Below are positions 1 through 47,762 of a DNA stretch of 47,762 nucleotides, one piece after another. This DNA comes from an uncultured Porphyromonadaceae bacterium (GTDB lineage: Bacteria > Bacteroidota > Bacteroidia > Bacteroidales > Muribaculaceae). Positions within the stretch are counted from its first letter, which is position 1. Every line of letters starts with the position of its first letter. The notes under the pieces were generated by a model that was not told where the DNA came from, ran no database searches, and saw nothing but the letters and a program-made list of their open reading frames with translations. The stretch lies in contig CAMWPX010000002.1 in assembly GCA_947176205.1 (NCBI GenBank), positions 1 through 47,762 on the forward strand, given 5' to 3'. Position numbers and translations under genes: made by a program.

Positions 1-1010
1 CCGGTACGATTAATTGCTTCATCCGACGCCCCAACCATCTGACTGGTGATTATCTCTACTATATCCACAAGCCGGAAGATATTTCTATAAAGTACGGCAT
101 ACCACCAGTAAAAACACTCGCACTCGAAACGAGTGTCCTTCCATACGACCAGATTACGCGTCTTACCAAAGCATTTAATCCTACAGTCATTACCAATGGC
201 TCAGACATAATGCGCCATGCCCGTGCTGTAAAGACTCCATACGAACTCGGTCTCATCCGTGAGTCCGGCATCAGACAGGCCCACGTCTATTCGCAAGTAC
301 CACATATATATCGTGAAGGGATGACCGACCTTGAGCTTCAAGTGGAATTGGAGCGTTTGTCAAGACTTGAGGGTTGTCTCGGATTGTTCCGCATAAGCGG
401 AAATTCCATGGAACTGTATATGGCTAATATCCTCGTAGGAGACAATGCCGATACTCCCACCCCGTATGATTTTGCCATGGGGGGCGAAGGTCTTGACCCA
501 TCGATACCCGTAGGATGCAACGGCAGCATTATTCATGCAGGCGAGAGTGTAATGGTGGACGCAAACGGCAACTACACAGGCTACATGACTGACATGACGC
601 GAACGTTTGCCATAGGGGGCACTCTCTCTGATACAGCCATGAAAGCCCACCGGTGCTCCATAGATATATGCCATGCCCTCGCCCGGGAAGGCAAACCGGG
701 AAAAGCAGCCAAAGAATTATACGGACTTGCTGAAGAGATTGCTACAGATGCCGGATTACATGAATATTTCATGGGACACAGACAGAAAGCCGGATTCGTA
801 GGACATGGTGTGGGTATCGAAATAAACGAACTACCTGTAATAGCTCCGAGAAGCCGAGACATACTTACCGAAGGCAATGTCATAGCTTTAGAGCCAAAAT
901 TCGTAATACCGGGAGTAGGAGCAGTAGGAATAGAAAACACCTATCACGTAACCACCGACGGACTAATCCCCCTGACGATAATGCCCGAGGACATAATATC
1001 CCTGACATAG
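1..1010 (+). CDS. M24-family metallopeptidase / Xaa-Pro aminopeptidase-like, 5' end outside window
   Basis: Frame 3 is open from the window start (GTINCFIRRPNHLTGDYLYYIHKPEDISIKYG...) into ORF 210..1010. Motifs VMVDANGNYTGYMTDMTRTFAIG, GHGVGIEINELPVI and ALEPKFVIPGVGAVGIENTYHVT are typical of M24 peptidases. Confidence 0.9.
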   Translation, partial: GTINCFIRRPNHLTGDYLYYIHKPEDISIKYGIPPVKTLALETSVLPYDQITRLTKAFNPTVITNGSDIMRHARAVKTPYELGLIRESGIRQAHVYSQVPHIYREGMTDLELQVELERLSRLEGCLGLFRISGNSMELYMANILVGDNADTPTPYDFAMGGEGLDPSIPVGCNGSIIHAGESVMVDANGNYTGYMTDMTRTFAIGGTLSDTAMKAHRCSIDICHALAREGKPGKAAKELYGLAEEIATDAGLHEYFMGHRQKAGFVGHGVGIEINELPVIAPRSRDILTEGNVIALEPKFVIPGVGAVGIENTYHVTTDGLIPLTIMPEDIISLT

Positions 1011-1021
1011 CTATCAGAATC

Positions 1022-2449
1022 ATGGTGCATAATTTAAGCAAAATAGACACACACGTGTTTCACATAGTAGGAGATGCCGCTGATTCACTCGGGTATCCTT
1101 GTTATGCTGTAGGTGGCTACGTACGTGATTTGCTGCTCGGACGTCATTCAAAAGACATAGATTTCGTAAGCGTAGGACAAGACAGCGGCATCAATATAGC
1201 ACGTGAGGTGGCACATCGCTTAGGATCAGGGGCACATGTAAGCATATTCCGGACCTATGGCACAGCTCAAGTCAAACGAGGTGAACTCGAACTGGAATTT
1301 GTAGCGACCCGTCGCGAATCATACAAAAGCGACTCGCGCAATCCAATAGTAGAGGAAGGTACACTTGACGATGACATATCACGTCGTGATTTCACCATAA
1401 ATGCAATGGCTGTACAAGTCAATGCCGTCGGGTTCGGCTCACTTGTTGACAAATTCAACGGTTTGCAGGATTTACGCGACGGGATAATACGCACACCTCT
1501 CGACCCTGACATAACATTCAGTGATGACCCGCTGCGGATGATGCGTGCCATACGGTTTGCCACCCAGCTGCAATTCACCATCGAGCCCGTCACATTCAAG
1601 GCAATTTCGCGAAATGCATCACGTATAGAGATAATCACTCGTGAAAGGATAGCCACTGAGCTCAATAAGATACTTCTCGCCCCAATACCGTCCATAGGAA
1701 TCCGCCTGCTGTCAGATTGCGGATTGCTGGCTCTTATCCTTCCGGAACTTGAGGCGATGAAAGGAGTGGAAATCATCAAGGGACGCGGACATAAAGATAA
1801 CTTCCAGCATACCCTTGCCGTACTTGATAGCGTAGCTCAGGAGTCCGACAATCTATGGCTCAGATGGGCGGCACTCCTACACGATATCGCCAAACCGGTT
1901 ACCAAGCGATGGGATGAGAAAGTGGGCTGGTCATTCCACAACCATAACTTTGTAGGTGCAAAGATGGTACCTAAGATTTTCCGTGCGCTGAAAATGCCTA
2001 TGGGCGAACCGATGCGTTATGTAGCGAAGATGGTTGAACTCCACATGCGTCCTATAGCTCTTGTAGAAGATGAAGTTACCGACTCTGCTGTCCGGCGTCT
2101 GATTACTGAAGCCGCCGAGGACCTGCCGGACCTGATGATATTGTGCCGAGCCGACATCACTTCCCGTAATCAGGAGAAAGTAAAACGTCACCTGCAAAAT
2201 TTCGAAAACGTACTCCGAAAAATGGAAGACGTGACTGAACGTGACCATCTTCGCAACTTTGCTCCCCCAATCTTAGGTAGTGAAATTATGGAGGTTTTCG
2301 CTCTGACACCTTCTCGTGCTGTAGGAGATATTAAAACGAAAATCAAGGATGCGGTACTTGACGGCATTATACCTAACGACCATGATGCCGCTTTTGAATA
2401 CATGCTCTCTGTTGCCGCTGAAATGGGACTGAAACCCGTCAACAAATAA
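1022..2449 (+). CDS. CCA tRNA nucleotidyltransferase / poly(A) polymerase family with HD domain
   Basis: AVGGYVRDLLLGRHSKDIDFVS, RRDFTINAMA, DPLRMMRAIRFATQL and HD motif LLHDIAKP. Confidence 0.93.
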   Translation: MVHNLSKIDTHVFHIVGDAADSLGYPCYAVGGYVRDLLLGRHSKDIDFVSVGQDSGINIAREVAHRLGSGAHVSIFRTYGTAQVKRGELELEFVATRRESYKSDSRNPIVEEGTLDDDISRRDFTINAMAVQVNAVGFGSLVDKFNGLQDLRDGIIRTPLDPDITFSDDPLRMMRAIRFATQLQFTIEPVTFKAISRNASRIEIITRERIATELNKILLAPIPSIGIRLLSDCGLLALILPELEAMKGVEIIKGRGHKDNFQHTLAVLDSVAQESDNLWLRWAALLHDIAKPVTKRWDEKVGWSFHNHNFVGAKMVPKIFRALKMPMGEPMRYVAKMVELHMRPIALVEDEVTDSAVRRLITEAAEDLPDLMILCRADITSRNQEKVKRHLQNFENVLRKMEDVTERDHLRNFAPPILGSEIMEVFALTPSRAVGDIKTKIKDAVLDGIIPNDHDAAFEYMLSVAAEMGLKPVNK

Positions 2450-2467
2450 CCACTTATTTTCAAGCAG

Positions 2468-2809
2468 ATGTATTACATTACCAAACGTATAGAGATAGCC
2501 GGTTCACATCGACTCACACTTGACTATGACAGCAAGTGCTCCCAGCTTCATGGTCACAATTGGGTTATAACCGTGATGTGCAAGTCAAAAGAACTTGACC
2601 GAAACGGCATGGTTACGGACTTTACCATTATAAAAGAAAAAGTAGAGGAATACCTTGACCATAAGAATTTCAACGAAGTCCTTGACTTTAACCCGACCGC
2701 AGAAAACCTTGCACGCTGGATTCTCGAGCAGATTCCCAACTGCTATCGTGTGGAAGTAAGAGAAAGTGAAGGTAATACAGCTGCTTATGAGCTTGACTGG
2801 AACGAATAA
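2468..2809 (+). CDS. queD: 6-carboxy-5,6,7,8-tetrahydropterin synthase
   Basis: Short protein with SHRL...CSQLHGHNW and GMVTDFTIIK...LDHKNFNE, typical of QueD; directly followed by queE. Confidence 0.9.
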   Translation: MYYITKRIEIAGSHRLTLDYDSKCSQLHGHNWVITVMCKSKELDRNGMVTDFTIIKEKVEEYLDHKNFNEVLDFNPTAENLARWILEQIPNCYRVEVRESEGNTAAYELDWNE

Positions 2810-3359
2810 AAAATACGCCGTAAACGAAATATTTTATTCGCTTCAGGGCGAAGGATATTTCACCGGTACCGCAGCGGTATTCCTCCGCTTCAGCGGATGT
2901 AACCGCCGGTGTGACTTCTGTGACACAAATCATTCGGCATTCACTTTGATGTCTACAAAGCAAATTATCTCACTTCTCACCGCTTACCCAACCCGCCACA
3001 TAGTAATTACCGGTGGCGAACCGATGCTACAGGTGGATGATAATCTGATTGACGCCTTGCACTCCGCCGGATTCTTCATAACCGTGGAAACCAACGGAAG
3101 CAAACGCATAGACTGCAATATTGACTGGGTGACATGCTCGCCTAAAACAGCTCCATTGGAAATAAACCGCATAGATGAGCTGAAAATAGTCTATCAGAGC
3201 CAGGACGTAGAAAGCATAAAGGACTCTCTGCCTGAAGCCCGCCATTATTTTCTTCAACCATGCTCCGGCATCAATACAGCCGAAACGGTTGCCTACATCA
3301 AATCACATCCATGGTGGCGTCTGTCTCTGCAGACCCACAAACTGATAGACATACCTTAA
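2787..3359 (+). CDS. queE: 7-carboxy-7-deazaguanine synthase (radical SAM); start codon uncertain (2766 or 2787)
   Basis: VNEIFYSLQGEGYFTGTAAVFLRFSGCNRRCDFCDTNH (CxxxCxxC) and ITGGEPMLQ; overlaps the 3' end of queD. Confidence 0.9.
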   Translation: MSLTGTNKKYAVNEIFYSLQGEGYFTGTAAVFLRFSGCNRRCDFCDTNHSAFTLMSTKQIISLLTAYPTRHIVITGGEPMLQVDDNLIDALHSAGFFITVETNGSKRIDCNIDWVTCSPKTAPLEINRIDELKIVYQSQDVESIKDSLPEARHYFLQPCSGINTAETVAYIKSHPWWRLSLQTHKLIDIP

Positions 3360-3424
3360 GAACCGCAACTATATGTGTTGACGCATTTTAACACTATACC
3401 TGCCTGTCAAAAAGATTTATTGAC

Positions 3425-3432
3425 TACTTTTG
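3425..3432 (+). promoter_or_regulatory. Bacteroidetes-type -7 element TACTTTTG
   Basis: TAnnTTTG consensus about 20 nt upstream of ATG 3454. Confidence 0.6.
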
Positions 3433-3453
3433 TAAAAGCGTAATCCAATCAGT

Positions 3454-4719
3454 ATGAACCGACCCGTTTCCATCTTCCTGTGTGTAATGCTGGCTGTAAG
3501 CGTCACAATGCAGCTTTCAGCAGCTCCTGCCCGTGCCAAAACAAAAAAGAAAGTTGACCCGATGGAAAAATATGATGCGGCGATTACTGCTTTTGACAAT
3601 TATAACTTCAGTGAAGCCGTGCAGATGCTGGATGAATATCGTGCATCGGTCAACAAAAGCGATGGCAAGACATCATATCCCGATGAAGCGGACCTACGCC
3701 GGCGCAGCGAAATAGGCGCAGCGATGCTTGACCGTGTCGAACAGGTTGTAATCATTGACAGTATTGTAGTCAGCAAGCATGATTTCTTTAATACGTACCA
3801 GCTCTCCCATGCTGCAGGAACCTTATTGAAATCCGAATCCATAGCTCCGGATTTCAAGGCTGCTGACGAAACTCCGGTGTATGTGACCGAAAAAGGCAAC
3901 ACCATGATTTACTCCATTCTTGCTCCGGAAGACTCTCTGCTTAAATTGCACACCACCTCACGGTTAGTCGACGGGTCATGGGAAAAGCCATACAATATAG
4001 CCTCATCCATGATTGATAACGCCAATACAGCTTTCCCATTTCTGATGCCTGACGGTATCACGCTGTATTTCGCTTCTGACAACGATGAATCACTCGGCGG
4101 ATACGATATATTTATGTCACGCCGCGAGGGCAAGGACTATCTGAAGCCGCAAAATATCGGTATGCCGTATAATTCACCGTCTGATGATTATATGCTCGCC
4201 ATTGATGAGGTTAACGGAACCGGATGGTGGGCTACCGACCGTAATAATATCCCTGACAGTCTGACCATTTATGTTTTTGCTCCTGCAGAGTTACGCATCA
4301 ATTACCCGGCTGACACCCCGGAGCTTACCGACAAAGCCAGAATTACCGATATAGCCTCCTCTACCCGTCAGGAAGGCAAAACATATCCATCTGTAATACA
4401 ACGAAATCACAATACAGCATCACATAATGATGGAGCTAAAAGCGATTTTCATTTCGCGCTGCCGGATGGCAGCGTATGTACGTCTATAAGTCAATTGCAC
4501 AGCCCAGATGCCGTAGCAGCCATGCATCGTTATCTTGCTATTATTGACGAGACGACACAATTAAAATCAGACCTCAACGGCCTGCGTCAACGATATGCTG
4601 CAGGTGATAAGAATGTTAGTTCGGAAATACTTACACTCGAAAACGAGCTCCTCAAGCAACAACGGCTTATACGCGATATATCCAATAATATCATCAAAGC
4701 CGAATTCCCTAACCGGTAA
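3454..4719 (+). CDS. Secreted PD40/TolB-like beta-propeller repeat protein
   Basis: N-terminal signal peptide; GITLYFASDNDESLGGYDIFMSRREGKDYLKPQNIGMPYNSPSDDY is typical of PD40 repeats in Bacteroidetes. Confidence 0.75.
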   Translation: MNRPVSIFLCVMLAVSVTMQLSAAPARAKTKKKVDPMEKYDAAITAFDNYNFSEAVQMLDEYRASVNKSDGKTSYPDEADLRRRSEIGAAMLDRVEQVVIIDSIVVSKHDFFNTYQLSHAAGTLLKSESIAPDFKAADETPVYVTEKGNTMIYSILAPEDSLLKLHTTSRLVDGSWEKPYNIASSMIDNANTAFPFLMPDGITLYFASDNDESLGGYDIFMSRREGKDYLKPQNIGMPYNSPSDDYMLAIDEVNGTGWWATDRNNIPDSLTIYVFAPAELRINYPADTPELTDKARITDIASSTRQEGKTYPSVIQRNHNTASHNDGAKSDFHFALPDGSVCTSISQLHSPDAVAAMHRYLAIIDETTQLKSDLNGLRQRYAAGDKNVSSEILTLENELLKQQRLIRDISNNIIKAEFPNR

Positions 4720-4730
4720 TCAAGTGTGAT

Positions 4731-6173
4731 ATGACAGCTTTCCTTATAGCTCTTGCAGTACTCGTGGGGGGGTACTTTCTTTACGGCTTGTTCATAGACC
4801 GGATATTAGAAACCAGCGCATCCAATCCTACACCGGCATACACAAAACGTGACGATATTGATTTTCACCCGATGCCTGTGTGGAAGGTATTTCTTATACA
4901 ATTTCTCAATATCGCCGGACTCGGACCAATATTCGGTGCGATTATGGGTATAATGTTTGGTCCGGCAGCATTCCTGTGGATTGCACTCGGCACCATATTC
5001 GGTGGCGCCGTACATGATTTCGCATCCGGCGTGATATCGCTGCGTCAAGGCGGGGCATCTCTTCCTGAAATAGTAGGCGGACAACTCGGCAACGGAGTAC
5101 GCCGTACCATGGTGATTTTCTCCGTTCTGCTACTGATACTTGTCACTGCTGTATTCGTATCGACTCCTGCCGGACTATTGGCATCCATGACACCTGACTA
5201 TCTTGACCGAAAATTCTGGCTGATAGCCATATTTGCCTATTATGTACTTGCCACTCTACTGCCTATCGACAAACTTATCGGAAAAATTTATCCGCTGTTC
5301 GGCTTCGCGTTGCTCTTTATGGCTTTAGGTCTGCTCGGTGTGCTGATTTTCACATCTGTGGAAATTCCGGTGAGTTTCTCTGAGATGATGCGACCGTCAA
5401 CGGCTCCAGCCGCAATATTTCCGATGATGTTTGTAAGCATAGCTTGCGGAGCCATATCGGGATTTCACGCCACGCAATCGCCCATGATGGCACGCTGTCT
5501 GACCAATGAGAAACTGGCTCGCCCGGTATTTTACGGTGCTATGGTAGCTGAAGGTATAGTGGCTCTGATATGGGCTGCGGCAGCAGTGACATACACTGGC
5601 GGTTACGAACAGTTAAGCACTTATATGACCATGGACGGTCATGATGCCGGTTCACTTGTAAAAGATGTATCATTCTCATGGCTGGGTACTTTTGGAGGTA
5701 TCCTCGCCATACTCGGTGTTATAGCCGCACCTATCACCACCGGCGACACGGCTCTGCGTAGCGCACGCCTTACGGTAGCTGATTTCCTCCACATAAGTCA
5801 AAGCAAGATAACCCGGCGGATACTTGTCACAATACCGCTGATTATAGTCGTGGCTCTACTTATGATGATGGATTTTTCCGTATTGTGGCGCTATTTCGCA
5901 TGGAGCAATCAGACTCTGTCGGTATTCACTCTATGGGCTGTCACCGTATATCTTGCCCGGCATGCCAAACCTTGGATTATCACTATGCTGCCTGCCATGT
6001 TCATGACCATAGTTTGCGTATCGTATATTCTGTGTGCGCCACGACCTGAAGGATTCGGTGTAGACATAACAGCTGCCACTCTTATCGGTCTGACCGTTGC
6101 CATTATTTTTGCGGCAATATTCCTTAAATATAAAAACCGCCTTACAGTCCATCAAACTGCCAACGATGATTGA
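4731..6173 (+). CDS. Carbon starvation protein CstA family transporter
   Basis: Polytopic protein with QFLNIAGLGPIFGAIMGIMFGPAAFLWIALGTIFGGAVHDF and ISGFHATQSPMMARC. Confidence 0.92.
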   Translation: MTAFLIALAVLVGGYFLYGLFIDRILETSASNPTPAYTKRDDIDFHPMPVWKVFLIQFLNIAGLGPIFGAIMGIMFGPAAFLWIALGTIFGGAVHDFASGVISLRQGGASLPEIVGGQLGNGVRRTMVIFSVLLLILVTAVFVSTPAGLLASMTPDYLDRKFWLIAIFAYYVLATLLPIDKLIGKIYPLFGFALLFMALGLLGVLIFTSVEIPVSFSEMMRPSTAPAAIFPMMFVSIACGAISGFHATQSPMMARCLTNEKLARPVFYGAMVAEGIVALIWAAAAVTYTGGYEQLSTYMTMDGHDAGSLVKDVSFSWLGTFGGILAILGVIAAPITTGDTALRSARLTVADFLHISQSKITRRILVTIPLIIVVALLMMMDFSVLWRYFAWSNQTLSVFTLWAVTVYLARHAKPWIITMLPAMFMTIVCVSYILCAPRPEGFGVDITAATLIGLTVAIIFAAIFLKYKNRLTVHQTANDD

Positions 6174-6975
6174 CCTTAAGCATATAACCAGAAACGAGAC
6201 TTTATATAATCTGCACTCGCATACCCAATTCTGTGACGGACGAGCCCAGATGGAAGCATTCGCCGCCGAAGCTGTACGTCGCGGATTCACACACTATGGA
6301 TTTTCACCGCACTCACCCGTACCTATCATATCGCCATGTAATATGCATCGCGATAAAGTTCCGGTGTACATGGCTGAAGTAAAACGTCTGCAGGACATCC
6401 ACGGGGATAAAATCAAGTTTTATACCTCGATGGAGGTAGACTATCTGGGAGCAGACTGGGGTCCGTCACATCAATATTTCCGTGACCTTAATCTTGACTA
6501 CATTATAGGGTCGGTGCATTTCATTCCCTCTCAGGAAGGTGAACTGATTGACATAGACGGACGTTTTGAGAACTTCCAGCGTAAAATGCATGAGAAATTT
6601 CATGACGACATCCGCTACGTGGTGAATAAATTTTATGACCGTTCCATAGAGATGGTAAGTCGCGGAGGATTCGACATCATCGGACACTTGGATAAAATCG
6701 TGCACAACGCATCACATTATTCTCCCGGTATCGAAGACGAACACTGGTACAATGATAGGGTCAACGAACTCATAGATGCCGTAATCGAATCAGGAAAGTC
6801 TGCAGAAATCAACACCAAAGCCTGGGCTGAACACCATAGGATGTTTCCGGCTGTCAGACATTGGAGCCGACTGAAAAATGCCGGAGTGCTGATGCCTGTC
6901 AACAGCGACGCCCACGTCCCTGCCCTAATAGATGCCTCACGCTCTTATGCCCTCGACATCCTCGCCTCTATATAA
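6166..6975 (+). CDS. PHP-domain histidinol-phosphatase-like protein
   Basis: Starts at ATG 6166, overlapping the cstA-like stop; LHSHTQFCDGRAQMEAFAAEAVRRGFTHYGFSPHSP...FDIIGHLD...NSDAH. Confidence 0.88.
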   Translation: MIDLKHITRNETLYNLHSHTQFCDGRAQMEAFAAEAVRRGFTHYGFSPHSPVPIISPCNMHRDKVPVYMAEVKRLQDIHGDKIKFYTSMEVDYLGADWGPSHQYFRDLNLDYIIGSVHFIPSQEGELIDIDGRFENFQRKMHEKFHDDIRYVVNKFYDRSIEMVSRGGFDIIGHLDKIVHNASHYSPGIEDEHWYNDRVNELIDAVIESGKSAEINTKAWAEHHRMFPAVRHWSRLKNAGVLMPVNSDAHVPALIDASRSYALDILASI

Positions 6976-6996
6976 TCCCATCCTAAAAAAAATCCT

Positions 6997-7284
6997 TCAC
7001 ACTATAACAACTATTTTACCGATTTGAGCCCGACTTTCTGCGAGAGCATGTGCTTCAGATATTCTATCAAAAGGGAATACACGGGCTATAGCCGGATGAA
7101 TATCCGACTTTTCAATAAGCGACATCATGCTATCTATTTGTCGCTGAGTAGGTGAATTACTATAAAATCCCGTCAAATAGACACCTGAAGGAATTTCCTT
7201 AATTGGGTCAAATGATTTAAGACCAAATACACCTCCGAGTAAACCTATATGACAAACTATACCATGAAGCGATGTCACACGCAA
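6997..7284 (-). pseudogene. C-terminal remnant of a zinc-type alcohol dehydrogenase / quinone oxidoreductase
   Basis: LRVTSLHGIVCHIGLLGGVFGLKSFDPIKEIPSGVYLTGFYS...ARVFPFDRISEAHALAESRAQIGKIVVIV matches only the C-terminal part of MDR/ADH proteins. An in-frame TAA lies immediately upstream (7285-7287 on the minus strand). Confidence 0.75.
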
Positions 7285-7583
7285 TTATACTGGTTCTTAA
7301 TGAAAACTCCCCGGTACGCTATAATGAACTGCGCCGTCTCATACCCGATATTTCAGCCCGGGTGCTATCAAATACGCTTCGGGCTCTTGAAGCTGATGGA
7401 CTTGTAAGGAGAAATTATTATCAGGAAATACCTCCAAGAGTAGAATATTCACTTACATCTACGGGAAAGTCTCTGGTACCCATAATTCTTAACCTGACAG
7501 AATGGGCACAAAACAACATGAAGACAATTACCACTCATCGTGCTAAGTTCAATCAAGAAAGCCAAATCAGCTCCGACAATTGA
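7272..7583 (+). pseudogene. N-terminally truncated HxlR-family transcriptional regulator
   Basis: AIILVLNENSPVRYNELRRLIPDISARVLSNTLRALEADGLVRRNYYQEIPPRVEYSLTSTGKSL is the HxlR winged helix. The usual N-terminal segment (...GGKWxxxI) is absent. Confidence 0.75.
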
Positions 7584-7620
7584 TTTAGATTCAATAGTTG
7601 CTATTTTAGTAAAAATAATT

Positions 7621-7628
7621 TATCTTTG
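7621..7628 (+). promoter_or_regulatory. Bacteroidetes-type -7 element TATCTTTG
   Basis: TAnnTTTG consensus; predicted start near 7634; more than 400 nt upstream of the next credible start codon (8052). Confidence 0.65.
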
Positions 7629-7633
7629 CCGAT

Positions 7634-7995
7634 AGATTGCGAAAACGTAGAGTGTACGGAGGTGCACGATATCAGGTTTCGTATATCTGAATACATATTA
7701 AAAGGCGTTTACCCGACGCGTTTGTACCTTGACGAATCCGAATCTCGCAAATTCCAATTCATCTCTTTCAAGGACACTCGCTATGGTAAATTTCTCGTCG
7801 ACTGCCGTAACCGGTTCAGTCGGGTTGCCACAGCGTCAACTTAAATGCGCTATAAGTGGCAATTCGTGTCAATGGTTTATCGCATAGTTGGCGTGGGGAT
7901 TTCCTAAGTGTTTGTTTGTAAAAGAGATGGGCTATGCGAGAGCCCGGGTTTGGAAAAACAGACTGAAGCGGATATTCTTCCCCACGTCTTTTATT
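7634..7995 (+). ncRNA. Candidate structured RNA (free ncRNA or long 5' leader)
   Basis: Follows a -7 element. Stems read by eye: TTGCCAC/GTGGCAA (7825-7831/7856-7862) with nested AGCG/CGCT; GGCGTGGGGA/TCCCCACGTC (7890-7899/7979-7988) followed by TTTTATTTTATC; GGGCT/AGCCC hairpin inside. No convincing ORF. Confidence 0.45.
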
Positions 7996-8051
7996 TTATC
8001 TCTCGATTATATGGGGGGGTAATCGACTATAAATCAAATCATTACACAACA

Positions 8052-8864
8052 ATGAAAAAGGTAATCCTTACAATGACCGTGCTGCTTGTCTTCGCCATGA
8101 GCGCTTTTGCAGCAAAAGAAACAGTACAAGTTAATCAATTTACCGGTGCAAGCAATGTATCTCAAGACGAACTCTCTATGGTACGTGATGCCGTAGTAAT
8201 GGCTTTTTCTGACAAAGGTCGTTTTATCATCTTAGATGCAGCAACCGGAGCTGATGGTGCTACTGCCAAATATGCCGTAGATGGCAAAGTAAATCCTATA
8301 GTTTACACTTACACTACTACCAAAAATGATGACGGCACTGTGTCTAAAACCTATACAGCACCCGTTTCCGTTACCCTTACAGTTGTAGACCTCGCTACCG
8401 GTGCAACAAAAAGCAGCGTAATAGTTGACAGCAATAAAGGATTCTTTGGCGACTTAAATCCAGTAGATATATTTAAGGAAGAAACAGCATATACTCAAGC
8501 TATTGCGCTAAAAAACGCCACTATGTATATGACAAAGACCGGTAAAAAATTGCCAAAATGGATTGAAGAGAACTTCCCCGCCACGGGTTCTATTCTTGAA
8601 CTGGATGAAGTCAAAGGTGATGATGTCAAAACTGCCTTCATTTCACTTGGCTCACAAGACGGCATGGTCAAAGGTCAGAAATTCACCGTAAAACTCAAGA
8701 CTACCGTGGCTAACCGCACACGCTTCAAAGAAATCGGTGAAGCTCAGTGTGAAGCCGTGGAAGGTGAAGATATATCATTGGTTAAAATCAAAAAAGGTGG
8801 CAAGGAAATATTCAAGGCTTACAGCGAAACTCCCAACAACCTGATTATCGAAACCAAGAAATAA
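8052..8864 (+). CDS. Exported CsgG/FlgO-like protein
   Basis: Start ATG 8052 (MKKVILTMTVLLVFAMSAFAAKE, signal peptide). The pattern QVNQFTGASNVSQDELSMVRDAVVMAFSDKGRFIILDA...AKYAVDGKV...SVTLTVVDLATGATKSS resembles CsgG/FlgO-type domains. Confidence 0.65.
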   Translation: MKKVILTMTVLLVFAMSAFAAKETVQVNQFTGASNVSQDELSMVRDAVVMAFSDKGRFIILDAATGADGATAKYAVDGKVNPIVYTYTTTKNDDGTVSKTYTAPVSVTLTVVDLATGATKSSVIVDSNKGFFGDLNPVDIFKEETAYTQAIALKNATMYMTKTGKKLPKWIEENFPATGSILELDEVKGDDVKTAFISLGSQDGMVKGQKFTVKLKTTVANRTRFKEIGEAQCEAVEGEDISLVKIKKGGKEIFKAYSETPNNLIIETKK

Positions 8865-8902
8865 TACATCAAGTTACACAGACTTTTACATATTGCCAGA
8901 GC

Positions 8903-8939
8903 CGTTATCAATCCTTGCAAACTGTGAGGATTGATAACG
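8903..8939 (+). repeat. Perfect 13-bp inverted repeat (intercistronic hairpin)
   Basis: CGTTATCAATCCT (8903-8915) - 11 nt - AGGATTGATAACG (8927-8939); no T tract on either side. Confidence 0.9.
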
Positions 8940-8970
8940 ACTTGAAATACACTTATTATTATCCTGAAAG

Positions 8971-10251
8971 ATGAAACGCCTTTGTTTAATATCCTTTTTA
9001 TGCCTGATATGCATCAATCCGCTGCTGGCTCAATTTGAATATTCACGTGAGATAATGCGTAGCGGCGGTTCCGACGAGCGGCCCACCCTGCGGGTCACCG
9101 TCATGGCTAACGATAAGAAAGAATTACAGGAAAAAGCCATATTGTCGGCACTCGATGCATATATATTTTATGGTATTGAGGGAGTGGGCACAGGCAAAGA
9201 ACTCATCAATGAGCGCGACCGTGACAAGCATTATGAATTTTTCCGTCGCGTATATAAAAACAAAATGAAATATGGTCTATATGCTGTCGACGTCAAAGAA
9301 ATCAGAAAAGCCAAGCGCAACGACGTCGGACTGCAGGAAGCCGTCTACACTCTTACGCTCAATAAAGCCGCATGGGACAAAGCTCTTGAAAACGAAGGTA
9401 TAATAAAGAAGGAAGTAGCCGTGGAGGTTGCTCCGGAAATAATGCCGTCAATTATGGTGGTACCGTATCGTAATGCCGGTGAGACATTCCGCGAGGTACT
9501 GGACAGAGCTCCGCATATACGAGTGGCTATCAGCGCCATACAGAATCTATTTGATGAGCATGGATATGAAACAGTTGACTTCATAGGGCTGCTTGAGTCA
9601 CGCGAACGCGACGGACAGTTTGCCCAGGACAATGCCGATTCGTTTGCAACACAGCTAATACGCTCCGGAGGTACTGACGTATACATTACCGTAGACGGAA
9701 CACGTTCGAGAATGGGCGGAGGCGAAGAACGTGTCGACCTGTTTCTTAAAGCCATGTACACCGCAAACGGCAAAATTCTTGCCAATAAAGACGCCTCAGC
9801 TCAAAGCCGTCACGGCATATCGAGTCTGTGCAAAGCAGCCATCCACCGGTGTGGCGATGACTTCATGCGTGTAATCAATGAGAAATTCAAGTCAATGACC
9901 GGCAGCGCTGACTCAGGCGGCAAGGGCGGGACGCAAAGTGCCAAACTCGTAGTAACCGTGGACGGCAATTCCACCATTGACCTTGACTCGGAAGTGGGCG
10001 ATGACATGTTTACCATCGGTGACTATATACGCCAGTACATCAAGAAGAATGCCCGCGGAGCCAAAATGGCAGGAACCACTCCGCTGCTTATGCAATATGA
10101 TACCATACTCATACCCACGCATAATAAAAAAGGGGAATCGGTGGAAGTAACGGACTTTGCCAATGCTCTTGTAAGATTCCTCCGCAGCAAAGGTGTGGGA
10201 TGCACCCGAATAATCGATGGTCTGACCATGCGAATCACCATATCTGACTGA
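8971..10251 (+). CDS. Exported protein, DUF6175-like / CsgG-FlgT-like architecture (tentative)
   Basis: Signal peptide MKRLCLISFLCLICINPLLAQ; IMPSIMVVPYRNAGETFREVLDRAPHIRVAISAIQNLFDEHGYETVDFIGLLE and GGTDVYITVDGTRSR...GKILANKDASAQS. Confidence 0.55.
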   Translation: MKRLCLISFLCLICINPLLAQFEYSREIMRSGGSDERPTLRVTVMANDKKELQEKAILSALDAYIFYGIEGVGTGKELINERDRDKHYEFFRRVYKNKMKYGLYAVDVKEIRKAKRNDVGLQEAVYTLTLNKAAWDKALENEGIIKKEVAVEVAPEIMPSIMVVPYRNAGETFREVLDRAPHIRVAISAIQNLFDEHGYETVDFIGLLESRERDGQFAQDNADSFATQLIRSGGTDVYITVDGTRSRMGGGEERVDLFLKAMYTANGKILANKDASAQSRHGISSLCKAAIHRCGDDFMRVINEKFKSMTGSADSGGKGGTQSAKLVVTVDGNSTIDLDSEVGDDMFTIGDYIRQYIKKNARGAKMAGTTPLLMQYDTILIPTHNKKGESVEVTDFANALVRFLRSKGVGCTRIIDGLTMRITISD

Positions 10252-10285
10252 CTTTAGTTTATCCCTTTACTTCACACACAGTACA

Positions 10286-11731
10286 ATGAAACTGACAGGT
10301 AAAATACTATGCCTGATAACAATATCGCTCTTCTCAGCGAATATTTCTGCAGGGAAAAAAGAAGAACCGGCGGCTCCCGAATGGACCCGCATGAAACCCG
10401 CAGTTACGGGTTATTATGTAGGTATAGGAAGTGAATCGGTCTATGCCAAGGATTATCGCGAAAAAGCCAAGGAAAAGGCTCTCGCCGACATGATGTCGGA
10501 TATCGAGATAAAAATAGCGCAGCAATCGATGCTCAACCGACTTGAAGAAAACGACAGTTATTCCGAAGAATTTATCAATAATATCCGCTCGGAATCACAG
10601 GCTTGGCTTGAAAACTATGAACTGACCGACTCATGGGCTGACAACGAACGCTACTATGTACAATACCGTCTTAACAAGGAGGAGTATGAACGGTTGAAAC
10701 GCGACCGACTGAAGAAAGCTGCCACATTGGCAGCCGATTACTGGGTAAAGGGTCATAATGCCCAGTTATCCGGACGGTTCCATGACGCGGTAGAAATGTA
10801 TGTGACCGGAATAAAAGCTATCGAACCGTTTGCCAATGAGCGGCTTGAAGCTACTGCCGACGGTCACACGGTAAACATTGCCGCCGAGCTGCTCAACTCT
10901 CTATCGGGCATGTTCAGCACACTCACATTCCACCCTACACCGCTCAATGTCACCGTCACCCCCTTTAATCACGAGGTAGTGCCTCTGACCGTACGCGTAC
11001 TTTCCGACGGTCGACCGGTAAAAGGGGTAACTCTTTCCGCAAAATTTTCAAAAGGCGAAGGACACATCACCGTCAACGGACGCACAGGTGACGAAGGCAG
11101 AGCCGAAATAACCCTCAGCGACATCTCGGCCAAACCCAAGCGTCGCGAACTCGTGATAAGCGCAAAACTGGAAGTATCGTCACTCTTTGACACCCCTGCC
11201 ACTCAACAACTCGGACAGCGCATACTGGCTTCCATCCAACCGTTATACGTACCCATTAACATGGAGGAAACCAATCTGAAAGCCTATCTTACCACGGATG
11301 ATGACAATTCATCACCGTTACTGCGGTCACTATCAGCTTACGTCGCCACGAATTATTTCGACTGGGTGGACGACAAACGTGACGCCGACCTGCAGATTCA
11401 CATCAGCACTTCGTTCAAAAAAGGCGGTGACGTACGTGGCGACCTATACGATATGACGGAATACTTCACCTCATGTCTGGTAACCATAATGGACCTCAAC
11501 GCACCCTCAGAACCGGTGGTGATACGCGTCAGCATTGACGATGCCCGCTCACTGTCACCAAAATCAGCTTCATTTACCGCCGCACGCACCAATGCCCAGC
11601 GTGAAATGGCAAAAAGCATGTGCCGCCAGCTCGACCGAAAACTTGCAGAAGCAAAATTTGAGCGTCGCAGCAAATCCACTCAAGAAGACTCCATGCAGAC
11701 TGAAGCCGACTTTATCCCTGAAGATTTTTAA
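10286..11731 (+). CDS. LPP20-like exported protein with Ig-like segment
   Basis: Signal peptide; PEWTRMKPAVTGYYVGIGSESVYAKDYREKAKEKALADMMSDIEIKIAQQS resembles LPP20; middle VTLSAKFSKGEGHITVNGRTGDEGRAEITLS is Ig-like. Confidence 0.6.
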   Translation: MKLTGKILCLITISLFSANISAGKKEEPAAPEWTRMKPAVTGYYVGIGSESVYAKDYREKAKEKALADMMSDIEIKIAQQSMLNRLEENDSYSEEFINNIRSESQAWLENYELTDSWADNERYYVQYRLNKEEYERLKRDRLKKAATLAADYWVKGHNAQLSGRFHDAVEMYVTGIKAIEPFANERLEATADGHTVNIAAELLNSLSGMFSTLTFHPTPLNVTVTPFNHEVVPLTVRVLSDGRPVKGVTLSAKFSKGEGHITVNGRTGDEGRAEITLSDISAKPKRRELVISAKLEVSSLFDTPATQQLGQRILASIQPLYVPINMEETNLKAYLTTDDDNSSPLLRSLSAYVATNYFDWVDDKRDADLQIHISTSFKKGGDVRGDLYDMTEYFTSCLVTIMDLNAPSEPVVIRVSIDDARSLSPKSASFTAARTNAQREMAKSMCRQLDRKLAEAKFERRSKSTQEDSMQTEADFIPEDF

Positions 11732-11770
11732 CCCATACATTACCATTTCTAACCCTTAACAATTTTGATT

Positions 11771-12310
11771 ATGAAATTTTATTCTATCCTTACCGTCGTA
11801 GCCATGACAGCAGCCCTCACATGCTGTTCTGCCGCTAAAAAGAACAAGACCAACAAAGGTGAACAGGAGATAACCCAACTATGTAACTACTATACTGATG
11901 AAACCACTTTCTACGGCAACGGTATAGCTGAAAGCACCGATATGCAGATGGCTAAAGACAAAGCCACTACATCAGCCCGCGCACAGATTTCTTCCACACT
12001 CAATATAGCTGTGGAAAACTTCGTGAAACGTTACCGCACCGACACCAACGATACTCTTGACCAAAAGACCGAAGACCGTCTGCAGACTCTTACCATACAG
12101 ACTCTCGCCAACTCCACCGTGTGCTGCGAGCGTATAGTAAGAGCGGAAAACGGCAAATACCGTGCTTACGTATCAGTATCTCTTCCCAAAGCCGTGGTTG
12201 CTGATGCCGCCAAAAAAGCTATGGCTGAGCAGAAAGAAGCTACACTTGACGACCGTGCCGGTGCTTTTGACAAAATTGTCGAACAGGAAATAGTCAAAGC
12301 CGGTAAATAA
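11771..12310 (+). CDS. LPP20-like lipoprotein
   Basis: MKFYSILTVVAMTAALTCCSAAKKNK signal with candidate lipobox; TTFYGNGIAESTDMQMAKDKATTSARAQISSTL resembles LPP20/FlgP. Confidence 0.6.
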   Translation: MKFYSILTVVAMTAALTCCSAAKKNKTNKGEQEITQLCNYYTDETTFYGNGIAESTDMQMAKDKATTSARAQISSTLNIAVENFVKRYRTDTNDTLDQKTEDRLQTLTIQTLANSTVCCERIVRAENGKYRAYVSVSLPKAVVADAAKKAMAEQKEATLDDRAGAFDKIVEQEIVKAGK

Positions 12311-13854
12311 TGACCCTCCGCAACAATTTACTCTACACCCTTGCAGCCGGCATATATTTACTTATGCCGGCGCAAGCTTTTGCTGACTGGGGCGACGAAT
12401 GGCGCGAGGAATTTAATCGTACCGCCCGCAGTCATCTGGAAGAATTCGAAAAAACGGCACGCGAGCATTTCAAGTTGATTCGCAATAATCTTGACGACGA
12501 TTTCCTGCGTACGCTTGACAGCATGTGGCATGACTATCGTGTCACAGCAGGCGAGGAACGCCCGCGCCGTCAGGAACCGGTCACGCCTCCTGTAGCTCCC
12601 GAGATTCCTGAAAACAAACCTGCCCCGGCTCCGATAGAACTCATTCCCGGTAGAATCAATCTGCCCGTAACACCCACTACCCCGGTAACACCTATTGACA
12701 TAAAATTTCCGGACAATACCACCCCGTCGCTTCCTGACATAAAGAAAGTGATGCAAGTGGACTTTTTCGGCAATAAATGTCAATTTATCCCTGTAGATTA
12801 CACCTATCTCAACGTCAGCCCTGACCAGACATCGATACGCTCATCCCTCGAACGTGTAATGAACGATGAGCAGACACCGCTGATTGTCAATGACTGTCTG
12901 CGATTACGCCAATCGCTCAACCTTCCTGACATTGGATATGTGTGGCTCGTTGAAGCGCTTGCTGAAGAAATTTGTCCCGGCAAACCTGATTCACAAGCAT
13001 TTCTTGCCACCACACTACTCAACCTTTCCGGTTACGATGTAAAGATAGGTTACAATCCCTCAGGTATAACCATGCTTTTCCCTACCGACGTACTCGTCTA
13101 TGCCACACCGCGACTCGAAATAAAGGGCAAGGATTTCTATGTGCGTAACCGGGCTATAAGCGATGCCGATTACATCCGCAGTTACGACAGCCAGTATTTC
13201 AAGAACGGTGTAGATGTACACCTCATTCCTGACCGTATGCCGGTGTTTCACAATGACGGACCTGAGCATGAATACTCATCGGACAAATGGCTACAGGAAC
13301 CGGCGTTCAAAATTCAGGTCAACGGTCCCCTTGTGGAATTTCTCGGCAAATATCCCCAGATATCATGGGAATATTACGCACAGGCTCCTTTGACTGAAGA
13401 ATTTCACAATAAAGTTATACCCACAGTAAAACAGCGAACCAAAGATGCCGGACTCAACACTTACGATGGCGTACGTAAAATTCTGAGTTTTCTGCATTAC
13501 GGATTCCCATATAAGGATGACGGTGCCCAATTCGGCTACGAGAAAGTTAATTTTCCCGATGAAAACTTCTACTTCCCGTATAACGATTGTGAAGACCGTT
13601 CGATACTTTTCGCCACTCTTGTACGTGAAATCTACGGACTTGACGTAGTGCTGCTTCACTATCCCAACCACCTCGCTACCGCCGTTAACTTCCGCGACCC
13701 CTCCGTGACCGGTGACTATATAGCCGTGGACGGAGTGAACTATGTGGTGTGTGACCCGACATATATAGGAGCACGCATAGGCATGAGTATGCCCCAATAT
13801 GCCTCGGTAGCTCCCGAAGTATTCAAAATCAAAATAACCGACAGTAACAAATAA
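12310..13854 (+). CDS. Exported transglutaminase-like protein
   Basis: Signal peptide; candidate triad NDCEDRSILFATLVREIYGLDVVLLHYPNHLATAVNF...VVCDPTYIGARIGMSMP (Cys-His-Asp). Start ATG overlaps the previous stop (TAATG). Confidence 0.7.
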   Translation: MTLRNNLLYTLAAGIYLLMPAQAFADWGDEWREEFNRTARSHLEEFEKTAREHFKLIRNNLDDDFLRTLDSMWHDYRVTAGEERPRRQEPVTPPVAPEIPENKPAPAPIELIPGRINLPVTPTTPVTPIDIKFPDNTTPSLPDIKKVMQVDFFGNKCQFIPVDYTYLNVSPDQTSIRSSLERVMNDEQTPLIVNDCLRLRQSLNLPDIGYVWLVEALAEEICPGKPDSQAFLATTLLNLSGYDVKIGYNPSGITMLFPTDVLVYATPRLEIKGKDFYVRNRAISDADYIRSYDSQYFKNGVDVHLIPDRMPVFHNDGPEHEYSSDKWLQEPAFKIQVNGPLVEFLGKYPQISWEYYAQAPLTEEFHNKVIPTVKQRTKDAGLNTYDGVRKILSFLHYGFPYKDDGAQFGYEKVNFPDENFYFPYNDCEDRSILFATLVREIYGLDVVLLHYPNHLATAVNFRDPSVTGDYIAVDGVNYVVCDPTYIGARIGMSMPQYASVAPEVFKIKITDSNK

Positions 13855-13861
13855 CCCAGCA

Positions 13862-15040
13862 ATGTCCGGCTCTTATAAAAGAATGCTGTGGGAGGCACTG
13901 ATAATAGCCCCGATAGCCACAATTCTGGCTATCGGAGCTTCATATCTGATACCGGGCGACATAACCACTCTCGAATCCGTAGCCCCGGAAACGAAAACAA
14001 GTGACTTCTGCTTCAGCGACTTTTATTCCATAGCTGTAAGCAATGACAAGACATACACCATTGACCCTAACATCACTATCGTAGCCGTAGACCGCTGCTC
14101 ACGCACGGAAATAGCCGCTGCCCTTGCCACGGCTGACTCAGCCGGAGCAAAAGCCATAGGCATAGACCTTATTTTAGAAAAACCGACAGTGGATTATGAC
14201 TCGCTGGCTGATTATCTCCGATACAACAAGAGGATAATACTACCCGTACTGCTTAAGGATTATGACGGTATATACTTCAACGATGCTGAGGCATCCTATT
14301 TCGACACATGGGAAATAAATGACAGCCGCCATGCATCCATCAATATCAACGGAAGCCACGAAGGATGCACCACCAGATATTTCAAACCGGAATTTGACCA
14401 CGTGGACTCACCCATCCCATCCATGGCTATGATGCTCGCCGAGACATATAAGCCCGGGAGCTTCGACCGTATCATGACTCGCGGTAACTCCATGGAGATG
14501 ATTGACTTCACAACCCATCAGTTCAATGTAATCCATGCAAAAGACCTTTATCGACACACTGACCTGCTGAAAAATAAAATAGTACTTTTGGGCTGTGTGG
14601 ACAATGCCGCTGACAAACACCGCATACCCCTTATCAACAATATGGCTGGCGTCATAATTCACGCCTACATAATCTCAACCATTATCAACGATGATTTCAT
14701 CGATGACTCGTCATGGCTCATCAACATGACTATAGCAGCGATAGTATGCCTCATAATAGTATTTCTCGGCGTACTTTTCCGCTCCACCGACTGGGGATGC
14801 ATGATGGTACGCATTCTTCAGATAGCCATACTCTTTACCATACTGTATATCGGCACGGCACTGTTCCGTACCTATCATTATAACCTCGATTTCGGCCCGA
14901 CCATACTCATATCTGTTCTCGGACTGCTCGTAATGGACATACTCATCGGACTTAACGCTATCATACGTCATATCATCATCCGGTTTCGTCGCCGCATATC
15001 ACCGACAACTCCGGATTGCGACCATACACCACAACAATAA
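13862..15040 (+). CDS. CHASE2-domain membrane protein without obvious output domain
   Basis: N-terminal TM; ITIVAVDRCSRTEIAAALATADSAGAKAIGIDLILEKP...KNKIVLLGCVDNAADKHRIPLINNMAGVIIHAYIISTIIND; several C-terminal hydrophobic helices; ends in a basic tail. Confidence 0.75.
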   Translation: MSGSYKRMLWEALIIAPIATILAIGASYLIPGDITTLESVAPETKTSDFCFSDFYSIAVSNDKTYTIDPNITIVAVDRCSRTEIAAALATADSAGAKAIGIDLILEKPTVDYDSLADYLRYNKRIILPVLLKDYDGIYFNDAEASYFDTWEINDSRHASININGSHEGCTTRYFKPEFDHVDSPIPSMAMMLAETYKPGSFDRIMTRGNSMEMIDFTTHQFNVIHAKDLYRHTDLLKNKIVLLGCVDNAADKHRIPLINNMAGVIIHAYIISTIINDDFIDDSSWLINMTIAAIVCLIIVFLGVLFRSTDWGCMMVRILQIAILFTILYIGTALFRTYHYNLDFGPTILISVLGLLVMDILIGLNAIIRHIIIRFRRRISPTTPDCDHTPQQ

Positions 15041-15049
15041 TTATCTCTC

Positions 15050-15871
15050 ATGAATACTACATTTCTCAAGACAATCATTGCCACCGTTGTAATCACTATT
15101 GCCGGCACTCAAATACCTCTCAATGCAAAATATAGGGCATATAATGTGGTCAATCATCCCAAAGTAGCATCAGGCAACCGCTTCATTGACATAACCAGAA
15201 ACATGAAGCTTAATGACAACAGCATAATCCGGCTCTCGGCTAACGACCAGCTTACCGTACGCATGTCATCGTTCAACGGCCCGGTATATAAATTAACGAC
15301 CCCTACACCGGCTAAAGGTACATCACTCAAAAACCTTATAGCCCAAAAACAAAAAGAAAAAATATCCACCGTAAGACAGGTGAACAAGACCATTGCTCAG
15401 GGGCTTGCCAGTCATACTGTAGCCAAGGATGCCTTTGACCGCGGAGGAGTATCACACATCACTACTAACTCGCAAGGAAGCATCACCACTTTGAAATATC
15501 TGCTCGGTCCGGAAGAAATCTGTCCCGACGAATTACCCGCTCCCATGATTAAGGTAACCCGTCGCACCGACCCTGACAATCTGTATCATTTTATACTCCG
15601 GTCGGTTAAACATGATGGATTATACGTCAATATGCTAAAAAAAGACTCCGACCCCAATCATATAGAGCTACTGTTTCCCGAACCGATTCTGATTACCTCC
15701 ACCGCTGACCGCGAACTTGACGATTTCTTATTTGAAATGCCTGACAAATATGATGCCGGCATGATTGTTATCGTATCTGACATGCCTTTCACCACCAAAG
15801 ATATAGCGCACGAACTCAACGTCACTACTCAAAACATCCACCGCAATTACCACTACCAGATTATACGCTGA
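15050..15871 (+). CDS. Exported hypothetical protein
   Basis: Signal peptide MNTTFLKTIIATVVITIAGTQIPLNAKYRAY; co-directional with the preceding gene with a 9-nt gap; no family recognised. Confidence 0.65.
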   Translation: MNTTFLKTIIATVVITIAGTQIPLNAKYRAYNVVNHPKVASGNRFIDITRNMKLNDNSIIRLSANDQLTVRMSSFNGPVYKLTTPTPAKGTSLKNLIAQKQKEKISTVRQVNKTIAQGLASHTVAKDAFDRGGVSHITTNSQGSITTLKYLLGPEEICPDELPAPMIKVTRRTDPDNLYHFILRSVKHDGLYVNMLKKDSDPNHIELLFPEPILITSTADRELDDFLFEMPDKYDAGMIVIVSDMPFTTKDIAHELNVTTQNIHRNYHYQIIR

Positions 15872-15995
15872 TCTGACATTACGTGACAACCATATATCAG
15901 CGAAATGTAAGCTATCGGACCCGGTGATTTATGTATTATCAATGAAAGACATAGGAAAATCAGGCGCGTGTTGCTTAGGATTGCGGAGAAATTAG

Positions 15996-16003
15996 TACCT
16001 TTG
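15996..16003 (+). promoter_or_regulatory. Bacteroidetes-type -7 element TACCTTTG
   Basis: TAnnTTTG 23 nt upstream of pyrB ATG 16027. Confidence 0.7.
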
Positions 16004-16026
16004 CGAAAAGGTAAATAAATTTCGCG

Positions 16027-16962
16027 ATGAACAGTAACAGCCTCGTATCAATCGATGATATCTCACGCGACGAGATAGTCGATCTCTTGAAGCAGGCTCG
16101 ATATTTTGAGATGCACCCTGACCAGAAAATTCTTGACGGCAAGGTTGTAGCAACTCTATTCTTTGAGCCTTCCACACGCACACGTCTTAGTTTCGAGACA
16201 GCTGTAAACCGTCTTGGCGGTAGAGTAATCGGTTTTTCCGACGCCTCCACCACAAGCTCATCAAAGGGTGAAACCCTTAAAGATACCATAAAGATGGTAT
16301 CAAACTATGTGGACCTGATTATCATGCGTCATCATCTCGAAGGGGCAGCCCGCTACGCCACTGAAGTCACGGATACACCTGTGATTAACGCCGGCGACGG
16401 CGCTCATCAGCATCCTTCGCAGACCATGCTTGACCTCTACTCAATCTATAAGACCCAAGGGACGCTGCAAAACCTGTCGATAACCATGGTGGGTGACTTA
16501 AAATATGGTCGAACGGTGCATTCACTGCTCATGGCCATGCGGTATTTCAATCCCACATTTCACTTCATAGCATGCGAGGAGTTGCAGATGCCCAAGGAAT
16601 ACAAAGACTTCTGCGATAAATACAATATCCGTTATTACGAACACCGGGATTTCACACCCGAAGTAATAAACCAATCGGATATACTATACATGACCCGTGT
16701 GCAACGCGAACGCTTTACCGACATTATGGAGTACGAGCGCGTAAAGAACCTCTATACGCTCCGCTCTGATATGCTCGAAGGAGCGCGCAAGAATATGCGT
16801 GTACTTCACCCGCTGCCGCGTGTCAACGAGATAGCCTATGACGTGGACGACAGTCCTCATGCATATTATTTCGAACAGGCCCGTAACGGACTGTATGCGC
16901 GTCAGGCTATAATATGCAAGGCATTAGGAATAGATATACCCAAGATGGAGATTACATTATGA
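16027..16962 (+). CDS. pyrB: Aspartate carbamoyltransferase catalytic chain
   Basis: [61 protein letters not shown]. Confidence 0.97.
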
Positions 16963-17420
16963 AAGCCGACAAAAAAGAACTCGCTGTGGCGGCTCTGCGC
17001 TGCGGTACCGTGATAGACCACGTGCCTAACGATGTACTGTTCAAAGCCGTAAAAATATTAGGTATTGAGAATATAAAATCACACGTAACCATAGGCAATA
17101 ATCTTTCAAGCAAACGCCTCGGTTCGAAAGGTATCATCAAAGTAGCCGACGTGGAATTTGCAGAGGATGTAATAAACCGTATCGCACTCATAGCGCCTCA
17201 TGCCAAAATCAACATCATACGTGACTTCGACGTAGTGGAAAAACGCTATGTGACGCTCCCCGATGAAATAGTGGGGATAGTCCGTTGCGACAATCCCAAA
17301 TGCATAACCAATAACGAACCGATGCGTACGCGGTTCTCGGTGATTGACCGTGATAATCTTACCATACGGTGCCACTACTGCGGACGCACTGTCAAAAGCG
17401 AGGACGCCATAATCGATTAA
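16959..17420 (+). CDS. pyrI: Aspartate carbamoyltransferase regulatory chain
   Basis: [22 protein letters not shown] and zinc site CDNPKC...CHYC; ATGA overlap with pyrB. Confidence 0.96.
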
Positions 17421-17426
17421 GCCGAT

Positions 17427-17990
17427 ATGAAACAACAGTGGAAACCGGGCACCATGATTTACCCGCTGCCGGCTGTACTGGTAAGCTGCGGCACGTGGGA
17501 TAACAGCAACCTCGTGACGGTGGCTTGGACCGGGACACTGTGTACCAATCCCGCCATGTGCTATATATCACTGCGCCCCGAACGACATTCATATCCCATA
17601 ATCAAGAACCACATGGAGTTCACCATAAACCTCACCACTGAGAAAATGGCTGAAGCCACTGACTGGTGCGGGGTACGCTCAGGCAGGGAGTATGACAAAT
17701 GGGCACACACACATCTGACACCGGAGCGTGGTGTCATGGTGCAATGTCCGCATATAGCCGAATCGCCTCTGAGCATAGAATGCCGGGTTAAGGAAATAAT
17801 AGAGCTGGGCTCTCACCACATGTTTATAGCCGACGTGCTCGATGTACTCGCCGATTCATCGCTGATAGACGAAAGTACCGGTGCATTCAGACTGGATAAT
17901 GCCGGATTAATAAGCTATTCACATGGTCAATACTTCTCCCAAGGTGACCCGATAGGTAAATTCGGGTGGTCAGTAAAAAAGAAAAAATAA
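17427..17990 (+). CDS. Flavin reductase family protein
   Basis: PGTMIYPLPAVLVSCGTWDNSNLVTVAWTGTLCTNPAMCYISLRPERHSYPIIKNHMEFTINL. Confidence 0.87.
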   Translation: MKQQWKPGTMIYPLPAVLVSCGTWDNSNLVTVAWTGTLCTNPAMCYISLRPERHSYPIIKNHMEFTINLTTEKMAEATDWCGVRSGREYDKWAHTHLTPERGVMVQCPHIAESPLSIECRVKEIIELGSHHMFIADVLDVLADSSLIDESTGAFRLDNAGLISYSHGQYFSQGDPIGKFGWSVKKKK

Positions 17991-18014
17991 CATATCATTC
18001 ATATTTTCATCATC

Positions 18015-19295
18015 ATGCAAGCAGACAACAGAATTTTCGAGTTAATTAACAAAGAATACAATCGTCAGAAAAAAGGTATCGAACTTATAGCCTCTGAAAA
18101 CTTCGTAAGCGATGAAGTTATGCGCGCCATGGGTTCATGCCTTACCAACAAATATGCCGAAGGTTATCCCGGTCACCGCTACTACGGTGGCTGTCAAGTG
18201 GTAGATGAAGTGGAACAGCTCGCCATTGACCGTGTTAAACAACTGTATGGAGCAGCTTATGCCAATGTTCAGCCTCACTCCGGCGCACAGGCCAATATGG
18301 CTGTATTCATGGCTTGCATGAAACCTGGCGATAAATTCCTTGGACTTAACCTCTCACACGGCGGTCACCTGTCACATGGTAGTCCGGTCAATTTCTCCGG
18401 TCTTGTATTTCATGCACTTGAATACAATGTTGACAGCGAAACCGGTCTGGTGGATTACGATGGTATGGAAGAAACAGCCCGTCGTGAACGCCCACGCCTT
18501 ATCATTGGTGGTGCCAGCGCTTATTCACGTGAATGGGATTATGCACGTATGCGCCGTCTGGCTGACGAAATAGGTGCTATCTTTATGGTAGACATGGCAC
18601 ATCCGGCAGGTCTTATAGCTGCAGGTCTGCTTGACAATCCGGTAAAATATGCCCATATTGTTACATCTACCACTCACAAGACCCTGCGTGGTCCCCGCGG
18701 AGGAATCATCCTGATGGGTCAGGATTTTGAAAATCCGTTCGGAAAGACCAATAACAAAGGTGAAATACGCATGATGTCCTCGCTTCTTGACTCTGCTGTT
18801 TTCCCCGGTGTTCAAGGCGGTCCGCTCGAACATGTCATAGCCGGTAAAGCCGTGGCATTCCATGAAGCCCTCCAACCCGAATACCGCACCTACCAGCTTC
18901 AGGTAAAAAACAATGCCGCAGCCATGGCAGCAGCTTTAGTCGACAAAGGCTACAAAATTGTGTCAGGCGGAACTGACAATCACTGTATTCTCGTAGACTT
19001 ACGCACAAAATTCCCCGAACTTACCGGTAAAGTAGCTGAAAAAGTACTCGTGGATGCAGACATTACCGCCAATAAGAATATGGTACCTTTCGACAGCCGG
19101 TCACCGTTTCAGACTTCCGGTATAAGACTTGGCACACCCGCCATCACCACACGCGGTGCCGAAGAAGCCTTCATGGGTGAAATAGTGGAAATGATTGATG
19201 CCGTACTTTCACATCCGGAAAATCCCGCCACTATAGCCGCAGTACGCGCAAAAGTAAATGCGACTATGGATAAATATCCGATGTTTGCCTGGTAA
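18015..19295 (+). CDS. glyA: Serine hydroxymethyltransferase
   Basis: [47 protein letters not shown]. Confidence 0.97.
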
Positions 19296-19330
19296 AACCA
19301 CTTAACCATCATTTTCCGGTATTTTATTAC

Positions 19331-19338
19331 TACCTTTG
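19331..19338 (+). promoter_or_regulatory. Bacteroidetes-type -7 element TACCTTTG
   Basis: TAnnTTTG 35 nt upstream of ileS ATG 19374. Confidence 0.65.
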
Positions 19339-19373
19339 CAGCAATATTATTACCTACCTTTTTGATTATAAAA

Positions 19374-22300
19374 ATGGATAAAAAATTCAAAGTATACGAT
19401 AATCTCAACCTTGCTGAAATCAACAAGGATATTCTTGAAGAATGGAAAGAAAAGAATCTCTTCCAGCAGACATTGACCGAACGAGAAGGAGCACCATCGT
19501 TTGTGTTCTTTGAAGGTCCGCCTTCAGCCAACGGTATGCCCGGTATCCACCATGTGATGGCTCGTACCATAAAGGATATCTTCTGCCGATTCAAGACCAT
19601 GAAAGGATTTCATGTAAAGCGTAAGGCAGGATGGGATACCCACGGACTTCCTGTGGAATTAGGCGTAGAAAAGAATTTAGGCATCACCAAGGAGGATATA
19701 GGTAAAAAAATTTCTGTAGATGATTACAATGCCGCCTGCCGTGCCGAGGTTATGAAATACACCAAGGAATGGGAAACCATGACCTCATCCATGGGTTATT
19801 GGGTAGACATGAACGACCCGTACATCACTTATGACAACCGTTATATAGAAAGCGTATGGTGGCTTCTGCGTCAGCTATATGACAAAGGCTATCTTTACAA
19901 AGGATATACCATTCAACCTTATTCACCGGCTGCCGGTACCGGATTAAGCTCACACGAACTCAACCAGCCCGGTTGCTACCGTGACGTCAAGGACACCACA
20001 TGCGTGGCTCAGTTTGAAATCACTGACCCCAAAGAGGTGATGACCGGCTGGGGTAAACCATATTTCCTCGCATGGACCACTACTCCGTGGACTCTGCCGT
20101 CCAATACAGCACTTGCAGTAGGTCCGAATATCAACTATAATGTAGTACGCACCTACAATCCATATTCCGGAAATAAAATCACCGTAGTGCTTGCTGCTGA
20201 ACTCATGGGAGCCATGTTTAATCCCAAAGCCGCCGATTTACAGCTTGATTCTTATCAGAAGGGTGACAAACTTATTCCCTACGAAGTGGTAGCTCATTTC
20301 ACAGGCTCGGAACTTGTCGGCATGCACTACCGTCAGCTCATACCGTGGGTCAATCCCGGCGAAGGCGCATTCCGGGTAATACCCGGCGATTACGTAACCA
20401 CTGAAGATGGTACCGGTATCGTCCACATAGCCGGCACATTCGGTGCTGATGACCTTCGTGTGTCAAAACAGGCTGGTGTACCTCCGCTGCACCTTATTGA
20501 CCGAGATAAGAATATTCGTCCGATGGTGGATTTGACCGGACGATTCTATCTGCTTGATGACCTTGACCCTGAATTTGTAGCTGAAATGGTCGATGTGGAA
20601 GCATATACACCTTGGCAAGGTAAATACGTAAAGAATGCGTTTGACCCTGCCAAAGGCTCCGATGACGAAACTCTCGACGTGGAATTATGTATGTGGCTAA
20701 AACAGCATGATTCGGTATTCAAAATCGAAAAACATGTGCACAACTATCCGCACTGCTGGCGCACAGACAAACCAGTATTATATTACCCGCTCGACAGCTG
20801 GTTCATCCGCACCACCGCCGCCCGCGAACGTTTGATGGAACTTAACGAGACCATCAACTGGAAACCGAAATCCACCGGAACAGGTCGCTTCGGCAAATGG
20901 CTTGAAAATCTTCAGGACTGGAATCTGTCACGTAGCCGCTACTGGGGAACTCCCCTTCCGATTTGGCGCACCGAGGATGCGTCAGAGGAAATGTGCATCG
21001 ATAGTGTAGCCATGCTTTACGATGAAATCGAGAAATCGGTGGCTGCCGGCATAATGAAATCGAATCCGCTGAAGGATAAAGGCTTCGTACCGGGTGATTA
21101 CTCAAAAGATAATTATGAGAAGATTGACCTGCACCGTCCTTATGTAGATGACATAGTGCTGGTAAGCCCTACAGGTCGTCCGATGCACCGTGAAACAGAC
21201 CTTATAGACGTATGGTTTGACTCAGGCTCTATGCCATACGCTCAGATTCATTATCCGTTTGAAAACAAAGAAGCTTTTGACAACGGCGAATTATACCCCG
21301 CTGACTTCATAGCCGAAGGTGTCGACCAGACTCGTGGCTGGTTCTTCACACTTCATGCCATCGCAGGGATGATTTTTGATTCCATAGCTTACAAAGCGGT
21401 TATCTCCAACGGTCTTGTGCTGGATAAAGACGGCAATAAGATGTCAAAACGATTAGGTAATGCCGTCGACCCATTTGCAGCCATAGCCAAATACGGTTCT
21501 GACCCGCTTCGCTGGTACATGATATCCAACTCATCGCCATGGGACAACCTGAAGTTTGACCCTGCCGGAGTAATGGAAGTGTCCCGCAAGTTCTTTGCCA
21601 CCCTCTACAATACCTATTCTTTCTTCGCTCTGTATGCTAATGTTGACGGGTGGAACAATTCCCAACCACAGATACCGGTAAACGAACGTCAGGAAATTGA
21701 CCGCTGGATTCTGTCTTTGCTCAACTCTCTGATTCAGACTGTCAATAATTCTCTTGAGAATTACGAGCCTACCCGGGCAGCGCGTGCCATAAATGATTTT
21801 GTCAATGACAATCTTTCCAACTGGTACGTGCGTCTCAACCGCAAACGTTTCTGGGGCAAGGATATGGACTCCGACAAACTCGCGGCATATCAGACCCTGT
21901 ACACATGTCTGGAAACGGTGGCTATGCTTATCGCTCCATTCGCACCATTCTTTGCCGACCGTCTGTACGCTGACCTGACTTCCGTCACAAACGGTAATAA
22001 GAAATCAGTGCATCTGATGCTAATGCCCGAAGCTGATACCGATACTATCGACAATGATTTGGAAAACCGCATGCATCTGTCACAGCAGATAACCTCTATG
22101 GTACTCGCACTGCGTCGCAAAGCCAACATCAAAGTTCGTCAACCGCTGCAACGCATTATGATTCCGGTAGCGGATGATGCACAGCGTCAGGCCGTAATGT
22201 CAATGAGCGAACTTATACTCAACGAAGTTAATGTGAAAGAACTGGAATTAGTCAGTGCCGATGCCGGTGTGCTTGTAAAGCGTGTCAAACCGGACTTCAA

Positions 22301-22805
22301 GAAACTCGGTCCGAAATTCGGGAAATCGATGAAATCCGTTGCAGCCGCTATCCAAGCAATGTCTCAGCCTGAAATTCTAAGTCTGGAGACCACGGGAACC
22401 ATAATGCTCAATGTCAACGGAAATGACATAGCTATCGAAGCTGACGACGTAGATATTATTTCGGAAGATATTCCCGGTTGGCTTGTAGCCAACGAGGGCG
22501 CGATTACCGTAGCTCTTGATATCACCGTGACTCCTGAATTACGACAGGAAGGAATAGCCCGCGAAATAGTAAACCGCGTACAGAATATACGCAAGAACCG
22601 CAACTATGACATCACTGATAAAATCGATATCGTAGTTTCGCCTTCGTCTCTCACTGATGAAGCTATGGCTAATTTCGGTGATTACATAGCCCGTCAGGTA
22701 CTTGCCACATCACTTATTGTCAAAGACTTCGTGCCCGGTGACAATACTGAAGTGCTTGAGCTTGATGACATCAATCTGCCGGTTGACATAACCCTGTCAA
22801 AATAA
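19374..22805 (+). CDS. ileS: Isoleucine--tRNA ligase
   Basis: GPPSANGMPGIHHVMARTIKD, GWDTHGLPVELGVEK, DKDGNKMSKRLGN; length 1143 aa from ATG 19374. Confidence 0.96.
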   Translation: MDKKFKVYDNLNLAEINKDILEEWKEKNLFQQTLTEREGAPSFVFFEGPPSANGMPGIHHVMARTIKDIFCRFKTMKGFHVKRKAGWDTHGLPVELGVEKNLGITKEDIGKKISVDDYNAACRAEVMKYTKEWETMTSSMGYWVDMNDPYITYDNRYIESVWWLLRQLYDKGYLYKGYTIQPYSPAAGTGLSSHELNQPGCYRDVKDTTCVAQFEITDPKEVMTGWGKPYFLAWTTTPWTLPSNTALAVGPNINYNVVRTYNPYSGNKITVVLAAELMGAMFNPKAADLQLDSYQKGDKLIPYEVVAHFTGSELVGMHYRQLIPWVNPGEGAFRVIPGDYVTTEDGTGIVHIAGTFGADDLRVSKQAGVPPLHLIDRDKNIRPMVDLTGRFYLLDDLDPEFVAEMVDVEAYTPWQGKYVKNAFDPAKGSDDETLDVELCMWLKQHDSVFKIEKHVHNYPHCWRTDKPVLYYPLDSWFIRTTAARERLMELNETINWKPKSTGTGRFGKWLENLQDWNLSRSRYWGTPLPIWRTEDASEEMCIDSVAMLYDEIEKSVAAGIMKSNPLKDKGFVPGDYSKDNYEKIDLHRPYVDDIVLVSPTGRPMHRETDLIDVWFDSGSMPYAQIHYPFENKEAFDNGELYPADFIAEGVDQTRGWFFTLHAIAGMIFDSIAYKAVISNGLVLDKDGNKMSKRLGNAVDPFAAIAKYGSDPLRWYMISNSSPWDNLKFDPAGVMEVSRKFFATLYNTYSFFALYANVDGWNNSQPQIPVNERQEIDRWILSLLNSLIQTVNNSLENYEPTRAARAINDFVNDNLSNWYVRLNRKRFWGKDMDSDKLAAYQTLYTCLETVAMLIAPFAPFFADRLYADLTSVTNGNKKSVHLMLMPEADTDTIDNDLENRMHLSQQITSMVLALRRKANIKVRQPLQRIMIPVADDAQRQAVMSMSELILNEVNVKELELVSADAGVLVKRVKPDFKKLGPKFGKSMKSVAAAIQAMSQPEILSLETTGTIMLNVNGNDIAIEADDVDIISEDIPGWLVANEGAITVALDITVTPELRQEGIAREIVNRVQNIRKNRNYDITDKIDIVVSPSSLTDEAMANFGDYIARQVLATSLIVKDFVPGDNTEVLELDDINLPVDITLSK

Positions 22806-22839
22806 CACAGGATATTATCCATCAATAACCTCTACCGAT

Positions 22840-23220
22840 ATGAGTGAAAAGACTCGCTATTCCGATGAAGAATTACAGGAATTCAAGGAATTGATATTGG
22901 CAAAGTTAGAAAAAGCACAGCGGGATTATGACCTGCTTAAAGCCGATGTGACCAATACTGAAGGTAATGATGTAGCGGATACATCGCCTACATTCAAAGT
23001 ACTTGAGGAAGGCACCACGACTCTTAATAAAGAGGAGTCGGGACGTCTTGCCGAGCGACAACTCAAATTCATACGTCATCTGCAAGCGGCACTTATCCGT
23101 ATTGAAAACAAAACGTACGGAATATGTCGCGAGACAGGGAAACTGATACCTAAAGAACGCTTACGTGCCGTACCTCACGCCACTCTAAGCATCGATATTA
23201 AAAACAACCCCGGACATTGA
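22840..23220 (+). CDS. TraR/DksA-like protein, lacking a full Cys4 zinc site
   Basis: YGICRETGKLIPKERLRAVPHATLSI; conserved position between ileS and lspA. Confidence 0.82.
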   Translation: MSEKTRYSDEELQEFKELILAKLEKAQRDYDLLKADVTNTEGNDVADTSPTFKVLEEGTTTLNKEESGRLAERQLKFIRHLQAALIRIENKTYGICRETGKLIPKERLRAVPHATLSIDIKNNPGH

Positions 23221-23234
23221 GCGATACTATATAG

Positions 23235-23867
23235 ATGAAAATTTCCAAAGGCTATCTGGCTCTGATAATAATTGTGGCAGTGGTCATAATCGACCAATTG
23301 CTGAAAATTTGGGTCAAGACACATTTTTATATTGGCGAAAGTTACCATATCACCGATTGGTTTCAGATATATTTTATAGAAAACAACGGCATGGCTTTCG
23401 GTATGGAGATAGGAAGCAAATTGATACTCACCCTATTCCGCCTGATTCTCGCATCATTGCTGATATGGTATATTATCCGCATAAAATCACGTAAGTATAT
23501 AAAGGCCGGTTTTATAGCTTGCTTGTCGTTAGTAGTGGCAGGAGCATTAGGCAACATTATTGACTGTATGTTCTACGGCATCATATTCCCTGCCGAGCCC
23601 GGATTTGACACCTTATTTCACGGTCGGGTGGTAGACATGCTGTATTTCCCTCTGTTCAGTTTCGTATGGCCCGATTGGTTACCGCTTATCGGAGGAGAAG
23701 AGTTCAGTTTCTTCCCGGCTATTTTCAATTTCGCGGATGCCGCCATATCCGTAGGCATGATAGCGATACTACTGTTTTATCCACGACAGCTGACTGCTCC
23801 CGGAGAATCTTCCGCCAACGTTACACCCGACAATGATTCCACCGACACTACAGATTCCGAATCCTGA
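23235..23867 (+). CDS. lspA: Lipoprotein signal peptidase (signal peptidase II)
   Basis: DQLLKIWVK, ENNGMAFGM, GALGNIIDCMFYG, GRVVDML, FNFADAAISVG. Confidence 0.94.
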   Translation: MKISKGYLALIIIVAVVIIDQLLKIWVKTHFYIGESYHITDWFQIYFIENNGMAFGMEIGSKLILTLFRLILASLLIWYIIRIKSRKYIKAGFIACLSLVVAGALGNIIDCMFYGIIFPAEPGFDTLFHGRVVDMLYFPLFSFVWPDWLPLIGGEEFSFFPAIFNFADAAISVGMIAILLFYPRQLTAPGESSANVTPDNDSTDTTDSES

Positions 23868-23870
23868 AAA

Positions 23871-24674
23871 ATGTCACGCCTGATTCACATACTGATTCCT
23901 TCGCTGATGCTGGTAGCAGCGCTTGCCTGCTCGGACCGACCGGACAATATCATAGACCATGACACCATGGCAAAGATTCTCGCTGACATTCATAAAGGCG
24001 AAGGTGTAATTCAGTCAAATCAGAGGCATTTCACCAATGACTCGGTAAAACGCTTGTTCCGCCAGTCAATCTATGACCGTCACGGTGTAACCTCTGATGA
24101 TTTTTATTCGTCGCTTGACTGGTACGGCTATCATGTGGAGGAATTCGATGAAATTTACAATACCACCATAGCCATACTTGAAGATGAACTGGAAAAAGCT
24201 CAGTCACTCGCCGGCTCCGCAGCGGAATTAAATGCGTCGGCTGCGAGCACATCAATGGACGGAGACTCAATAAATGTATGGCGTTCAGAACGCTACCGAC
24301 GTTTTTCATCAAATATGCCTACCGATCACATGTCATTCTCTCTGCGGTCTGACCGCTTCTGGGATAAAGGCGATGTGTACATATTCCGTGGCAAATTCTC
24401 CGGAGTAAAAGCTCCCGTAGATTATGTAATGACTGTGGAATATCAGGACGGAACAAAAGAATACATGCATGAACGCATAGCCGGGGGTGGCTGGCATGAA
24501 GTAGGCATAGCCATGAATCCGGAACGTAAAGCCAACATTATTTACGGCTATGTAATGTGTCCTACTACCGAAAGACAGATAGCGATGGTGGACTCCATAA
24601 CCCTGACACGAACACGCTGGGGCGGGCACTACAATTATCTTCGCGACAAAGTAAAGTCGTATGGAAAGAAGTGA
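23871..24674 (+). CDS. DUF4296-like lipoprotein
   Basis: Lipobox LACS; MAKILADIHKGEGV...DSVKRLFRQSIYDRHGVTSDDFYSSLDWYGYH, downstream of lspA. Confidence 0.75.
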   Translation: MSRLIHILIPSLMLVAALACSDRPDNIIDHDTMAKILADIHKGEGVIQSNQRHFTNDSVKRLFRQSIYDRHGVTSDDFYSSLDWYGYHVEEFDEIYNTTIAILEDELEKAQSLAGSAAELNASAASTSMDGDSINVWRSERYRRFSSNMPTDHMSFSLRSDRFWDKGDVYIFRGKFSGVKAPVDYVMTVEYQDGTKEYMHERIAGGGWHEVGIAMNPERKANIIYGYVMCPTTERQIAMVDSITLTRTRWGGHYNYLRDKVKSYGKK

Positions 24675-24711
24675 CAAAAAAAATACTGCCCTCTGGGTGG
24701 TGCACCGCATA

Positions 24712-24882
24712 ATGGCTCACCGCATAATATATCAAGGACACTGTTATGACATGCATGTAGCTACCATCTACTCTGATGGCTCATGCTCTTTGGAACCATT
24801 CGTACACGAGACTCCCAACACACAGTTTTGCAACGGCACAATAACCATAAATAAAAATTTTATTGCTACATTTGTACCGTAA
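24712..24882 (+). CDS. Small conserved-looking protein (start uncertain, 24661 or 24712)
   Basis: MAHRIIYQGHCYDMHVATIYSDGSCSLEPFVHETPNTQFCNGTITINKNF reads as coding-like beta-rich sequence. Confidence 0.5.
   Translation: MAHRIIYQGHCYDMHVATIYSDGSCSLEPFVHETPNTQFCNGTITINKNFIATFVP
24867..24874 (+). promoter_or_regulatory. Bacteroidetes-type -7 element TACATTTG
   Basis: TAnnTTTG about 45 nt upstream of mraY ATG 24919. Confidence 0.65.
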
Positions 24883-24918
24883 ACCAGCCGGCTAACGGCA
24901 CTAAACATATCATTTATC

Positions 24919-26178
24919 ATGTTAATTCCTCTATTTGAATGGTTTGATAAATTAGGAATCAGCGGTACAGGCGTAATGCAATACGTCACGTTCCGTGCTC
25001 TTCTCGCGTTTATATTCGCCCTGATTCTCGCCACACTTGTTGGTAATAAAATAATAGACTACCTCCGTCATCATCAGATAGGCGATATGCCACGTGATAT
25101 AGGTGTTGACGGTTTTGACTTAAAAAAAGGTACACCTACCATGGGTGGAGTCATTATATTCATAGCCATAGTGGTTCCAGCACTTTTATTTTGTGATCTG
25201 ACAAATGTGTACGTATGGCTCATGCTTGCCACTACAGTCATACTCACTTCATTAGGTTTTTTAGATGACTACATAAAGGTGTTCCGTAAAAATAAGGAAG
25301 GCTTGTCAGGCAAATGGAAAATAGTCGGACAGATAGCTGTAGGACTTATTCTGGGTCTAACACTATATCTGGATTCCGACGTTGTGATACGCGAAAATGT
25401 AGAAACCGTACAGACCGAAGAAATCACTCAGATAAATTACAGTCAGCATGACATAAAGTCCACCCAGACTACCATACCATTTGTAAAGAACAATAACTTT
25501 GACTACAAATGGCTTGCCTCAGCCCTACCAGATGACTGGCAGCAGACTGCCGGCTGGATAATATTCATAATTGTGGTAATATTCATAGTCACCGGTACCT
25601 CAAACGGCAGTAATCTCACTGATGGACTTGACGGTCTGACAGCAGGTATATGTGCTATAATCGGACTCGGACTGATGATTTTGGCTTACGTATCATCGCA
25701 CATCGAATTTGCATCATACCTCAACATCATGTATATACCGGGAGCTCAGGAGGTGTTCATATATATGGCGGCATTTACAGGAGCCTGCATGGGATTCCTT
25801 TGGTTCAACGGCTATCCTGCACGCGTATTCATGGGTGACACTGGGTCACTTATGTTAGGAGGACTAATTGCAACAGTGGCTATTATCCTCCACAAGGAGA
25901 TAATGCTGATACTCTTCTGCGGTGTGTTCCTCGTAGAATCAATATCAGTAATGATGCAACGCGGATATTACAAATATTCCCGCCGACGCACCGGTAATCC
26001 TGTACGTATATTCCGCCGTGCTCCCCTGCACCATCACTTCCAGATGGAACCCGGCTCAGTGGAAAGCCTGATAAAACGCCCGTCGCATAAATGGCACGAG
26101 CAGACCATAGTGCTTCGGTTCTGGCTAATAACCGTATTGCTCTGTGCCTTTGCAATAATCACACTGAAAATCCGATAA
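24919..26178 (+). CDS. mraY: Phospho-N-acetylmuramoyl-pentapeptide-transferase
   Basis: GTPTMGGVIIF, SLGFLDDYIKVFRKNKEGLSGKWK, SNGSNLTDGLDGL, FMGDTGSL, RAPLHHHFQ. Confidence 0.97.
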   Translation: MLIPLFEWFDKLGISGTGVMQYVTFRALLAFIFALILATLVGNKIIDYLRHHQIGDMPRDIGVDGFDLKKGTPTMGGVIIFIAIVVPALLFCDLTNVYVWLMLATTVILTSLGFLDDYIKVFRKNKEGLSGKWKIVGQIAVGLILGLTLYLDSDVVIRENVETVQTEEITQINYSQHDIKSTQTTIPFVKNNNFDYKWLASALPDDWQQTAGWIIFIIVVIFIVTGTSNGSNLTDGLDGLTAGICAIIGLGLMILAYVSSHIEFASYLNIMYIPGAQEVFIYMAAFTGACMGFLWFNGYPARVFMGDTGSLMLGGLIATVAIILHKEIMLILFCGVFLVESISVMMQRGYYKYSRRRTGNPVRIFRRAPLHHHFQMEPGSVESLIKRPSHKWHEQTIVLRFWLITVLLCAFAIITLKIR

Positions 26179-26245
26179 ATCCGTTCAATCAAATAAAATA
26201 ATAAAATAACCGTGCGATTGTCTCGGATAATTAAAAAAATTTCCG

Positions 26246-26253
26246 TAAATTTG
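26246..26253 (+). promoter_or_regulatory. Bacteroidetes-type -7 element TAAATTTG
   Basis: TAnnTTTG about 23 nt upstream of the tRNA 5' end. Confidence 0.6.
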
Positions 26254-26276
26254 CACCGCAAATACGAAAGCTGACT

Positions 26277-26349
26277 CGGGGTGTAGCACAGTTGGCAGCG
26301 CGCCACGTTCGGGACGTGGAGGTCGGAAGTTCGAGTCTTCTCACCCCGA
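26277..26349 (+). tRNA. tRNA-Pro(CGG)
   Basis: CGGGGTG acceptor paired with CACCCCG; anticodon arm CCACG-TTCGGGA-CGTGG; T arm GGAAG-TTCGAGT-CTTCT; no encoded CCA. Confidence 0.93.
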
Positions 26350-26359
26350 CTCTTACTAA

Positions 26360-26394
26360 AAAGAAGATATAGCTCAATGAGTTATATCTTCTTT
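26360..26394. terminator. Bidirectional hairpin terminator between tRNA-Pro and the fimbrial operon
   Basis: AAAGAAGATATAGCTC-AAT-GAGTTATATCTTCTTT, 16-bp stem with one G-U pair; U-rich in both directions. Confidence 0.8.
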
Positions 26395-26476
26395 ATCATT
26401 ATAATATCGGGACAGCAGCAAAATCATCATGTGAATTATCTACTGAGCCAAATCACATTACATGAGTCGCGTAAAC

Positions 26477-27379
26477 TCAAAACGAAAGGGTTTCGGAGGG
26501 AGAAATATAGCGGCGGAGTATGCGGGCATCGGAATCAAGCAAAAATATGGTGGGTAACTGAGGTATATGATAAAGTTCTTCTTCATCAATCATGCCATCA
26601 GGCGATACTCCTACAACCCAACTATCAGGTAATACGATATTACCTTTGAATGCCGATGTACCATATGGATTTATAAACAAAAGAGTCAATTTTTTATCTT
26701 TGACCAACTGTGATACATGTTCATCATGGATCAGACGATATTCGAACAGTTCACAATCGTGACAGCCCGGGTTATAAAACACCAAGAGGGTGAGTGGCGT
26801 ATCTTTTACAACTTTATGAAGAGTATTGGAGTTACCGGTTCTGTCAGTAAAGACAAAATCGGTAGCCGGCGAACCGACACGATGCAGTTCAAGCTGCGAT
26901 GCGCGGTAAGCGAGTATCAGCGAATCGGTATGATTCAATGCCGGTGAGTCAAGTAACTTGTGAGTCACTATATCATAACAATCCACATTATAAACCGGAG
27001 ATTCCGGCTCGTCAAGATATTGTGCCGAACAGTCAAATATAGTGTGTACAGCCTCAGCACTGACCGAAGCGTCTTTAACCATCTTACCCACAGCTTCGGC
27101 TATACTCAAAGAATCGGTATGCGGAACAAGACTATAAAAATTGGCAAGGTTCTGCTCCATAAACGTGCGGTCAGCCACAGCGAGTGAGTCAGTCCAATCC
27201 ATTGCGTCCCAGAAATGAGCCATCACATAAGCGGCTCGCTGCGATGTAACAGTCAAAGTATCAGGAACCGGAGGTAAAGGCAATTCCCTTATGCCGGTAT
27301 AAAAATTATCGCCAGATGCGGCAAGATTAAGAGTGATGCACCCGGTCATAACCGAAATTATGGCAAATGTACGTTTCAT
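26477..27379 (-). CDS. Exported thioredoxin-fold protein (DUF5106/TlpA-like)
   Basis: MKRTFAIISVMTGCITLNLAASG signal; ...TPLTLLVFYNPGCHDCELFEYRL (CHDC redox-like motif). Confidence 0.75.
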   Translation of the reverse strand: MKRTFAIISVMTGCITLNLAASGDNFYTGIRELPLPPVPDTLTVTSQRAAYVMAHFWDAMDWTDSLAVADRTFMEQNLANFYSLVPHTDSLSIAEAVGKMVKDASVSAEAVHTIFDCSAQYLDEPESPVYNVDCYDIVTHKLLDSPALNHTDSLILAYRASQLELHRVGSPATDFVFTDRTGNSNTLHKVVKDTPLTLLVFYNPGCHDCELFEYRLIHDEHVSQLVKDKKLTLLFINPYGTSAFKGNIVLPDSWVVGVSPDGMIDEEELYHIPQLPTIFLLDSDARILRRYISPSETLSF

Positions 27380-27395
27380 ATAACCACTCTTTGAT

Positions 27396-28550
27396 TTAGT
27401 ATTCATTACCAAAAGTCGTCACACATCTCACGATGCAGGCATCCGACCTAAAGATATTGTCACTATTTGAACCAAAGCTATAAGAACTTCTCGCACCATC
27501 ACCATCGTTAAGGTTATGAATGAAAACATTTACTATTACATGGGTGTTGCGCGGCATCTGCGACAGATTGGGAAGATAGGCCTTATACTCAATGTCGTTC
27601 ATACGCATACGCACCATGTAATTCAAATCATCATTCTCTTGGGTGGGGTCGTGATATTTACTCTCAAGGAGATAAAATACAGGCAAGTCCACCGGAATGT
27701 TGTCGCCTTTAGCGGTAATGCCAGTATATTCACGCACAAACGAATAGTAATCGTCACCACCTACATTGGGCACTTCAAAGGAAGTTATCTCGTGAACATC
27801 GTTGTAAACGGCGGCATTGGGGAAAAGATATTCACGGGAGGATACTTTGTCGATAGCAAGACTCTGTATATCGAAATCAATATCCTTTAACTCATTCGTT
27901 ATATGGAACTCGAACTTCACGGCTGCCCGCGTAAGAAAAAGGTTATACGGAAACACCACCTTGGGTGATTCCGGATCTGTAAGAGGAATGTCTATCTTAT
28001 GACATTCAGCCATAGGCAATACTCCATTAAGAGTAGCTGTATCAGCATCAAGCGTGATATTCAATGCCGCAATCTCGGCAGCAGGAAATTTGTCGCCGGC
28101 TTCAAGGGCTGAAAAATCATAGTCAATCAGCGGAACTTTCTCTCCGCTGGCAGCAGTACGGCAGGCATTCTCATTGGCAAGAAGATACACGGATTTTTCT
28201 TCACCGGAAAGCACCTGATACTGAAACGAACCAACAGCGACGAGCGGGTTATTGAGAAATGGCGTTGAGATGAAATCGTTATGCTCGATAGTTAGGTCGG
28301 GACGTACAATGATTATACGCAATTCCTGCATCATCTCGTTTGCTCCCGCAACCGCGGAATAATCCGTACGGCTACCGGAAGAAGCATTGGCAAGAGCAAT
28401 ATGCAGATGCATGAATGCCTGACCCGCTTCCGGCTCTACCGGCAGCACAGGATTCAGGGTGCTGTCAACCGACTGACTGCACGACGACACAGCTACAGCA
28501 GCAAGTACCACCGCAAGAATACTGATAATATGCCGGATTTTAATAATCAC
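27396..28550 (-). CDS. Fimbrillin-type lipoprotein (Mfa-like accessory subunit, module B)
   Basis: Lipobox AVSSCSQ; MHLHIALANASSGSRTDYSA...MMQELRIIIVRPDL fimbrillin-like pattern; located in fimbrial operon. Confidence 0.7.
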   Translation of the reverse strand: MIIKIRHIISILAVVLAAVAVSSCSQSVDSTLNPVLPVEPEAGQAFMHLHIALANASSGSRTDYSAVAGANEMMQELRIIIVRPDLTIEHNDFISTPFLNNPLVAVGSFQYQVLSGEEKSVYLLANENACRTAASGEKVPLIDYDFSALEAGDKFPAAEIAALNITLDADTATLNGVLPMAECHKIDIPLTDPESPKVVFPYNLFLTRAAVKFEFHITNELKDIDFDIQSLAIDKVSSREYLFPNAAVYNDVHEITSFEVPNVGGDDYYSFVREYTGITAKGDNIPVDLPVFYLLESKYHDPTQENDDLNYMVRMRMNDIEYKAYLPNLSQMPRNTHVIVNVFIHNLNDGDGARSSYSFGSNSDNIFRSDACIVRCVTTFGNEY

Positions 28551-28552
28551 TG

Positions 28553-29626
28553 TTATTCTACATCAATATCGTTAATTCTAACCACCCAGTCGTTAATTTT
28601 TACTTCAACCCGATTCCACTGGTCATTCTCGTTGAGAAGGAAAAGCATGGTCCAGTGACTCTGACGGTCAAGATATTCCTGAGCATCCATATCTGCATAA
28701 TGCTGGCTACGCATCTGTAAAAGGAGATTATTCAAAGGTACATCAAGAGTGGACTTGGTACTTCCGGATTTGGTGATACGAAGTATGGGACCGACTTTTT
28801 TAGATTCAGCCCGGGCGGCATCAGCCACCTGAGCGTCAGTAACAAGACGTGCTATAGAGAACTCACCGTAAGCTGCCAAAACAGCCGAACCATCATCCAT
28901 GGCACCCATCACAGCCTGACCTGTAGCCCAAGGTCTGTATGTTACGGCACCGACAGGCTTCACTTTGTTGTCATGAGTCATGTGAGTGTTATCATCAATA
29001 AGTTCCCATGTAAAATCAGTGGGATCAACAGGCTTGCCGGTAACATGCTGCAGAAGGACACGCACATTATTCGTATCCTTAATCATTTCCACGGTAGCTT
29101 CGGTATAGACTCCGGTGGTCTTGCCCACAGAGATGTTGACCGAACCATAATACAAGTCATGCACAGGAGCCGTAGGCTCGCCCTGATGATGTACCGGCTT
29201 CATGGTCAATGCAAGTTCGGTAAAATGCTGACCGACCGAAGGAGCTCCAGCAGGATGAGCGAATGAAGTATTTTCACATTCCAGACCACCATAGGCTACC
29301 ACACGATATTTACCCTCGGGTAAATCCACAGTCATACGATAATTCTCATCGGCAAGGACAGAAGATGTCTCCGTACGTGTCAGAACAAGTTTATCGGATT
29401 CATCGTAGATATATACCGTCAGACAATCAACGGCATGCATGAACGCATTGGCATACTCCATGTTGTAATCATAGATGAACCGCAATTTGGCACCACACAC
29501 GGATTCGGGCGAATCATTAGATTCAGTTCCACATGAAGTGATTACTGAAACCGCCAACACAGCCATCATCATAGCTGACACCGCTTTTATATATAGTTTG
29601 TCAAAAATTGCCATAATCAGGGTCAT
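28553..29626 (-). CDS. FimB/Mfa2 family fimbrial anchor subunit (module B)
   Basis: Lipobox ITSCGT; FIYDYNMEYANAFMHAVDCLTVYIYDESDKLVLTRTE...LPEGKYRVVAYGGLE. Start may be the internal Met at MAIFDKLYIK. Confidence 0.85.
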   Translation of the reverse strand: MTLIMAIFDKLYIKAVSAMMMAVLAVSVITSCGTESNDSPESVCGAKLRFIYDYNMEYANAFMHAVDCLTVYIYDESDKLVLTRTETSSVLADENYRMTVDLPEGKYRVVAYGGLECENTSFAHPAGAPSVGQHFTELALTMKPVHHQGEPTAPVHDLYYGSVNISVGKTTGVYTEATVEMIKDTNNVRVLLQHVTGKPVDPTDFTWELIDDNTHMTHDNKVKPVGAVTYRPWATGQAVMGAMDDGSAVLAAYGEFSIARLVTDAQVADAARAESKKVGPILRITKSGSTKSTLDVPLNNLLLQMRSQHYADMDAQEYLDRQSHWTMLFLLNENDQWNRVEVKINDWVVRINDIDVE

Positions 29627-29643
29627 AGGGGGGGAAGAGAAAA

Positions 29644-29672
29644 TAAGGGCAACGCGGCTCGCGCCACCCTTA
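29644..29672 (-). terminator. Hairpin downstream of Mfa1-like gene, module B
   Basis: TAAGGG-CAA-CGCG-GCT-CGCG-CCA-CCCTTA; minus strand continues ATTTTCTCTT. Confidence 0.6.
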
Positions 29673-29701
29673 TGGTTCTATCGTAACGGACAGAGTGCCG
29701 A

Positions 29702-31714
29702 TTAGAATTCGATGTTGTTGACACGAACGACCCAAGGAAGCACCTCGCACTCAACGGTAAGATAAACATCACCTTTTTCATTAGGAGTATCTGGCGTGGG
29801 AGGTTCGGGGTCATTTTCAGAGATACGCGGGTGACCAAGCTGCTTTATGTTGGTAACAGCGAGTTTATATACGTTGTTACGAACCACAGCAAATTCCATG
29901 GGCCCCATCTGGCTGGCTACGTTATTGTCGTTATGACGGTTCCAATAATAGTAATAGCAGTAGTAGCCCCAGCCGTCATCAACATCATTACTTGCCTGAT
30001 AGATAGTGATACCGCTACCGGTAGCGGCCTTCTTGAACGCAAGGAGAGCTGCATCAGATATACGCCCGTCTTTATCCCACTGATTCCACAGATAATTGGC
30101 ACTGCCGGTATCTTCAGCGAGTTCATCATAATCCTCACCTGTACCGCCATTGCCGAACACAGCTTTATAAAGAGTGTTTGTACGGTTCCATTCCTGGGTA
30201 TCGGCACTATAAGATACAGAGATAGCCTGCTGGCGTATATTGGGCCATGAACAATAAAGGATATTGCTATAAGCGTAGATTATCGGGCGGGTTTTAGATG
30301 AAACAAGTACATCGCCAACGTTTGCAATAGCGTTATAGAGAGCCTGGTCATATTCATCGGCGGAGTTTTTAAGTTCTTCAGTAACCTCCATCTTACCCTT
30401 GAATACCACACCGGTAGTGATACCGTTAACCTGATTGCGAGCTTCACCGGGGATGGTGTTTTCAGTTACATAACGCCATACTTTGTAATCACCGTATTTC
30501 TTATCGGTATCCCAATCTGGATTGTCATCATTACCATTTTTAAGTACATCTTCGATGCGTGACAGATACCAGCGGTTAGTCGTTCCGGTGTTATCACATA
30601 CACCGTTATCATCAAAGAAAGAGTAATTGAAATACTTGCTGAACTGGGTCTCAACACCATCCATCTTTTCCTGAGCGTATGCGTCAACCACGTAGTTACC
30701 TGTTAAACCGGGAACGGGAAGACCGTTGTTATCGGTATACCATGGCATTTCAGAGCCACAAAGTATAGAATTAGTAGGAGTGCCGTTAGCAGAAACCCTA
30801 CGGAGGAAGTAGAATGAATTGCTCATGTTGACAAGAAGCATCTTATTAAGCTTGATATTCACATGAACATCCCCGATAGTACCATCCTCATTCACATGGC
30901 GAACCACAGGATAAGTATTGGCAGGCAGATTGAATTCAGCATTAGCAGCAATATCCTTACTACCGTCACGGAAATCAAAACGGGCGCATGCGCGTTCTAC
31001 CTTCACAGCACCTTTACCGGCACCGCCGTTATTGATTTCTTTGTCTTCGCCTTCAGAGTTCACTCCGGAAAGATTAAACGGATTAGTCTCAACACTGAAC
31101 GGATTCCAGTCATCGATAGATTTAGGAAGAGTACGGGTAGCGATTTCAGAGTTGGACATCAGGAAGTAATTGTTTGCCCAGATGGATTCACCTTCACCGA
31201 GCTGACACATGGCATTATACCAATCGGCAGCCACGACGTTCTCACTAAATACCTCAAGAAGGTCACTGGTAGGATTACAGAATACAAACACATGGATATC
31301 TGTGTGGGCACCGCCGGTCAAGCCTGCATAATAATCTGCAAGGTCGCTCTTGCTTATTTTACCTTTAGCAGAGTAGCTTTTACCGTTATTAATCGAAACT
31401 ATGCTGTTATCAACCAAAGCATGAGCTATATACTCATTGTTGGACTGCTTGGCAAGCACTATAAGCATTGAAGACACGCGGTTTTCAGCATCACTACCTA
31501 CTTCACTTCCACCGGTAGAAGAGCCGGGACCGGATGTAAAGCTACGCGAGCCTTCGGGCATAGAAACGACAACCTGCATGTAAACACCCGAGCCATCAGC
31601 AACAGTATTACCATTGCCATCGGGATTTCCGGGATTATCTACAACCACATCGTCGGAGCAGGATGCAAACATAGCTAATGAAAGCAGACCTACGAAAAGA
31701 GATTTAATTTTCAT
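29702..31714 (-). CDS. Mfa1-family major fimbrial subunit (module B)
   Basis: MKIKSLFVGLLSLAMFASCSDD lipoprotein signal; GYYCYYYYWNRHNDNN...VVRNNVYKLAVTNIKQLGHP Mfa1 C-terminal domain. Confidence 0.85.
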   Translation of the reverse strand: MKIKSLFVGLLSLAMFASCSDDVVVDNPGNPDGNGNTVADGSGVYMQVVVSMPEGSRSFTSGPGSSTGGSEVGSDAENRVSSMLIVLAKQSNNEYIAHALVDNSIVSINNGKSYSAKGKISKSDLADYYAGLTGGAHTDIHVFVFCNPTSDLLEVFSENVVAADWYNAMCQLGEGESIWANNYFLMSNSEIATRTLPKSIDDWNPFSVETNPFNLSGVNSEGEDKEINNGGAGKGAVKVERACARFDFRDGSKDIAANAEFNLPANTYPVVRHVNEDGTIGDVHVNIKLNKMLLVNMSNSFYFLRRVSANGTPTNSILCGSEMPWYTDNNGLPVPGLTGNYVVDAYAQEKMDGVETQFSKYFNYSFFDDNGVCDNTGTTNRWYLSRIEDVLKNGNDDNPDWDTDKKYGDYKVWRYVTENTIPGEARNQVNGITTGVVFKGKMEVTEELKNSADEYDQALYNAIANVGDVLVSSKTRPIIYAYSNILYCSWPNIRQQAISVSYSADTQEWNRTNTLYKAVFGNGGTGEDYDELAEDTGSANYLWNQWDKDGRISDAALLAFKKAATGSGITIYQASNDVDDGWGYYCYYYYWNRHNDNNVASQMGPMEFAVVRNNVYKLAVTNIKQLGHPRISENDPEPPTPDTPNEKGDVYLTVECEVLPWVVRVNNIEF

Positions 31715-31734
31715 AAATGTGTGATTGATAAAAA
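31695..31734 (-). repeat. 40-bp exact repeat, copy B (5' leader/first codons of Mfa1-like gene)
   Basis: AAAAGAGATTTAATTTTCATAAATGTGTGATTGATAAAAA, identical to 40034-40073. Confidence 0.95.
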
Positions 31735-31942
31735 TTATTGTATTGTATTTTATTTCGAAGATGAATTCATTACCGACAAAACAGCCATAATCAGATACTT
31801 CATAAAAAAGAATCTGATGTGCGGCTCTTTAGGTTTAACGTAGTGATACTATAAAAATTACATAAGGCTGACAGAAAAATTCCCCTAATGAAAGAATTAA
31901 TCCGTCGGCCTATGTAGAATGTTTTCTCCGCACCGGAAAATA

Positions 31943-34900
31943 TTACTGATAAATCAATTTTATCGGGAGCGCATCAGATGAGTATGCAACGGAGGTTGAA
32001 CTATATTGATGTGTTCTATCGGTCCACCCTCCTAGTGAATTATAGGCGTAGGGATTGAAAACGAGGGTACGATAGTTGATGTCCCATGAAGCATAATCAG
32101 GATATGGTTTATTCAAATGTCCGTCAGATGTGCCGGGTTTCGTCACGGGCTGCTTAATCCAATAAAGTCCTCCGGGATCACGATAAAGATTATATGTGTA
32201 GGGACGGTTGCGGTTACCTGTTCCTACCAACACCTCACGCAAATTACCATAAGTGAGCGAACCCACACCGGGATCGGCAATTGGAGCGTTGTCGGTGCCG
32301 TAAGGAGCAGTGCACGCTCGACGTATCTGCCCTTCGGAACCGAGGGGAAAGATAATATTTCTACCATCGTTTTCATCGTAGACAACACATGCACGCACTC
32401 CGCGCTCATCATCATTTCCAAGATTATCAAAGTCGGTATAGCCACAAGCCTTTTTGTAATTAGACTGCGTAGTCGTGGCTCCGTCGGCATATACAATGCC
32501 ATAACCGAAGTCGCAGTTAGCGAGCAGGCTCTGATAATTTTCAGCTGTAGGAACGGAGAATTTCTCATTGTCACGGAATCCACCTACAGCCGTCCATGTA
32601 TCGGCCCAATGTTTCGTGTAACGTTCCTGTGACGCTCCATAATTAACCCATGCATAGCCTTGAATCGTGTCCCATTTAGCAGTTCGGCTATCATCGACCG
32701 TATTTGATGCGGTGATATGAGTCGTTAACAACTTAACACCGGTAACCGACTGAAGCCAGCCACAGCCATTCTCGATATTCTTTTCCCTGATACTATAGTT
32801 GTATTGACATCTCTTAAGAAGAGAGCCAACTGACAGCGGGCTTCTGGTCAAAGCTACAGGCACGGAAGTTTCATCAGTGGGTGCAACAGTGTTAGGACTG
32901 TTGTCGCCTGCTGCAGATGTGGCATACACGTTGTAGCAACTCCAATTGGCATCACCGAGCCGGACACCCTTATGATAGCCCTGCCTTACGAAGATGAGGT
33001 GGAAGCAGTTATAGTCGTGATATTCAACTTTTATAACGCCTGAACGTGTATGGTCATCACTGATTATCCCACTTGGCTTGTACTTAAACACAATATCGTC
33101 GTCAGTAACACCTTTAATAGTGTCACCCTTCACACCATTGCGGTCGTAAAGCTCAATGAAGCTCTCGGTCTGACGGTCGACGTATGCCCGCCAGGGACCG
33201 TCGGACGTGAATGTCACGAAATAGTCAGCATCAGCCTGTGGCAGAACCATCAGTTTAATTTCAAACTCGTCATCTCTACCGGCATCGCGGTAAATGGCCT
33301 TGGGATTCTCGATTCGCGGCACTTGATAAATCGTGGCCATGCGCTCGGTTTCCCATTCTCCCTCTTCGTTTTTGAAATCTATCATCTTATCGCCTGAACC
33401 GGTCTTTTGCCATAACGTGAAGCGTACCTTAGCATAACGGTAATAGGCATTGAACGGGTTATTTCCGGTAAAGTCAGAGGAAGGAACCATTTCCTTATTT
33501 CTGGTGTACATAGGGATTTTCATATGTACGGATTTGTCAATGGGATCGTAGGAGGTATTTGCACCGGTGAGAGAGTATTCGTTTACGGCGAGATTATTAG
33601 CCTTATAATACCATTGGAGATACGAATTGGCATGACTACCATAGCCATTGGCATCCAACCCACCGGTCTGAGCCTGAACTTCGGCATCAGTACCGATAAC
33701 GTCGGCAGTATTGGGTCGAAGCGAGAGGAACCCGACGTAATTTCCACCTGTGTAGGGATCTCCTTTGTAAGTGTCCTTGTTGTATTTGACAGGTGTATAG
33801 ATGTCAAGTGAGCCCGTGTTCCACGCAAATCCGTATTCGACTGCTTGAGAACCTACAAATTCATCCGGACTGCAGTTGTGTTTTCGGTCCCATGGAATCC
33901 AGTTATTCTCGACGATTTCAGCCTTGACGTAGAATTGAGACTTATCCCATTCCTCAGGAAGAATCACACGGGCGGGGAAATCCATCCGCTGATCGTAGAG
34001 ATAAGAGATATAGTAAGGCTCGGGAGTAATCAGTGTGGGAGTATACTCCTTGTAGGAAATATGCCAGTCGGCTTCATTGGCCCAACCGCGGAATTTAAGA
34101 GTGAGCTTGTAGTGATAGTTGCGTTCAGCATTGTAATCGTATGTGCTGTTTTTACCGAGCATGAAGCGATAACGAATCGGACCCTGAGATACTTTATCTT
34201 TGTGGCGACTATCATAGTATCCTACGACTTCTACATAGGTTCCGTAAAGTCGTGAATCCTTATAGTCAGGACCATCAGCAAGACTATCAATGGGAGTACC
34301 GACTGCATCGGGGTCCTGACGCTTGTCCATCGATGCCAGACCGGGATAGTTTCCCTGCATATTCTCATAAAAATAGAGCGAGGGGTCGCTTTCCGTGTGT
34401 TCAGTCTGACCGCCATAAGGTAATCCCTTTGAAAGAACGATATTCCATTTCTCGTGGTCGGCGTCGTTTTCTTCACCGGCATTGTAGTAAGTGAACGATT
34501 CACCTCTTTTAATGAGCTGGTCAGCATCAGAAGGCGCATTTACCTCACCTAAAGCACAACTTGCCGGTATATCATGTATAGTCACGCTCTTGATATATAT
34601 ACGTACGTTATCCTTAAGGTCGGAGGCATCAAACGACACGGTAACCTTAGAAACCAAACGCTTAATCCACGAATGGAGCGAAACCGCACTTTGATTTATC
34701 ACAAGCATAGGAGCATCGAATCCGGCAGATGTTTCAGCCGACGCCGGAGACGTCATAGTAAAATAGCCGAACATCTGATTATCAAGACTGACATTGGTCT
34801 GCCAGTCAAATCGTTTGCCGCGCAAATCGCTTATCGTGGTACAGTCCACATCGGTGAGGTCTACATTAGCCACAGCAAACATCTTATACCGTCCGTATGG

Positions 34901-35362
34901 AATATGAGTGAGCCTGAAAGTAGCGCTTGGTGTCTTCTCGCCAGTTCCGCCTATAGTTCCATCCGCGGGTCCAACGTTTTGATTACCGGACGGCGTCACC
35001 GTTTCGGCATCGACGGGAACGTCTGAATTACCTGCCTGGTCAATATTGAAATTTGACCCGGGCAAGGTGTAACCTGTCTCACTGTCATAGAGACGCACCT
35101 TTTCATATAGTCCGGCCTCGGAGCCATCGGCATTAATTTTATAAATAACAATCCAAAGTTCATCCACCCTGTCAACAGCATTGCCGGCTGAACGTGAACC
35201 GAGAGCTGGCTCGAGCGAATGAAATTCAATCAGAACATTGAGATTTGCCTCCCCTTCGCCTATCACGGTAGTGTCATAGAGCAACTCATCCACACACGCA
35301 GTGAAGATTAGAACCGGGAGTAAGAATAGGAAGGATATATAGCGAGAGAATTTCATTGTCAT
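31943..35362 (-). CDS. Large fimbrial lipoprotein, probable tip/adhesin subunit
   Basis: Lipobox IFTACVDE; ELWIVIYKINADGSEAGLYEKVRLYDSETG fimbrillin-like N terminus; BACON-like segment near DDHTRSGVIKVEYHDYNCFHLIFVRQGYH; 1139 aa. Confidence 0.65.
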   Translation of the reverse strand: MTMKFSRYISFLFLLPVLIFTACVDELLYDTTVIGEGEANLNVLIEFHSLEPALGSRSAGNAVDRVDELWIVIYKINADGSEAGLYEKVRLYDSETGYTLPGSNFNIDQAGNSDVPVDAETVTPSGNQNVGPADGTIGGTGEKTPSATFRLTHIPYGRYKMFAVANVDLTDVDCTTISDLRGKRFDWQTNVSLDNQMFGYFTMTSPASAETSAGFDAPMLVINQSAVSLHSWIKRLVSKVTVSFDASDLKDNVRIYIKSVTIHDIPASCALGEVNAPSDADQLIKRGESFTYYNAGEENDADHEKWNIVLSKGLPYGGQTEHTESDPSLYFYENMQGNYPGLASMDKRQDPDAVGTPIDSLADGPDYKDSRLYGTYVEVVGYYDSRHKDKVSQGPIRYRFMLGKNSTYDYNAERNYHYKLTLKFRGWANEADWHISYKEYTPTLITPEPYYISYLYDQRMDFPARVILPEEWDKSQFYVKAEIVENNWIPWDRKHNCSPDEFVGSQAVEYGFAWNTGSLDIYTPVKYNKDTYKGDPYTGGNYVGFLSLRPNTADVIGTDAEVQAQTGGLDANGYGSHANSYLQWYYKANNLAVNEYSLTGANTSYDPIDKSVHMKIPMYTRNKEMVPSSDFTGNNPFNAYYRYAKVRFTLWQKTGSGDKMIDFKNEEGEWETERMATIYQVPRIENPKAIYRDAGRDDEFEIKLMVLPQADADYFVTFTSDGPWRAYVDRQTESFIELYDRNGVKGDTIKGVTDDDIVFKYKPSGIISDDHTRSGVIKVEYHDYNCFHLIFVRQGYHKGVRLGDANWSCYNVYATSAAGDNSPNTVAPTDETSVPVALTRSPLSVGSLLKRCQYNYSIREKNIENGCGWLQSVTGVKLLTTHITASNTVDDSRTAKWDTIQGYAWVNYGASQERYTKHWADTWTAVGGFRDNEKFSVPTAENYQSLLANCDFGYGIVYADGATTTQSNYKKACGYTDFDNLGNDDERGVRACVVYDENDGRNIIFPLGSEGQIRRACTAPYGTDNAPIADPGVGSLTYGNLREVLVGTGNRNRPYTYNLYRDPGGLYWIKQPVTKPGTSDGHLNKPYPDYASWDINYRTLVFNPYAYNSLGGWTDRTHQYSSTSVAYSSDALPIKLIYQ

Positions 35363-35377
35363 GATAATGGTTTATTA

Positions 35378-36712
35378 TTAATCGCGGTCAAGTCCGAAGA
35401 ATGGCTCAAGCACACACGAACGGTAAGGCACCACATCGACCTGCAGATTGAGTTTGGCTCCGAAATCATTGACCGACAAAGTATAGATATGATTTCTCAG
35501 TATGTTTTGTCCGAAAGAAAAATTGACACCATTGTATGAGGTCATAGGCACGTAAAAATCAAGGTATTCCATCGTGGTGTCCGCCTTGCGATTAGCGATT
35601 GTTACGTGAAACACAGGCATACCCTCATCTACATTGTTGTTAGGATGACCTATCCTCTGCTCCGGCACAAAACCGATGAACACATTACCTGTACGTTGCG
35701 ACGACGGAGTTATAGTCCATGACTCCGGTATAGTGCCCAACTTATATGTCTCTGCGAGGGTCAGATTGCTATTTTCCTGAAAGATATTGGGAGTATGAAC
35801 CTGCTGTCCGTCCTCGTAATTGAGAGCTCCGGCAGGAAGTTGTCTTGCCTGAGACTGCGAACTGAGAAATTCTACAGAAGTAATGCAAGGATATCCGTAA
35901 TCATCTTTTTCCTGAATATTATCCACGACCCTGACTTTTGCAAGCGCGCGGAGAAGATTGACCTCACCAAGATATATACGTCCCCCCGGAGTGCTATAGA
36001 CAAGGTCAGCTTCTGTAATAGCAAACATATTAGTACCGAACATAGGGACATGATTCTTCTTATTGCTATAAATAGTCTCCGCATCTGGTCCGCCATCGGC
36101 ATTATATATATCGCTCATAGGAAAGTTCCACTCTGCAAGTTGCGCTATGACTGTGGGGTAAGTCTGACCGGTAATGGCATCCCACTTGGCGGTTGCACTT
36201 GCGCCGGACTGCAAGCAGTTAGCCAAAAGCAAGAAGCGGAAAGAAATTATAGACTTACCTTCGCGTGTTATCTCATATCCGTCAAGCACATCTTTAAGGT
36301 CATCCTTACGTATCATGAGATTGACGAAATAACTACCCTTACCACCCGCAACAATATTGATGCGCGCATCATCGGAATCAAGCAGATTCGTAAGCTTATA
36401 CACGAGCTTTTCATCGGAAGTAGAACCGGCTATTTTAGCAAAGACAAATATTCCGAGATCCCTTATATCGATACCGTCCTCGAAGTCACGAAATTCGCTG
36501 TCGGTCTCGCCATGACCCTGACTGTCGGCGCGGGAGCGTGTAATCGCACTGCCAGTCACCATATTGAAACTGAGCGACATGCATTCACCCGACACGACAT
36601 ATGTAGGGTCAGGGGCAGGAACTGGTTCATCTGACGAGGAACACGCTGCCAGCAACAACAAGGTGGGTATGAGGAAGATATATATATATTTCATCTGATT
36701 CACTGGAATCAT
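35378..36712 (-). CDS. Fimbrillin-type lipoprotein (Mfa-like accessory subunit, module A)
   Basis: Lipobox LLAACSSS; SLSFNMVTGSAITRSRADSQGHGETDSEFRDFEDGIDIRDLGIFVFAK. Confidence 0.75.
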   Translation of the reverse strand: MIPVNQMKYIYIFLIPTLLLLAACSSSDEPVPAPDPTYVVSGECMSLSFNMVTGSAITRSRADSQGHGETDSEFRDFEDGIDIRDLGIFVFAKIAGSTSDEKLVYKLTNLLDSDDARINIVAGGKGSYFVNLMIRKDDLKDVLDGYEITREGKSIISFRFLLLANCLQSGASATAKWDAITGQTYPTVIAQLAEWNFPMSDIYNADGGPDAETIYSNKKNHVPMFGTNMFAITEADLVYSTPGGRIYLGEVNLLRALAKVRVVDNIQEKDDYGYPCITSVEFLSSQSQARQLPAGALNYEDGQQVHTPNIFQENSNLTLAETYKLGTIPESWTITPSSQRTGNVFIGFVPEQRIGHPNNNVDEGMPVFHVTIANRKADTTMEYLDFYVPMTSYNGVNFSFGQNILRNHIYTLSVNDFGAKLNLQVDVVPYRSCVLEPFFGLDRD

Positions 36713-36721
36713 TAAAATCTA

Positions 36722-37768
36722 TCAGTATATAGGGTCAGACTGCGGAGGCACAACCGCCCAACCGCATATATAAATACCGGCTGCAGTATACCATCCCAAA
36801 TTATTATCAATAAAGAATAATGCCGAGTAATCGCTGCGACGATCGAGATACTCTTGGTCAGAATATTGGTTGAAACGGTTACCCTTGGCATATATGAAAT
36901 AGTCGATAAGAGGAATATGGATTATGCGTACACCATCAGTATTACGTATAATGTCAAGATAAGCATCGCCGTCAACCATAAGCCGGCTCACGGACATTTC
37001 ATAAAGAAGTGAGGAACGCACGGGCTGGTCATCATCGCCATCGGCACGTCCCTTAGTTGTCTCACCGTAGAGTACGCTCCACGGCGTATAAGTTACAGCG
37101 GGGCTATCGTCCCTGACTGCGTTGTCCCACGCCAGCCATGAATCGGCGTAGGTGAATGTAACGGTAAAATCACTTTCTTTTAGAGCGGTACCGTCTTCAT
37201 TTACGAGCATCACTGCGATGTCGTTGGTGTCCTTTATCAACGGTATGGTTACTGTAGTAATAGAAGGAGCGTTAGGTTTGATTTTATGCTCGACTCCTGA
37301 TTTCTTGCCGTGAAATAAGGCCTTGAAATGCGACGAACTTACGTTCAATCCGTCTTTTTCTATAGTATTAAGTTTCATTTCGAGCTCCTCCATACTTACC
37401 GGTGTGTAAGTGGCAAGAGAGAAATCATCATTGCCATCCAGTCCGCACCATGCCACGAAGTCATACGTTCCTCCTCCGAGTGGTGTTTCCAGCATGAAAT
37501 CTGGGTCTTTAAGTCTATCGCCCGAAGCTGAACCGGTCCAGACTAAATTTCCGGCCTGGTCAAAAGCCCACACATTGACACTGTGTACCTGCGCGGCAAA
37601 TGCCTCACCACGGTCAAGAGTGTAGTTGAACTGAAACTTCACATTGAGCTGCGCGGGACATTCAGGCAGGTCGTCATATATAAGCGAGGAGCAACCTGTC
37701 ATTGTCAGACCAAAGGACAGCACCATGATAATCAGACTGAATATGTTGCGGATAGTATTTTGAAGCAT
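36722..37768 (-). CDS. FimB/Mfa2 family fimbrial anchor subunit (module A)
   Basis: Lipobox MTGCSSL; NVKFQFNYTLDRGEAFAAQVHSVNVWAFDQAGNLVWTGSA...GGGTYDFVAWCGLDG. Confidence 0.85.
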   Translation of the reverse strand: MLQNTIRNIFSLIIMVLSFGLTMTGCSSLIYDDLPECPAQLNVKFQFNYTLDRGEAFAAQVHSVNVWAFDQAGNLVWTGSASGDRLKDPDFMLETPLGGGTYDFVAWCGLDGNDDFSLATYTPVSMEELEMKLNTIEKDGLNVSSSHFKALFHGKKSGVEHKIKPNAPSITTVTIPLIKDTNDIAVMLVNEDGTALKESDFTVTFTYADSWLAWDNAVRDDSPAVTYTPWSVLYGETTKGRADGDDDQPVRSSLLYEMSVSRLMVDGDAYLDIIRNTDGVRIIHIPLIDYFIYAKGNRFNQYSDQEYLDRRSDYSALFFIDNNLGWYTAAGIYICGWAVVPPQSDPIY

Positions 37769-37788
37769 AAATGATTAGGATTAAAATA

Positions 37789-37816
37789 CCCCGGAGGGAG
37801 GGATTTCCCTCCGGGG
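37789..37816 (-). terminator. Hairpin downstream of Mfa1-like gene, module A
   Basis: CCCCGGAGGG (37789-37798) - 8 nt - CCCTCCGGGG (37807-37816); minus strand continues TATTTTAATCC. Confidence 0.75.
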
Positions 37817-37863
37817 TTATCTTTGGATGTGCACTAAATTCTAATAGCGCGAGGAATAGGATG

Positions 37864-40053
37864 TTAGAGTTTAACGTTCTGCGTAGGAACTACAGCCCAT
37901 TTCAGAATATTCACGGAGTAAGCCATGAAATAATCTTCAGTGTTGGCCGGGGGAACGATAGGATTATCATCGTCACCGATACCGGAAGCAAGACCCACAA
38001 TTTCGGTAACATTTACCTGATAGCTGTGGTTACGAACCATACCGAAGTCACCTACACGCACACGGTTCCAATCGATTTTGGCAGCGTTCTTCTGTTCATT
38101 ACCCTGACGGTACCAACCGAAGTGTTTAACGGGGATTGAGTAATAGGCATGACCTGTAGTGTAGTAGTAGGAGAGACCTACCTGACGCATAAGCGTTACG
38201 TTAGCATCAGTCAGATGAATCTGAGTGTTCTCATCAAAAGTTGCAGCGTTATCGGGGACAATCTCCATATAACCTCCACTGGTCACGATGTAGATACCAT
38301 CAGCATCTTCAGCGCTGGTAAACTGGAGTGTGCGAGCATTGTTCTGAAGCTTCAACACGGTAGTAGTATTGCCGTCATAATTCTGCTTAACTTTATCGGA
38401 TATTTCAGAAACTGTAAGCGCATTCACCATCATGTCTATATCAGTGGGGTTAGCTATAGTCAGACGGGTATATTCGCCGGCATCCTTTTCTTCGTCGGTC
38501 TGAGATTTTCTGTAAAGAATAGTTGTCTGAGCAAAGAAACGAAGGAGCATTGACTCGCCACCGTCTATAGCGCTCTTAACACCATTAGAGGTATTGAAAT
38601 AGATGTAAGGACGGTCTTCTGTCACTTCCGGACTGGGCACATTACCGGAAAGATAAGTGTAGAAACTGGTGCCTTCGGGAAGAGTAGTGCCGTCAAGATT
38701 GAGGTTGTACTGACCTACATAAATTACGGAAGCAACAGCGGCATTGGGATTCTTGGAGTTAAGCGCACGATAACCCACGGTAGTCTCACGGAAATACTGG
38801 GGCGCAGTCTCCGTAGCGGCAAAGCCTATGTTGTTACCATTAGTAGCAAGTTCGTTATATGAGATATACTTCTGATTAACAGTAATATCCTTGAGATCGG
38901 AAGATACCTCGGGATATTCCTGTGTAAAGTAAGCGGGTGACATTCCCCAGAATGAACGGTGAAGGTCAGGATTGTTCCATGCCCAACGGTTACCGGCTGA
39001 AAGTACATTGGCACCGTCGGAATAATCCCAGCTGTTGTTACCCTCCACATAAGTAGCAGGATTTACACGGGCATTTAGCTGACCGAAAGTATAGTTATCG
39101 GCAAGAATTCCACCTAACTCAGATTCCTGACGGAACGATTTGATAACATAAGAGCTGTTTGATTCAGCATTTACAGCCCAATACTGAGGTACGAACTGGA
39201 GAGTAACAAGCTTGGTAGTGGTGCTTGAAGTTGCTGCAGGATTTTCTGCGGTCAGGTCATAGACGCGGGTAGCTGTAACGTAATTAGTGGGGTCAACAGC
39301 ATTGAAAGCAAGCTTGGTTGCATAACGCTCCACATATATATTAAGAGTGTTATTAGAACCAAGAGCGTCTTCGGCAGCCTTTTCGGTAGTATATAAATAC
39401 GTTTCAGGAATAGGTACCGCAACCTGAGGCAGTCCGTCATTAGGGGCAAGACCGGTAGTAGCTCCTGCACTGCGGGGATAGTACACAGAGTTACTCATAG
39501 CAAAGTACTTCGTCGCACCGCCACCTATCGTACTCCATGTGGCTGTACGCGATATGGTCTGAATCACATTGAGAGGATTCTGGAGCGTAGCGGGCGAAAT
39601 CGGGTTGATGTAGCAGATAACCTGAGCAGGCTTTTTCTCACCTTTCTTAACGCTTACCGGAACTACCGACTTATAAGAGCGTTCGATAGTTAAATCGTCA
39701 TTAATATCTTCATTAAGATGAGAGTCATCGAGTTCAACAGGAACGATGTCACCGACTACGTTACCATCTTCGTCATAGAATACGAAATAGGCGTTGTTAA
39801 TCTGATTCTCAGAATTCGGAGTGCCATCTTCAAAATCAGTACCGGGAGAAGGGGTACCATTGTCACCAGCGGCGCGGGACTCGGTTCCGTCACCGGCGAT
39901 TTTCATACTGACGTAGAATGTCTGGTCTGCTTCCAGAATAGGATTCCCGTTACTGTCGGGATTCTGAATAGCTTCTGCAACCACATCGTCGTCAGAACAA
40001 GACGCAAACATAGCTAAAGAAAGCAGTCCTGCAAAAAGAGATTTAATTTTCAT
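37864..40053 (-). CDS. Mfa1-family major fimbrial subunit (module A)
   Basis: MKIKSLFAGLLSLAMFASCSDDD signal; GWYRQGN...FGMVRNHSYQVNVTEIVGLASG Mfa1-type C-terminal domain. Confidence 0.85.
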   Translation of the reverse strand: MKIKSLFAGLLSLAMFASCSDDDVVAEAIQNPDSNGNPILEADQTFYVSMKIAGDGTESRAAGDNGTPSPGTDFEDGTPNSENQINNAYFVFYDEDGNVVGDIVPVELDDSHLNEDINDDLTIERSYKSVVPVSVKKGEKKPAQVICYINPISPATLQNPLNVIQTISRTATWSTIGGGATKYFAMSNSVYYPRSAGATTGLAPNDGLPQVAVPIPETYLYTTEKAAEDALGSNNTLNIYVERYATKLAFNAVDPTNYVTATRVYDLTAENPAATSSTTTKLVTLQFVPQYWAVNAESNSSYVIKSFRQESELGGILADNYTFGQLNARVNPATYVEGNNSWDYSDGANVLSAGNRWAWNNPDLHRSFWGMSPAYFTQEYPEVSSDLKDITVNQKYISYNELATNGNNIGFAATETAPQYFRETTVGYRALNSKNPNAAVASVIYVGQYNLNLDGTTLPEGTSFYTYLSGNVPSPEVTEDRPYIYFNTSNGVKSAIDGGESMLLRFFAQTTILYRKSQTDEEKDAGEYTRLTIANPTDIDMMVNALTVSEISDKVKQNYDGNTTTVLKLQNNARTLQFTSAEDADGIYIVTSGGYMEIVPDNAATFDENTQIHLTDANVTLMRQVGLSYYYTTGHAYYSIPVKHFGWYRQGNEQKNAAKIDWNRVRVGDFGMVRNHSYQVNVTEIVGLASGIGDDDNPIVPPANTEDYFMAYSVNILKWAVVPTQNVKL

Positions 40054-40073
40054 AAATGTGTGATTGATAAAAA
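40034..40073 (-). repeat. 40-bp exact repeat, copy A (5' leader/first codons of Mfa1-like gene)
   Basis: Identical to 31695-31734. Confidence 0.95.
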
Positions 40074-40085
40074 AATTATTGTTAG

Positions 40086-41564
40086 TTATTTATTTGATTT
40101 CGAGGTTAAATTCAATTCTACGGAGTTTTTGACCCCCTTAATATTTTCAAGAGCGGCAGCTGCGGCAGCATTCGTAGGCGCGAGTTGCTCAAATATCGCT
40201 ATTGCTCCGTCGTAATCACCCGACATTCCTTTGTATACGCCACGGTAATATCTGGCTTCTTCGGAATCACCGGATTTTTCAAGGTAACGGACTGCACGGT
40301 CAAGTTCACCGCGGCGCAATGTGATTGCGGCAGCGTTTACATTAGCCACCGGGTCGGTTGGATAGAGAGCAGCTGCAAGCTCAAACACTTCCTGATATTC
40401 CGGCGAAGCAGGGTCATAAGTCTGACCGAGCAAATATAGTTCGTTGAGTGACAGTTTATTTGGTTCGGTACGCATCACGCGGGCTATCTCGTTGACATCA
40501 GTAAACGTACGAATTATGTACTGAATCTTGTAATCAGAGTGACGCAAGGCCGGGTATACATTTTCCAACAGGAATTTATACTGCTTGGGATAAGTATATC
40601 GTATCTTATTGTCCTTGGGATCAGGAGCAAGATTTGAGTCTATGATGGCAAGTATTTTCTCACGGTTGCCAAGAGTGGTATCGGAAACCACATAATTGCG
40701 TAATCCTTCCCAGTCTTCAGGCTCATAAGCTGTAGCTATAACCGAAGGGTCAAACGAGTAGAGGCTCTGCACGTAATCGGCAAGTGTAGCGGTACGCCCC
40801 TTGGCAAGACGGACATTGTTGGAGTAAGAACCTTCGGGCGATGCATAACCCTTGATAGTGATAGATGAGATTTGAGCCTCTGGATCGTTGACAACGAAGT
40901 CGATTGATTTGAGAATCTTCTCGATTTCGGCACGGTTGTTACGATAATCAGGTTTCAGCTCGGTACGGTTGACGGGGAAGTCAATGAAGGCAGACCCTTT
41001 GAGTTCACGCGTTTTCACGACTTCGGCTACCGGAGTCATAGTGATAAACGTAGGTGCAAACTCCATAATTTCAGGCAGCGGCGGACGGAAGTCAGCAGTG
41101 GTTATAAGCGTATCGATACTTTCCACCGGAGCACACGAACATCCGCGTAAATCTGTCACAAGCTTAACATCCACCGGATTCTGCTCCATCCATTCGCTGA
41201 ACGGAACTGCCGATGAGTATGCTACCACTCCAAGCTTACCTGCTCGCTGCATACGGTCAGATGACTCGATATCATTTTCGCGAAGATGCAGATAATAACG
41301 GTCACGTCCGGCAAGATAAAGCGAAGGGAAACGTACTTCATTTCCGAGCGAATCACTTGCCACAGGCGTAAAAATCACTTCGCGCGAAGATGACAGCTTC
41401 ACAGCGGAAGCATCGATATTCATTGCCACCTTAAGGCTGTCGGTAGCCGAGCGAGTAACGGACAGGTCTGACACCGGCAATTCAAGTGACGCCGAAGTCT
41501 GCGCGAAAGCGGCACCTGTCACGGCTGCGCCGCACAAAACCAATATGTATCTCAAAGTCTTCAT
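40086..41564 (-). CDS. DUF3868/OmpA-like outer-membrane protein of fimbrial loci
   Basis: Signal MKTLRYILVLCGAAVTGAAFAQ; FPVNRTELKPDYRNNRAEIEKILKSIDFVV...ITIKGYASPEGSYSNNVRLAKGRTATLADYVQ OmpA-like; tetratricopeptide-like C terminus. Confidence 0.8.
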   Translation of the reverse strand: MKTLRYILVLCGAAVTGAAFAQTSASLELPVSDLSVTRSATDSLKVAMNIDASAVKLSSSREVIFTPVASDSLGNEVRFPSLYLAGRDRYYLHLRENDIESSDRMQRAGKLGVVAYSSAVPFSEWMEQNPVDVKLVTDLRGCSCAPVESIDTLITTADFRPPLPEIMEFAPTFITMTPVAEVVKTRELKGSAFIDFPVNRTELKPDYRNNRAEIEKILKSIDFVVNDPEAQISSITIKGYASPEGSYSNNVRLAKGRTATLADYVQSLYSFDPSVIATAYEPEDWEGLRNYVVSDTTLGNREKILAIIDSNLAPDPKDNKIRYTYPKQYKFLLENVYPALRHSDYKIQYIIRTFTDVNEIARVMRTEPNKLSLNELYLLGQTYDPASPEYQEVFELAAALYPTDPVANVNAAAITLRRGELDRAVRYLEKSGDSEEARYYRGVYKGMSGDYDGAIAIFEQLAPTNAAAAAALENIKGVKNSVELNLTSKSNK

Positions 41565-41626
41565 TATATCAACAGAAGTAAATGTATTCGGAATAGAGAT
41601 TAGATTATTAAAGGTAACTAATGATA

Positions 41627-42205
41627 TCAAAACACATACACCAGATTCACCGCAGCCTTTGTCGGACCAACATAGTGGTGAGGCTTGTCATTCTCGCTTT
41701 TGGAACCGCACTCTGTACAGGGAAAACGGTCAAAGCGGGTATATGCCCAGCCAAAACCGATTTCAGCCTCAAGATTCCAATGCTTGCCGAGAATCCAGCT
41801 ATAACCGTAAGCCACACCGGCTCCCACAAACCAGCCCTGTACACGGGTATCTTTCAACAAGCTGAAGTTTGTTCCGAGAAAATCGGGAAGTCCGGAAAGA
41901 TTGCCGAGATTATACTGACCGCCAAGCAGATGTGCGCCTATAAAATGACCGGTAAAATGGTCGCAGAACCAATAACGAGCCTCAGGCTGCAAAAGCCAGT
42001 GTTTCCAGCTATGGTCACTTACACGCCAGGCATTGAGGTTGCCGGAAACATCTATCGACCACTTCGGAGCCAAAAGTACTTCCGCACCGACATTGATTGT
42101 AGCAGCGGCATCATAAAGCAAGTTAGTCTTCACAGCTACATTTTGGGCTCGCAACGAACCCACGATGCCAAGAATAGTCAGTACAACCAATAACAAACGT
42201 TTCAT
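41627..42205 (-). CDS. DUF3575-like outer-membrane protein
   Basis: Signal MKRLLLVVLTILGIVGSLRAQN; VKTNLLYDAAATINVGAEVLLAPKWSIDVSGNLNAW...KHWLLQPEARYWFCDHFTGHFIGAHLLGGQYN. Confidence 0.85.
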   Translation of the reverse strand: MKRLLLVVLTILGIVGSLRAQNVAVKTNLLYDAAATINVGAEVLLAPKWSIDVSGNLNAWRVSDHSWKHWLLQPEARYWFCDHFTGHFIGAHLLGGQYNLGNLSGLPDFLGTNFSLLKDTRVQGWFVGAGVAYGYSWILGKHWNLEAEIGFGWAYTRFDRFPCTECGSKSENDKPHHYVGPTKAAVNLVYVF

Positions 42206-42316
42206 AAGTATAGAATATGATATACGATTCATTAATTTCAACATACTATAGCACAATTACATACAATATCAAGACACAAATTCTTAACGCTAAGGAATGT
42301 GCAAAAATTCAGTGTG

Positions 42317-42324
42317 CAAAATTA
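42317..42324 (-). promoter_or_regulatory. Putative -7 element TAATTTTG for fimbrial operon
   Basis: TAnnTTTG on the minus strand about 110 nt upstream of the DUF3575-like start. Confidence 0.5.
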
Positions 42325-42447
42325 AACAATATTTTACACATAAACAACTACACAATACTTAAAAAAATACAATCTACCCCCCCCAATTTTAATTTTATTT
42401 AACACACAAAAACATTATTTCTGACGGAAACACCGTAAGAAATCGCT

Positions 42448-43116
42448 TCACGAGAGCGGTTCTGACAGATTTTGACGCGCAAGCCGTAGAATCTCGGCTG
42501 TGTCAGAAGCTATGTAATCGGCATAATGCTCCGTTAGTTCCGATCCGGGACGGAATCCCCATGTCACACCAATAGATGTAACCCCTGCCCGGCGTGCAGT
42601 ATCCATATCCACGCCCGAATCACCTATATATAATACTTGGGATTTAGGCACTGACGCTTGTGCGAGAATTTCAAACACAATAGACGGGTCGGGCTTGGTC
42701 GGAACTCCTTCTTTCTGTCCTTCCACCGCTACCCACTCTACATCAGGGAAGAAATGAGATATTAATTCGGACACCGCCGCCTGATATTTATTGGATGCCA
42801 CAGCGAGTTTATATTCCATCGAATGCAATTCATCCAGCAACTCCCGTACTCCGGGGTACGGCGAGGTATGGTCAGTAAGATGCGTACCGTAATATTGATA
42901 GAAATGCAGCGAAAGCGCATCGACATTGGCATCGGTACGGCAATCTTCAGGTAATACCCGATAAAGAAGACGGCGCACTCCATTGCCTACGAAATAAGGG
43001 TATGCCTCCAACGCGTGTGTAGGAAATCCCGTCTTCCGCAGAGCATAATTGGCAGCTTCAGCCAAATCAGCTATAGTATTGAGAAGTGTGCCGTCAAGGT
43101 CAAAAATCGCAAGCAT
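42448..43116 (-). CDS. HAD-superfamily phosphatase (phosphoglycolate phosphatase-like)
   Basis: MLAIFDLDGTLLNT, LAVASNKYQ, PTKPDPSIVFEIL, VLYIGDSGVDMDTARRAG. Confidence 0.9.
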   Translation of the reverse strand: MLAIFDLDGTLLNTIADLAEAANYALRKTGFPTHALEAYPYFVGNGVRRLLYRVLPEDCRTDANVDALSLHFYQYYGTHLTDHTSPYPGVRELLDELHSMEYKLAVASNKYQAAVSELISHFFPDVEWVAVEGQKEGVPTKPDPSIVFEILAQASVPKSQVLYIGDSGVDMDTARRAGVTSIGVTWGFRPGSELTEHYADYIASDTAEILRLARQNLSEPLS

Positions 43117-43142
43117 ATATAATATATTAAGGTGTAAAATAA

Positions 43143-45482
43143 TCAGAACGGATAGCCTACAGCGAAATGAAACGTAGCATCCCGGCTCCATTTGGGATGA
43201 ATCAAAGGCCACGGCTCCTGATTGTATGCCGGATTATAGGCTTTCATTCCAAGGTCAAACCGAAGCAGGAAATAAGTAAAATCAAGGCGGATACCGGCTC
43301 CATAGGATAGGGCTATCTGCTTATAGAACGAATTAAAATCAAATACACCGCGCGGCTGATTCTCATACGAACGTATGGTCCACACATTTCCGGCATCGAC
43401 AAATAATGCTCCCTCAAACACCCAGAATAGTTTAGCCCGATATTCAGCCGAAAGATTCAGCATTATGTCACCGCACTGATTGATAAAGTCAGTAACAGAG
43501 TTACGCGAATCAAACGCTCCGGGTCCGAGCGTACGCACCCCCCACCCTCGCACTCCATTGGCGCCACCGGCATAGAAACGCTTCTCAAACGGCAGCATTG
43601 TGGAATTCCCATAAGGCACACCTATGCCGAAGCCCACATGAAACGCGAGCGAATGCCGCGATGACAGATTGCGTGTGAGCGAGTAATCTATTTCCGCTTT
43701 GGCGTACTGCGAATATTGTATACCGAATATGGTATAGACCCCACCCTTGCGTTCCTGACCTGACAGAGCGCTTATGCCATAAAGCAGATTACCGGCAGTC
43801 TCTACGGCAAGACGGAGCGTATACACCCTCGGCTGCAAAGTATATTTCTGAATCTGAGGCGAAGGTATGCGTCTGTTTGAACGATAATAAGTGTAACCGA
43901 TACGCATTATGAAGTGGTCCTCGTAGCTGTAGCGCAAAAGCGGATTGGATGGAGCTATCTGATTGAGAAAATCAATAGTGCTCTCGGGCAGATATACATA
44001 ATTGACATCAAGCAAATCGAAGGTATTTCGTTCGCGTCCGTTACGTGACGACCAGCGGTATTTCCAAGCCGCACCGGCTATAATACGTGTGTATTCCGGG
44101 CGCTGCTGATAGTTGAACGACGCGGATACTTCCGTTGATGCCTTACTGCGCTGACGTGTGGCTTTGGAGATAAACGGAAACATGAACTTGGGAAATGTTA
44201 TTCCGGCTTCGGCAGCATATTCAGTGTAGCGGTCATTAATCAAATCGGTAAAATTACCCGACAAACTCTCGTAATTGACACGCAGCTTCATGGTAAGCAG
44301 ATTTGACCGACGTCCAAGATTACGATACCTATACTCCATACCTAATCCGAAACCAAGGTCACCCTCGGAGTTGGTACCTTCGAGTTCAAACGTTACTCCC
44401 TGTTTTTTATTTCTTGTAACATAAATCACGACATCAAGCCTATACACATCATCGACCACCGGAAGAGGGATAAGGTCAATATTGACCGATTTTATAATGC
44501 CAAGCCGCGCCAAAGCCTCATATGTACGGTCGACAGCCCTTGCATTATAGACCTGTCCCGGCTGAATGTGACATTTTTCATCAAGTATCGACGGTACAAG
44601 ATAATGGTCGCCATCGCCGTACGCCACAGTAATATCGCCATAACGAATCACGTCGGCTGAAGGCAACGATGCTAAAGAATCAATCCCTCCCCTTACACCG
44701 AGCATAAACACTACGCGATTGACTATGTAGCGACGATGCGGCTGCAGAAGTGACATTTGCTCTCCAGAGGACGTCCTCGGCGCTCCGATAGTCATTGTAA
44801 GGTCTACATCCAGCGAATTATCCGCCGTATCGGCAATGAAGTTGATATAATCTTTGGTAAATGAATAATAACCGTTGTTACGCAAACGCTCGGTAATGAG
44901 CACCCGCTCGCTTTCCAGAGCTTCGCGGTCAAACTTATCGCCCGGCGACAAAGTGAATCTGAGTGAATCGCGTAACACTATCCGTGCTACAGCCGTGTCC
45001 GGAATATCATAGCTTACCGATGATATACGGTGGGGCACACCTGCATTGACACGATAACGGACTTCCATTTTCTTTTTAGCCCGTGACTGAGTGTCGACAT
45101 CTACTGCCGCATGCATATACCCTTTATTGACCATAGCTTGCCGTAACTGCCGACGCGATGCCTCGGTAAGCATCGAATCGTAAATAACCGGTGCCTGCCC
45201 CAGACGCCTCACCCAACGGTTATACCACTTGGTAGTGTCTTTTCCCGACAGATTGTACATACCGAGCTGCAGTTTGGCGAATCCGAGCACCTTATGATTA
45301 GGCTGCTGACGCAGATAATTACGTAATTCCGAACGGTCCACACCCACCGTGTCATCCATCACTATCTCCACTTTATCAAGCAGATAGCTTCCATCCGGCA
45401 CGTGACGCACAGAACTGCAACCACCGCCTGCGACGATGACCAGAAGCAACAAAACAGCAAATAGTATCGATGACCTGCTCAT
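43143..45482 (-). CDS. BamA/TamA (TamL-like) outer-membrane lipoprotein
   Basis: Lipobox AGGGCSSV; POTRA-like N terminus; C-terminal barrel with LPFEKRFYAGGANGVRGWGVRTLGPGAFD...SYGAGIRLDFTYFLLRFDLGMK. Confidence 0.88.
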   Translation of the reverse strand: MSRSSILFAVLLLLVIVAGGGCSSVRHVPDGSYLLDKVEIVMDDTVGVDRSELRNYLRQQPNHKVLGFAKLQLGMYNLSGKDTTKWYNRWVRRLGQAPVIYDSMLTEASRRQLRQAMVNKGYMHAAVDVDTQSRAKKKMEVRYRVNAGVPHRISSVSYDIPDTAVARIVLRDSLRFTLSPGDKFDREALESERVLITERLRNNGYYSFTKDYINFIADTADNSLDVDLTMTIGAPRTSSGEQMSLLQPHRRYIVNRVVFMLGVRGGIDSLASLPSADVIRYGDITVAYGDGDHYLVPSILDEKCHIQPGQVYNARAVDRTYEALARLGIIKSVNIDLIPLPVVDDVYRLDVVIYVTRNKKQGVTFELEGTNSEGDLGFGLGMEYRYRNLGRRSNLLTMKLRVNYESLSGNFTDLINDRYTEYAAEAGITFPKFMFPFISKATRQRSKASTEVSASFNYQQRPEYTRIIAGAAWKYRWSSRNGRERNTFDLLDVNYVYLPESTIDFLNQIAPSNPLLRYSYEDHFIMRIGYTYYRSNRRIPSPQIQKYTLQPRVYTLRLAVETAGNLLYGISALSGQERKGGVYTIFGIQYSQYAKAEIDYSLTRNLSSRHSLAFHVGFGIGVPYGNSTMLPFEKRFYAGGANGVRGWGVRTLGPGAFDSRNSVTDFINQCGDIMLNLSAEYRAKLFWVFEGALFVDAGNVWTIRSYENQPRGVFDFNSFYKQIALSYGAGIRLDFTYFLLRFDLGMKAYNPAYNQEPWPLIHPKWSRDATFHFAVGYPF

Positions 45483-45491
45483 AACAAGATG

Positions 45492-45499
45492 CAAAGGTA
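45492..45499 (-). promoter_or_regulatory. Bacteroidetes-type -7 element TACCTTTG
   Basis: Minus strand; ends 9 nt before ATG at 45482. Confidence 0.6.
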
Positions 45500-45577
45500 A
45501 CGCCCCGAACCGAGAATTAAAACAAATACGTCAATAAAAATTACTCCCGCATGGCTTCAAATACCGGAAAAAAAGGC

Positions 45578-45585
45578 TAACTTTG
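45578..45585 (+). promoter_or_regulatory. Bacteroidetes-type -7 element TAACTTTG
   Basis: TAnnTTTG about 70 nt upstream of ATG 45657. Confidence 0.65.
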
Positions 45586-45656
45586 CAGAAAATTTCAGCG
45601 CACAAAGCGCATTTTGCTATAATTCAACCTTTTAACAACCGTCTTAATCCCATTTT

Positions 45657-47315
45657 ATGGATTTTACTTGGTTTAACAATCTGCTTGGTCCGGGCAACGT
45701 GTCACTGGCAAGCACACTTATTCTTTACTCATTCGTTATAGCCTTAGGTGTCTATCTCGGCAAACTGAAAGTAGGCGGCGTGTCACTCGGGGTGACATTC
45801 GTGCTGTTTGTAGGTATTCTTATGGGGCATTTCGGCTACACAGTCGATGCCGAAGTCCTGAAATTCGTTAGAGAATTCGGTCTGATACTCTTCATCTTCT
45901 CCATAGGCATACAGGTAGGTCCCGGTTTCTTTTCATCGTTCAAGAAAGGGGGCATGCGGCTCAACGGACTGGCAGTGCTCGCTATCGCTCTCAACGTAAG
46001 CATAGTGCTTATCATATACTACCTTGACGGCGAGACATCCATGGACGCACTGGTTGGCGTTATGTCAGGTGCGGTAACCAATACCCCCGGTCTGGCAGCA
46101 GCGCAACAGACAGCCAACAATGCCGAAGCCATCAATACCATGTCGATGGGCTACGCCGCCGCTTATCCGCTTGGTGTATGCGGCATAATCGGAGCTATGC
46201 TTCTTATCAAGGCTCTGTTCCGCATCGACACCAAGAAAGAGGTGGAAGCTCTTGAAGCCGAATCGCAGAACACCCGACAGAAACCCAACATCATATCGGT
46301 AGAAGTCAACAATCCGCTTATCAACGGTAAATCACTCCGTGAGATACATGACATTATCCAGTGTGACTTCGTGATTTCACGACTCATGGACCATAACGGC
46401 AATATCATCATACCCACATCAGCCACACAGGTTCGCGTGGGCGACAAACTCCTTGTGGTAATCGCCACCAATGATGTAGTGCGCTTTGAAGCCGTGATAG
46501 GTCCGCAGATTTCACTCGACTGGGAGTGCGTGACTCCGAGCGAGGTAGTTTCACGCCGAATACTCATTACCAAAAGCCAGTTTAACGGCGTGGCTCTCGG
46601 CTCGCTGCGTCTGCATCAGGCTTATCAGCTAAATGCCACACGCGTCAACCGCGCCGGTGTCGACCTCCTTGCCGCCCCCGACCTTCGCCTGCAGATGGGC
46701 GACCGTCTTACCGTAGTAGGCAACCTTAACGACATCGAGCGACTCGCCAACCGCATGGGCAATTCCATGAAGCGACTCAACGAACCCAACATGATTACCA
46801 TCTTCGTAGGCATCATGTTCGGTATAATTCTCGGCTCCATCAACATTGGCTTCGGCATGAAGTTAGGACTTGCCGGCGGACCGCTGGTGGTGGCAATCCT
46901 CCTGAGCCGCTTCGGCTACAAATTCAAGCTTGTCACCTATACCTCATCATCGGCATCTCTACTTATGCGCGAATTGGGCATCTGCCTGTTTCTTGCATCG
47001 GTAGGCATATCATCCGGAGCCGGATTTGCCGATACGGTTTTCAACACCACCGGTATGTGGTGGGTGATATGGGGCTTCATAATCACCTTCGTACCTCTGG
47101 TAATAGTAGGCATTATAGCCCGTGCCGCATATAAAATCAACTTCCTCTCCATCATGGGTCTGTTCTCGGGCGGTTACACCGACCCGCCGGCCCTGGCTTA
47201 TGCAGGCAGCTCCACAGGAAGTGACTCTCCGGCAGTAGCATACTCCACCGTCTACCCGCTCACCATGTTCCTGCGCGTAGTAGCGGCGCAGGGTCTCATA
47301 CTCTGCTTCATGTAA
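45657..47315 (+). CDS. AspT/YidE-family putative transporter with TrkA-C (RCK_C) domains
   Basis: GVMSGAVTNTPGLAAAQQ and GLFSGGYTDPPALAYAGSSTGSDSPAVAYSTVYPLTMFLRV; central RCK_C-like segments. Confidence 0.9.
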   Translation: MDFTWFNNLLGPGNVSLASTLILYSFVIALGVYLGKLKVGGVSLGVTFVLFVGILMGHFGYTVDAEVLKFVREFGLILFIFSIGIQVGPGFFSSFKKGGMRLNGLAVLAIALNVSIVLIIYYLDGETSMDALVGVMSGAVTNTPGLAAAQQTANNAEAINTMSMGYAAAYPLGVCGIIGAMLLIKALFRIDTKKEVEALEAESQNTRQKPNIISVEVNNPLINGKSLREIHDIIQCDFVISRLMDHNGNIIIPTSATQVRVGDKLLVVIATNDVVRFEAVIGPQISLDWECVTPSEVVSRRILITKSQFNGVALGSLRLHQAYQLNATRVNRAGVDLLAAPDLRLQMGDRLTVVGNLNDIERLANRMGNSMKRLNEPNMITIFVGIMFGIILGSINIGFGMKLGLAGGPLVVAILLSRFGYKFKLVTYTSSSASLLMRELGICLFLASVGISSGAGFADTVFNTTGMWWVIWGFIITFVPLVIVGIIARAAYKINFLSIMGLFSGGYTDPPALAYAGSSTGSDSPAVAYSTVYPLTMFLRVVAAQGLILCFM

Positions 47316-47343
47316 ACTACCTCAGTAGATAACCGAATAATTC

Positions 47344-47381
47344 GAGCCCGGCGCAGCAACCTGAAAAACTGCACCGGGCTC
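47344..47381 (+). terminator. Rho-independent-like hairpin after transporter gene
   Basis: GAGCCCGG-C-GCAG ... CTGC-A-CCGGGCTC followed by TCTTT. Confidence 0.75.
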
Positions 47382-47437
47382 TCTTTAGATATATGCTGAC
47401 GGAGTGACTACCGCTCCGATTCTAATCAGAAAGAGTG

Positions 47438-47752
47438 TCAGATATCACTCTTCAGATTGAAAAACTCGCTGAGTTTGGCTACAAGCTGTTCTTTGGAGTG
47501 AACACCATAACCGCGCCATACAGCCTCACCCTTGACAAACACTATCAAAGTAGGAATAGAACGCACTGAATATCGCTGTGAAAGTGCCGAATTTTTATCA
47601 ACATCTACTTTCAGCACATTTACCTTATCGCCCAATTCGTGTTTGACTTCATCGATGATGGGCGCCTGCATTTTGCACGGACCGCACCATGTAGCATAAA
47701 AATCAACCAACGTGGGTTTTTCTTCACTGATTATTTTATCGAAATCTTCCAT
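47438..47752 (-). CDS. trxA: Thioredoxin
   Basis: PTLVDFYATWCGPCKMQAPIIDEV...VDVDKNSALSQRYSVRSIPTLIVF. Confidence 0.95.
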   Translation of the reverse strand: MEDFDKIISEEKPTLVDFYATWCGPCKMQAPIIDEVKHELGDKVNVLKVDVDKNSALSQRYSVRSIPTLIVFVKGEAVWRGYGVHSKEQLVAKLSEFFNLKSDI

Positions 47753-47762
47753 AATATAGATA

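Follow-up and report, generated by a model that had tools for sequence, protein, structure and literature searches.

Seven adjacent genes, here called A to G, occupy positions 8052–15871 on the + strand of the analysed window (the whole stretch of DNA, 47.8 kb long), and together they look like a real, uncharacterised cell-surface module. Judged by sequence profiles, A, C and D are exported and belong to families whose members assemble into outer-membrane-associated rings and disks. The grouping is more than chance, given synteny in dozens of genomes and given that each of the three LPP20 matches in this genome lies in a cluster with an E gene. An open-access literature search found no paper on such a gene set.

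Gene content and layout of the locus

The features of the locus are as follows:

7598–7628, + strand: candidate promoter of the Bacteroidales type, TTG-N20-TATCTTTG (pattern match, no mapped start)
8052–8864, + strand: gene A, exported protein resembling FlgT (middle/C-terminal part) and the CsgG/LpoB type (family profile)
8903–8939, + strand: 17-bp hairpin in the A–B gap (fold z = -5.3)
8971–10251, + strand: gene B, exported DUF6175 protein (Pfam, 3e-37)
10286–11731, + strand: gene C, LPP20-family domain at the N-terminus followed by an Ig-like segment (Pfam LPP20, 1.7e-8)
11771–12310, + strand: gene D, LPP20-family lipoprotein (profile match to LPP20 structure 5ok8, 1.8e-6)
12310–13854, + strand: gene E, predicted exported transglutaminase-like cysteine enzyme (triad, model, Foldseek)
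13862–15040, + strand: gene F, stand-alone CHASE2 membrane protein (Pfam CHASE2, 8e-20)
15050–15871, + strand: gene G, exported F partner carrying a small beta domain at its N-terminus (synteny, model)

The genes are co-directional and tightly spaced, as the first-pass annotation had described, with intergenic gaps from A to G of 106, 34, 39, -1, 7 and 9 nt, the -1 being the TAATG overlap of D and E at 12308–12312. The motif TTG-N17-22-TAnnTTTG has two + strand matches in the whole window, one at 7598 upstream of A and one at 15971 before pyrB; because these sole two matches flank A–G, the genes are framed as one unit, and this promoter layout supports the view that A to G are probably one transcription unit. 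A transcript starting at the candidate promoter would have about 420 nt of leader ahead of A (7628–8051), in which Rfam gives no match; a tRNA is the sole RNA element found. Horizontal gain marked by odd composition was rejected, since the GC content of the A–G genes (0.42–0.49) brackets the 0.46 of the window. Signal peptides were called by eye and with a hydropathy scan, and the earlier count of six exported products plus the membrane protein F holds, the signal peptides of A, B and D being clear and those of C, E and G having weaker h-regions. In the Pfam scan of single sequences, B, C and F pass the cut-offs, and nothing meaningful comes up for A, E or G; the family placement of A, C, D and E comes from profiles built from relatives.

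Two FlgT structures, 3w1e and 8z5n, are matched by the family profile of A (E-values between 5e-4 and 6e-4), and members of the family match LpoB (3e-11), CsgG (2e-6) and, in 8 of 18, FlgT_C, which backs the FlgT/CsgG type for a protein first read as CsgG/FlgO-like; A itself has no CsgG domain by Pfam. For B, proposed as DUF6175/FlgT-like, the DUF6175 half stands and the FlgT likeness went unconfirmed, the PDB search of B being empty. B lies directly 3' of A in 10/14 relatives among the family loci. The hairpin between them is a single-copy sequence in the genome, and long A–B gaps in relatives also carry hairpins, unrelated in sequence to that of the window (z of -5.8 in L065 and -8.3 in L063, with a weaker one of -1.6 in L070). 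In addition, L065 has two copies of A and L043 has three. The hairpins and the extra copies suggest that A may be needed in excess over B–G, as would fit an oligomeric protein.

The profile of C matches the LPP20-family structure 4kzs (6e-4), so that of the earlier reading of C the LPP20 part is upheld by Pfam and profile, while the Ig segment (Big_1) scores 20.2 against a Pfam cut-off of 34.9. Similarly, the single-sequence LPP20 score of D is under the Pfam cut-off (20.5 bits vs 25.9); its naming as an LPP20-like lipoprotein is supported by the profile match to 5ok8 and by Cys19, at the lipobox position, which is invariant in 17 relatives.

By modelled fold and near-invariant triad, E is a member of the transglutaminase-like superfamily. 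Among the aligned homologues the triad consists of C427 (72/72), H454 (72/72) and D482 (69/72, with Glu in the other three); the AlphaFold2 model has a pLDDT of 83, and its Foldseek neighbours are putative cysteine proteases, LapG (prob 0.97) and PNGase, with E-values >0.001 and a consistent class. The family profile of E gives weak Transglut_core matches in Pfam, and no Peptidase_C93 (LapG) match is among the families listed. Profiles, fold and Cys-His-Asp triad thus agree with the transglutaminase-like label given at first; as such a periplasmic protein, E need not be a protease. E is present in 68/247 order genomes (~28%), 43/297 phylum genomes (~15%) and 11/34 congeners, and this patchiness points to an accessory-type function. 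Two further E loci exist in this genome, C48 with the order E-F-G-DUF4384-caspase and C8 with the order D-LPP20-PEGA-E. Some E homologues of about 870–900 aa (L013–L017, L019, L023–L025 and others) have an extra C-terminal region that is propeller-like by eye; an E–CHASE2 fusion, suspected from these ORFs, was rejected after one extension was scanned and gave no Pfam family. In other families of the phylum, shorter homologues of E, about 400 aa long (L096–L102), lack LPP20 or CHASE2 neighbours.

F was rightly read as a CHASE2 membrane protein, given its Pfam match and its hydrophobic segments, which the hydropathy scan places at 8–26 and 286–368, and also at 257–275 inside CHASE2. The protein has one plus three TM segments and ends about 24 aa past the last one, with no cytoplasmic output domain (kinase, cyclase). 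In distant Bacteroidota the CHASE2 proteins near E are longer; that of L083 retains a Pfam guanylate cyclase, and in L091 and L088 a cyclase was read by eye. From these longer, cyclase-bearing homologues it appears that the F of the window has lost its output domain, and its partner is thus probably in the periplasm, be it E, G or the caspase exported in sister loci, rather than a cytoplasmic second messenger. G lies directly 3' of F in 22/28 family loci. Its N-terminal beta domain, at about residues 28–91, is modelled at a pLDDT of about 95 and resembles the cell-surface anchoring domain 5ix9 in Foldseek (prob 1.0, E 0.18), the sequence search of this domain against the PDB being empty. G has no Pfam FecR match; hhalign gives a probability of 33% to the L083 gene, which is itself FecR-like by eye. 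At L056 (5137–9057), one protein combines CHASE2, Sel1-type repeats and a caspase domain, and a G gene is next to it.

Conservation of the gene neighbourhood

The neighbourhood set comprised 120 loci from genus, family, order and phylum genomes, picked by E, F or A matches, so that the counts express adjacency given presence and are not genome-wide rates. Gene order is conserved in modular blocks, and the exact seven-gene order is rare: the join occurs in the window genome (G000) and in one congener (G253), which lacks B and has three copies of A. For instance, A-B-C-D(-E) recurs in L063, L065 and L068, and also in L034, L067 and L072, where other or unlabelled genes take the place of C; E-F-G recurs in L002, L043, L060, L071, L081 and L082. 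A second layout, F-G-WD40-caspase-DUF4384-D-E, is found in about eight genera, and sister loci carry caspase, DUF4384, WD40 and PEGA proteins as extras. E is within 9 kb of F in 17/28 family loci, and, among order-level loci that do not belong to the family, D is within 6 kb of E in 16/36. Two loci from other families of this phylum, L083 and L091, also have CHASE2 near E; in the former, of a distant family, a FecR-like gene (by eye), a CHASE2-cyclase gene and E are adjacent. The E genes of other families in the order have a nearby F in 0/36 cases, so E cannot always depend on CHASE2.

Across the family, A and F co-occur in 11/149 genomes vs 4.6 expected (Fisher p = 0.001), an excess that genome incompleteness may inflate, and in G305, G271 and G249 the A–D and E–G blocks are found apart, at separate loci. 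The pyrB-pyrI-flavin reductase block is present in 12/12 congeners checked (glyA in 10/12), and A–G is not beside it. The first-pass idea of an envelope machine is largely backed in its general form, by exported and membrane families and by modular synteny; the neighbourhood check proposed with it is passed in this modular form.

Likeness to known systems

The same families, FlgT-type A and LPP20-type C and D, occur in the Vibrio FlgO/FlgP/FlgT H-ring and the H. pylori LPP20 operon (HP1454, HP1456). It has been reported that LPP20 structurally resembles FlgP and FlgT, that LPP20-family proteins of H. pylori interact with the disk protein FlgP, and that deletion of hp1456 (LPP20) gives no motor or bacitracin-sensitivity phenotype (PMC11756786). 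Unlike in these systems, the FlgT- and LPP20-type genes here are joined to an enzyme and a sensor, and the genome has no FliF match. Searches of this genome, 92% complete, returned no match to the YscJ_FliF family and none to the CsgG family; on these grounds a flagellum or FliF-type secretion and curli were rejected, in agreement with the initial observation that the window has neither curli nor flagellar genes. A known anti-phage defence system was also rejected, as PADLOC gives a weak Csm5 match to C alone.

Meanwhile, sets of CHASE2 and FecR sensors share with A–G a CHASE2 membrane protein gene next to the gene of an exported protein whose N-terminus forms a small beta domain, and the distant Bacteroidota member retains its guanylate cyclase. 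Examples are the BiofilmReg operon of Burkholderia, a CHASE2 plus FecR sensor gene set (PMC5192318), and the CyaD1 CHASE2-cyclase pathway of Sinorhizobium, which has a FecR-domain target (PMC5498481). In contrast to these sets, F lacks a kinase or cyclase, Pfam FecR does not recognise G, and LPP20 and transglutaminase-like genes are linked.

The likeness to LapD–LapG–LapA, a system of regulated periplasmic proteolysis of an adhesin, lies in an exported transglutaminase-fold cysteine enzyme (E, with a DCED motif), a membrane sensor and the anchoring-type beta domain of G. LapG carries the DCED motif. However, A–G has no c-di-GMP receptor or large adhesin in the operon, and E is outside the LapG Pfam family; the analogy between E and LapG is one of fold class only.

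Proposed function and competing readings

The best explanation, held tentatively and with somewhat less than even confidence, is that A–G is a modular cell-envelope system of Bacteroidota, transcribed as one unit, in which F/G and E would control or remodel an assembly made of A–D. A–D would form an outer-membrane-anchored periplasmic assembly, F and G may be a sensor pair for an envelope condition, and E, under their direct or indirect control, would cleave or modify a component of the assembly or another surface protein; the system would then be a periplasmic analogue of LapD–LapG–LapA, a surface or ring component being modified under the control of a signal. This explanation draws on the adjacency counts for F–G, E–F, D–E and A–B, the co-occurrence of A and F, the adjacency of FecR-like, CHASE2-cyclase and E genes in L083, the CHASE2-caspase fusion in L056, the triad of E with LapG among its nearest folds, the likeness of the G domain to 5ix9, the promoter layout and the interaction of H. 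pylori LPP20-family proteins with FlgP. Against it stand the position of E outside the Pfam LapG family, the Foldseek E-values of E and G (>0.001), the E genes with no nearby F (0/36), the shorter E homologues lacking LPP20 neighbours and the hp1456 deletion with no motor or bacitracin-sensitivity effect (PMC11756786). A more specific form, in which the CHASE2/G pair, its cyclase lost, passes its signal inside the envelope to a protease of transglutaminase fold that remodels an LPP20/FlgT-type outer-membrane ring, as an undescribed system found throughout Bacteroidota, is rather doubtful.

That A–D and E–G are two independent modules merely joined in this lineage, with no common function, is somewhat unlikely; the restriction of the seven-gene join to G000 and, without B, G253, the separate blocks in three genomes and the absence of A–G from the pyrB site in 12 congeners fit such a view, but D–E adjacency is widespread, D connects both blocks, and A and F co-occur above expectation, if perhaps with an excess inflated by genome incompleteness. 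It is unlikely that the locus is a sensor-gated proteolytic stress or cell-death module, in which the CHASE2 pair, the transglutaminase-like enzyme and the sister-locus caspase make a protease cascade that envelope damage sets off, with the LPP20 proteins detecting the damage: caspase (Peptidase_C14) genes do neighbour E, D and DUF4384 at many loci, including the C48 paralogue of this genome, the L056 fusion joins CHASE2 to a caspase, and cyanobacterial CHASE2-metacaspase proteins are on record (PMC3501461), yet a caspase is missing from the A–G operon of the window, PADLOC recognises no system there, and the caspases appear by eye to be exported, which cytoplasmic death effectors are not.

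An export or assembly machine for a curli- or fimbria-like surface polymer, with E as its processing enzyme, is very unlikely, because no polymer subunit is recognised within the operon, A has no CsgG domain by Pfam and the genome has no CsgG match, although A-family members have CsgG-type similarity, PEGA proteins adjoin in other loci (one with weak outer-membrane-barrel similarity) and the window has a fimbrillin cluster at another place. This cluster, on the - strand at 29702–42256, encodes two Fimbrillin_C proteins with DUF4906 and DUF3868 proteins and is consistent with an Mfa/FimA-type fimbria.

The A–G set ties LPP20, DUF6175, CHASE2 and an unnamed transglutaminase-like enzyme family, all four poorly understood, into one testable unit. 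If the preferred mechanism of signal-gated modification is true, Bacteroidota would have a signal-controlled surface-remodelling system, and a CHASE2 sensor would be seen to work without cytoplasmic output.
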